A stretch of 45,914 bases of DNA from Bacteroidota bacterium (GCA_020852855.1 JADZAA010000012.1:1-45914), one strand, 5' to 3'. Numbered from the stretch's first letter, positions 1-45,914 are shown. Notes: generated by a model from the sequence alone, not told the origin. A program made the numbers and translations.

Positions 1-68
1 TCACACTCGCTGAGCTCGGCTTTAATCTGCTCTGAGGTGTAACCTTTTATTACTAGTACTTTTGCCAT
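1..68 (-). CDS. 5' end of an unidentified gene running off the left edge
   Basis: An ATG at 68 on the minus strand opens a frame that stays open to the window edge (22 codons). The peptide begins MAKVLVIKGYTSEQIKAELS. I do not recognise it. The GYTSEQIKAEL part could be the start of a helix-turn-helix, as in some transposases, but 22 residues are too few to decide. It diverges from a truncated glycosyltransferase, so it may belong to an element inserted there. Confidence 0.4.
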   Translation of the reverse strand, partial: MAKVLVIKGYTSEQIKAELSEC

Positions 69-104
69 AGTTTTTTTAAGTAAATGCAACCCTGTTTTGT
101 GTGA

Positions 105-608
105 ATATTTAACGGTAACTATGTAAAACGCGGTTTATCGTCCGAAAGAATGCCTCTGTTGCTTATTGCAGGCTCGCCTCTTGACGATTCAATTCTGCCC
201 GAAATTGAAGCACGTACAGCAAAAAATGATTGTGGCGATGCTGTGCGTATTATCGGACGAAGATATGATATTGAAAATTGGATGCAGGCAGCTGATGTCA
301 TTGCTTTGCCATCGCACGAAGGCACGGAAGGATTACCTCGCGTATTATTCGAGGGAATGGCCTGTGGTGCAGTAGCTCTCGGAACAGATGTTTCCGGAGT
401 GCGCGAAGCCATACCGCCCGGCACCGGTTTGCTTGTGCCCGAACATTCGCCCGAAGCAATAGCCGAAGTACTGAAAAAACTGATGAATGAGCCGAATTAT
501 ACCGAACAATTGAGAAAAGCCGGCATAGAAAGCGCAAGGCTTCGCTTTGACAGCCGCGCTTCGGCAAGTGCCGTAGAAAAAGTTTACGAAAGTCTGCTTG
601 AAAAATAG
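105..608 (+). pseudogene. Truncated GT4-family glycosyltransferase (C-terminal half only)
   Basis: The frame is open from 105 (after a TGA at 102-104) to the stop at 606-608, with the first ATG at 150 giving 152 residues. The visible part is the nucleotide-sugar-binding C-terminal Rossmann domain of a GT-B fold GT4 enzyme: LLLIAGSPLDD, then RIIGRRYDIENWMQAADVIALPS, then the EX7E motif in EGLPRVLFEGMACG. A whole GT4 enzyme has about 350-400 residues, so the N-terminal acceptor domain (roughly 200 residues) is absent. In-frame codons continue some 15 residues upstream of the ATG and still read like GT sequence, which suggests a break near 105-130 rather than a short gene. Most likely an insertion or rearrangement removed the front. 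A split over an assembly junction is the alternative. Confidence 0.72.
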
Positions 609-671
609 TCTAAAAAATTGCTTGTTATTTTTCGGCTTTTTACCTATCTGAAAAAACAAACTCATTTGCAT

Positions 672-703
672 AAAAAAAGCCTGCAGAATTTGCAGGCTTT
701 TTT
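672..703 (-). terminator. Bidirectional rho-independent terminator
   Basis: The stem GCCTGCA / TGCAGGC with loop GAATT is flanked by seven A on the left and six T on the right, so it can end transcripts from both strands: the truncated glycosyltransferase on the plus strand and tRNA-Thr on the minus strand. It begins 3 nt past the tRNA 3' end. Confidence 0.85.
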
Positions 704-706
704 ATG

Positions 707-779
707 AGCCAACTGCCGGATTTGAACCGGCGACCTATTCATTACGAATGAATTGCTCTACCAGCTGAGCTAAGTTGGC
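707..779 (-). tRNA. tRNA-Thr (anticodon CGT)
   Basis: The minus strand folds into a full 73-nt cloverleaf: acceptor GCCAACT/AGTTGGC, D arm GCTC/GAGC, anticodon stem ATTCA/TGAAT with loop TTCGTAA (anticodon CGT, codon ACG), and T arm GCCGG/CCGGC with loop TTCAAAT. The CCA end is not encoded. A promoter lies just upstream and a terminator just downstream, so it is a single transcription unit. Confidence 0.95.
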
Positions 780-792
780 GATTTCAGAGATG

Positions 793-823
793 CAAAAATA
801 CTACTTTGTTTTGACTTATACAA
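793..823 (-). promoter_or_regulatory. Promoter of tRNA-Thr(CGT), Bacteroidota type
   Basis: On the minus strand TTG (823-821), a 20-nt spacer and TATTTTTG (800-793) match the Bacteroidota -33 TTTG / -7 TAnnTTTG consensus. The tRNA 5' end lies 13 nt past the -7 box. The other two tRNA genes in the window have the same TTG-N20-TATTTT[T/C]G arrangement. The -33 box overlaps the last codons of the upstream GT-like gene. Confidence 0.7.
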
Positions 824-1664
824 CCGTTTTTTTGTTTTGCTCATGCGCCGAGCCGCCGCTGTAATAATCGCCTCGCCGGAAAAAACGCTTAACGGTACGA
901 CGCAATCTATGCGGAACGAGCGAAAATATCTTGCTGCGCAATAGTTTAAGTTTCCATATAATCTCGCCGCCAAGCGAAGCGACCGGACGGCTTGACAGGT
1001 CAACTTTTACACCTAAACGTCGAAGTTTTCTTAAGGCCGAACGCTCCCAGACACGTTTCACTATAGAGTTTATTATCGGGAAAGTGTTTCTAACGGCCGA
1101 ATAGAAATCGGGATAAGCATCACTACGAATCGAGCCATGAGTTTCAAATTCCCAAGCGTTTTCACCCGATTTCAGCAGAGCGAGCAAAACGTCTTTTTTC
1201 CATAGTGCCGCCACAACCGAAGCGCGATATACCGCACCTTCCGACGCAACTCCCACATTCGGCGCGATTATCTTGTCGGGCGGCGTGGAAGGATTGAACC
1301 GCATATAATTTACGGAACGTTCGAGCGACCAATTCAAAAGTTCTTCGAACGATTTTGCATTGACGTAATCCGTAAGCAACAAATCCTCCAAAAGTAACAG
1401 AATGTACTCCTCCTCGATGCGAAGCAATGCAGCCGCCAAATTATCCGACCATGATACATCTTCGCCAACCCCGATAATTTCTACGCCTTCGTAATACGGC
1501 TCCAGAAAATTCGTAAGCAAATATGTTTTTTCAAGCGGATTATCCGGCCAAAATTTGCGGTAAAGCGAGAAAAATATCGGCCAAATGTCCGAGTAATTAT
1601 CGCAACTTACCACAAGTGCAGCCACGTTTCTAAAACGCCCTTTGCAATGTTCGAGATGTGTCAC
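816..1664 (-). CDS. Glycosyltransferase-like protein of a surface-glycan cluster
   Basis: I take the GTG at 1664 as start (282 aa) because GTG and the TGA of the upstream GT4 gene share the sequence GTGA, a classic 4-nt overlap for coupled translation. A longer frame to 1715 would bury 51 nt in the neighbour. The N-terminus (VAALVVSCDNYSDIWPIFF, about residues 14-32) looks like the first strand of a GT-A type nucleotide-sugar domain, and an acidic pair sits after a hydrophobic strand at about 88-97 (LLLLEDLLL), where a metal-binding DxD would be expected. The C-terminus is strongly basic with alternating hydrophobics (KLKLLRSKIF, HRLRRTVKRFFRR), which suggests peripheral membrane attachment. 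I cannot name a family with certainty. A sugar transferase for polysaccharide or LPS is likely from context. Confidence 0.6.
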   Translation of the reverse strand: MTHLEHCKGRFRNVAALVVSCDNYSDIWPIFFSLYRKFWPDNPLEKTYLLTNFLEPYYEGVEIIGVGEDVSWSDNLAAALLRIEEEYILLLLEDLLLTDYVNAKSFEELLNWSLERSVNYMRFNPSTPPDKIIAPNVGVASEGAVYRASVVAALWKKDVLLALLKSGENAWEFETHGSIRSDAYPDFYSAVRNTFPIINSIVKRVWERSALRKLRRLGVKVDLSSRPVASLGGEIIWKLKLLRSKIFSLVPHRLRRTVKRFFRRGDYYSGGSAHEQNKKTVV

Positions 1665-2824
1665 GGACAATACCTCTCGACAAATTCGCACAAAACAGAT
1701 TCGTCTGCCTCCCAATTATATTTTTCACGTGCCCAATGCTTACCGTTTTCCGACATTGTCTGCAAATCGCTTTTTAAAAGATGCTTTATCCCTTCCGCCA
1801 CAGATTCCGGCGTTGTGCAATCCCACGAAATTCCTGCTTTTGTTTCCTCGATTATTCTCGCCAGAGTAGTTGCTTTTGAAGCAAACAGAGGTCGTCCGGC
1901 TGCCATATAATCGAACACTTTATTGGAAATCGTATTATTTATGAATTCATCGGGAATATAAGGAACTATGCCTATTGCAGAGCGTTCTATCAATTTAGGG
2001 AGGTCGTATAATTTATATTCACCGGCCGAAAACACGCAAATATCCTCTATTTTTTCGTCTTGTGCAACGCGCTTTACTTCCGGCAAAGATTCTCCTCCGC
2101 CATGTATTTCCACACGTATACCGTCGTGCGCTTTCGACGCTAACGCAAAACCGCGCAGAAAAACTTCCAGATTGCGTTGGGCAGTACAATAACCGTGATG
2201 GCCGAACACAATTTCTCCGGAAAAATTATTGGTCATACCTGCATAATCCGAATAATCGGGCGTGTTATGCACAACCACAATTTGCTCACTCGGCAGTCCG
2301 TATTGTTTGTTCAGCCGATCAACTTGTTCTTGGCATACCACGATAATTCCGTCGGCCGATGTAACGCACATTTTCTCGACTGCATCGGGAATACGCAGTG
2401 TTTTGGTAGCAAGTCGTCCTGCAAACGATCCTTGATATTTTTTCCAGCCGCGCATAGCTGCCGGATAATTTTCGGCCATATCGACCAGCAACGGAACGTC
2501 GAATTTTCGTGCAACCGCCGCCGTGCCGTCGGCAATCAACATTTCACGCACAATAATGCAATCAGGACGAAATTCGGTTGCAATGCGGCGTATTGCATTG
2601 CGCCATAAGAGATTGAACGGCAAAGCCGTAAAATAAGCCGACGGCCTCTCGAATCCGGCACGAATTACCGTATAGCCCTGATATTCTTCGCGCTCTGCCA
2701 AGCCCGGCGACCACCGCGTAAGGGCGGTTACACGATGCCCGGCACGAACAAGCGAACGGCATATTTTCTCGGCACGAACCTCGTCGGGTAGTCTGATATG
2801 TTGCACATAAAGTATCGTAGCCAT
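1661..2824 (-). CDS. GT4-family glycosyltransferase
   Basis: This 387-residue protein has the GT-B layout of retaining GT4 enzymes. The N-terminal domain starts MATILYVQHIRLPDEVRAEK (glycine-poor loop after strand 1), and VDMAENYP lies at 114-121. The C-terminal domain holds FGHHGYCTAQRNLEVFLRGF from about 207, the NKVFDYMAAGRPLFAS segment at 301-316 that corresponds to the EX7E region, and a typical amphipathic terminal helix. Length is normal for the family. It should transfer a sugar from a nucleotide donor in the cytoplasm during polysaccharide or LPS assembly. It is translationally coupled to the GT-like gene downstream and lies 81 nt after the MATE gene, so the three probably form one minus-strand unit. 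Donor and acceptor cannot be read from the sequence. Confidence 0.9.
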   Translation of the reverse strand: MATILYVQHIRLPDEVRAEKICRSLVRAGHRVTALTRWSPGLAEREEYQGYTVIRAGFERPSAYFTALPFNLLWRNAIRRIATEFRPDCIIVREMLIADGTAAVARKFDVPLLVDMAENYPAAMRGWKKYQGSFAGRLATKTLRIPDAVEKMCVTSADGIIVVCQEQVDRLNKQYGLPSEQIVVVHNTPDYSDYAGMTNNFSGEIVFGHHGYCTAQRNLEVFLRGFALASKAHDGIRVEIHGGGESLPEVKRVAQDEKIEDICVFSAGEYKLYDLPKLIERSAIGIVPYIPDEFINNTISNKVFDYMAAGRPLFASKATTLARIIEETKAGISWDCTTPESVAEGIKHLLKSDLQTMSENGKHWAREKYNWEADESVLCEFVERYCP

Positions 2825-2905
2825 AACGTAATACGTCGCACAGAAAACTTAGAAAAAGCGTTTTTTTCGATATTCGCAACGCGAAATTTCGCCGTACAGA
2901 CTGCC

Positions 2906-4315
2906 TTATATATTGACGGCAAGCCATTTTTTACGATAAAGATTTACAAGTGCTATAACCATAAACAGCGCGTATCCCGTTACTATTCCCACCCAAATCC
3001 CTTGTTGATTCAGAGGCGTAAATTTTGCCAAAATAAAGCAGGCCGGCAATTGCAAAAAAAGTAGCGAACCGGCTACAATAGCCATGCTGCGAAACGCCGC
3101 GCCGGCACCGCTTATGACGCGAGTAGTAGTCAAAGCCACGGCAAAAAATAAATATCCGAACGTTACGATATGCAAGTATGACACTGTTTCACTTATTACT
3201 GCGGCATCTTGCGTAAATAATTCGGCAAATTTCTCGCTAAACGAAAATGCGCAAACCCCTAAAAATGCGATAACGACTATCAATTGTCGCAATGCCGCAC
3301 GATGAAAAATCCATATACGTTCGGGTTGCTTTGCGCCGAGGTTTTGTCCGGTGGCAATTTCTAATGCGACTCCCGTAGCAAAAACCGACATAAATACGAA
3401 TAGATCAACCTTGAGTCCAAGCGTATAGGCGGCTATCACCGGAGTGCCGAACGAAGCGGCAAGTCCGAATAAAGAAATGCGCGTCGCGCTTACCGAGAAC
3501 ATTTGCAGAGAAGCCGGAACAGCTTGTTTAACAATGCGCCACAGCAAAGAAAAATCTATTTTTAGTTTATCCCGAATTATTCGAACATCCGATTTTCCGC
3601 TGAACATTACCCACAACGAAATAACCGCACCCATAATTTGCGCCACGGCAGTAGCAATGCCCGCACCTTGAATACCAAGTTCGGGAACTGGCCCCAAGCC
3701 GAATATTAATATAGGAGCAAGTATGGCGTTAATAATCGTTGTTGTGAAAAGAATGGTCATCGGAAGTACGGAATTACCCGACGAACGAACAATGGCATTA
3801 ACAAGAAATGTGATAAAATTACCCGGTATACCAAATACCAATGCAGACATATAGATATAGGCAAGTTTTTCAACCGCGGGGTCTTTGGCTAAATGCGGCA
3901 GAATATACGGCAAAAGATAATACAAAGCTGTTGCAAGCATTGTTGACAGCAGTGCCATTGCCAATAAGGATTGTGTAGCAACGTAATCAGCCGCCTGACG
4001 ATTGCCCTCCCCAATGCGCCGCGCCAAGATGATACCCGTTCCAATCGCAAATCCGCCTCCGAAATTAAAGACAAAAAAACCGAGCTGCTCGCTGATTCCG
4101 ATAGCCGCTATAGCCTCTTTACCTATATGACTTACAAAGTAGGTGTCGATAAGCGAGTATAGCATATTCACCAAAAAACTGAATGCAAGCGGCAGGGTAA
4201 AATACAACAATGATTTCTGTGCGGGACCGCTCAGCAAATCCGAACGGCTGAAATATGGCGGTTTTTGTGATATGGAATGTGAAACTTTTGTTTCGTTGCG
4301 ATGTTTAGTATTCAT
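2906..4315 (-). CDS. MATE-family efflux or flippase-type transporter
   Basis: The 469-residue polytopic membrane protein has about twelve hydrophobic segments in two related halves, the MATE pattern. The segment LPLAFSFLVNMLYSLIDTYF followed by HIGKEAIAAIGISEQ (about residues 40-75) is a typical MATE TM1-TM2 signature, and the second half has the matching KQAVPASLQMFSVSATRIS stretch. Family members export drugs or metabolites using a Na+ or H+ gradient. Set among glycosyltransferases it could instead move a lipid-linked glycan, but it reads as MATE (NorM/DinF side) rather than Wzx, so drug or metabolite export is the safer reading. The gene diverges from the GT2 gene at 4466. Confidence 0.9.
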   Translation of the reverse strand: MNTKHRNETKVSHSISQKPPYFSRSDLLSGPAQKSLLYFTLPLAFSFLVNMLYSLIDTYFVSHIGKEAIAAIGISEQLGFFVFNFGGGFAIGTGIILARRIGEGNRQAADYVATQSLLAMALLSTMLATALYYLLPYILPHLAKDPAVEKLAYIYMSALVFGIPGNFITFLVNAIVRSSGNSVLPMTILFTTTIINAILAPILIFGLGPVPELGIQGAGIATAVAQIMGAVISLWVMFSGKSDVRIIRDKLKIDFSLLWRIVKQAVPASLQMFSVSATRISLFGLAASFGTPVIAAYTLGLKVDLFVFMSVFATGVALEIATGQNLGAKQPERIWIFHRAALRQLIVVIAFLGVCAFSFSEKFAELFTQDAAVISETVSYLHIVTFGYLFFAVALTTTRVISGAGAAFRSMAIVAGSLLFLQLPACFILAKFTPLNQQGIWVGIVTGYALFMVIALVNLYRKKWLAVNI

Positions 4316-4465
4316 TGATTGTCAGGGTTGTCGTCCCAACTTCGACGTTCCGTAACTTTTTCCGCAGATTATTTAGGAATAAAAGCCGACGGTAAAAAGC
4401 CAAGTTTCGTAATTTGCGTATGAAATTATAGTATTTATCTGCAAAAATACCGCATTTCTCCCGTT

Positions 4466-5575
4466 ATGCCGGAAGTAATTTACGCCGTTGCGGCCGCTTT
4501 ATTCATAGTTCGCATAATTTTACTGAGCGTAGGTGCGCACCGCGAACGCAACCGACGGATTGCACCGCCGTACCGTTTCCGTCCGTTTGTCAGCGTAATA
4601 ATACCGGCAAGAAACGAAGAGTTGCGCATAGCACAATGCCTGCTCTCAATAGCACGCTCGGACTATCCACCCGACCGTTACGAGATTATAGCCGTAGACG
4701 ACCGATCCGAAGACAGAACAAGCGCGATACTGCGCGAATGTGCAGTTTCTATTCCCAATTTGCGAATTGTTACTTTAACTGAACCCCGCCCCGAAAGGAA
4801 CCTGCGCGGCAAACCGGGTGCTCTCGATGCCGGAATTTCTGCCTCAACAGGCGAAATTATTCTTATGACCGACGCTGATTGTATTGTTCCGTCCGGTTGG
4901 ATTGCTGCAATCGCTGCCCAATTCGACAATTCCCGCGTAGGCCTAACGGCATCTTTTACCGAAATCCGCCCCGGCAATATATTCGAATCAATGCAAGCGA
5001 TTGAATGGACTTTAACTCATTCTATGGCATTGGCAGGCGTAGGGCTTCGGCAGCCGCTCGGCTGTTTCGGGAATAATTTGGCAGTACGACGCTCTGTTTA
5101 CGAGGCTTTAGGAGGATTTGCCGGTATACGCTTTTCGGTAACGGAAGACTTGGCATTATTGCAAGCCGTATTTGCAGCCGGGCATGAAATTCGCTATGTG
5201 TGCCATAAAAACGCTGCCGTGGAAACCGCTCCCTGCACAACATTCGGCGAATATATTCGGCAACATCATCGGTGGGCACGCGGCGGGCTCGGACTAGGCT
5301 GGCGCGCTACGGTTTTTATCATACTCTCGGCTACGCTCGCCGTATCGTTAGCCGTCGCTGTTTATTCGGAGCATTACGCATTGTTGCCCTTAATAGTCGC
5401 TATTCGCGCAATTGGCGATAACACAATAATTTACCCTTCGCTACGTGCGCTAAATCGCACCGACCTTTATTTTTCGTCCGTGTATTCGGTATTGTTCCTT
5501 ATGGCATTGGAAATGTTTATACCTATTCTTGCGCTTATTCCTTCTGTACGCTGGAAAGGTCAAATATTCCGCTGA
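4466..5575 (+). CDS. Membrane-bound GT2-family glycosyltransferase
   Basis: This 369-residue protein has an N-terminal membrane helix (about 3-22), a GT-A domain and two or three C-terminal helices (about 276-360). GT2 signatures appear in order: SVIIPARNEE (about 44), DDRSEDRT (78-85), the metal-binding DADC (about 137-140), and the QHHRW form of QxxRW (about 265-269) that marks processive or ceramide-glucosyltransferase-like GT2 enzymes. It should add sugars at the cytoplasmic face of the inner membrane, to a lipid or a growing chain. It is the only plus-strand gene between the truncated GT and the 25-kb region, and it ends 17 nt from the convergent barrel-protein gene. Confidence 0.9.
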   Translation: MPEVIYAVAAALFIVRIILLSVGAHRERNRRIAPPYRFRPFVSVIIPARNEELRIAQCLLSIARSDYPPDRYEIIAVDDRSEDRTSAILRECAVSIPNLRIVTLTEPRPERNLRGKPGALDAGISASTGEIILMTDADCIVPSGWIAAIAAQFDNSRVGLTASFTEIRPGNIFESMQAIEWTLTHSMALAGVGLRQPLGCFGNNLAVRRSVYEALGGFAGIRFSVTEDLALLQAVFAAGHEIRYVCHKNAAVETAPCTTFGEYIRQHHRWARGGLGLGWRATVFIILSATLAVSLAVAVYSEHYALLPLIVAIRAIGDNTIIYPSLRALNRTDLYFSSVYSVLFLMALEMFIPILALIPSVRWKGQIFR

Positions 5576-5592
5576 TTTTTTTGCAATGTAAT

Positions 5593-6420
5593 TTACTGCA
5601 ATACGCCTAATATACCGTAATTGAACTGTGCGCCGAGTGCAAAAGTCCATATTCGCCAGCCTGCGGTTCCCGACGTGGCAAAGACAGGCACCCCCATTGA
5701 GATAAACGGTGTTGCATATAATCCGCGCCCAAGTTCGGCATCGTAACCGATACGCAAAGCAGGGCGCAACGACAGTGCAGATATATTATCGGCTTGACTT
5801 TCACCGTAAGAAATAGCCATGGCAAATTCTTCGGGTGCGATAACGCTTTCCGTCTGTTCGAGCCGTTTGCCGACTGTAATTCCCGCCGCAATAGATACGC
5901 CTACGTGCAAATGCGTTCCGCCGACAAGCCATTTGCCGTAAACTTCGGCCGAAATTGACGAAAGCGAGACAGCAAGCGCAAATTCCCGACGAAGCTCGTA
6001 AATTTCACCGTGTAATTTGAACGGTACGGGTGCGGCGGCTGAAGTAAATTTTCCGTAATTGCGCGAAAACTCCAATCGGGCACCAATGGCCGCTTGTCCG
6101 CTGTGCCAATGCTCGCCCGAAGCAAAAACCGAGAAGCCCGCCCCGCTTCCGTAGCGATAATCGCCACATTGCAAATCTTCTCCTATTTCTCCGAAATTCG
6201 TGGCCGAGTGCAGACTTTCCAAAAAAGACGCACCGCCGCCCACAAACGTTCCGGGAACGTCGAACGGTAAACGCACCGAGTACTGCCAATCGAACATTTG
6301 CCCGTAAGCAGCGGAAAATGAAGCAAATGCAACGGCAATAACCGTTGCATATCGTAAAATGCGACAATTTAGTAGCGATGTTTCGGTAACAATCGAAATT
6401 TGCAAACTATTACTGCACAT
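5593..6420 (-). CDS. Predicted outer-membrane beta-barrel protein
   Basis: The 275-codon frame has a signal peptide that is plausible only if translation starts at or after the first ATG: a charged stretch, then YATVIAVAFASFSAAYGQ with a cut after the AYG. The mature part is rich in Gly, Ser and aromatic residues in alternating strands and ends with an amphipathic strand (FALGAQFNYGILGVLQ), as barrels do. Its pattern (short exposed N-terminal segment with Cys, then GARLEFSRNYGKF) resembles the barrel half of the OmpA-family protein at 29617. It lacks the OmpA peptidoglycan-binding domain. No enzyme motif is visible. Function is unknown; structural porin-like role is possible. Confidence 0.6.
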   Translation of the reverse strand: MCSNSLQISIVTETSLLNCRILRYATVIAVAFASFSAAYGQMFDWQYSVRLPFDVPGTFVGGGASFLESLHSATNFGEIGEDLQCGDYRYGSGAGFSVFASGEHWHSGQAAIGARLEFSRNYGKFTSAAAPVPFKLHGEIYELRREFALAVSLSSISAEVYGKWLVGGTHLHVGVSIAAGITVGKRLEQTESVIAPEEFAMAISYGESQADNISALSLRPALRIGYDAELGRGLYATPFISMGVPVFATSGTAGWRIWTFALGAQFNYGILGVLQ

Positions 6421-6531
6421 TAAGGTTTGTTTTACAACGGATTTGCGCTTTTCAATTTGAGTCTATGGATTTTGAAGGCTGATTTCAGCGTAAAAGCGGC
6501 AATGCACGGTAAAAATACACAATAAATCAAG

Positions 6532-7626
6532 TTATTGCGATGCACTGTCAGATTCCGCCTTCTGTTGTTTGGCGCGTTGCTCGGCAAGGCGTTTCTGACG
6601 GCGAAGTTTATTGTAATTTATGGATTCGGAAAGTCTGACCCCGTCGCGTATAATGCCGCGCGCCCGCAATGTATCTTCCGCAGTAAGATAACGTTTGTAA
6701 GGTCGCAGACTTCCACGTGCATCTTTTGGGATTTGCGATATCGGAATAAGTGCTTCCTCAACGGCCATTGGCTCTGCCGGCAAATCAATTACGGGATTAT
6801 TCGTGTACACTTCACGCCACGGCCCGCCGTATTTGCGCGTGTAGTCGAACATTCCAAGAATAATTACGGGAGTTCCGGTCATCGCCACCATCTGTCCGTT
6901 AGTATCTTTTGCCGCACCTTTGCCCCACCTAAAAAGCCATTCGGCATCGGCCATGAATTGGCGGGCGCAGGAATGTGATACAGGTCTGCCGGGCATATCG
7001 AATTGGTGAAAAGCCGAACCTGCGTTCAGATGAAAATTCCAAGTGAAAGGCAACATCCAAGAAGAATCCAGTGAGGAACGGCGCAATCTTTGCCTCCAAT
7101 TCAGCGCGTAACGACCCGGGAATGTAGGCTTGCGCTCGGACCCGGTATTTACTGCGGCAAATCGAACCAATCGTCCGGAATCGTAGCAAGCATAGCTCTG
7201 AAACGGATTGGAAAGTATGATGAGTTTGGGAATATTATACGCACCTTGATAAATACGCGGAAAAACAGAGTATGCTCGGAGATCCTTGACTATAGTATCG
7301 GGCATCATCACGGTATCTCCTTTGCGAAAATACTGTATATCCTTGCGATTGATTGTAGTTATGGCACGATAATTATCCGCCGCCGCCTCGCTTTTGGCAA
7401 ATTTACGACGAAATTCGGCTACGTCTTCCGAAGTAGCCAGAACTATTTTTATAAAATTTACGGTAGGAAGCGAATCGAGATCCGGCCATGCTTCCGGCAA
7501 CTTAGGCATTGTGTCGCGCAACACTTTTGCTTTTGTTACAAAGCGAACATCGTCGCTGTTTCCGCAACCGTCGAACACGGCAACAGCAACAAAGCCAATA
7601 GCTATAATGGCATAAATTCTAAACAT
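6532..7626 (-). CDS. L,D-transpeptidase-like (YkuD) lipoprotein
   Basis: The protein has 364 residues. After a hydrophobic N-terminus it has Cys21 in FDGC, a weak lipobox, so it is probably a lipoprotein. Residues about 86-113 (NRKDIQYFRKGDTVMMPD) resemble the end of a LysM repeat. The YkuD catalytic region follows: KPTFPGRY (166-173), His207, and S217-H218-S219-C220-A221-R222, matching the [ST]HGC[VI]R active-site signature with Cys220 as nucleophile and Ser in place of the usual Gly. Such enzymes form 3-3 cross-links in peptidoglycan or attach proteins to it in the periplasm. A proline-poor, Lys/Gln-rich tail (about 340-364) is likely disordered. It begins 3 nt after the YbbR gene and is surely cotranscribed with it. 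Confidence 0.78.
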   Translation of the reverse strand: MFRIYAIIAIGFVAVAVFDGCGNSDDVRFVTKAKVLRDTMPKLPEAWPDLDSLPTVNFIKIVLATSEDVAEFRRKFAKSEAAADNYRAITTINRKDIQYFRKGDTVMMPDTIVKDLRAYSVFPRIYQGAYNIPKLIILSNPFQSYACYDSGRLVRFAAVNTGSERKPTFPGRYALNWRQRLRRSSLDSSWMLPFTWNFHLNAGSAFHQFDMPGRPVSHSCARQFMADAEWLFRWGKGAAKDTNGQMVAMTGTPVIILGMFDYTRKYGGPWREVYTNNPVIDLPAEPMAVEEALIPISQIPKDARGSLRPYKRYLTAEDTLRARGIIRDGVRLSESINYNKLRRQKRLAEQRAKQQKAESDSASQ

Positions 7627-7629
7627 GGA

Positions 7630-8601
7630 TTAAAGATCTTTCAAGTGAAATTTCGGCATCATGTCTTGTGAGGCAACAATTTGATAGTGATAGAGAACAC
7701 GCGGCTCAATGCGAACAATTTCTACGTTGGGCGGCGATGAAGGCTGCGGAATAATCATTCCGGTAGCATCATTTTTGAGTGCGGCATAGTCAATGCGCAT
7801 TTTAAACGATTCGGGTGAAAGGCTTAATATAGCCTCCACACCGCCGCGAACGGTAATAGCTATGCGCCGAGGCGCGATGCTGTACAGAGAATCGGCCGGA
7901 GCATTTACAATCTCTACCGGTATGTCGTAAAATGTATGTTCGGCGGCTAATTGCACGTCGCCGGAAATCAGCACGGGCAATCGGGTGAACGAAATTTTAT
8001 TTGCAAGCGAATCCTGTAATTTCAGCGAAACAGCAAAATGGCCTACCGCATCGCGCAACTCGATGCGTTCGGTTTTCCAAATCGAAACAGATTTCAACAG
8101 CGAAGCATTACCGCGAATAGTAATGCTGTCGGGGCGTACTATAACACCGCCTACAATAGTGCAACCGTTTCGTGGGACAATTCGCGCCAGAGATTTAACG
8201 GCTACACGTTTTTCTACAATAGCTCCGGTAGCAATTCGGAATGATTCGGGCAAAATTTCGGTTACTTTATCCAAACTGACGGCCGGATGCAAACCCTGCA
8301 AAATATCGTTCTTGCTAACAATAAATTCGGCTGTTCCCAATGGCTTCGCGCTGTAATCAAGCAAGCATTGCGTTTCTGCGCCTACATAACGCAAATTCAG
8401 CAATTCCCAACCGGAAGCACGAATTTTAACTTGTATTACGTCGGGCAAATCACCCTCGGCGGCACGATCGACCGGTAGCGTAATATTTATCGGAAAAACT
8501 ACAAGTGCTGTCATGCGAGTATTCAGCGTTGCATATACCCATAATGCAACGGCAAGAAACACCGCACCTATAATTGACTTTACCGAAACTTTTCGCCCCA
8601 T
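7630..8601 (-). CDS. YbbR-domain membrane-anchored protein
   Basis: The 323 residues comprise one N-terminal membrane helix (about 8-27, SIIGAVFLAVALWVYATLNT) and an extracytoplasmic part made of repeated YbbR-like beta modules: DVIQVKIRASG at about 54-64, VKSLARIVPRNGC with PDSITIRGNASLLKSV, and IAITVRGGVEAIL. The best-known relative, CdaR, regulates the diadenylate cyclase CdaA, but no cdaA lies beside it here. Instead it is followed after 3 nt by an L,D-transpeptidase-like gene, which points to a cell-envelope role. I name only the domain, not CdaR. A minus-strand TATTTTTG (8626-8619) upstream could be a -7 box but has no well-placed -33 partner. Confidence 0.8.
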   Translation of the reverse strand: MGRKVSVKSIIGAVFLAVALWVYATLNTRMTALVVFPINITLPVDRAAEGDLPDVIQVKIRASGWELLNLRYVGAETQCLLDYSAKPLGTAEFIVSKNDILQGLHPAVSLDKVTEILPESFRIATGAIVEKRVAVKSLARIVPRNGCTIVGGVIVRPDSITIRGNASLLKSVSIWKTERIELRDAVGHFAVSLKLQDSLANKISFTRLPVLISGDVQLAAEHTFYDIPVEIVNAPADSLYSIAPRRIAITVRGGVEAILSLSPESFKMRIDYAALKNDATGMIIPQPSSPPNVEIVRIEPRVLYHYQIVASQDMMPKFHLKDL

Positions 8602-8763
8602 GACAATACCGGACTCAACAAAAATACATAGTAAACAGATGCAATAATTGCGCCAAAATGCACAATTTATAGAAAATCATACACCTGCCGGCATTGACGG
8701 TGCTATGCCGTAAAAACTTGCAACCCGAATAAATATTAATGTGGCTTTTTGGGCAAACGAGAT

Positions 8764-9642
8764 TTATCTGCCGCTTGTTTTAATGTGAATTTCCTGCTTA
8801 GGGTAGGGAATTTCTATATTATTTTTGCGGAAGGCTTCGTAAATAGCATAATTCAATTCGCTACGAAGTTGCCCGGGACGATTAAGGTATGTTTCGGTTG
8901 CGACTAAAAGAGAAAATTCCAATGCATTTTCGCTGAATTTATCGAACGAAACAGATGGTGCCGGATCCTTGCACACACCCGGATGCTCGTTGGCAACACC
9001 AAGTAAAACATTGGTAATGCGGCCGGGGTCGTCGTTACGGTCGGCACTTACGGAAATTTTGAACCAAACGGCTTTGCCCACGTGACTCCAATTGATGACT
9101 TTACTCGATATAAATTCAGAATTTGGAACTATAATGGCAAGGTTGTCGTTTGTTACTATGGTAGTGGCGCGAATAGCTATTTTTTGCACGATTCCGGTTA
9201 AGTTTCCCACTTCAACACGGTCGCCGATTTTAATCGGGCGCTCTACCATGATGATAATTCCGCTAACCAAATTATTTGTTACATTTTGCAGACCGAAACC
9301 TATTCCTACGCTCAAAAAGCCTAAAATAGCAGAAAGTGCAGTCAAATTCACACCCATTGTCTGCACAATGGCTATAAGCCCTATTGCCAAATAAATATAG
9401 CGAAATAAAGCGGCTAGGGAATATCTTACGCCGGAATCCACTTCGCGGTGAGCAAGTGCGCCGTCGGACAATATTTTGGCAAATTTGCGCGATGTGAAAA
9501 ACAATGCCCACACTGCCAGCAAAATCACGGCTACTGTCTTTACGGTAAATTCAACTCCACCGAAAGTAAACAACGAAAAATGCCAGATATCGCGTATAAA
9601 ACTCCAAGTATCGGCAAGAAAATCTCGAAAAAAAGCAACCAT
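8764..9642 (-). CDS. MscS-family small-conductance mechanosensitive channel
   Basis: This 292-residue protein has three membrane segments (about 31-50, 76-97, 101-130). The last is the Gly/Ala-rich pore helix (ILGFLSVGIGFGLQNVTNNL), followed directly by the MscS beta domain (PIKIGDRVEVGNLTGIVQKI at 136-155, then NSEFISSKVINWS at 174-186) and the C-terminal alpha/beta vestibule. Length is normal. It opens under membrane tension to release solutes on osmotic downshock, in the inner membrane. It is the last gene of a tight minus-strand run purH - FAA hydrolase - MscS, with 17- and 24-nt gaps. The 162 nt after it hold only a weak hairpin (CGGCAT/ATGCCG near 8690-8710). Confidence 0.93.
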   Translation of the reverse strand: MVAFFRDFLADTWSFIRDIWHFSLFTFGGVEFTVKTVAVILLAVWALFFTSRKFAKILSDGALAHREVDSGVRYSLAALFRYIYLAIGLIAIVQTMGVNLTALSAILGFLSVGIGFGLQNVTNNLVSGIIIMVERPIKIGDRVEVGNLTGIVQKIAIRATTIVTNDNLAIIVPNSEFISSKVINWSHVGKAVWFKISVSADRNDDPGRITNVLLGVANEHPGVCKDPAPSVSFDKFSENALEFSLLVATETYLNRPGQLRSELNYAIYEAFRKNNIEIPYPKQEIHIKTSGR

Positions 9643-9666
9643 GAAGTGACTTGTAAAGAAAGAACT

Positions 9667-10665
9667 CTATAACACTTCGCGAACAATACGGTTTGTCAGA
9701 GTGCCGAGTGATTCTATTTCGCACTCAACTATATCGCCGGGTTTAATCCAAAGCGGAGGATTGAAAACTTTGCTGCCGTTGAGCTCAAGGAAGCAGCCGG
9801 TTCCGCAAGTTCCCGAACCTATAACATCACCCGGATAAAGCGTAACGCCGTAGCTGGCACGCTCTATTATTTGTGCAAAAGTCCATGTCATATCTTTCAC
9901 ATTTCCTCGCGAAACCTCCTGTCCGTTCAAGCGGCAGGTCATTTCGAGATTATAGGCGGCACCGTTTGGCGAGCGCGTAATACGCGGCTCAAGTTCATCA
10001 AGAGTAAGCAACCAAGGCCCAAGCGATGTAGCAAAATCTTTTCCTTTAGCCGGGCCGAGATTCAGCTTCATTTCTTTCATTTGCAGAGCACGTGCGCTCC
10101 AATCGTTCATTACCGTCAATCCGGCAATATAAGAGTCGGCTTCTGAAGCCGCTATATTTCGCCCTTGTTTACCGATGACAACCGCACATTCCAATTCAAA
10201 GTCCAATTGCTCTTCATGCAATGGCAGAACAGGAATATCGCCGGGACCATACACCGCTTGATGATTTGTAAAGTAGAATATAGGAATTTCATCAAATTCG
10301 GGTATCATCTCCACGCCTCGATTGCGTCGTGCGGCCTCTACGTGTTGCCTGAATGCATAGCCGTCTCGCATTGAAGCAGGGCGCGGAACAGGCGCGGCAA
10401 ACGTAACTGTATCGGCAGTAATTATTGAACCTACAGGTATATTTTCCCTGTTTTCAAAGCAAAATGCAATTAATTTGCGTGCATCGCTCATTGCCGTTTC
10501 GCCGAGCCGCAGGAATGAAATAATGTCGTCCGGCAGCGACGGCAAAGCGCAACCGGCGGCGGCGGCGCAATTACGTGCGGCAAACTCAATATCCAGTATT
10601 TCGTTGTTAATAATGGCACCCAAGCGTTCTACCGAAGCAATCGGCCGGAAAGTAATAAGTTTCAT
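9667..10665 (-). CDS. Fumarylacetoacetate hydrolase (FAH)-family protein
   Basis: The 332 residues have the FAH fold: a small N-terminal domain followed by the catalytic beta-roll. The metal ligands are visible as Glu157 and Glu159 in QLDFELECAVVIGK and Asp188 in VMNDWSARALQ. The segment GSGTCGTGCFLELNG and the tail PPLWIKPGDIVECEIESLG are typical. Two-domain members like this include true fumarylacetoacetases of tyrosine breakdown and relatives acting on other beta-diketo acids. No other tyrosine-degradation gene is nearby, so the substrate stays open. It sits between purH and the MscS gene in one operon. Confidence 0.88.
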   Translation of the reverse strand: MKLITFRPIASVERLGAIINNEILDIEFAARNCAAAAGCALPSLPDDIISFLRLGETAMSDARKLIAFCFENRENIPVGSIITADTVTFAAPVPRPASMRDGYAFRQHVEAARRNRGVEMIPEFDEIPIFYFTNHQAVYGPGDIPVLPLHEEQLDFELECAVVIGKQGRNIAASEADSYIAGLTVMNDWSARALQMKEMKLNLGPAKGKDFATSLGPWLLTLDELEPRITRSPNGAAYNLEMTCRLNGQEVSRGNVKDMTWTFAQIIERASYGVTLYPGDVIGSGTCGTGCFLELNGSKVFNPPLWIKPGDIVECEIESLGTLTNRIVREVL

Positions 10666-10682
10666 AGTATTGTCAAGCGGAA

Positions 10683-12233
10683 TTAATGTCTGAAATGTCT
10701 CATACCCGTAAATATCATGGCGATATTATGCTCATCGGCGGCTGCAATTACTTCTTCGTCGCGCACCGAACCGCCAGGCTGAATAACGGCCGTGGCACCA
10801 GCTTGAATAGTCTGCAACAGTCCGTCTGCAAACGGAAAAAACGCATCTGATGCAACTGCGCAGCCTTTTAAATCCAGTCCTGCATCTTCCGCTTTATCGC
10901 GGGCAATACGCGCCGAATCTATGCGTGAGGTCTGTCCCGCACCTATGGCAAGCGTTCTATCCGAATGTGCGTATACTATTGCATTGGATTTAATGTGCTT
11001 GGCTATTTTCCACGCGAAAGTCATGGCATCGTATTCTTCGGCGTTGGGCGCACGTTTGGTAACTACGCGCAAACCGCCTTTCGGCAATAATTCCGTGTCG
11101 TCGCTTTGCATTAACATTCCGCCCGCCACGCTGCGGAATACGAACGACTGTCCGTTTTTCAATGCATCATAGTCAATGGCAATCAAGCGGCGGTCTTTTT
11201 TCTTGCGCAACAAATTTAGTGCGCTATCTGTAAATGACGGTGCAATAAGAACTTCAGTAAACATCGAATGTACGCTTTCGGCAAATTCGGCATCTACTTC
11301 CCGCGTAAAAGCAAGTATGCCGCCGAAAGGTGACACTTTATCCGTTTGCATAGCCTTTTCGAAAGCATCGCCAAGCGAATAGCCTACTGCCACTCCGCAT
11401 GGATTGGTATGCTTTACAATTACCACTGCCGTTTGCCCTGCAAACTCCAAGGCACATTTTGCGGCCGCGTCAATGTCGAGAATATTGTTGTACGAAAGCT
11501 CTTTGCCGTGTAATTGCCGATAAATTTTGCCGTAATCGCCGTAAAGTGCCGCAGATTGATGAGGATTTTCGCCGTAGCGCAATGATTGTTGCTTACGAAA
11601 AGGCATCGAAAGATTATCGGGAAAGTCCGATAATTCTTCTTGAAAATATTTGGCAATAAGAGCATCGTAACGCGCCGTGTGTGCGAATGCTTCGGCCGCA
11701 AGATTTCTGCGCAAATCTTCGGAAATACAGCCATTGTTTTCGTCGAGCTGTTTAAGAATATCACCGTATCGGGCTACATTCACGGCAATTACCGTCCAGC
11801 GGTAATTTTTTGCCGAAGCGCGAATCATAGCGGGGCCGCCTATGTCAATATTTTCGATAATTTCTTCGTCGGTTGCATTTTCGGACACAACGGTTTTTTC
11901 AAACGGATAGAGGTTAATCACGGCAAGGTCTATAGAATTGATGCCGTGTATGCTCATTTGGGCACGATGCTCGTCATTATCCAGAATGCCTAACAGCCCG
12001 CCGTGAATTGACGGATGCAACGTTTTGACACGCCCGTCCATAATTTCGGGAAAACCTGTTAAATCGCTTACGCGGCGCACCGGTATCCCTGCGTTTTCAA
12101 GCAATGCAGCTGTGCCGCCGGTCGAAATAATGTTAATTTGCCGCCGATGCAATTCGGCGGCAAATTCCGCTATTCCCGTTTTATCGGAAACGCTGATAAT
12201 TGCGGTCTTTATCATATATTTATCAGGTGTCAT
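10683..12233 (-). CDS. purH: Bifunctional AICAR transformylase / IMP cyclohydrolase PurH
   Basis: The frame has 516 codons, the normal length for PurH. The N-terminal MGS-like IMP cyclohydrolase domain carries [22 protein letters not shown] and [16 protein letters not shown]. The C-terminal AICAR transformylase domain has [31 protein letters not shown] and [11 protein letters not shown]. It catalyses the last two steps of de novo purine synthesis, AICAR to FAICAR to IMP, in the cytoplasm. Translation may begin at the second ATG (12215), where the conserved [12 protein letters not shown] starts. I see no Shine-Dalgarno sequence at either ATG and no riboswitch-like fold in the 59-nt leader. First gene of the purH - FAH - MscS run. 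Confidence 0.97.
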
Positions 12234-12292
12234 AATCTAAATATTATCGTTTTTTTTACGATTTAACATGCTGTTTACGTGAAAAAACATCT

Positions 12293-13279
12293 CTACAGCC
12301 ATTTGTGAAATTTATACCAATCAACGGTTTGTCGTATACCGTCCTCTATTGAAATTTTTTGCTTATACCCGAAGTCGCGGCGGGCTTTTGCGGTGGAGCA
12401 TATCCAATAGCGGCGAGTAATATCGCGCCCTTTTTCAAAATTCAGCACGGGAGGTTTCTTTGAAAATTGACCGAGTCCGCCCACAATTCCGGCAATGCCG
12501 AACACCAAACTATGCGGCAAACGTGCTCTGACGGCAAATTTTTTACCCAATGCAATACGTGTTATTTCGCCAATTTGCTCCCACGCATAGAACTCGTCGG
12601 ACGAGATAAAATACGTTTGACCGACGGCGGCAGGGCTTTCGGCAGCTTCAATGATGCCGCGCGCCAAATCAAGCCCGTTCACCAAACTGACGAGTTTTTT
12701 ATCGAATCCTATCAAAGGCACAATGCCTTTTGCCACAGATTGAAAAAAAGTAAGAACTGCCGAGTCGCGCGGCCCGTACACCGCCGGCGGCCGCACTATC
12801 GTGGTCGGTATCTTTGAAGCGTAAGAATGAACAACTTCTTCGGCGGCAAGTTTGGTTCTGCCGTAGGTTGTAATCGGTCGGCAGGGCAATTCCTCTGTAA
12901 CAGGCACATCTGCCGATGCCGCAGGGCCGCATACAGCAAGCGAACTGACGTGCAAGAAACGCTGTAAATTTGGGGAATAACGCTCCGCCGCTTCAAGTAA
13001 ATTTCTCGTAGCGTCCCGATTGCCGCGCATAAATTCTTCGGCACTTTTAGCGGAAGTCAATCCGGCAACGTGCAAAATAATGTCGGCACCGCGTACTGCG
13101 TCAGCCAAAGTTTCGGGCAGGTCAAGCGAGCCTTCAACGCGATGAACTCGTTTTCTTTCCAGCCATTTCAAATTGCTTGTTTTTCGCGTAAGACAACGAA
13201 CGTCATATCCTTTTTCAAGGAGCATATCCGCAACATGGCTGCCTATAAATCCGGTAGCACCGGTCAACAATACTTGCAT
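12293..13279 (-). CDS. NAD(P)-dependent epimerase/dehydratase (extended SDR)
   Basis: The 328-residue protein begins with the nucleotide-binding GxxGxxG loop (GATGFIGS, 7-14). Acidic/polar strand ends, HVSS near 110-113, and the catalytic Tyr139-x3-Lys143 pair (YGRTKLAAEE) follow, as does VRPPAVYGPRD, typical of extended SDRs. Its closest look is to the dihydroflavonol-reductase / 3-beta-HSD / NAD-dependent epimerase branch, with the LTSAKSAEEF insertion after strand 4. Substrate is not readable: a sugar nucleotide or small carbonyl compound is possible. It lies 112 nt after the deformylase gene and 59 nt before purH on the same strand. Confidence 0.85.
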   Translation of the reverse strand: MQVLLTGATGFIGSHVADMLLEKGYDVRCLTRKTSNLKWLERKRVHRVEGSLDLPETLADAVRGADIILHVAGLTSAKSAEEFMRGNRDATRNLLEAAERYSPNLQRFLHVSSLAVCGPAASADVPVTEELPCRPITTYGRTKLAAEEVVHSYASKIPTTIVRPPAVYGPRDSAVLTFFQSVAKGIVPLIGFDKKLVSLVNGLDLARGIIEAAESPAAVGQTYFISSDEFYAWEQIGEITRIALGKKFAVRARLPHSLVFGIAGIVGGLGQFSKKPPVLNFEKGRDITRRYWICSTAKARRDFGYKQKISIEDGIRQTVDWYKFHKWL

Positions 13280-13391
13280 AGAAATTCTTATTTTTCAGCG
13301 CGTTGCACTTCTGTTTTCAAGATGTTTGTTATTATCGTTATTCTTATCAACGCATCAAATCAAATATAGGCAGAGTAATAGTTCAGCTCTG

Positions 13392-13985
13392 TTAATCGTC
13401 CGTGCCGCCCTGCGGCGGACCGACTATACGTTCGTTTCCGGCAACATCTACCGTAGAATAATTGGCAATAATTTCGCCTGCGGCTATTCTGCGTAATTTC
13501 TTTTGCGACAATGTACGACGAACAGACGACAGCCGCTCAAAGAAATAAATACCGTTCAAATGGTCTATTTCATGTTGTATAACGCGGGCAAGCAATCCGT
13601 CGGCCTCTATTGCACGTTCTTTCATATCCACATCGCAGTATCTGACCTGCACAAATTCCGGTCTGACAACAACTTCACGAAATTGCGGCAGGCTAAGGCA
13701 ACCTTCCTCCATATCAATTTCCTCGTCGGAATAATGCGTTATTATCGGATTTATCATAGCAAATTGCGGCGGCGCATTTCGCTCGTCCGTTTCCGATATA
13801 TCAATGACTGCCACCGAAAGCGAGCGACCGACTTGATTGCTCGCAAGCCCGATGCCGTCGGCACTGTGCATCGTATCGAACATATCGGCGATGAATGTAC
13901 GTATTTCATCGGTAATTTCTTTTACCGGCGACGTTTTCTGCTTCAAGACCGGGTGATTATACAAGTATACGGGAAGAATTGGCAT
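13392..13985 (-). CDS. def: Peptide deformylase
   Basis: All three deformylase motifs are intact in this 197-residue protein: GIGLASNQ (44-51), EGCLS (94-98) and HEIDH (138-142). Cys96, His138 and His142 bind the metal, and Glu139 is catalytic. It removes the N-formyl group from nascent proteins at the ribosome. The C-terminal extension after about residue 155 is basic (LSQKKLRRIAAGE) and ends in a short polar tail, a common variable part. It follows the ComEA-like gene after 27 nt and is probably cotranscribed with it. Confidence 0.97.
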   Translation of the reverse strand: MPILPVYLYNHPVLKQKTSPVKEITDEIRTFIADMFDTMHSADGIGLASNQVGRSLSVAVIDISETDERNAPPQFAMINPIITHYSDEEIDMEEGCLSLPQFREVVVRPEFVQVRYCDVDMKERAIEADGLLARVIQHEIDHLNGIYFFERLSSVRRTLSQKKLRRIAAGEIIANYSTVDVAGNERIVGPPQGGTDD

Positions 13986-14012
13986 AATGAGGATTTATAT
14001 TAACGTAAGTCG

Positions 14013-14531
14013 TTATTGTCGTGTATCGAGATACGGCGACATTTTTTCAAATTTTTTTTGACCGATTCCTTTGATGTTCATTATATCTTCGGGTGCGCGG
14101 AAACGCCGATTCTTACGAAATTCGATAATTTTCTCGGCAGTAGCCTCGCCTACGCCGGGCAATTTCATCAATTCTGCTTTCGTAGCAATGTTCAAATTGA
14201 TACTGCTTATGGGCAATTCTTTCTTCTTTGCAACCGGAAAAGGTGATTCCCCGCGAACAACCGTATCGCCTTTAGCCAATTCGGACAAGGCATTTCCGGC
14301 TGTGTCCACTCCTACAAAGGTAGTTCTCTCCGCAGTCGCCAAACTGTCCAATGCGCCGTAAAGGTTATCGGCGGCACGAAGCGAATACAATTCCGGCGAC
14401 GTTTCACCTCTCACTATTTTAACCGTCATTCCGATACAAACTCCTGCAAGCAATATCAATACGGCACGTAGTTCGGTAGCCGAAACACCGAACAAAGTCT
14501 GCATTTTGTCGAATACAGTAGATTTCGCCAT
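14013..14531 (-). CDS. ComEA-like helix-hairpin-helix protein with one membrane helix
   Basis: The 172-residue protein has a short cytoplasmic start, a single membrane helix (about 20-38), a polar linker and a C-terminal pair of helix-hairpin-helix motifs (LNIATKAELMKLPGVGEATA and IMNIKGIGQKKFEKM, from about 112 to 165). This is the ComEA layout: a membrane-tethered double-stranded-DNA binding domain outside the inner membrane that draws in DNA during natural transformation. Bacteroidota and Chlorobi often carry such proteins alone, and no other competence gene is near, so a competence role is inference. First gene of the pair with def. Confidence 0.85.
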   Translation of the reverse strand: MAKSTVFDKMQTLFGVSATELRAVLILLAGVCIGMTVKIVRGETSPELYSLRAADNLYGALDSLATAERTTFVGVDTAGNALSELAKGDTVVRGESPFPVAKKKELPISSINLNIATKAELMKLPGVGEATAEKIIEFRKNRRFRAPEDIMNIKGIGQKKFEKMSPYLDTRQ

Positions 14532-14591
14532 AAGTAAAAAATACGATTACGAAGAGATTTGGCGGCTATATCGGCACAAAATTACCAAGAA

Positions 14592-14608
14592 GCCGCTAAT
14601 TGAGCGGC
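14592..14608 (-). terminator. Hairpin between the 1442-codon VWA gene and the ComEA-like gene
   Basis: A perfect 6-bp stem GCCGCT/AGCGGC with a 5-nt loop lies in the 187-nt gap downstream of the big VWA gene. On the minus strand it is followed by a mixed T-rich stretch rather than a clean T-run, so it is a weak terminator candidate. Confidence 0.4.
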
Positions 14609-14718
14609 ATTTTCGGCAGTTATAAGGTAATTATCCATTTGCCGTGTTTTACAGCAAATAAATTACGTTCAACGGTGAAGCGCAGGGCGGCTTATTAAAT
14701 TCACCTTGTTGTTTAGGC

Positions 14719-17700
14719 TTAGCGACTGATAATCAATTGAGAGCTTGCTGTAAATTGTCCGGCCGAATATAAAATTGTATAAATTCCGGACGGTAGAGCA
14801 GTTGTCGGAACAGTAAAATTATACACGCCTTCGCTTATGGTTGCATCTATCGCTTCTATGGCTGTTCTTCCTAAAGCGTCGTATATTTTAACGGAAACTC
14901 TGCCCGAAAGACCGACTCCTATCGGAATTGTAATTTCATCATTTGACGGTTGCGGATATACTTTACCGAGAAAGTATTGTTTTCCGCCGTGAACAAATCG
15001 TGCCGCACCGAAGCAGATTTGCTCAATCTCGAGCATTGAACCGTTTGTTTCGGGGATAATGCACGGGGCATCGGTCGTTACTTGTAAAGTAATCGCGGCA
15101 GTTGCCTTTTCGCCTAAAAATGCAGAGTAACCAAGTGTAAGTATTTCACCGCTCGGCATTGTTGCCGCACCGCCTGCCGGAACACCGCTGTACGTAGATG
15201 TGTCGCCGTCTGAAAAAACAGACCAATTCCACGCGGGCGATGAGCTATTTATTTTTCCCGATGCTGCCATTTTACGGTCGGCCGTAACTTTAATATTTAT
15301 AGGTGCAATTTCGGGAGCGTTTGAGGCATTTGTAGTTGCTGTTATTTTAAGCGATACATTGTCGCCCGGCTTATATACTATTTTTTTTGGTTCGACATCA
15401 TAGTGTATAATCACACTCTTTCCTTCACCGGAAATCAGCACCGTATATTCCTGATTAAATTCGTCATAAAAATGTAAAGCGGCTGAATATAAGCGTTCTG
15501 CGTCGGGCAAAAATTGCACGGGCAGTACAAGCGTTTTTCCGGCCGGAACAATGGAGTCAGCCGGCAACAGAGCAAAATAAGCCGAATCTGCACCTATTAT
15601 TTCCGTTCTTGAAATTTTCACGTCAATCGAAGCGTCCGGATTGTTTATTGTTATGTTCTGTATAGGTTTATCGCAGAACGGCGTATCGCCGAAATCCAAA
15701 GCAACCGCATCGAGCGAACCGATTTGCAGTCCGTAGCCTACCACATGAACAGTATCTTCAACAATCGGGTCTGCATCAGGGCCGGGTGCGGCATCGGAAT
15801 AAATTTTAATTACAGCCACGCGCCGTCCCCGCTGTATCGGCGAGAAACGAACCGATACGACTGAAGAATCCATGAAACTTTCGGGTATGTCGAAGCGTTG
15901 CAATGTGTTGACCGCTATTGCAAAATCACCCGAATTGCTGATTATTTCAACCTTTTTTACCGCAGTAGCCGATGTCAGGCTTGGATTATGCAAATATATT
16001 TTTCCGGTTTGAGCGGCAGTTCTTCCGACCTCGACCGAACCGAAATTATATCCTTTGGCTTGTATCTGCGGCAATACGCCTTCGCCGCTTAACAATCCGA
16101 TTACAGGCTGTTGCATTTCGGCTATCGAAGCCGTAACATAGTTCATATATTGCAACGTATCTTGCGGATTAAATCGCGTTTGAATAGTGTCGACGGCACC
16201 TGCGGATAAAGTGTATGGCGTTTGCCGGAAAATCGGTATAAAGTTATTCTCCGGTGAATTTCTCAGGGCAAGCGAAACAACTGTCAAAGGTGTTGTGCCT
16301 TTATTCTGCAAATAAATTTGACCTTGATTATCTGTGAGCATTCGCTTTTTGCCCCAGTGCATATTTGTAATCTGTGCTTCTTGTTGCGTTCCAAAGCCTA
16401 CAACAGCCGTATTTGCTGAAACACATTCTCCTTCGGCAAAAAGTTGCGTTGATATCTCTCCTATGCGCGGCGGAGTCATGCGCAGAACAACCGACATACA
16501 ACTGTCCGGCTGAATTTCAAACGGCATCGGCGGAAAAATCACCGTAAAATCTGTAGAATCATTGCCTCGTAATATCACAGACCGTAATGTGGCCGGAACT
16601 TTTTGAGTATTGCAAATCATTGCATCGAAAGTTACGTCCTTACTTATGCCTATATTACTTGCGCCGGCATCGTATTTATTCTGTTTAAACGAAATCATAG
16701 GCCGAACTATCGAAAATACACCGTTGCTTTCGTCGGACGGACTTAACACCCGTCCGTATTTACGCACATAGCCGTCCGCGCTTCCTTTTGTTGTTAGTGT
16801 AGTGTCAGCGTTGCGAAGGGTGGTTCGGAATGCACCGAATTCATATAAGTTGCCTATACTGTCGCGGACGGGTTTTGACGGTTTTATATAACTATTATCC
16901 TGCAAATGCACAGCACGACCGTTATTATCCAAGAGAAGCAAATAGGTTTTGGGGGTTGCAGAGGTTAAATATACGTTTTTACCGTTTGCCAATGTCAATG
17001 TGAAATCGCCGGAATAATTGCCTTCCACAAAGATATTTCCCGTAGAACTGTCAATTCCTACCCGCCGAGCATGAATATCGGCAAACGAGGTTATTTCTTT
17101 TATCCAACGTGTTGAACCGTTAGTTCCGAATTGGCCTACCCATACGGAATGTTTGCCGTTTGTTTGACGAAATATTTCGCCGGAAGCAAGTGCCTCTCCG
17201 GTTTGTTCGTTAATACTTACCGCTATGCCTCGCGATAATGTAAAAGGTGCGAAAGGCTGAAGAAAGGTTGCGCCGGAAACAGCCCAGCGCACTTTACCGA
17301 AGGCAGATTGCGCCAGAAACGCCTCTTCATTACGCGGCGAGGAAATCACAACGGCACCAGTTTTCCCGTTTGGAGGAAAACCTACCGCGACATTCTTATC
17401 GAAACTTCCGGCAAAATACAGCAATGAACCGGAGGAATGTACGCTCGCAGACATAACTGTATCTCGACCCGAACCGGAAACTGCCGCAGGTTGAGAATAA
17501 TCTGTGCGCGGAGTTAACGCGGCCACACGTACCTTGCCGTTAGATATAACGGGAGGTTTTCGCCATATATATTTCATTTGTGCTACATTCGTCGCCAAAA
17601 CTTTCCATAGCAGCGAATTGTTGTCATTGTAATGCAGAACGACCTGATTCGAGGGGTCCACCCCCGACCATTCGACCGTAACGGAGTCGCACGAAGAATA

Positions 17701-18963
17701 TATTTCGCCGCCGTTTGGCGTAATAACCGACACATCAGACGCACCGCTTGCCACTTTGAGCGGAGGCGACGAACAAGGTGAGCCTAATATGACGATTTGC
17801 GCATTGCGAATATCGCGTGGTGCAGTTTGGGTAAATGTAACGGTTAGAGTTCGGGACTGATTTTGCGCCAACGGGAATGGCGGCGGCGTACCGCCCCAAT
17901 CGCTTATTGTAAAATTAGCACTTGGCGTAATTTGAGATCCGGTTACCATAATCGGAGCATTGGAAGCCGTGATTCTATATGTCTGCGTCGAGGTAGAGCC
18001 GGGCGGCCCGTCGGGAAACGGCGGCAGAGATTGCGATGATATGGCAATACCGGCCACCGAATTCGGCGGTGCAATATAGCTGAAGTTCTGGCGGAAATTA
18101 GTCGGACGATGTATTATTTGCACCGCTCTGTTGCGCAATGCCTCGGAGCATACATAAGGTGAAACCCAAGACAGCCAGCAATATGTTACTTCATCGGGGA
18201 CTTGCTCGGCTAATTGGCGATAGAACTGATTTATCAAATCTTGCGTATTGGCACGAAACGTTTCCCCGCCGCTGTCGTGTGCTATAACGGCTAATTCATT
18301 GCTTACTTCACTTGTAATAAAAAGTGCATGCAATATTATTTTCTCGGCAACCAATTGGTTTATGATGGTTTGTTGCGACGGTTTGCTGTTAGGTAGCCCG
18401 TCGGTCAGGAAAACTATCATGCGCTTTATCCACGGCGGCGTGGTTTTCAGCAAAGCAACAGCACCCTTATTGGGGTCAAGAAGCGGCGGGTCATATCGCG
18501 TTGCTCCGCCGGACACGGTTATTTTATCAATAGCAGCAAGCACCGGCACCGGCGATGATTGAAAATTACATTCAATATAAGCATCGCCGTCGAAAGACAC
18601 TACGGCTACTTGTGTGTTTTTATTGAAATCAAGCGATTGAACAAAAGTCTTGGCACCTTGCTTTACCCAGTCGAGTCGTTGCATTCCGTTGCCCATGGGA
18701 GTCGCCATTGATTCACTTTTATCAATTACAAGCACAACGCTGACCGATGGATCGCGAACAACGGTAGAGCATTGAACTGTCAAAGTTGCGTTCATACTTT
18801 GCCCGTTTTCAATTACGTTGAAATCGGACGTTTTGGCATTATTAAAAATAGGACCGCCGCCGTATGCTTTAATGGTCGGATAGCCGGAAGCATCTATACC
18901 GGAAATTTGTGCCGTCGCGATAAATGGCGACAGCAATAAAAGCATGCTTATTATACGAAGCAT
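14719..18963 (-). CDS. Giant VWA / beta-propeller / choice-of-anchor D protein with T9SS C-terminal domain (paralog 1)
   Basis: I choose the ATG at 18963 (or 18969) because a clean signal peptide starts there (MLRIISMLLLLSPFIATAQ). The longer frame from 19047 begins inside a strong hairpin. The mature protein (about 1400 aa) has a VWA domain with intact MIDAS (DKSES, GGATRYD, FLTDG), then an Ig-like module (TPNGGEIYSSCDSVTVEWSG), a repeat region like an SBBP beta-propeller, several ASPM-SPD-2-Hydin / choice-of-anchor D beta domains (the FxPxxxG pattern), a cohesin-like module, and a type A T9SS sorting domain (VYPQPSNDEITIPIG, then LPSGIYTI). It is predicted to be exported and anchored at or released from the cell surface. 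Ligand unknown. It is a tandem paralog of the next gene upstream. Confidence 0.85.
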   Translation of the reverse strand: MLRIISMLLLLSPFIATAQISGIDASGYPTIKAYGGGPIFNNAKTSDFNVIENGQSMNATLTVQCSTVVRDPSVSVVLVIDKSESMATPMGNGMQRLDWVKQGAKTFVQSLDFNKNTQVAVVSFDGDAYIECNFQSSPVPVLAAIDKITVSGGATRYDPPLLDPNKGAVALLKTTPPWIKRMIVFLTDGLPNSKPSQQTIINQLVAEKIILHALFITSEVSNELAVIAHDSGGETFRANTQDLINQFYRQLAEQVPDEVTYCWLSWVSPYVCSEALRNRAVQIIHRPTNFRQNFSYIAPPNSVAGIAISSQSLPPFPDGPPGSTSTQTYRITASNAPIMVTGSQITPSANFTISDWGGTPPPFPLAQNQSRTLTVTFTQTAPRDIRNAQIVILGSPCSSPPLKVASGASDVSVITPNGGEIYSSCDSVTVEWSGVDPSNQVVLHYNDNNSLLWKVLATNVAQMKYIWRKPPVISNGKVRVAALTPRTDYSQPAAVSGSGRDTVMSASVHSSGSLLYFAGSFDKNVAVGFPPNGKTGAVVISSPRNEEAFLAQSAFGKVRWAVSGATFLQPFAPFTLSRGIAVSINEQTGEALASGEIFRQTNGKHSVWVGQFGTNGSTRWIKEITSFADIHARRVGIDSSTGNIFVEGNYSGDFTLTLANGKNVYLTSATPKTYLLLLDNNGRAVHLQDNSYIKPSKPVRDSIGNLYEFGAFRTTLRNADTTLTTKGSADGYVRKYGRVLSPSDESNGVFSIVRPMISFKQNKYDAGASNIGISKDVTFDAMICNTQKVPATLRSVILRGNDSTDFTVIFPPMPFEIQPDSCMSVVLRMTPPRIGEISTQLFAEGECVSANTAVVGFGTQQEAQITNMHWGKKRMLTDNQGQIYLQNKGTTPLTVVSLALRNSPENNFIPIFRQTPYTLSAGAVDTIQTRFNPQDTLQYMNYVTASIAEMQQPVIGLLSGEGVLPQIQAKGYNFGSVEVGRTAAQTGKIYLHNPSLTSATAVKKVEIISNSGDFAIAVNTLQRFDIPESFMDSSVVSVRFSPIQRGRRVAVIKIYSDAAPGPDADPIVEDTVHVVGYGLQIGSLDAVALDFGDTPFCDKPIQNITINNPDASIDVKISRTEIIGADSAYFALLPADSIVPAGKTLVLPVQFLPDAERLYSAALHFYDEFNQEYTVLISGEGKSVIIHYDVEPKKIVYKPGDNVSLKITATTNASNAPEIAPINIKVTADRKMAASGKINSSSPAWNWSVFSDGDTSTYSGVPAGGAATMPSGEILTLGYSAFLGEKATAAITLQVTTDAPCIIPETNGSMLEIEQICFGAARFVHGGKQYFLGKVYPQPSNDEITIPIGVGLSGRVSVKIYDALGRTAIEAIDATISEGVYNFTVPTTALPSGIYTILYSAGQFTASSQLIISR

Positions 18964-19010
18964 TCTCATTCGTAAAGCCGTGAAAACTAATGAAAAAAGA
19001 ATATATGCGT

Positions 19011-19058
19011 AAATAAAACGCAAGGCATCAGCGCAGTAATTGTGCATCCGCCTTGCGT
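19011..19058 (-). terminator. Long-stem hairpin between the two giant paralogs
   Basis: On the minus strand the perfect 9-bp stem ACGCAAGGC/GCCTTGCGT (19058-19050 and 19026-19018) encloses a 23-nt loop and is followed by TTTTATTT. It lies 29 nt past the stop of the 1564-codon gene and upstream of the likely start of the 1442-codon gene. It should end or attenuate transcription between the two. Confidence 0.65.
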
Positions 19059-19087
19059 AATATAGTGATTTTTCCGCAGATTATCGT

Positions 19088-22000
19088 TTAGCGTGCTATA
19101 ACTAACCGCCGTTTTTCTCTATATGCGCCGCTCGACAAAGTATAAAAATATATTCCCGCAGGCAGATCGGATACGTTAAGCGTCATTTCATAGTCGCCGC
19201 TATCATGGTATTTGCTAACCAAAGTTTCAATTTTTTCTCCGATGGAATTGTAAATATCAATTTCGGCTTGCGCTCCTAAACCAACACCATAGCGAATAGT
19301 TACAATATCACGCGCCGGTGTGGGCTGCGCTAACGAAAGTGAATAGGCAGTTTTTCCGGCTGTCAGCAACCGCCCGTCCCGGAAGCATATATTACCCAAT
19401 TTAATCTCGTCGGAGCCTACCGAGGTAATATTCAGGCAGGCGGTCCTGTCCGGTTCAAGAGTTACAGACATTGGAACGGAGGCAGTATCCACAGAACCGA
19501 GATAGTAATCCAGGTCCAGTCGGAACAAAGGTGTATTTATCCCTTTTTGTAATGGCAGACTATTGGGAGTGCCGGTAACGGTAATGGTTTTGCGGTCGGC
19601 AGATATCGCGGCACCCCAATTCCATCCGTTAAGCGGAGTTATACTGCTCAATGCCATTAATTCGGGATTTACGTTAAATTTACAAGTAACTTTGTCAACG
19701 GCCATTGTTCCGAGTTCCTCGCTTAAAGACGACATTACGGTGAGCGGAATGATCTTTCCGGGTTCGGCATCGGTCAATTTTGCTGGATTTGTCGCCAAAT
19801 GCAGATTTGCGTTGATAGCTTTGCCCGCAAGGTTTACATTGCGCGGGCCGATTTTTGCCACGGCGTTGAATGTTCCGGTAGCCGTAGGCAACATAGATAT
19901 TGTAAACGCTGTTGATGAAGCGCGAGGTATGGTTACGGAACCGTTTGGCGAAATAGAGAACTCGTTCGGGTTTGCACCTATCATTGATACGTCTATTGTA
20001 AGCGGAGCCGTGCTGGTGTTCTCATAATTGATAATTACCGACGGCGTTTCGCAAGTATAAATCGTACCGAAATTGATTGTTGTGTCGGGGGCAAAAGCGT
20101 CGCCGCAAACTTCTATTGTATCGCGTCCGGGAACGGCGTTAGAAACGACCTCTATAAGCGAAACTCGCCTTCCGGCATTGTTAGGCTGGAAGCCCAGCTG
20201 AATATTTTGCGTTTCTCCTACGGCAATCGAGCTTTTTTGCGGCGTGGGAGTGAAAAAATCGGACGGACTTGTCAAGATATTTATTGCCGAAATATCTAGC
20301 GTCATTCTGCCGGTATTAGTAATTGCTACGGCATCGTTTTTTGTGGCTATATCGCCGATTCTCGTAAGCGTGAAGCAGTCTTCTTTTAATACGATATGCG
20401 GTAAACATCCGTCGCCTTTCAATACGCTGGATTTTGTAAGCGTAGTAGAGCCTGTAGCCGTTACCGTCAAAGAATCATAATGAGTTCCTTCGGATTTTGG
20501 AGTGAAGGCGACTTGGATATTCTTTGTTTGCCCGGCAGGAACAGTAAATGGCACGGCCGGGCCTATTATTGCAAAGTTTGCGCCTGTTTGTAAACCAATG
20601 GTTGTAACTTGGGCATCCATTGCACCGGTATTATTGATAGCGACATTTTTGATTTCTTGGGAGTCGACACGAACACAATTCCAGACACCTTGCTCAAGTT
20701 CAAAATTGAGCGACTCGAAGCCTTCGCCGTCAATTTGCGTTTGGCGCACTTCGCATATTGAAATAAGTCCGTAATTTAAAAACGCGGTTCGGTCGCCGGC
20801 CGCATCCGGCCTGAACGCCAACTTGACCTTTAGCGGCTGATTAGGATTCAACGTAAAGGCGGGAGATGCAGAGCCGTTAACTTGTTTTATGGTTATATCC
20901 GAAGAGTTCAAGCCGCTTACGCTGACCGTACCGGTAAGAATAAACCGACTTCTGTTTATCAATACGCTGTCGAAGTCCAATTCCGTAGGCGTTGATGTTT
21001 TTACCAATGTTTTCGGGAAATGAATTTGCCGATTCATTTCATAATTGCACGGCTCTACGGCCTCGCTGCATACGGTTATCGTTATATCGGGACTACATTT
21101 TGCTTTGAACGTTACTTTCGAACATTTGCGACCTTCCGAAGTCGGCGAGAAGCGTATCCCCACATTGATATAATCGGAATTTGGCGCAGCCTTCAGTTTC
21201 AGACCCACAAGTGACGTAGAGAGCGAAAACTGCGCATTGTCTTCAAAAACCACATCGGTAATTTCCGTAGGAATATCGCCGCGATTGTAAATTTGGAACG
21301 GTATTGTTAAATCGTTTGTGCCGCCTACGGAAGTTTGGGGTAATTGATACTCGCCGCCGATTTGCTGGTCTGACCATAATTGCGCTTTTGCAATTGTAAA
21401 TGGTGCCGGAGTTACGTCGAAACTTGCCGGAAGTCCGCAAAATTTAGTCAGGAAAACATCGGATCTGCCGCGGCTTACAAGCGTGTTGCCGCCTTTGGTC
21501 AAAGTTGCGGAAAACGAACCTGTTTCATACAGACAGCCCTCTTGGTCAACCGCTGTTTTCGACGTATAAGGCTTGTTGATATAAGGCGTACCTATTTCTA
21601 CGCTGATAAAACTTCCGCTTTCGGTGAATTTAGCGGAAAAATTAGTCCAAACGTTCGGGTCACCGCTAATCAGCATATTGCCGCCGGGGCGGTTAAGTTT
21701 TCCTCGAAATTTTCCTTCCGTATATATAATTTTTTCAACCGGATCGTATGCAATACGAGTTCCGTAAGCCTCGCCCTCCGCATTTGGTCGGGGTCCTAAA
21801 TTTTGAATGGAACTGATAAGCCCGTTTGAGGAAATTTTTGCCAAAAAGAAATTGCGCAAATTCTTTCGGTACGGATTCATCTGGTTGCCGCCGAAAATAG
21901 CATCACCGACGAAATATCCCGTAATATAAGACTCACCGTTTTCGCCCGCCGCAATGCCGTAAGGTACTTCTTCGTTGCCCGGTCCGCCGAAATTCATTGT

Positions 22001-23782
22001 CCATATTATATTACCCGAGCCGTCGTATCGAGCAACAAAGCCGTCTATGGAGTTTCCGGCTGTCATAAAACTTTTGCCGTTGCCGAAGTCAACATTTCCC
22101 TGCGCCGTACCGCAAATGAAAGCGTCTAATCCGTTCTGACTTACCGCTACGCAATGCGAAGAATCCGCTTCCGTTCCGCCGGCTCCTTTAGCCCAAACAT
22201 AAGTTTTTGTAGAGGGAATTGATGCGCGTATTCTGTAAGCAGAGCCTTGCGGAAGTTTTTGTATCTCGCCGCTCGGCCAAACGTATTTATTTCCAGTTGC
22301 GTCCGATTTAATTAAATTCCACGTAGTACCGTTGTCGGTGCTGTATTGCAATATAACCTGCTGCGCCGACGTTACGCCTTCCCAAGTAATTACCATGTCG
22401 TCGCAAGTAGAATATATATTGCCCTCCACAGGTGAGGTCAGCGTAACCGTTGTAATGCCGCCTTTAAGGGAAATCGTAGGCGGATTGCAAGGAGTTACTC
22501 CATTGAACACAACGGTTCCCTGCCTATAGGCCTGTACGCTTGCCTGCGTAAAATCTATATTCCAGACTTTCGGAACTCCGGCTCTCAATGTGTCCGGAAT
22601 AATTAGATTTTTGAAAGCGAATGTTCCGCCCGAATAAGCAATTGCAGGCGCGGCACTAATAATAACGTCATGCGTAGATGTAATAGTAACCGGTTTTGAT
22701 ACCGTACCGTTTGCCGGCGGATTGCCGAAACTGACTACCGGCGGATTTATGGTAAATCGAACAACGCTTTCTTCGGGCGCCAAATACGTTTGTGTTTCCG
22801 TATATTTTTTCTGCGAAGCGTCCATAGGCGGCGGCGTGAACGTAACCTCCACCTTTCGCTCTCGGCTTGCATCGGTGCAGCCGGGCGGTGCCGGCCATTC
22901 AATATAGCAAGCATCGCGGCTTTGCAGTCTGTTTGCTATTTGCTTGTAAATGGCTATAAGTTGCCCTTCAATGTCGCCTGCGGAAACAGAATAAGCACCG
23001 CCGCCGCTTGCATTGGCAAACTCAGCCAAAATCGGATTCATTGCTGTTTGCACCGTAATGGCGAAGAACATTGAATTTGTACCTTTAAGCCCTTTTAATA
23101 TACTGTCCTTGCGAATAGTGTCCAATTTATTGTTTTCACCATCTGTTAGGAATATAACAACTCGTCTGACCGGTAAAGGCGGACGACGTGAAAGCATTGG
23201 AATTGCACCTTTAAGGCTATCGAGTAAAGGAAAGTTATAGCGTGTGTCGCCACCAAGAGAAATACTGTCAATAGCCTTGATAAGTAAACCTTGATTATCT
23301 GTAAAGTCTTGTTCGAGATATGAAATAGCATCGAAAGACACTACTGAAATTGCAGTAGGCGGCACATATTTAACCGCTCTGACAAAAGCTTTTGCAGCTG
23401 TTTTTACGACCTCAAAACGTGTAACGTCCGGATTGCGTCGAACATATTCACCCATCGAGCCGCTTTTATCTATGACAAGCACTACCGAAAGAGCCGGTCC
23501 GTCGACTATTGTCGAACATCTGTGGGTAATCAATGCCTGATCGACGGGAATTCCATTGTCTTTAATCGTAAAATTCTTTTCGGTAATACCGGCTATTTGC
23601 TGCGGCTCGTTCATGCCCACTTGAGTTTGGGCTAAATAATAAGCCCGAACTTTCGGAAATTTATCGGTTTCCGGCCCGTAAAGCGTAAAAGTGGTAACTT
23701 GTGCTTTTATCACTGCCGTAAAGGCGATTAGCACAAGTAAAACAAAATTGATTGCAACGGAAAAAATGGTACTCTTCTTCAT
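19088..23782 (-). CDS. Giant VWA / beta-propeller / choice-of-anchor D protein with T9SS C-terminal domain (paralog 2)
   Basis: The 1564-residue protein has a signal peptide (hydrophobic 9-25, cut after IKA near 27). A VWA domain (about 97-290) has a full MIDAS: Asp105-x-Ser107-x-Ser109, Thr180, Asp214. An all-beta region follows, then an Ig-like module at about 445-525 (TSPVEGNIYSTCDDMVITWE), SBBP-like propeller repeats (about 530-790, each with GFVARYDGSGNIIWTMNF-type strands), several choice-of-anchor D domains (about 820-1310), a cohesin-like module, and a type A T9SS sorting domain (about 1480-1564, LAQPTPARDIVTI then LPAGIYFYTL). MIDAS-type VWA domains bind metal and usually a protein ligand. 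A surface adhesin or matrix component is plausible. The 211-nt leader has a 7-bp inverted repeat (GCCGTTT/AAACGGC, 23810-23833). Confidence 0.87.
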   Translation of the reverse strand: MKKSTIFSVAINFVLLVLIAFTAVIKAQVTTFTLYGPETDKFPKVRAYYLAQTQVGMNEPQQIAGITEKNFTIKDNGIPVDQALITHRCSTIVDGPALSVVLVIDKSGSMGEYVRRNPDVTRFEVVKTAAKAFVRAVKYVPPTAISVVSFDAISYLEQDFTDNQGLLIKAIDSISLGGDTRYNFPLLDSLKGAIPMLSRRPPLPVRRVVIFLTDGENNKLDTIRKDSILKGLKGTNSMFFAITVQTAMNPILAEFANASGGGAYSVSAGDIEGQLIAIYKQIANRLQSRDACYIEWPAPPGCTDASRERKVEVTFTPPPMDASQKKYTETQTYLAPEESVVRFTINPPVVSFGNPPANGTVSKPVTITSTHDVIISAAPAIAYSGGTFAFKNLIIPDTLRAGVPKVWNIDFTQASVQAYRQGTVVFNGVTPCNPPTISLKGGITTVTLTSPVEGNIYSTCDDMVITWEGVTSAQQVILQYSTDNGTTWNLIKSDATGNKYVWPSGEIQKLPQGSAYRIRASIPSTKTYVWAKGAGGTEADSSHCVAVSQNGLDAFICGTAQGNVDFGNGKSFMTAGNSIDGFVARYDGSGNIIWTMNFGGPGNEEVPYGIAAGENGESYITGYFVGDAIFGGNQMNPYRKNLRNFFLAKISSNGLISSIQNLGPRPNAEGEAYGTRIAYDPVEKIIYTEGKFRGKLNRPGGNMLISGDPNVWTNFSAKFTESGSFISVEIGTPYINKPYTSKTAVDQEGCLYETGSFSATLTKGGNTLVSRGRSDVFLTKFCGLPASFDVTPAPFTIAKAQLWSDQQIGGEYQLPQTSVGGTNDLTIPFQIYNRGDIPTEITDVVFEDNAQFSLSTSLVGLKLKAAPNSDYINVGIRFSPTSEGRKCSKVTFKAKCSPDITITVCSEAVEPCNYEMNRQIHFPKTLVKTSTPTELDFDSVLINRSRFILTGTVSVSGLNSSDITIKQVNGSASPAFTLNPNQPLKVKLAFRPDAAGDRTAFLNYGLISICEVRQTQIDGEGFESLNFELEQGVWNCVRVDSQEIKNVAINNTGAMDAQVTTIGLQTGANFAIIGPAVPFTVPAGQTKNIQVAFTPKSEGTHYDSLTVTATGSTTLTKSSVLKGDGCLPHIVLKEDCFTLTRIGDIATKNDAVAITNTGRMTLDISAINILTSPSDFFTPTPQKSSIAVGETQNIQLGFQPNNAGRRVSLIEVVSNAVPGRDTIEVCGDAFAPDTTINFGTIYTCETPSVIINYENTSTAPLTIDVSMIGANPNEFSISPNGSVTIPRASSTAFTISMLPTATGTFNAVAKIGPRNVNLAGKAINANLHLATNPAKLTDAEPGKIIPLTVMSSLSEELGTMAVDKVTCKFNVNPELMALSSITPLNGWNWGAAISADRKTITVTGTPNSLPLQKGINTPLFRLDLDYYLGSVDTASVPMSVTLEPDRTACLNITSVGSDEIKLGNICFRDGRLLTAGKTAYSLSLAQPTPARDIVTIRYGVGLGAQAEIDIYNSIGEKIETLVSKYHDSGDYEMTLNVSDLPAGIYFYTLSSGAYREKRRLVIAR

Positions 23783-23809
23783 ATTCGGACTGCTGTAAAT
23801 TATTGAAAT

Positions 23810-23833
23810 GCCGTTTCTCTGAAATAAAACGGC
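23810..23833. repeat. Inverted repeat in the leader of the 1564-codon gene
   Basis: Arms GCCGTTT and AAACGGC are separated by 10 nt, 28 nt upstream of the ATG. It could fold in the mRNA leader or serve as an operator half-site pair. With 7-bp arms it is only suggestive. Confidence 0.35.
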
Positions 23834-23993
23834 AGGCTACTCACGAATAACTCAAAAGCAACGGAAATGTTACTTAAATGGTTTTTAAATCTAAGATATT
23901 ATTGCAAATGAAAATATGCGATTTGTCACATCCGTGCGGTTTAGTAAACGGATAAGTTGCAAAGGGGTTGAAAGTTGCAATTTATACGTGCCG

Positions 23994-25061
23994 TTACGTC
24001 CTGACAGACGCATCGAGAATAGTGAGAGTTTTCTTTTCGGCATCTAATTCGGCGCGTGCGCCGAGCGGCAGCGTCATTTTACTTTTTACGTGGCCGAACG
24101 GCAGACCGTAAGCCGCCGGTATTCCGAGAGAGGTTATGCGTTGATCCAAAACTTGACGAAGCGTAAAGGATAATTCAACGTCCGATTTTCCTGTTGCTTC
24201 GCAATTCTTGAATTGTCCGAGAGCTACGCCGGCACATTGATGCAGTTTTCCCGCAAGCCAAAGCTGCGTAAGCATACGGTCTATTTTATACGGTTCTTCG
24301 GATACCTCTTCGAGAAAGAGTATTGCTCCCGCCGTGTCTATTTCATAAGGAGTGCCGAGTGTACTTACAACCATAGACAAATTCCCGCCGGTAAGTCGCC
24401 CTGTGGCCGAGCCTTTGCAAAGTGTCAGCAAAGAGTCGTCGGAAACCGAAAGCGACATTTTAGGCACGGCTTCGGTTCCCGAAGCGAACACCGTTTTTAA
24501 GAAGCATTTTGTAGTAAAATCGTCGAATTGCGATGAGGCAACAGGGCCGTGAAAAGTTGTTACGCCGCTTATTTGCTCTACGGCTATCAGCAGAGCTGTA
24601 ATATCGCTGTATCCCATGATGATTTTCGGGTTGCGTCGTATAGCCCCGAAATCGAGCATAGGCAATATGCGCATAACTCCATAGCCTCCGCGTGCGCAAA
24701 GAATTGCATTAATGTCCGGCCGCTCTATAAATTCCATTAATTCCGCCGCACGTACATTGTCGGGCGCAGCCAGATATTTCTGAGATTTGGATATTGCACT
24801 TCCGGTTTCTACGTTAAGTCCGATTGATTTAAGAAAATCTATATTGGATTTAATATCAGACTGATTAACGCCGCTTGCCGGTGCAACAATACCTACGGTA
24901 TCGCCTTTTTTTAATGCAGGCGGCAGAATATTGCCGGGTGCGGACGACTTTTCGGGCGGAATATCGCTGATAATCAAACGACGATCCCTATGGGCAAGTG
25001 CCGTTGCCGCAGTGCCGAAAAATGCGGTTAATGAAGCCAAAAAATGTCGACGTGAAAACAT
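23994..25061 (-). CDS. LD-carboxypeptidase (peptidase S66) with Tat-type signal
   Basis: The 355-residue protein matches the S66 family. A KKGDTVGIVAPAS start (51-63) is followed by CARGGYGVMRIL (122-133), the nucleophile Ser152 in GYSDITALL, HGPV (171-174), GRLTGGNLSMVV (221-232), the acidic FLEEVSEEPYKIDRML (249-264, Glu251 or Glu252 catalytic) and His324 in PFGHVKSK. These enzymes cut the terminal D-Ala from L,D-linked muropeptides during cell-wall recycling. Unlike cytoplasmic LdcA it begins MFSRRHFLASLTAFFG, a twin-arginine signal with SRRHFLA, so it is probably folded first and exported to the periplasm. The gene diverges from the 1248-codon gene, with a perfect palindrome between them. 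Confidence 0.9.
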   Translation of the reverse strand: MFSRRHFLASLTAFFGTAATALAHRDRRLIISDIPPEKSSAPGNILPPALKKGDTVGIVAPASGVNQSDIKSNIDFLKSIGLNVETGSAISKSQKYLAAPDNVRAAELMEFIERPDINAILCARGGYGVMRILPMLDFGAIRRNPKIIMGYSDITALLIAVEQISGVTTFHGPVASSQFDDFTTKCFLKTVFASGTEAVPKMSLSVSDDSLLTLCKGSATGRLTGGNLSMVVSTLGTPYEIDTAGAILFLEEVSEEPYKIDRMLTQLWLAGKLHQCAGVALGQFKNCEATGKSDVELSFTLRQVLDQRITSLGIPAAYGLPFGHVKSKMTLPLGARAELDAEKKTLTILDASVRT

Positions 25062-25148
25062 TTATTTCTGTTTTCGAGAAGTTCTTGAAACCGAATTATA
25101 AGAGCAAACAACCAGCCTGCTACGCGATATATCTTAAAATATAATGAT

Positions 25149-25172
25149 ATTTCCTTGAAATTTCAAGGAAAT
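25149..25172. promoter_or_regulatory. Perfect 24-bp palindrome in a divergent intergenic region
   Basis: ATTTCCTTGAAA is followed at once by its exact reverse complement, with no spacer. It lies 88 nt from the LD-carboxypeptidase start and about 100-260 nt from the start of the plus-strand giant gene. Full twofold symmetry fits a site for a dimeric repressor or activator. With no loop and no T-run it is a poor terminator. Confidence 0.55.
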
Positions 25173-25409
25173 TCGCAAATAATACCAATTACGGACTATA
25201 TTTTAACCGAAAAAATTATGCCTGTTTTTATGAAATTTGCGGCTAATGTCGCTGTCTTGTATCATTTTGCGGCGTAAATGGTTTTTACTGTATCTGCAAC
25301 AGCAAAATTCAATTTTACTTACCGCTTTGTAACTATTTTATTTATATCCGCGTCTATGCCTCGTCGTTTAAAAAAATGTGCAAATTTCAAACGAAACTAT
25401 ATTGAAAAT

Positions 25410-28400
25410 ATGTCATTTGTAATCGTCGCCTTCGGCAAATTGCGCCGTATAATGCCGATATGCGTGCTTGCGTTCTTTCTTTTTTCTAATAACTCTTTGG
25501 CACAGATTGTAGTAGATGCGGCGCAGTTTGGCGGCGGAAATACTGCGGAAGCAAGTGCATACCCCACTCTTTCGGCACGAATTCGCGCTCTACGCAGCGG
25601 CACTCCAATAGTCCTAGCATCGGCAAATATTTTTATTGTTGAGGGTAATCATTGCACGCAACCATTCAAAGTAGAACCGATAAACGATTCATATCAAAAA
25701 ATTTATTGGCATTCACGCTCTCGCGGCATAAGTACGGCATCGCAAATAGTGGTTGTATACGGAAGCGAATCCGACACCGTTGCAATAAAATACTCTCTCG
25801 ACAACGATGTTCAGGTGCGTTTCAGTGATTTTACGGCAACTCCCATGTATAGTCTTTCTTTCGGCAATGTAGTGCCTGGAAAAGACACAACGATACCGAC
25901 TTATGTTTTAGCACGAACAACAAGAGTAGACGCAAATCAACGTTCGGAATCACTTCGTATAGACTCTATAGCCACGCGGACCCGATATTTTTCTTGGGAA
26001 TGGAAGGGCACTCCCATCGTTTCATCGAGGACTCCTCCAACTTATATTCAATCACCGTTTCGCTATCGAATAAATATTACTTTCCGACCGGATGCACCTA
26101 GGTTCTACCGCGATATCTTGACTGTTTATTACGAGGGCGGCGCGGAGGAATACTTCGAGCTGACAGGCAATAGTTTCGATTTGCCGCAGAATACGATATT
26201 AAATATTACGCAACCGAACACACGCCAAAACTTAACGCCTTGCCAAATTGTGGATATTCGCTGGAAAGGAAGCGTCGCCGGTGCGCCTACTTATGTGGAT
26301 TATACCACAGACGGCGGAAGAACCTGGCGAAATATAGGACAAACTCTCGATAGTTCCATTGCTTGGACGATTCCGGCACAATACACAGATTCACTATTGC
26401 TTCGCGCACGGCAGGATTTTGTTAATTTTTCGGAAGTTAATCTGCGGGGCGAAACGGCCGGTGCGTATTCGCTCGGCTATAACGGCGACGGCTCGAATGT
26501 GGCGGTGGCTTATGAAAACGGTAAGGTTATAGAATACGACGCGGCGCAACATACTATTCTGCAAAAGTATGACATTGGCGCGGTCGCATTCCCTATGCAA
26601 AAGGCTTTTTGTTTCGGGATTATTTATACGGACACAAATCGCGTCGCGGCCGGTTTCAGGCGGGCAGACGGAACGCAGGAATTCGACTTTTTCGAGCGTG
26701 GAAATTCCGACCCGGCTTTGACAGCTAAAATTGCCGTACCCGTAAAACTACAACGCTTAGTAGTGGATCCGTCAGGTCAAATCATAATTTGCGTTCCGGA
26801 GTTCGGCAATTCACTATATCTGTTCTCGTCAACAGACGGCTCGCTAATCAAAACTATTTCGTATCCTGCACCTATTACCGCATTCGCACTGAATGCCGAT
26901 GGGAAAGGCGTAATAGCAATGCTTGACGGAACGATTGCGCAAGTTTCCGCACCGGATTTTGCCGTAGCATCGCCCGTGAAATTTTCCGAACTGCCGATTA
27001 TTAACGGGGTTGCTTTATCACCTGACGGACAACTTTGGGGACTTGCCTCAAAAGCGGAATCTTATACCATTTCCAGCGGCGGCAACTCGACAGTGTATAT
27101 TGTGGATATCGCTTCCAAAACCATAATACGAACTTTGCGAAAATCGTCGAGCGACGCACTGAAATTAGCATTTAACGGCACCTCGCGCTATCTTGGGCTC
27201 GGCTATCCGTATCAGCCGCAAATTGCTTTATGGCAAATAGTGAACAACGAGTTTAACGGAGGATTGTCCGGCCATGCAGGGCAAATGACCTCGCTTACTT
27301 ACAGTCCGGACGGCAGAGTTATCGCCACAACCGCTCTTTTGCCGGATAATGTTACGCTGCGAAATTTCAGCTATCCCGAAACCGACATATCCGACGAATT
27401 TATTCGAATAGTTCCGGCAAATATCAACGTTTCCGCAACCGGGTTGAAGCCGAATTATTTGATGAATCGTCGGGACACAATACTGAAAACCACAGTATGC
27501 AACACAGGGGAAGCAGCCGTTATATTCGAAACTGCAAAATTACTCGCAAATAAACATTTTTCATTCGTCAAGCCGATTACTCCGCTCGATACGCTTTTTC
27601 CGGGTGAATGTCTTGATATTTTACTGTCTTTTCAGCCGAAAGATACCGGCTGGACTCGCGATACGATATTGCTGACCTCCTGTTCGCGTCAATTTTCGGC
27701 AGCCGTGTCGGGCTATTCTATGAATCGCTCTATTGATTTTCTTGCCGACGGAATCGAGTTCGGCGAGTCATGTGTGGGCGATTCACTGAAGCGCGAGATT
27801 GATATTCTGCGAAATAACGACCCCGTTCCGCTTGAATTGGACGGTATATCTCCCGAGAACGGATTTACTTCCGGCTTTTCATTTTCGCCGCCATTGCAGA
27901 AAACAGTTTTGCAACCCGGTGAAACGCTGAAAACAACAGTAAAATTTTCTCCTAAAGTCGTAGGCCCAGATGTAAGCAAAATGCTTGTGATGCACAGCAA
28001 TCAAACGTCATATATACCTGCATTTACATTGCGCGGGCGCGGAATAGGCGCAGACGTTGCAATAACTTCCGATATCAGATTTATTCCCGAAATCAGCGCA
28101 CGAACTATATCAATCAAAAATAATTCGCCGAACGACGTAACATTACGCTCAATTTCGATTACTCCCGCATCTGCATTAAGCGTTTCGCCAATGCCGCCGT
28201 TGGTAATCCCTGCAAACGACTCCGTTATCCTGAATATTGCTGTAAATGAACCGCTTGCCGAAAGTGGCACTATGCTCGAAGCAGAGTTTAATCCATGCAT
28301 CGTGAAAAAAATAATTACGGCGGGAGCATATTCCGGTACAAGCAGCGTTTCCGCGCCTATTGTGGAAGCCGACCCTCGTGGCGAAGCGGTTATTCCGATA

Positions 28401-29024
28401 TTATATAAAAACGCAGAGAACAAACCCTATAAAGGCATTAGATTTTTTGAAGGCGAGATAACTTTGAATCCGCGCCTTTTTCTGCCGCTCAGGGCGGAAT
28501 GTGATTACGGGACTGCTACAATTATTCGCAATGAAATTATTGGCGATAAAAGGATTATCGGATTTCGTGCGGAAGGTGATTTTCCTTTGTCCGGTATAGT
28601 GGCAAAACTTATAGGTCCGGCCGGCTTAGCCGAAACAGACCGAACGCCGGTTGATTTTACGACTACGGCACGATATTGGGGAGCAGCTACGCAAACTTCG
28701 ACATCATCAGGCGAATTAAGAATACCGAACACTTGCGATGGTTGCCGAATAATTCATAATAAAACGCTGGCTATACTTGCCGTTGCACCCAATCCTGCAA
28801 GTACCGAAACAATTATAGAATTTTATACGCCGAATGCCGGCGAGTATGTGATTGAAATTCTGAACGAAATCGGAATTTCAATTGTCGAACCGCGCCGCGT
28901 ATATGCAAATGAGGGCATAAATTCCTTCCGCATATCGCTCGGCACACTTCAAACAGGAGCATATCGCACATCGGTACGCGGAGCCGGCGGTACGACTTCA
29001 GCCCCGACAGCGATTATACGTTAA
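25410..29024 (+). CDS. Giant WD40-like / choice-of-anchor D protein with T9SS C-terminal domain
   Basis: The frame is open from 25278 (1248 codons), but a signal peptide (hydrophobic core PICVLAFFLFSNNSLAQ) fits a start at the ATG 25410 (1204 aa) or 25452. The mature protein lacks a VWA head. It has an N-terminal beta region, an Ig-like module matching those of the two VWA proteins (TQPNTRQNLTPCQIVDIRWK), a WD40-like propeller (SPDGQLWGLAS, YSPDGRVIATTA), at least three choice-of-anchor D domains (SFQPKDTGWTRDTI, KFSPKVVGPDVSK), a cohesin-like stretch and a type A T9SS sorting domain (VAPNPASTETIIEFYT, then LQTGAYRTSV). Predicted secreted or surface protein of unknown ligand. Confidence 0.82.
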   Translation: MSFVIVAFGKLRRIMPICVLAFFLFSNNSLAQIVVDAAQFGGGNTAEASAYPTLSARIRALRSGTPIVLASANIFIVEGNHCTQPFKVEPINDSYQKIYWHSRSRGISTASQIVVVYGSESDTVAIKYSLDNDVQVRFSDFTATPMYSLSFGNVVPGKDTTIPTYVLARTTRVDANQRSESLRIDSIATRTRYFSWEWKGTPIVSSRTPPTYIQSPFRYRINITFRPDAPRFYRDILTVYYEGGAEEYFELTGNSFDLPQNTILNITQPNTRQNLTPCQIVDIRWKGSVAGAPTYVDYTTDGGRTWRNIGQTLDSSIAWTIPAQYTDSLLLRARQDFVNFSEVNLRGETAGAYSLGYNGDGSNVAVAYENGKVIEYDAAQHTILQKYDIGAVAFPMQKAFCFGIIYTDTNRVAAGFRRADGTQEFDFFERGNSDPALTAKIAVPVKLQRLVVDPSGQIIICVPEFGNSLYLFSSTDGSLIKTISYPAPITAFALNADGKGVIAMLDGTIAQVSAPDFAVASPVKFSELPIINGVALSPDGQLWGLASKAESYTISSGGNSTVYIVDIASKTIIRTLRKSSSDALKLAFNGTSRYLGLGYPYQPQIALWQIVNNEFNGGLSGHAGQMTSLTYSPDGRVIATTALLPDNVTLRNFSYPETDISDEFIRIVPANINVSATGLKPNYLMNRRDTILKTTVCNTGEAAVIFETAKLLANKHFSFVKPITPLDTLFPGECLDILLSFQPKDTGWTRDTILLTSCSRQFSAAVSGYSMNRSIDFLADGIEFGESCVGDSLKREIDILRNNDPVPLELDGISPENGFTSGFSFSPPLQKTVLQPGETLKTTVKFSPKVVGPDVSKMLVMHSNQTSYIPAFTLRGRGIGADVAITSDIRFIPEISARTISIKNNSPNDVTLRSISITPASALSVSPMPPLVIPANDSVILNIAVNEPLAESGTMLEAEFNPCIVKKIITAGAYSGTSSVSAPIVEADPRGEAVIPILYKNAENKPYKGIRFFEGEITLNPRLFLPLRAECDYGTATIIRNEIIGDKRIIGFRAEGDFPLSGIVAKLIGPAGLAETDRTPVDFTTTARYWGAATQTSTSSGELRIPNTCDGCRIIHNKTLAILAVAPNPASTETIIEFYTPNAGEYVIEILNEIGISIVEPRRVYANEGINSFRISLGTLQTGAYRTSVRGAGGTTSAPTAIIR

Positions 29025-29085
29025 ACAATTCAACATACTGATTTATATAAAACTTACACTAACATTGACTACTTGTGAAAACATT

Positions 29086-29571
29086 ATGAACAATGCCAAA
29101 ATTCGTTTAATTGCCGCTGTTTTCGGACTGTTTTTCATGGCCGCCGCTCTTATCGCCGACGACAAGAGTGCAACAAAGTCAAAAAAGCCTGAAAACTATG
29201 GTGCCAAGCCTACATTAACAACCCCACCGCTTTCATTGTTGCAGATAGCAAAGGAAAAAAATACAGGTAAATATATTCGACTTTCGGCGCAAGTTGATGA
29301 GGTTTGCCAAAGCATGGGTTGCTGGCTTATAGTAAAAGAAGGCGACATTATGTTGCGCATAAAGACAAAAGACCACAACTTCTTTGTTCCTAAGAACATA
29401 GCAGGCAGAACAGTAATTGTGGAAGGAATTGTAGAGGAGCAGATTATTGCCGAGGAGTTAGCCCGACATTATGCCGAAGATGCCGGAAAAACCGCCGAAG
29501 AAATAGAAGCAATACGCGGCGAGCAGAAAGAATTATCCATGATAGCAAGTTCGATAGCGGTAATGCCTTAA
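29086..29571 (+). CDS. Secreted DUF4920-domain protein
   Basis: I take the ATG at 29086 (161 aa) over an upstream TTG at 29065, because MNNAKIRLIAAVFGLFF starts a normal signal peptide with a cut after about ALIA. The mature protein matches DUF4920, an OB-fold-like domain: VDEVCQSMGCWLIV, NFFVPKNIAGRTVIVEG, ELARHYAEDAGKTAEEIEAI. The two Cys in VCQSMGCW and the RHYAEDAG segment are conserved features of the family, whose function is unknown, though metal or redox-related roles have been suggested from the Cys pair. It lies 61 nt after the giant gene and 45 nt before the OmpA gene on the same strand. Confidence 0.8.
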   Translation: MNNAKIRLIAAVFGLFFMAAALIADDKSATKSKKPENYGAKPTLTTPPLSLLQIAKEKNTGKYIRLSAQVDEVCQSMGCWLIVKEGDIMLRIKTKDHNFFVPKNIAGRTVIVEGIVEEQIIAEELARHYAEDAGKTAEEIEAIRGEQKELSMIASSIAVMP

Positions 29572-29616
29572 CACTATTTATCATTTACTGTTTTTATCCG
29601 AAGTCGCAACGACTAA

Positions 29617-31557
29617 ATGAAATCTATCGATAGAAATATATATTATTTTGCGGTGGCATTTGTTGCCGTATTTATGCTGTTCGGTACAAATTCCGCAGCG
29701 GCTCAATCGGTTGAGCGTGCGCTTTTGCCTTTTACAGTTACGGCATATTCGGGCGTAAATCTGAATATGCATAACGCAGATTTTTTTGCCGTACCGGGTT
29801 TTGGCGGCTACGGCTCAAACTTTACCGATGGTTTCGGATTTGGAGCGGCGGCTGGGATAGGATCGGAATATTTTCCGAAAGCGCGGCTTTTCGGAATGGA
29901 ATATCGTGTGGGCGGCTTACTTCTGTTTTCCACACTTTCCGGCAACTTGGAAAAGCAGGATTTTATAGGTAACGTAATACAAAACAACAGCGCGAGCAAG
30001 GCTTTAGTTCAAACTTCGGTAAATGCTTCGCTGTCCGCCGCTTTAGTCGAACCGTATATCGCAATGTACCCTTTCGGCAATTTGCCGGTTGCGGTAAAAA
30101 TCGGAATGCAAATAGGACTTCCGCTTTCCGCTACAATGACGCGGCACGAAAAACTTATTTCTCCCGAAGGCGTAAATTTTGAAACGGGCAACCGCATACG
30201 CAATGAAAAAACAGGCGATATACCCGGTAAATCATCGCTTTACACCGCCGCAGCAGTCGCCTTGCGCTACGAAATGCCGCTTAGCCGAACCACAGCTCTT
30301 ATGCCCGAAGCAATTTTCTCGTTAGCATTAAACGATATAGCATCGTCTTTGTCGTGGAAAACGAATGTTATGCGTGCAGGACTAACGTTCGCTTACCGTC
30401 CGGCCGAACCTGCTCCTTACGTTCCGCCGCCGCCGCTACCGCCGCCGCCCGCACCAAAAGAAAAAATCTTAAAATTGGCAGCAGGATTGCGAATTAACGG
30501 AACAGTTTATTTCGACGGACAAACTATCACCGTTCCTATGCGGGAAACTCGCGTTGTAACGCGATATTCCATTGCTCCCGTAATATATTTCGCGCCTCAT
30601 TCCGACATAATATCCGCAGAAAACGAATCCGCATATTTACCGAATAAACAGCCGCCTGCCATTGGGGCCGTTGCTGATTATTTACGTGCCAACCCTACGT
30701 CAAAACTTACGATTACGGCGTATTATGCCGATGATGAAACACCGGAAACAGCACGGAAACGAGGCAAGGCTATAGTTGAAGCATTGCGGCGCAATACTGC
30801 GGATTTTGGCAATATATCCGTGATTCAAGGCGAATTTCCGCTTAAAATGCAGCGGCCGGATATGCGCGAAGAAATGAGGCGCGTTACGTTTGAAATAAAC
30901 GGCAAGCCAATTATATTTCCTTCCGCGAAAACAGAGAAAATAACAGTTCAGGCCGATGATGTAACCGTAGAAGCAAAGCCCGACTTTTCTGCAAGCGAGT
31001 TACCTGCTGCCATAACGGGAGAATTGCGCTTCGGCGGAAAAAAGGTTGCAAATTTAGAGCAATCTGTTACGAAATACACGATAAATTTACAAGAATTGAC
31101 AAATAACAACGCTTCAAAGACAATTTCGGCCGAATACACATTGCGAGATGCTGAGGGCGGCACGAAAACTACTGCAATACGTGCCAATATTCAGATTGCG
31201 CCCGCGATGTTAACGGAAATTGTAAATCTTGATAAATCAGGTGATTACGAACAATATATTCTTGGATATTTTGATTTTGACGGTACGGAATTTTCTTCGG
31301 TCGACTCGTTCTCGGCAGAGCGCGTACGCACTGCATTGCAAAGCGGAAAGTCGGTGGAGATTATCGGCTTGACCGACGACCTCGGTACAGAAGAATACAA
31401 CAAAAAACTTGCACGGCAACGTGTAATGTCGGCATTGAAACTATTGTCTGCAGCCGAGAATCGTGTAACTTCAACAATTCTTGCACCCGTATTTCCACGG
31501 AACCAAACGCCGAACAGCCGAACACTCAATCGTTCGGTTGTGGTACGAGTGCGTTAA
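29617..31557 (+). CDS. OmpA-family outer-membrane protein with two OmpA-like modules
   Basis: The 646 residues begin with a signal peptide (cut after SAAAQ near 30) and an N-terminal beta-barrel (about 38-260). A Pro-rich spacer (about 264-280, VPPPPLPPPPAPKEK) follows. A first OmpA-like module (about 315-430, YFAPHSDIISAENESAYL, then ITAYYADDETPETARKRGK) lacks the canonical peptidoglycan-binding signature. An Ig-like stretch (about 445-535) comes next, and then a second module (about 545-646) that keeps it: TDDLGTEEYNKKLARQRV, with Asp587 and the trailing Arg expected to bind diaminopimelate. It should link the outer membrane to peptidoglycan. The barrel resembles the protein at 5593. It is followed by a MarR gene. 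Confidence 0.85.
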   Translation: MKSIDRNIYYFAVAFVAVFMLFGTNSAAAQSVERALLPFTVTAYSGVNLNMHNADFFAVPGFGGYGSNFTDGFGFGAAAGIGSEYFPKARLFGMEYRVGGLLLFSTLSGNLEKQDFIGNVIQNNSASKALVQTSVNASLSAALVEPYIAMYPFGNLPVAVKIGMQIGLPLSATMTRHEKLISPEGVNFETGNRIRNEKTGDIPGKSSLYTAAAVALRYEMPLSRTTALMPEAIFSLALNDIASSLSWKTNVMRAGLTFAYRPAEPAPYVPPPPLPPPPAPKEKILKLAAGLRINGTVYFDGQTITVPMRETRVVTRYSIAPVIYFAPHSDIISAENESAYLPNKQPPAIGAVADYLRANPTSKLTITAYYADDETPETARKRGKAIVEALRRNTADFGNISVIQGEFPLKMQRPDMREEMRRVTFEINGKPIIFPSAKTEKITVQADDVTVEAKPDFSASELPAAITGELRFGGKKVANLEQSVTKYTINLQELTNNNASKTISAEYTLRDAEGGTKTTAIRANIQIAPAMLTEIVNLDKSGDYEQYILGYFDFDGTEFSSVDSFSAERVRTALQSGKSVEIIGLTDDLGTEEYNKKLARQRVMSALKLLSAAENRVTSTILAPVFPRNQTPNSRTLNRSVVVRVR

Positions 31558-31569
31558 AGCAAAAATCCT

Positions 31570-31577
31570 TATCTTTG
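31570..31577 (+). promoter_or_regulatory. Candidate -7 box of the MarR gene
   Basis: TATCTTTG exactly matches the TAnnTTTG -7 consensus of Bacteroidota, and the inverted-repeat operator lies 30 nt downstream, where a repressor would block transcription. No TTG sits at the right distance upstream, so this is a partial match only. Confidence 0.4.
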
Positions 31578-31606
31578 AGTATATTTTCTTTTTTACAAAA
31601 AAGGAA

Positions 31607-31634
31607 ATATACGTGCGTGTTACAACACGTATAT
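31607..31634. promoter_or_regulatory. Inverted-repeat operator upstream of the MarR gene
   Basis: Two overlapping inverted repeats share this 28-nt site. ATATACGTG...CACGTATAT has 9-bp arms and a 10-nt spacer, and CGTGTT-AC-AACACG has 6-bp arms inside it. It lies 25 nt before the likely MarR start. MarR regulators commonly bind such palindromes in their own promoters, so autoregulation is the natural reading. Confidence 0.6.
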
Positions 31635-31658
31635 CAATATAGAACATTTGGGCTTGCT

Positions 31659-32120
31659 ATGGGCAGTAAATTATTTTTGAGATTAAAACAAACAAAGCCT
31701 GTATTGCCGCAAACGGAAGCTTTTCTGAATATTTTGGTTGCGGCGGACTATTTCAGGCAAATAGCGGCAAAGATTTGTGCTGCCGAGGGAATTAACTTAA
31801 CGCAACATAATATATTGCGAATTTTGAACGGAATATATCCGGACGGCTATCCGCGCTATGAAATTCGCCAGCGTTTGGTGGAACGTGGCAGCGATATTAC
31901 TCGTCATATTGACAAATTAGTGGTATCTGGTTTAGTTGAGCGGTTCGCGTCCGATTCCGACAAGCGATTATCAATTACGCGGATTACTCCGAAAGGCATG
32001 GAGCTTTTGCACCGATTAGTTCCCAAAATGGATCAGGGAGAATTGCAGATTGCAGTGCGGCTTTCTATCGATGAATGTAAGCGGATTTCTAAACTCTGCG
32101 AAAAAATATACGACGAGTAG
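31659..32120 (+). CDS. MarR-family transcriptional regulator
   Basis: I use the ATG at 31659 (153 aa). The longer frame starts with a TTG at 31575 and would run through the operator. The protein is a winged helix-turn-helix of MarR type: a first dimerisation helix (FLNILVAADYFRQIAAKI), then LTQHNILRIL, the recognition helix region SDITRHIDKLVVSGLVERF, and the wing with DSDKRLSITRITPKG, matching the family DxRxxxxxLTxxG pattern. Length is normal. MarR proteins usually repress their own gene and a neighbour in response to small molecules. The OmpA-type gene ends 13 nt before the candidate promoter. It is convergent with the PorE-like gene, 12 nt apart. Confidence 0.88.
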   Translation: MGSKLFLRLKQTKPVLPQTEAFLNILVAADYFRQIAAKICAAEGINLTQHNILRILNGIYPDGYPRYEIRQRLVERGSDITRHIDKLVVSGLVERFASDSDKRLSITRITPKGMELLHRLVPKMDQGELQIAVRLSIDECKRISKLCEKIYDE

Positions 32121-32132
32121 TCCGACTATTCG

Positions 32133-33893
32133 TTATTTGCCACGTTTGGCTATATCGTCGGCAACGGTAATCGTAATTCCTACACGTCGTTTCCTCGCAT
32201 CTTCACGGGTAGTTTCATCTATTCCTTTCCCCGATATAAACCAATGCAATTTCTGCTCTGCTTCGGAATAAAGCGGATATTCGGCAAGTTTTCCGCGTAG
32301 CCATAAAGCAGTATTGTATGAGCGAAGCGTCGAAAGAAGTTCATTTGTCATATTCGCACCTTTTGCTACGGAAATACCGAATTCTTCATCATTAATATCG
32401 TTGCCGCCGTAGCGGGCGTATGGCAGTATACGCCTCGAATCGGCAAATCCCTCAACTGCTATTTCCAAATATTTTCCGCCGGCGGAGCAGGGCGTTTCTT
32501 CCATAAGTCTAAGCCTATCGGCGATAAACTCTGCGGCATCGCTCAATGCGCTGTCAACTACTCGGGCATAGGCATCATATTCATCGCCGGGCTTTTCGAT
32601 ATAACGTGAAAAATCATCGTTGCCTAACAGATTATATGAGAATTGCAGACGTAAAGCGTTAAGATTCTCGGAAGTATTGGGTAAATAATATCCGCTTACG
32701 AAAAACGGTACATTATATTCCTCAAAAGTAAACGTAACCATAGAGTCCGGTACGCGAAAATGAACATTGAACGAAACCGCGCTGTTTTCCGAGCAAGGTG
32801 TGGTTATGAATTGCTCGGCTGCAGCGGGAAAACACGCGCCGCGATAGCGCAACATCAGACTGCTTCTGGAAGGCAACGGCATGGTAAAGCGGCCGTTTTC
32901 ATCAACTGTGGTACTTCTTATCAATGCTCCGTCGGATAAAGCCTCGATAATTCCTCCGAGCGGCGTTCGATTATTTGCCGCTTCGACCGATCCACGCGCA
33001 CTGACCGGTCCGCACAAGCGAAAAGCGTATAGGTCATAGCCGCCGCATCCGCCGTCACGGTTTGATGCAAAAAAAATAGAGTCGCCAACGGCAGCCGGGC
33101 TTATTTCATCGGCGGGCGTATTTATCGGAGCCGGCAATGCGCGAATACTTCCCCAATCCGAACCGTTCGGTTTGGCTGCAACTATATCGTAATTTTTCCC
33201 TTCCGATATAGATTCTGTTGCGTAGAACAGCTCGCCGTCGGGTGCCACAAATGGCGTAAAATCGTCGTAAGTCGAATTTACGGACAGGTTTTCCGGCATA
33301 CCCCAAGGCTCTTTGGTAGAGTTTCGGCGGCAAACCCATAAATCCAATCCGCCTTTGCCGCCCTTTCGGTCCGAGGCAAATATCAAAGCCAATCCGTCGG
33401 GAGAAACGGCCGGCTGCGAGTCCCAATTTTCGGAATTTATACCTGGAATACTTCCCGGGTTCGGTGCGAACGAAGCGTAAGGCGGCAAAGCGTAATAAAT
33501 ATCAACATCGCCGGATTTGCCTGATGCACCGCGAGCGGCAAAAAAATATTCGCCGCGATATGCATTAGGATAAAATGTCGGGTAGGAGGAATTTTGAAGC
33601 GTATAAAAAGTTTGAGCAGAAATTTGCCGGCGATTTTCGTAAAATCCGTCGGAAAAATATGTCGAGAATACGGCTTCGTCAGCTATGCCGTTGCGATATT
33701 CCGACGTTGTCGCACTGAACCACAGAGTTCCGTCCGGGCGCGGCAACGGAGCATATTCGTCGAATGCCGAATTAACATCCGCGCCAAGATTGCCGGCCGC
33801 CGGATTGGGCGAGCAATACTTGGGGGTAGCACATCCGCCAAGCATTACAGCAACCGTAAAAGCAGTAAGCACGATAAACCAAAGCGCTTTCAT
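32133..33893 (-). CDS. PorE-like lipoprotein: PD40 propeller, carboxypeptidase-regulatory-like and OmpA-like domains
   Basis: The 586-residue protein has a good lipobox (MLGGC, Cys21). A PD40/WD40-like propeller follows (about 45-295; repeat ends such as AVSPDGLALIFASDR and GDSIFFASNRDGG), then a carboxypeptidase-regulatory-like beta domain (about 300-345, GSVEAANNRTPLGGIIEAL) and a C-terminal OmpA-like region (about 440-586, ending RKRRVGITI). This lipoprotein - propeller - CRD - OmpA order is the one described for PorE of the type IX secretion system, which binds peptidoglycan. Because many Bacteroidota proteins share it, I call it PorE-like only. The presence of porU and porV 2 kb away supports a T9SS link. 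Confidence 0.75.
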   Translation of the reverse strand: MKALWFIVLTAFTVAVMLGGCATPKYCSPNPAAGNLGADVNSAFDEYAPLPRPDGTLWFSATTSEYRNGIADEAVFSTYFSDGFYENRRQISAQTFYTLQNSSYPTFYPNAYRGEYFFAARGASGKSGDVDIYYALPPYASFAPNPGSIPGINSENWDSQPAVSPDGLALIFASDRKGGKGGLDLWVCRRNSTKEPWGMPENLSVNSTYDDFTPFVAPDGELFYATESISEGKNYDIVAAKPNGSDWGSIRALPAPINTPADEISPAAVGDSIFFASNRDGGCGGYDLYAFRLCGPVSARGSVEAANNRTPLGGIIEALSDGALIRSTTVDENGRFTMPLPSRSSLMLRYRGACFPAAAEQFITTPCSENSAVSFNVHFRVPDSMVTFTFEEYNVPFFVSGYYLPNTSENLNALRLQFSYNLLGNDDFSRYIEKPGDEYDAYARVVDSALSDAAEFIADRLRLMEETPCSAGGKYLEIAVEGFADSRRILPYARYGGNDINDEEFGISVAKGANMTNELLSTLRSYNTALWLRGKLAEYPLYSEAEQKLHWFISGKGIDETTREDARKRRVGITITVADDIAKRGK

Positions 33894-33927
33894 AGTATTT
33901 TATGCGTTTTGGGAACGTTTTTTCGGA

Positions 33928-35032
33928 TTATTCCTCCGCTTCGGCGGCGAGCAAATAACCTTTAATGAAATCGTCAAGTTCTCCGTCCATAACCGAATGA
34001 ATGTCGGTTTCCTTCATTTCCGTTCGATGATCGTTTACCATTGTGTATGGCTGAAAAACATAAGAACGAATCTGGCTGCCCCATTCTATTCTCTTTTTTG
34101 AACCTTCTATTGCCGCCTTTGCGGCCTCTTCCTCTTCGCGTCGCTTTTTATAGAGTTGCGATTTAAGCATTTTCATTGCACGTTCCCGATTCTGATATTG
34201 CGAGCGTTCCTGCTGACACGAAACTACAATTCCCGACGGAATATGGCGCAATCGAACTGCCGTTTCTACTTTATTAACGTTTTGTCCGCCTTTGCCGCCC
34301 GAACGAAATGTGTCCATTTCTACATCGGCCGGATTAACCTCTATTTCTACGTCATCGTCTACTTCGGGATATACATATACCGATGCAAAAGAAGTATGCC
34401 GCCGCGCATTGGAGTCGAAAGGCGAAATTCTTACAAGGCGATGCACGCCGTTCTCGGCCTTCAAATATCCATAGGCGTTTTTACCTATAATTTCGAGTGT
34501 GGCAGATTTAATGCCGGCCACGTCGCCTTCCTGCTCGTCTGCCAAATAGACCGCATAATCGTGCCGCTCGGCCCATCGTGTGTACATGCGCAATAACATT
34601 TCCGCCCAATCTTGCGCTTCTGTGCCGCCCGCGCCGGAATTAATAGTTAAAATCGCATTGCGATAATCATCGGGGGCGGAAAGTATCTTTCGCAGCTCCA
34701 ATTCATTGACCGTTTGCTCGGCTTTCAGAATTTCGGCATCAATCTCACCCTCAAGCGCGTCGTCGTCGGCTTCTTCGGCCAAGGCAACCAAAGCTTGAGC
34801 ATCATCTAAGGCAGTTTGCGCCGCATAGTAAGATTGCGTCCAATCTTTAAGGTCGGCAAGCTCCTGCATAATTTTTTGCGCAGCCGCATTGTCGTTCCAA
34901 AAGTCAGGTGCTTCGCTACGGAACTCGCGCTCGGCTATTTCATTCTGTTTTCCTTCGATGTCAAAGAAACCTCCGTAAATGCTCTGTTCTGGAAGCAAGT
35001 TCAACAATTCTGTTTTTCTGCGGTTCAAACAT
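33928..35032 (-). CDS. prfB: Peptide chain release factor 2 with programmed +1 frameshift
   Basis: RF2 frees proteins at UAA and UGA. The stop-recognition tripeptide SPF ([11 protein letters not shown]) and the catalytic GGQ ([10 protein letters not shown]) are present. The true start is the ATG at 35032 in a different frame from most of the gene: 23 codons ([20 protein letters not shown]...) lead to CTT TGA, with TGA at 34963-34961. The SD-like GGAGG lies exactly 3 nt before CTT. Skipping one T and shifting +1 resumes at GAC (34962) and gives [13 protein letters not shown], the normal RF2 sequence, 367 aa in total. This is the known RF2 autoregulatory recoding site: little RF2 means more frameshifting. 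An ATG-less frame starting near 35043 would give a wrong N-terminus. Confidence 0.95.
34950..34975 (-). promoter_or_regulatory. prfB recoding site (SD-like GGAGG plus CTT TGA C)
   Basis: On the minus strand the order is CGG AGG TTT CTT TGA C. The GGAGG pairs with the 3' end of 16S rRNA and pushes the ribosome +1 at CTT, the slippery codon, before the in-frame TGA. Element order and 3-nt spacing equal those of the well-studied E. coli site. Confidence 0.9.
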
Positions 35033-35112
35033 ATACCGGACAAAAAAAAATAACAAATTGTGCCTGTTTCGGCTATGCTTGAGCAGAGCCGGTCGCACTT
35101 TTATTTTTGATA

Positions 35113-35152
35113 TAAAAAAGGGAAAGTCCGCAAGAATCTTGCAGACTTTCCC
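35113..35152 (-). terminator. Terminator after porV
   Basis: The stem GGGAAAGTC/GACTTTCCC continues after a C/A mismatch into GCAAGA/TCTTGC. On the minus strand it is followed by TTTTTT. It starts 18 nt past the porV stop and separates the porU-porV unit from prfB. Confidence 0.88.
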
Positions 35153-35170
35153 GAAATAAATTAACAGCGT

Positions 35171-36247
35171 TTATTTTCCGGCATTTGCCCAATCTACGAT
35201 AAGTGAAAAACGCATCGTATTAGCAAGCGGATGATTATCTTCAATTGTATTCAGGAAGCTGAAATCGAGATTGAACATATCGTACCGAACGCCGGCACCG
35301 AATGTTACGAAATTACGATTGCCCGCGCTTGCCGGCTCGGTAAAATATCCGGCTCGCAGGGCTATGATACGGTCGTACCAATACTCTGCACCGAGCGAAG
35401 TTTCCATACCACCTTTTTCCCAAGCGGTGATGAGCGACTTGGGGATAGGGTCGGAAACTGTTCCGTCGCGGCGAACAAGCAATTTTGCAGCATCAACTGT
35501 AAATGTCAAATCGTTAAACTCATCACGAGCGACATTTACAGCCATACCTAATCGCAACGATGTAGGCAATGGGTCGGCTTCTTGCAAATATGTAACTTTA
35601 GGACCAACATTTTGCAGATTCGCTCCAAGGCTGAATTTATCGCTAAGGTCAAGACCTAATATATTAAGTTTTTGGGGCTTCCACAATGCACCGAAGTCGA
35701 ACGACCCGCTTCGTCCCGTTCCGGCACCGCCCGATGCACCCGTTATGGGAGCTAAATTTGACTGAATATAACGCAACACAACGCCCGCACCAATATCGTC
35801 GGCAAGCATTGTTCCATAGCCGATACTCAGGGCGAACTCTTGCGAACGAAATGTGCCGAGTTTGTTTCCGGCTTCATTTGTTCTCGTAAATTCACCAAGG
35901 TTCATCAGTATGAAATTAACGGCAATCATACCGTCAAGTGCTTGTGAAAATTGGCCGTAGCTGCCGGAGCTGTAATATAAATCTGCATTAAACTGTGGCA
36001 ACCACCGCGAAAAATTGAGCGCGACCTGACGTGAATCCTGAAAACCTAGCCCACCCGAATTCCAATAGATAGCGTTTAAGTTGTCTGCAATTGCCGTTCC
36101 CGTTTCGCCCATGCCGCAAGCGCGCGCATCGGCTGAAATCAGAAGAAATGGCACTGCCGAGCCGCCGGCCTGAGAAAAAGCCGGAACCGAGGAGCAACAA
36201 AGGAAAGCCGCAGCCGACCAAATTATCCGTTTGATATGGGTTTTCAT
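35171..36247 (-). CDS. porV: Type IX secretion outer-membrane protein PorV
   Basis: The 358-residue protein has a signal peptide (cut after about AFS, residue 25) and the PorV/PorQ family opening AVPFLLISADARACGMGETG, followed by FadL-like barrel strands. The tail MFNLDFSFLNTIEDNHPL is typical. PorV ferries T9SS cargo from the translocon to the PorU sortase at the outer membrane. Length and the neighbouring porU fit PorV better than PorQ. It follows porU after 51 nt and shares its terminator. Confidence 0.9.
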   Translation of the reverse strand: MKTHIKRIIWSAAAFLCCSSVPAFSQAGGSAVPFLLISADARACGMGETGTAIADNLNAIYWNSGGLGFQDSRQVALNFSRWLPQFNADLYYSSGSYGQFSQALDGMIAVNFILMNLGEFTRTNEAGNKLGTFRSQEFALSIGYGTMLADDIGAGVVLRYIQSNLAPITGASGGAGTGRSGSFDFGALWKPQKLNILGLDLSDKFSLGANLQNVGPKVTYLQEADPLPTSLRLGMAVNVARDEFNDLTFTVDAAKLLVRRDGTVSDPIPKSLITAWEKGGMETSLGAEYWYDRIIALRAGYFTEPASAGNRNFVTFGAGVRYDMFNLDFSFLNTIEDNHPLANTMRFSLIVDWANAGK

Positions 36248-36298
36248 TACTATTCCCTATAACCCGAAAAAATTGTTTGGTTAATTACGTAAAAAATA

Positions 36299-39200
36299 TT
36301 ATTTGGAAACCTGAACAGTCCCGGCAACAGCAGAACGCACGCCTTTTGCATCGGTCACGACAGCCGTGAAAGTGTATGATCCTTGTGCCGCAGCCTCACC
36401 GTTATCATTTCTACAGTCCCATTCGACCGAGCCGGTGTGTAATTCCGTTACAATCGAGTGTAATCGTCTGACTAATCGCCCGTCAGCCGCAAAAATATTG
36501 AATTCGACTTCAAGCGGTTGCGAACTGTTATGAGTGAACGTCAAATTAGTCGAAGCGTTGGCAGGGTTCGGATATGCAGTCGCTTCCCCAAGATTTACAG
36601 ACTTATCGTCGCTCGCGGTGCGAAAATACGTTTGTGTCTCGGAATAATTGTTTAGAACGTCCCAAGCACGCAACCGAACAGTGTGGTTTCCCGGTGCAAG
36701 ATTGAAAATTTGCTTTTCGGCCGAGCCTTTGCGCGAGTCTTCGAGCGAAGTCTGAAAAGCGTCGGTTAAGTCTATCGACGAAAAATTATCATCGAACCAC
36801 GCCTCAATTTTATGCCCGATTCCCATTCCTGTTGTATTTACACCGGTTTCGTCCGATAAATCAACGATTAACAGCGGAGATTTCCTTACAAGTTCGCCTG
36901 CGTGAAATGTTCGTGCGTCAAGATATACATCAATATCCGGGCCGGAAACATCGCCGAAACCGTCGCTTTCTATGCCGCCTATACGAAAATTACGCGTATC
37001 GCCTTTGGCAGTGCGCATTGAATCAACCGCAAAAGCGAAAATACGCCCCTGCTTATTCGAAAAACTTATGTCTTTCGGAACGACCAATGCAGCCGTAAAT
37101 TTACCTTGTAAAACAGAATAAGAACTACGGTTCAAAATTCCGCTCGGGCGCGAAATCGAGTGAACAACACCATCGGCCGGGTCTGTAACTTGGTCATTAA
37201 CGTCGCAATCGGTCATTGTTATCAGCGCACGCCCGTTAAAAGTTTCATCTACCTCATTGCTTTCCGCATTGCGAATTGATGCCTGTATTGTTACACGGGA
37301 AAGTGCCTTGATAAGCGGCAACGACATTGTGTCGGTCGTATTAGGCTTACCGTTTATGGAATCTATGCTGACCACATAATCAGGCAATAATAAACGCATC
37401 GTCGGGTCTGCAAGCAAAACGAATTTCTGGTCGTTATCCTCAAAAAGAGTTTGTTTTACTTCGTAAATTGCCTCGCCCAAACGATTATACTTTCCGTCTT
37501 TTCGCGCAAAAAGTTGCTTGAATAGTGCTAACGTAATATTTAGGTTCGGTGACGAATAAACAGGGCGAGTGGCCGCAAAAACGCCTATTGAACCGCCGAT
37601 TTTGCTGAACAGCAAATCTTCCGCTCCCGAATTGCGATTGGGGTCGTCGAATCTGCCGAAATCGCAGGTAGGAGCAGTCAGGAAAAACAGTTTTTTCAGA
37701 TTGAGGAATTGCGGAACCGTAGTTTCACGCTCAAAAATCAATTCATGTGCCCATACTCGTGGGCTTCCATGACCGATATAATTCATTATTAAGTTACCGC
37801 GATTGTTTGCCATATTTAAGTAATCGCGTGTAACGTCTGGCTTGCGGCGTCCGCTGGGTAGATTTTCTACCGCATATTCAGCCATATATATTTTTCTTTG
37901 AATTATATATTCGGGTATTGCTTCGCTCGATATTACTTCTGAATTGCGTGAATGTTCTGTGCCGTCGTTCACGTATTCTTTTCCTGTTTTACCGTCGTCG
38001 GCTATCAGTGTAACTGTTTGCTGCCATTCACCCGGCTCGGGATTCGATTCGTAAAGTTTGATTTTATCCACAAAAGACAAGCCCACTTCCGGTGAAGTTA
38101 TGGGTAATCGCCCTATGGCTATATCCACTTTTTTATCGTCGCCTACGGCTCGAGCAAAAAAATCGTCGCCTGCAATGGTTTGCGTACCATCATAGGGTTG
38201 AGTTGAATTATCCTTTGTAATGGTAATTTGTTGATGCGTGGGAATATAATTGGTCTGTAAAGCCTGAATACCTTTGAAATCATAATGCCCGTCGCCCCAA
38301 AGCACAACAAAACGCGGCTTTTTATCCCAATTCTGCAAAGCGAATCCAATATAATTGCGAATTGCCGCAATATCCGGCATACCTGCGGCAAATTCATTAT
38401 ATATCTGTTCTACAGTTACAACGCAGGCCGATAATCCTGTTGATTCTCTGTATTGCTTAAATTTGGTTGCGGATTCAAGCAAATCTTTATGGGTTATGAT
38501 TATAATGTCTGTATTGAAAAAATTAGTTGTAAGATTTGCAATTTCCGTTTTTTCAATTTTAGGAGTTTTAAGATTTGATGAAATATAAAAACGCCGGGGC
38601 GAACCCTGAACAAAAGCAGATTTCAGAACAAATAGACCGCCGGTATTTGAGGTATTACTTTGTAATTGTGGATTACGACGGTCAGTTACATCGAAGCCGT
38701 AAATTTGCTGTCCAAAACCGTTTATAGAATACTCTGCTGTTCCGTTTAAAGTTTCATTGCCAAAAAGCTCGATTTCTCCGTTATTTGCTACACATTCACG
38801 CGGATAATGTATTTCAAACCAATCGAAATATGCTTCCGAAGATGTAATGTTACTATTGGAGTATGCAAATTTCAAAATACTGCGCCCATCGGCAGAAATA
38901 GAGGTTGCCGGCATACTGTCAGCACGATACGCACTGTATGCGTCTATGTAATTATTGGTATTACAACCGGGGAGATACATTTTCCCCAGCGTAACTCCGT
39001 TTTCGGAAACTGTACAATAACCGTCCGAATCATTACGATGCGCTATGCTGTATCTGTAATAAACGCTACCTTCGCGAACCAAATTCGGCAATACTGTGGT
39101 AAAAGTTGTCGCACCGTCTATTCTGCGTCCGAACCATGCTGTTCCCGAGCCGAAGCCGTGACTGTCGAATGCATTAAAGATTTCTTCTTCATTGAAAATT

Positions 39201-40324
39201 CTGGCAATATAAGTTGTTGGTCTGATTATAGGCTGTTCAGTTGGAACTGTCGCAGGAATCGCACGCATACCGGGCGCACCGCCTGCTGTCAGTAAATAGG
39301 TATTATTTTTGGAGTAGTAATTGAGAAAACGTCGAAAAGAAGAACCATTACGTTCAAATCCTGATGCACCGGACGCATAAAATATAATTTCCCGTATCTT
39401 GCCGTCGTTATTTGTATTTACAATAATCGGCTGTTCTACCATGCCTGCCGTGTAATTATCCGAAACGGTTTCGGATAACGGCAGTCCGCCCGTGCCGAAA
39501 AGTTTTATCGAAGTTGCATCGTTTACGCCTGTTCCTATTCCCGCGCTCTCCAAGTCTGCTGCCGTAAGGCGATAAATTCCTTCATTTTCTATGGTTATCT
39601 TGGCATAACTTCCGTTACTTGCGATATGCGCGTCCGAGCGTTTGGCGAAAGGCGGCCGCGACTCTCTACCCCATTGTGCCGCTTGTTTCGGATTGATAAT
39701 TGCAGCGGGTATATCGGAAACGGAAATTGCTGTATGAATGTACGAATCGTTCCGAAATGATATTGTAACGCGAATTTTGTGTGGAATTTCTATGCTGTTC
39801 GAAGCCGCATCGTAGCGTGCCGCCGTTATGATAATGTCTGCCGCTGCAACAGACCTCGCAATTCCTCCGTAACGAACTTCTGCCCATGGCCGAACAGCCG
39901 TTGAAGAATATGACGAAGGCAGTACAGCATAACGACTTTCGCCGAAATCGCCGTTACGGGTTAATTGCGGAACAGGCGACATCAACGCCGGAAAGCGGCG
40001 AACGTTTTGCGCTTCTATGTTATCAAGTCGGAAGCCGTTTGGCGATGGAACTGCGGCGAGTGCAGTAAAAACAGCGGAATACGGCGAGCCGGGCATTGCC
40101 TCTGAAAACCTGCAATCGGCTATTTTGGGACGTAAGGAAAGCGAGCCGTCGGTTGTAAATATTGTATCGAAGCCGATAAGACGCGGGCTGAATTCCAAAA
40201 TCAACCGTTCAGATGTTGCTGAAACAATGCGCAAAGACTTACTTTCGGCCGCTGAATGTTGAACGCATAAAACAGCGGTAAAAAACAAAGCTGAAACAAG
40301 GCGAAGTTTCGGCGAAGCAATCAT
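36299..40324 (-). CDS. porU: Type IX secretion system sortase PorU (C25 cysteine peptidase)
   Basis: The 1341 residues start with a signal peptide (about 1-25), an N-terminal beta region (to about 240), then the gingipain-like C25 peptidase domain. The catalytic pair is visible: His852 in NYIGHGSPRVWAHE and Cys887 in LTAPTCDFGRF. After Ig-like beta domains the protein ends in a FlgD-like / T9SS C-terminal domain (AYPNPANASTNLTFTH, then GSYTFTAVVTDAKG), as PorU itself does. It removes the C-terminal signal of secreted cargo and links the cargo to A-LPS at the cell surface. It heads the porU-porV operon. A 14-bp palindrome lies 100 nt upstream. Confidence 0.92.
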   Translation of the reverse strand: MIASPKLRLVSALFFTAVLCVQHSAAESKSLRIVSATSERLILEFSPRLIGFDTIFTTDGSLSLRPKIADCRFSEAMPGSPYSAVFTALAAVPSPNGFRLDNIEAQNVRRFPALMSPVPQLTRNGDFGESRYAVLPSSYSSTAVRPWAEVRYGGIARSVAAADIIITAARYDAASNSIEIPHKIRVTISFRNDSYIHTAISVSDIPAAIINPKQAAQWGRESRPPFAKRSDAHIASNGSYAKITIENEGIYRLTAADLESAGIGTGVNDATSIKLFGTGGLPLSETVSDNYTAGMVEQPIIVNTNNDGKIREIIFYASGASGFERNGSSFRRFLNYYSKNNTYLLTAGGAPGMRAIPATVPTEQPIIRPTTYIARIFNEEEIFNAFDSHGFGSGTAWFGRRIDGATTFTTVLPNLVREGSVYYRYSIAHRNDSDGYCTVSENGVTLGKMYLPGCNTNNYIDAYSAYRADSMPATSISADGRSILKFAYSNSNITSSEAYFDWFEIHYPRECVANNGEIELFGNETLNGTAEYSINGFGQQIYGFDVTDRRNPQLQSNTSNTGGLFVLKSAFVQGSPRRFYISSNLKTPKIEKTEIANLTTNFFNTDIIIITHKDLLESATKFKQYRESTGLSACVVTVEQIYNEFAAGMPDIAAIRNYIGFALQNWDKKPRFVVLWGDGHYDFKGIQALQTNYIPTHQQITITKDNSTQPYDGTQTIAGDDFFARAVGDDKKVDIAIGRLPITSPEVGLSFVDKIKLYESNPEPGEWQQTVTLIADDGKTGKEYVNDGTEHSRNSEVISSEAIPEYIIQRKIYMAEYAVENLPSGRRKPDVTRDYLNMANNRGNLIMNYIGHGSPRVWAHELIFERETTVPQFLNLKKLFFLTAPTCDFGRFDDPNRNSGAEDLLFSKIGGSIGVFAATRPVYSSPNLNITLALFKQLFARKDGKYNRLGEAIYEVKQTLFEDNDQKFVLLADPTMRLLLPDYVVSIDSINGKPNTTDTMSLPLIKALSRVTIQASIRNAESNEVDETFNGRALITMTDCDVNDQVTDPADGVVHSISRPSGILNRSSYSVLQGKFTAALVVPKDISFSNKQGRIFAFAVDSMRTAKGDTRNFRIGGIESDGFGDVSGPDIDVYLDARTFHAGELVRKSPLLIVDLSDETGVNTTGMGIGHKIEAWFDDNFSSIDLTDAFQTSLEDSRKGSAEKQIFNLAPGNHTVRLRAWDVLNNYSETQTYFRTASDDKSVNLGEATAYPNPANASTNLTFTHNSSQPLEVEFNIFAADGRLVRRLHSIVTELHTGSVEWDCRNDNGEAAAQGSYTFTAVVTDAKGVRSAVAGTVQVSK

Positions 40325-40423
40325 TGAAATTTCTCTCGTCTAAATGAGTGATTGAGAATAGACGCTGAATTCTCCTTAAAATTAAGCGATAACGACAATA
40401 ATACAAAAACGCGCCGATAATTT

Positions 40424-40437
40424 CGGCAAATTTGCCG
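40424..40437. repeat. Perfect 14-bp palindrome upstream of porU
   Basis: CGGCAAATTTGCCG reads the same on both strands, 100 nt before the porU ATG. The rest of the 281-nt gap between porU and tRNA-Gly (40325-40605) holds only the tRNA terminator, with no gene that I can support. It may be an operator for porU-porV, but a 14-bp palindrome can arise by chance in AT-rich DNA. Confidence 0.35.
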
Positions 40438-40528
40438 CGCTCGAAAAATAAGGGTTTCCGTTATAGACGAAGGAAAAAGATTTCTATGAGAATTACAGGT
40501 TAGTTTGACAAGAAGATTTTCATATTTC

Positions 40529-40569
40529 AAAAAAATGCCTCGCAATCTGGGGGATGGACTGCAAGGCAT
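40529..40569 (-). terminator. Terminator of tRNA-Gly
   Basis: On the minus strand the stem ATGCCT-T-GCA / TGC-G-AGGCAT, with a 15-nt loop and one mismatch, is followed by seven T. It lies 37 nt past the tRNA 3' end. Confidence 0.75.
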
Positions 40570-40604
40570 ACAGCATAAGAGGGATTGACAACGTTTCCGT
40601 CGTC

Positions 40605-40678
<74 letters not shown>

Positions 40679-40701
40679 ATTGATTACATTTAATTGTGCC
40701 G

Positions 40702-40732
40702 CGAAAATACGCTCTTTTTTTATAGTACGCAA
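40702..40732 (-). promoter_or_regulatory. Promoter of tRNA-Gly(GCC), Bacteroidota type
   Basis: On the minus strand TTG (40732-40730), a 20-nt spacer and TATTTTCG (40709-40702) match the -33/-7 pattern with one mismatch in the -7 box. The tRNA begins 23 nt past the box. The promoter lies just after the lipB stop. Confidence 0.6.
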
Positions 40733-40739
40733 GAGGCAG

Positions 40740-41381
40740 CTAAAAAAAAAATTTTTCGAATGCTGTACGGCAGGCTTCCGAAACGTCTGCAAAATCTATT
40801 TTATCCCGCGTTTCCTGCTGAATTGAGCACACGCTTCGGTCGGATATTCCGCAGGGAATTATCATGGAAAATTCGTCTACGTCGTTGGTTACGTTAAGTG
40901 CAAAGCCATGTGTGGTTATCCAGCGCGAGCAGTGAATTCCTATGGCACAAATTTTTCGTTGTCCTTCAACCCATACTCCCGTCAAGCCCGGTTCGCGACC
41001 GCCGATAATGCCGAATGTAGCTATCGTTTCTATAATACACTCCTCTATAGCCCGCAGGAACCAATGTAAATCTTCACGAAAATCCGTTAATCGGAATATA
41101 GGATAGCCTACAAGTTGCCCCGGATTATGCAACGTTACGTCGCCTCCCCGGTTAATTGGAGCAACGTAAACGCCTTTTTTTTCGAGATATTCGTTTGATG
41201 CAACTATATTTGCATCTGTTCCGTTGCGCCCTATTGTGATAACCGTGGGGTGCTGACAGAATACCAAAGTGCTTCGCCGCCTACCCAAGCGAATATCTTC
41301 GGCGATTTGCTTTTGCCGTTTCCAAGCCGCTTGAAAATCAATCAATCCCCAATCTTCAAAATCGAAAGCAACGTTATTCAT
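40740..41381 (-). CDS. lipB: Octanoyl-[acyl-carrier-protein]:protein N-octanoyltransferase LipB
   Basis: I choose the ATG at 41381 (213 aa); the frame runs back to 41444 but the extra 21 residues do not look like LipB. The family motifs are present: HPTVITIGR (44-52), RGGDVTLHNPGQLVGYP (78-94), Lys143 in QRKICAIGIH and the catalytic Cys177 in IIPCGISD. The RGGxxTxHxPGQ and Lys/Cys pair are the acyl-transfer active site. LipB moves octanoyl from ACP to the lipoyl domains of E2 and GcvH proteins, the first step of lipoate synthesis. LipA is not in the window. It follows the GT4 gene closely, so the two may share a transcript. Confidence 0.95.
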   Translation of the reverse strand: MNNVAFDFEDWGLIDFQAAWKRQKQIAEDIRLGRRRSTLVFCQHPTVITIGRNGTDANIVASNEYLEKKGVYVAPINRGGDVTLHNPGQLVGYPIFRLTDFREDLHWFLRAIEECIIETIATFGIIGGREPGLTGVWVEGQRKICAIGIHCSRWITTHGFALNVTNDVDEFSMIIPCGISDRSVCSIQQETRDKIDFADVSEACRTAFEKFFF

Positions 41382-41447
41382 TTTGCCGCCGTATAGTTGT
41401 CGAATTTTATTTTCAAGTTTCCGCAAGTAAACAGCGGCGAACAAGTT

Positions 41448-42641
41448 TTACGAACGAACTGCCGCGAGTGCGTCCAATGCCCGCCGGGCATTGTGTTTCC
41501 ACGAAAAAGAAACTTCTGCATCGGCGCGTGCCGCACGTCCAAGCGCAGCCGCTAAATCGGGTTTGGAAAACACATTGTAAATTGCGTCCGCAAGTGCCGC
41601 AGGATTACGTTGCGGTATTAGTATTCCATTCTCAAAATTGCGAATTACTTTGCCTATTTGCCCTACGTCTGATGCTATAACGGGCTTGCCCATTCCCATA
41701 TATTCAAACAATTTGGTAGGCGAACCGAAAAATACCGTACCATCAGTATTTTCAGTATGAGGACTAAGCAAAACATCGCAAGTTGCAAGATAATTCGGCA
41801 CCGCTGCATGAGGAATGGAGCCTGTCAGCGTAACATAATTTTCAACTCCATCTCGACGTAAAATATCCTCTACATTTTTACGTAGTTTTCCGTCGCCAAT
41901 CAGCAAGAAATGAGCGTTCTCGCATTGGTTTATTGTGGGCAGAATGCTCTCGGCAAGAACTTCAACGCCGTGCCATTCTCCGAAAGTACCCACAAATCCA
42001 CACAAGCGTTTGCCGCTCCACCGCACAAGATATTCATGAGGAATTGCCGCCTCTATTTCCTCCCTTGTAATATTTGCCCTGAAAGCTTGAATATCCACGC
42101 CGTTCGGATTAACGAACACTTTCTCCGACGGCAGTTCGAATAAACGAATCAAATCGTCTTTTAGAACTTCGGAAACTACTAAAACCGCATCTGCTTTTCT
42201 AAATTGAAATTCTTCGCTTTTTCTCAATAATTTTTCAAAAAACACAAAACCCCAATTTTTCTTCCACCACCATTCGCTGTTATTTGCCTCGAGCAGCAAC
42301 GGTAAATTATATTTCTCGGCAATTAACGACGTGGCATAAATATATTCGCTGTGGCGTTGATATAGAATGTCGGGTTGAAATTCTTCGATTATTTTGGGCA
42401 GCTCACGTTCAAGAACTGCATTGTAGAAAATGGAAGGAAATTCCGGAAAATTGACAAAACGACGCGAATACGGTATATGATAGAAGCGGTAATGCCCCGG
42501 CTCGAAGCATTGTGCAGATGCTGTAAGTGCAACTGTATGACCAAGTTCTTGAAGTCCGTCAAGAAAACCGGATATATGCGAAAAAGAACCGCCGGAGCGT
42601 AGCGGTCCAAAATAATCTGTGCGAATAAAAAGAATTTTCAT
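41448..42641 (-). CDS. GT4-family glycosyltransferase
   Basis: I set the start at the ATG 42641 (397 aa), where the usual GT4 opening MKILFIRTDYFGPLRSGG begins; the open frame to 42767 adds a hydrophobic, unlike-family stretch. The N-terminal domain has the glycine-rich loop after strand 1 (RSGGSFSHI), and the middle has NPNGVDIQAF, a common GT4 linker. The C-terminal donor domain has FVGTFGEWHGVEVLAESI, VTLTGSIPHAAVPNYLATCD, and PTKLFEYMGMGKPVIASDVG, which carries the EX7E region. It adds a sugar to a glycan in the cytoplasm. It lies 86 nt past the unknown membrane-protein gene and upstream of lipB. Confidence 0.92.
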   Translation of the reverse strand: MKILFIRTDYFGPLRSGGSFSHISGFLDGLQELGHTVALTASAQCFEPGHYRFYHIPYSRRFVNFPEFPSIFYNAVLERELPKIIEEFQPDILYQRHSEYIYATSLIAEKYNLPLLLEANNSEWWWKKNWGFVFFEKLLRKSEEFQFRKADAVLVVSEVLKDDLIRLFELPSEKVFVNPNGVDIQAFRANITREEIEAAIPHEYLVRWSGKRLCGFVGTFGEWHGVEVLAESILPTINQCENAHFLLIGDGKLRKNVEDILRRDGVENYVTLTGSIPHAAVPNYLATCDVLLSPHTENTDGTVFFGSPTKLFEYMGMGKPVIASDVGQIGKVIRNFENGILIPQRNPAALADAIYNVFSKPDLAAALGRAARADAEVSFSWKHNARRALDALAAVRS

Positions 42642-42727
42642 GCGGCATATATCGCTGAATTTTGCCATATAAGAACGTTGGGCAACTACAACCCAAAACG
42701 CTTCGAAAATATGGATAAAATACCACG

Positions 42728-43129
42728 TTATTTTGAGCGAAAAAACAAGCGGAATATTGTAAACCATGCGACGGCTATACCGGCCGCTGCCTCAAACAAT
42801 AAAGAAGGAATTACTATAAAAAGCGTTTTCAGTGGAGAAATCCGCAGTATTTTTCCGGATTCGTCGGCAAATAAAGCGTGAAATTTCCCCGATAAAAAAA
42901 TCAACACGGAAATTATTCCGGAATATCGTTGCAAATTGAGTGAATATGCGCCGAAAACGATATTGTCCGAATGAATGGAACGCATCAGCCTCAAAGTTGC
43001 GCCGAACGACATTAACTGTTTTTCGGAAAAAGAAATTACGGCCGTATCATCGGATAATTTAGCCGCTTCGCGAATTTTACGGACATTCCCCGAAAAAAGG
43101 AACAATGTGGCAGACGGCGGTGCAGACAT
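42728..43129 (-). CDS. Unknown small membrane protein coupled to the UDP-glucuronate decarboxylase
   Basis: The likely start is the ATG at 43129, which shares a base with the TAA of the gene upstream (TAATG), so 133 aa. The longer frame from 43207 would overlap the decarboxylase by 79 nt. The first 80 residues alternate hydrophobic strands and polar stretches (TLFLFSGNVRK, TAVISFSEKQL), like a small Rossmann-type half domain. Residues about 70-85 and 99-130 are hydrophobic (SGIISVLIFLSG; TLFIVIPSLLFEAAAGIAVA), giving two likely membrane segments, and the end is basic. I do not recognise it. Position between a sugar-nucleotide enzyme and a glycosyltransferase suggests a glycan-assembly role. 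Confidence 0.6.
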   Translation of the reverse strand: MSAPPSATLFLFSGNVRKIREAAKLSDDTAVISFSEKQLMSFGATLRLMRSIHSDNIVFGAYSLNLQRYSGIISVLIFLSGKFHALFADESGKILRISPLKTLFIVIPSLLFEAAAGIAVAWFTIFRLFFRSK

Positions 43130-44070
43130 TATTTCACGCCGAGTTTTTGTTTGAAATACTCCATTGTTTTCAACAGCCCTTCGCGGCGATTGACTTTCGG
43201 ATCCCATCTCAAAATAGTCCGTGCGCGAGTGATATCCGGTTGGCGTACTTTGGGGTCGTCGGCCGGTAAATCCATAAAAATTATATCGCTTGCCGAGTTT
43301 GCAATTTCAGCGATTTCACGCGCAAGTTCCAGCATGGTAATTTCATCGGGATTGCCTATATTGACAGGTTCGGCCTCGTCGGACAGCAATAAACGATAGA
43401 TGCCGTCTATCAAATCGTCAACATAACATACAGAGCGCGTTTGACTACCGTCGCCGAACACCGTAAGCGATTCACCGCGCAATGCTTGCGACATAAAAGC
43501 CGGAATGGCACGGCCGTCTTCCACGCGCATTCTCGGGCCGTAAGTATTGAAAATTCTGACTATTCTAGTATCTACGCCGTGATAACGCCTATACGCCATA
43601 GTCATAGCCTCCGCAAAACGCTTGGCCTCGTCGTACACGCCTCGCATACCGATAGGGTTGACATTGCCCCAATAACTTTCGGACTGCGGATGAATAAGCG
43701 GATCGCCATAGACTTCGGAAGTACTGGCAAGCAGAAAACGAGCATTTTTCGCTTTTGCCAAACCGAGTGCTTTATGAGTTCCAAGCGAGCCTACTTTCAG
43801 CGTTTGAATAGGCAATCGCAAGTAATCTATAGGCGAAGCAGGCGAGGCAAAATGCAGGATATAATCAAGTTCACCGGCTACGTAAATGTAATTCGTTACG
43901 TCGTGATGAACAAAAGTAAAGTGCTTGGAGCCGACAAGATGCGCGATATTATCGGGCGAGCCGGTAACTAAATTATCCATGCAGACTACATCATGCCCTT
44001 CGGCTACAAATCGTTCGCAAAGATGAGAACCAAGGAAACCGGCACCGCCGGTAATTAAAACGCGAGCCAT
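43129..44070 (-). CDS. UDP-glucuronate decarboxylase (UDP-xylose synthase), extended SDR
   Basis: The 313-residue protein matches the UXS family. NAD binding is at GGAGFLGS (8-15). [11 protein letters not shown] (73-83) is a UXS hallmark, and the catalytic set lies in [10 protein letters not shown] (115-124) and Tyr146-x3-Lys150 ([12 protein letters not shown]). [12 protein letters not shown] (133-144) is also typical, with GMRG where GPRS is more usual. The reaction is UDP-glucuronate to UDP-xylose in the cytoplasm, feeding a xylose-containing polysaccharide. A related dTDP- or UDP-4-keto enzyme is less likely given the ASPASP motif. It lies 24 nt after the DUF4349 gene and overlaps the next gene by 1 nt. 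Confidence 0.9.
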
Positions 44071-44094
44071 AGTAAAGTTGAAAGTAAAACAATT

Positions 44095-44976
44095 CTAAGG
44101 TTGTTTCTCGGCAGAGCGCTCGGCGGACGGCTTGCGAGAACGGCGAATAATACGCCGCAGGAAATACACGCCTATTGCAAGTATCAATAAGAACGGCCAA
44201 GTATTTACAAGTCCGATAAGCACGCTGATTGCGCCGTTCCACCCGTTAACTATTCCTCTGACGAATCGTGCGCCGAAACTGTTTTCGGGCAAAGCTACTG
44301 TCGAGGTCTCGTACCACATAACCTCTATGGCAGAATATTGCTCTTGATTGTAAAGATAATTCAGCCGCCCCTGCGACGACTCGATTTCCGAGCGAATCGT
44401 ACCGATTTTTTCTTCAATTTCAAGGATTTCCGATATGCTTTTTGCTTGTTTAAGCAATTCGCGATAGCGCATTTCAACGTCTTTTTTGGCTGCGAGCCGC
44501 GCCGAAACATCAATAAATTCGGCGGTTACGTCGTCAGTTTTTACATTTCTGCTTTCTACCGTAAGAGCAACGGCGGATATTTCTTTTAAAGTTGCATCAA
44601 ATTTTTCCGCCGGAACACGAAATATAGCCGAAACTTGCTGTGAATATACATTGCGTTCGTATTCCTCGTGTGCAATGTATCCGCCCGAACGGGTTACGGC
44701 GGCACGGATTATTTTTCCGGCCGCTTCCACATTCTCCACCCTCAAATGTAAGTTCGCCGTATAAATAAGTTTGCGCGATTGCGGAAACGTTTTGTCAACG
44801 ACCGGCGACAAAGATTTGTCATTGGCAGTCGCCTCTCCGCCTATTTTTGCATCGGACGGCGAAATTGCCTCCGTTTTGATAAACTGCCCGTCTACGATTT
44901 CGGATTTATCGTCGCAACCATATACCGCGATAAATGCCGACACAACCAAAGCAACAGAAAAAATGCGGCTTCGCAT
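44095..44976 (-). CDS. DUF4349-domain membrane lipoprotein
   Basis: The 293 residues start with a signal and lipobox-like AVYGC (Cys21, followed by Asp-Asp). A polar linker follows, then the DUF4349 domain (about 68-250): KLIYTANLHLRVENVEAAGK, then SGGYIAHEE, a long coiled-coil (about 160-210, RLAAKKDVEMRYRELLKQA) and the short GRLNYLYNQEQYSAIEV. A hydrophobic segment at about 248-270 (LVNTWPFLLILAIGVYFL) forms a membrane helix, and the basic tail is cytoplasmic. This lipoprotein-plus-helix layout is normal for DUF4349. Function is not known for the family. It is 17 nt after a small membrane-protein gene. Confidence 0.85.
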   Translation of the reverse strand: MRSRIFSVALVVSAFIAVYGCDDKSEIVDGQFIKTEAISPSDAKIGGEATANDKSLSPVVDKTFPQSRKLIYTANLHLRVENVEAAGKIIRAAVTRSGGYIAHEEYERNVYSQQVSAIFRVPAEKFDATLKEISAVALTVESRNVKTDDVTAEFIDVSARLAAKKDVEMRYRELLKQAKSISEILEIEEKIGTIRSEIESSQGRLNYLYNQEQYSAIEVMWYETSTVALPENSFGARFVRGIVNGWNGAISVLIGLVNTWPFLLILAIGVYFLRRIIRRSRKPSAERSAEKQP

Positions 44977-44993
44977 TTTACACTCCGTATAAA

Positions 44994-45206
44994 TTATCGG
45001 TCATTTTGGAAATACTTTTTCTGCAAAAACCGCGCAAAAAACAAAACGCCTACACTTGACGCAAGGGCACAGCCGCTTGCGAGCAAATAGAGCCAATTTC
45101 CTATAAATAAATAACTTACAAAGAAAGCAACCGCTGCAATGAAATTTGTTGCACTAAGCGTTCTCATCGCCTTGCGCATAGCGGTAGGTGCGGCAGAGTT
45201 ATTCAT
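44994..45206 (-). CDS. Small two-helix membrane protein
   Basis: This 70-residue frame has two hydrophobic segments (FIAAVAFFVSYLFIG and YLLASGCALASSVGVLFF) between a polar N-terminus and a basic tail (ARFLQKKYFQNDR). I do not recognise it. Its 17-nt spacing to the DUF4349 gene and a candidate promoter upstream argue for a real gene; in-frame ATGs at codons 10 and 14 are alternative starts. Confidence 0.6.
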   Translation of the reverse strand: MNNSAAPTAMRKAMRTLSATNFIAAVAFFVSYLFIGNWLYLLASGCALASSVGVLFFARFLQKKYFQNDR

Positions 45207-45235
45207 AACAATTCCGAAAACGTTGAAACTTTATG

Positions 45236-45268
45236 CAAAATTACATAAAAAAGCGGCGGCTGTTGCAA
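45236..45268 (-). promoter_or_regulatory. Candidate promoter of the small-protein / DUF4349 operon
   Basis: TAATTTTG (45243-45236, minus strand) is an exact TAnnTTTG -7 box, and TTG lies 22 nt upstream (45268-45266), slightly longer than the 20-nt spacing at the tRNA promoters. The start codon is 30 nt further on. Confidence 0.45.
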
Positions 45269-45332
45269 TGCTTTGCAAGCGACTGCAAAATCGGTCGCAT
45301 CTGTGCAAAAGAAGTTACGAACATAATTTTTA

Positions 45333-45364
45333 TTTGCTCATCTGCATTCAAAGCCGTATTTTTG
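45333..45364 (+). promoter_or_regulatory. Promoter of tRNA-Thr(TGT), Bacteroidota type
   Basis: TTTG (45333-45336), a 20-nt spacer and TATTTTTG (45357-45364) match both consensus boxes exactly. The tRNA starts 14 nt downstream. Confidence 0.75.
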
Positions 45365-45377
45365 TATACTCTATGCC

Positions 45378-45450
45378 GCCACGTTAGCTCAGCTGGCAGA
45401 GCAGCTGATTTGTAATCAGCAGGTCGTTGGTTCAAGTCCGACACGTGGCT
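45378..45450 (+). tRNA. tRNA-Thr (anticodon TGT)
   Basis: A 73-nt cloverleaf: acceptor GCCACGT/ACGTGGC, D arm GCTC/GAGC, anticodon stem GCTGA/TCAGC with loop TTTGTAA (anticodon TGT, codons ACA and ACG), T arm GTTGG/CCGAC with loop TTCAAGT. The CCA end is not encoded. A terminator hairpin follows after 4 nt. Confidence 0.95.
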
Positions 45451-45453
45451 CTC

Positions 45454-45497
45454 GCACTAAGCCCCTTGCAAAGTAACAACTTGCAAGGGGCTTGTGC
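45454..45497 (+). terminator. Strong hairpin terminator after tRNA-Thr(TGT)
   Basis: The 13-bp perfect stem AAGCCCCTTGCAA/TTGCAAGGGGCTT extends by GCAC/GTGC across a one-base bulge, with a 9-nt loop. The sequence after it is only mildly T-rich. Confidence 0.7.
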
Positions 45498-45722
45498 TTA
45501 TTTAACAATGACTTACGCCGCTTTATATAACTTCGTGCAAACTTTCTTTTTCTGTATGCCGCAAAATTAGATTTTTATAGATTAAAATAAATTCACGTGC
45601 AATTCAATAGGTTTTGGTCAAATGTAGGTCAAACATCTTTACCTGTTTCAATATGAGGCTGAATACACGTTAGGTCTTAAATACAATATAGCACATATTA
45701 AACAATTCTATAAGAGGCGGAT
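45498..45722. other. Non-coding stretch between tRNA-Thr and the IS30 remnant
   Basis: I see no gene here. A direct repeat GGTCAAA-tgta-GGTCAAA (45616-45633) is the only structure. The part nearest the transposase end (about 45690-45722) may be the terminal part of the insertion sequence; the end of the element and a target duplication cannot be fixed without a second copy. Confidence 0.4.
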
Positions 45723-45914
45723 TCAACAGTCAAGTGCAACAGAGTGAAAAAATGTTGAGAATACTTGACTTGGCGTTTTGACATTCAGCACCTTTCGCGG
45801 TCTGTTGTTTAATCGTCTCATTACTCATCTATTTCCTCTTGTTTTACGTTGTCTAATTGTTGCTCCTTCGGAAAATACTGACGTATCAGACCATTGGTAT
45901 TTTCATTTGTTCCA
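45723..45914 (-). pseudogene. C-terminal end of an IS30-family transposase, frameshifted and cut by the window edge
   Basis: On the minus strand one frame reads GTNENTNGLIRQYFPKEQ (from 45913), the catalytic-Glu block of IS30-type DDE transposases, and runs to a TAA at 45823-45821. A second frame continues from 45821 as MRRLNNRPRKVLNVKTPS to a TGA at 45725-45723, matching the family's C-terminal RLNxRPRKxLxxxTPxxxF block. In intact genes these are one frame. One base is missing at about 45822-45823, so this copy is probably dead, unless it is a sequencing error or a recoding site. The coding end overlaps the expected inverted repeat of such elements. Confidence 0.85.

Follow-up and report, generated by a model that had tools for sequence, protein, structure and literature searches.

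The means by which T9SS cargo is attached to the cell surface is under active study. PorV normally collects type A cargo, which PorU attaches to A-LPS, and PorE, a component of the system, is a TPR-containing lipoprotein. For type B cargo, PorP/SprF barrels serve as anchors, and PorE supplies an OmpA-based connection to peptidoglycan (PMC9143113); genes of cognate type B cargo and barrels are often neighbours, nine of the 12 type B genes of F. johnsoniae adjoining an SprF-like gene (PMC12618676), and SprF is linked to GldK by a disulfide (PMC12635249). For Fibrobacter succinogenes, OmpA-family proteins were proposed to tie surface complexes, including T9SS-exported enzymes, to peptidoglycan, a proposal that in the available text of the report drew on proteomic abundance, involved TPR and fibro-slime proteins, and did not describe gene pairing or fusion (PMC6851124); the idea of an OmpA anchor thus has a precedent.

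The locus described here resembles SprB-SprF and PG1035-PorP-PorE in that the gene of a T9SS surface protein stands beside that of a dedicated outer-membrane barrel, and resembles the latter also in the predicted link of an OmpA domain to peptidoglycan. It differs from both in that the cargo carries type A sorting domains (CTDs) and the barrel is of an eight-stranded OmpA type, and from PorP-PorE in that barrel and peptidoglycan-binding domains form one polypeptide. Given the type A CTD, the other barrel type and the lack of PorP/SprF or type B CTD matches over cut-off in the order, the pairing works like these systems but is not a member of them. Our main reading, to which we assign a probability of roughly 0.55 on sequence and structural models, gives barrel-OmpA proteins the role of dedicated partners that tie giant type A cargo to peptidoglycan; if true, this would be a third arrangement, beside type A fixation by PorU to anionic LPS and type B fixation by PorP/SprF.

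The window (the whole stretch of DNA analysed, 45,914 nucleotides) very probably belongs to the order Kapaibacteriales, as judged from the named relatives in a scan with P3 orthologues, which are annotated as Candidatus Kapaibacterium, Kapabacteria and Ignavibacteria MAGs. It encodes three giant proteins, P1, P2 and P3, as follows.

14719-19047, minus strand: P1 open reading frame, 1442 aa
18148-18828, minus strand: P1 VWA domain
Minus strand, listed between VWA and Ig: P1 anchor-D domain
17533-17733, minus strand: P1 Ig module
16732-17478, minus strand: P1 SBBP propeller
15421-16686, minus strand: P1 four anchor-D domains
15013-15387, minus strand: P1 cohesin-like part
14728-14961, minus strand: P1 type A CTD
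19088-23782, minus strand: P2 open reading frame, 1564 aa, tandem paralogue of P1
22877-23578, minus strand: P2 VWA domain
22274-22447, minus strand: P2 Ig module
21416-22201, minus strand: P2 SBBP propeller
19817-21349, minus strand: P2 five anchor-D domains
19385-19795, minus strand: P2 cohesin-like part
19097-19327, minus strand: P2 type A CTD
25278-29024, plus strand: P3 open reading frame, 1248 aa, head prefix without VWA
25935-26171, plus strand: P3 anchor-D domain before the Ig module
26199-26399, plus strand: P3 Ig module
26415-27371, plus strand: P3 WD40 propeller
27447-28241, plus strand: P3 anchor-D domains after the propeller
28341-28736, plus strand: P3 cohesin-like part
28782-29009, plus strand: P3 type A CTD

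P1 and P2 are paralogues from end to end (25% identity over 1058 aa, E 3e-71), and P3 is similar to P2 (E 3e-13) and to P1 (E 2e-4). Pfam/NCBIfam models matched VWA in P1 and P2, WD40 in P3 and anchor-D/ASH in all three, with SBBP matched by P2 (E 5.8e-8) and weakly by P1; the propellers are accordingly SBBP-like in two proteins and WD40-like in the third, as the earlier note had read them. Local HMMs, seeded from the P1-P3 family and iterated on relatives (with typing HMMs built from the same loci), revealed a collinear order of VWA, anchor-D, Ig module, propeller, two to five anchor-D domains, cohesin-like part and CTD. Judged from their sequences, P1, P2 and P3 are one scaffold with exchangeable modules, the common scaffold that had been claimed being found in all three by profile matches, paralogue alignments and HMM order. 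The AlphaFold2 model of P3 (pLDDT 84.7) supported the WD40 propeller, which matched WD40 chains at Z ~31 over 291-298 residues; such chains filled the match list, so that this comparison covers the propeller only. The best Foldseek matches were ciliary central-apparatus chains with HYDIN-type Ig arrays and propellers; we rejected kinship with these, as TM-scores were very low and the likeness lies in shared repeat folds.

The suggestion that the modules are interchangeable held, in that VWA domains are found with propellers of both kinds and can also be missing; the head, though, varies by presence or absence and not by replacement. The N-terminus of P3 aligns with the segment preceding the VWA of other giants (hhalign 96.3%, E 1.9e-9), and the first anchor-D of P3, which lies before the Ig module, with the segment following it (96.7%, E 3.2e-10), which argues for the VWA being a present/absent cassette at a fixed place; contrary to the earlier proposal, P3 therefore does not carry another head but retains both flanking segments, with no VWA between them. 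The MIDAS site (DxSxS/T/D) is complete in P1 and P2, in agreement with the earlier reading, and in 72 of the 76 relatives; neither MIDAS nor VWA was found in P3. The intact sites, together with the likeness to Mfa5 of P. gingivalis, a T9SS-targeted surface protein with Ig-like domains and a VWA with full MIDAS (PMC7835359), make the VWA the likely ligand-binding part, and the conservation of the site fits binding of an external ligand. Mfa5 differs in being a fimbrial tip subunit, and the available text of its description includes no propeller or anchor-D stalk (PMC7835359).

The Ig regions of the three giants form one alignable module carrying an Asp-box-like S-x-D-x-G-x-T-W; the shared module noted earlier was thus recovered, but the pattern given for it, TxPxxxxxYxxCxxxxIxW, is matched exactly by P2 only, P1 having ITP..V.W and P3 having L in place of Y. 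In Pfam the module gave only weak matches, to Reelin subrepeat, Big_7 and Asp-box. The cohesin-like label of the stalk part has weak sequence evidence: Pfam Cohesin was matched by two of 16 members, a paralogue among them (best E 2.7e-6), and the best PDB sequences were cohesins at a weak E of 0.15-0.56.

Three T9SS-related genes of the window are the following.

35171-36247, minus strand: PorV, carrier of type A T9SS cargo (Pfam PorV, E 1e-26)
36299-40324, minus strand: PorU sortase (NCBIfam T9SS_sortase, E 3e-239)
32133-33893, minus strand: PD40-repeat protein with a partial match to the PorE-family model (propeller part)

All three giants carry a Por_Secre_tail (CTD models TIGR04183/PF18962), as previously noted, with P1 (31-38 bits) and P2 (27-39 bits) over cut-off and P3 (18-21 bits) under it; the assignment of P3 is made through its orthologues, 14 of 17 of which match. 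By eye, the N-termini of P1, P2 and P3 are hydrophobic and end in A-Q. The genome holds 99 CTD matches and encodes SprA and PorZ elsewhere, the latter on contig C132 and over cut-off. Together, the CTDs, PorU and PorV in the window, and SprA and PorZ in the genome leave predicted T9SS routing of the giants well supported at the sequence level. The possibility that P3 is a PorZ equivalent was rejected: PorZ, too, is a T9SS protein at the surface that has propellers and a CTD, but P3 has no NF052228 match and PorZ is a separate gene here, as in most relatives. PorP/SprF (TIGR03519) was not found over cut-off in this genome, in 31 genomes of the order or in the class members sampled; the same model was positive in 13 of 61 genomes of a phylum sample. 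No type B CTD (TIGR04131, a model run without a positive control) exceeded cut-off in the 61 order genomes. Our literature search returned no work on anchor-D proteins with T9SS and nothing beyond a passing mention of T9SS in Kapaibacteria.

Contrary to what had been thought, the family is not local. This genome has at least seven scaffold members, including four further giants with WD40 propellers and the same domain order (contigs C124, C29, C42 and C82), only some of which were matched by the local HMMs in the cohesin-like part. P3 orthologues were found in 40 of the 61 order genomes searched, with partial matches only in a class sample outside the order; full-length P2 orthologues occur through most families, and the tandem arrangement of P1 and P2 is seen again in several genomes. 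The shared core that the earlier note proposed to seek in related genomes is thus present across Kapaibacteriales, with VWA variably present. These genomes are mostly draft assemblies, and the loci were chosen from ranked match lists rather than at random.

The most informative part of the region is its two conserved partner genes, those of OmpA646 beside P3 and of LdcA beside P2. An earlier reading ended at 29024 and did not cover either as a conserved partner.

29065-29571, plus strand: DUF4920 protein, inserted between P3 and OmpA646
29617-31557, plus strand: OmpA646, with signal, barrel, Pro-rich linker, two OmpA domains and Ig-like sandwich
29731-30399, plus strand: OmpA646 eight-stranded barrel
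30565-30900, plus strand: OmpA646 OmpA-like domain 1
30904-31236, plus strand: OmpA646 Ig-like sandwich
31237-31554, plus strand: OmpA646 OmpA domain 2
23994-25061, minus strand: LdcA, S66 LD-carboxypeptidase with a twin-arginine (Tat-like) N-terminus, directly upstream of P2

The AlphaFold2 model of OmpA646 (pLDDT 81.8) shows a barrel of eight long strands, a linker rich in Pro, and OmpA-like, Ig-like and OmpA domains. E. coli OmpA matches the modelled barrel with Z 17.0 (rmsd 2.9, 167 residues aligned), the modelled OmpA domains match Pal/OmpA (Z 13-14), and the C-terminal domain matches PF00691 (E 2.5e-7). D587 and R602, spaced by 15 residues, are invariant in 17 of 17 relatives; we take them to be the Asp and Arg that hold diaminopimelate, corresponding to D271/R286 of A. 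baumannii OmpA with the same spacing. OmpA646 thus shares with the OmpA/OprF family an eight-stranded barrel and a predicted C-terminal peptidoglycan-binding domain, but it also has a second OmpA-like domain and the Ig-like sandwich, occurs in many paralogues and is systematically paired with T9SS cargo. An identity with PorP/SprF was rejected, as TIGR03519 gave no match in this genome and the modelled strands number eight, not 14. The barrel loop lacks here the Cys-Cys pair present in 14 of 17 relatives, and no P3 cysteine co-varying with that pair, as for an SprF-GldK-like disulfide, was found.

The pairing of giant and OmpA genes was evaluated from both sides. By matching the coordinate tables of both genes by eye, P3 and OmpA646 were found adjacent in 31 of the 40 genomes with P3, OmpA646 lying downstream in 28 and upstream in three, all of family f5. 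The nine exceptions comprise all seven g2 genomes, G031 (OmpA646 on another contig) and G058 (P3 running off its contig); in g2 and G031, P3 persists although no OmpA646 gene lies next to it, so that proximity of the partner is not a strict requirement. Among 14 named loci, OmpA646 directly follows P3 in 13, with gaps of -38 to +71 nt and frequent stop/start overlap. A counterpoint to the partner reading, beside the Cys-Cys pair lost here, is that the operon in the window is interrupted by the DUF4920 gene, which was not at this place in the other loci examined, OmpA646 there following P3 directly. Across the 95 scaffold giants with enough downstream DNA, an OmpA partner follows 19 of 25 P3-type, 11 of 40 VWA+WD40, 1 of 28 SBBP and 1 of 2 other giants, and adjacency or fusion is associated with propeller type (Fisher P 4e-8, uncorrected for relatedness); SBBP giants such as P1 and P2 have no OmpA646-type partner. 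The trees of giants and partners are congruent (Mantel r 0.78, 27 pairs, 0/5000), to which shared species history contributes, and the P3-linked and VWA-linked partners fall into matching groups. In the reverse direction, 16 of 20 other OmpA646-family genes, not chosen by their neighbours, had a CTD gene as immediate same-strand neighbour (expectation about two to four, at 4-10% CTD genes and an assumed gene number), with a VWA-WD40 giant lying between two OmpA genes in five loci.

Furthermore, 12 VWA-Ig-WD40-anchor-D giants, all from genomes of family f8, have no CTD, and their C-termini match OmpA models. These tails align with residues ~296-646 of OmpA646, comprising both OmpA domains and the Ig sandwich (hhalign 99.9%, E 2.7e-34), with no barrel found in the alignment; one shorter tail matches the last OmpA domain only. 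CTD and OmpA domains are mutually exclusive, 83 giants having the former, 12 the latter and none both (n=102). The order of giant gene followed by OmpA gene is what a fusing deletion would need, and the fusion is the strongest indication, at the sequence level, that the two proteins act together. Like PorE (PG1058), the fused giants join a propeller to an OmpA domain, but their other modules are VWA, Ig and anchor-D, and TPRs were not seen in them.

It is unlikely, in view of these data, that the giants are ordinary type A cargo, LPS-anchored by PorU or released, that giant and OmpA genes are neighbours only as two abundant, commonly controlled classes of envelope gene, and that no physical partnership exists. 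The type A CTDs, the presence of PorU and PorV, the g2 genomes with P3 and no neighbouring OmpA646, and the partnerless SBBP giants would all be expected of such cargo, and a second anchor could be redundant on proteins that PorV and PorU normally handle; the 12 loci in which the same two halves are fused, the matched partner clades, the 16 of 20 in the reverse test and the near-zero gene spacing would not.

Under the partner reading, P1 to P3 would be type A cargo in which an optional MIDAS-bearing VWA head binds, the Ig module and propeller form a platform, and the anchor-D and cohesin-like parts form a stalk ending in the sorting domain. WD40-type giants, P3 above all, would work with an outer-membrane partner from the same operon: the giant would leave via Sec and then SprA-PorV, as its CTD and known T9SS biology imply, and dock on the partner at the outward-facing side of its eight-stranded barrel; the partner's OmpA domains would grip peptidoglycan and so fix the giant mechanically to the cell wall. 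In f8, the giant would stay in the periplasm, making CTD and barrel dispensable and giant and OmpA half one polypeptide. We infer docking and, in the cell, the tethering to peptidoglycan from the shared operon, the fusion, the co-inheritance and the domains present, and similarly infer VWA adhesion and the periplasmic form.

That the barrel is instead a cargo-specific, SprF-like carrier replacing PorV at the SprA translocon, with anchoring secondary, would agree with the resemblance to type B cargo paired with SprF/PorP (PMC12618676) and with the failure to recognise that family in the order, but we regard it as very unlikely, because the CTDs are of the PorV-handled type A, PorV is present, and the barrel is of the eight-stranded OmpA type rather than the 14-stranded FadL type of PorV/PorP (PMC9143113). 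The pairing and fusion with a predicted wall-gripping protein suggest an unrecognised way of fastening giant surface proteins; in the literature searched, systematic pairing of T9SS cargo genes with barrel-OmpA genes, and their fusion, are new. We see about an even chance that Kapaibacteriales, in which neither PorP/SprF nor type B CTDs were recognised, have evolved a parallel system throughout the lineage, with single-chain barrel-OmpA-Ig-OmpA proteins as the cognate anchors of individual type A cargo; these would couple the giant surface proteins directly to peptidoglycan, with several pairs per genome. The partner reading also provides a hypothesis of function for a large family of anonymous OmpA and giant propeller proteins in uncultivated Bacteroidota.

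Of about 21 P2 loci across the order, 17 have a Peptidase_S66 gene directly upstream of P2, and the twin-arginine motif at the start of 16 of the 17 LdcA copies suggests export by Tat. This pairing, together with the f8 giants, which lacking a CTD and carrying OmpA domains should stay periplasmic, warning against seeing the scaffold only as an external adhesin, would suit a device for envelope integrity or sensing, placed between outer membrane and wall, and not an adhesin system; in it the VWA would recognise a ligand of wall or membrane, and the propeller/anchor-D scaffold would act with the OmpA part, either in the periplasm or at the face of the outer membrane. Such a device is quite improbable, as 83 of 102 giants have a CTD and would be taken outside by T9SS, and as the conserved MIDAS fits binding of a ligand there. 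The window as a whole contains two divergent conserved modules, LdcA-P2-P1 and P3-(DUF4920)-OmpA646, each joining a giant with a cell-wall protein, and the PorE-like gene, porV and porU lie a few kilobases away.

Barrel-OmpA genes recur beside giant scaffold proteins elsewhere in the Kapaibacteriales, and at five loci of family f2 (L216, L217, L223, L227 and L228) two of them flank a giant with a VWA head and a WD40 propeller. The genome of the window holds a further giant, at locus L092:

C82:1056-5608, giant with a degenerate MIDAS (DSASD)

The gene after this giant encodes a protein of 261 aa that consists of a barrel only and lacks OmpA domains; sprA is on this contig too, about 8 kb from the locus. 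In two genomes of genus g2, porZ is directly followed by a barrel-OmpA family gene (G001:C13 and G013:C343), and in both P3 occurs without an adjoining OmpA646. At L089 (C124 of the window's genome), position 2 of the locus encodes a second PorV-like protein (28% to PorV) near the C124 giant. In the window, a PD40 protein gene (32133-33893) is located near porV and porU; its product partially resembles the PorE and CHU_0125 families.

The cysteines of P3 (window 25278-29024) and of its proposed partner OmpA646 (window 29617-31557) were compared among orthologues. C741 and C778 of P3 are jointly missing in one orthologue, L074, which suggests a disulfide between them; four further cysteines are invariant. 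The first predicted outer loop of the OmpA646 barrel, loop 1, comprises residues 56-70. A vicinal Cys-Cys (PNCC) is present in loop 1 of 14 of the 17 partner proteins, including the C42 copy of the window's genome, and is missing from OmpA646 of the window. No P3 cysteine co-varying with the partner's loop 1 Cys-Cys was found among the orthologues.

The LD-carboxypeptidase gene beside P2 (window 23994-25061, minus strand) adjoins P2 orthologues in a conserved position. LD-carboxypeptidases are usually regarded as cytoplasmic; the protein encoded here has a Tat-like N-terminus.
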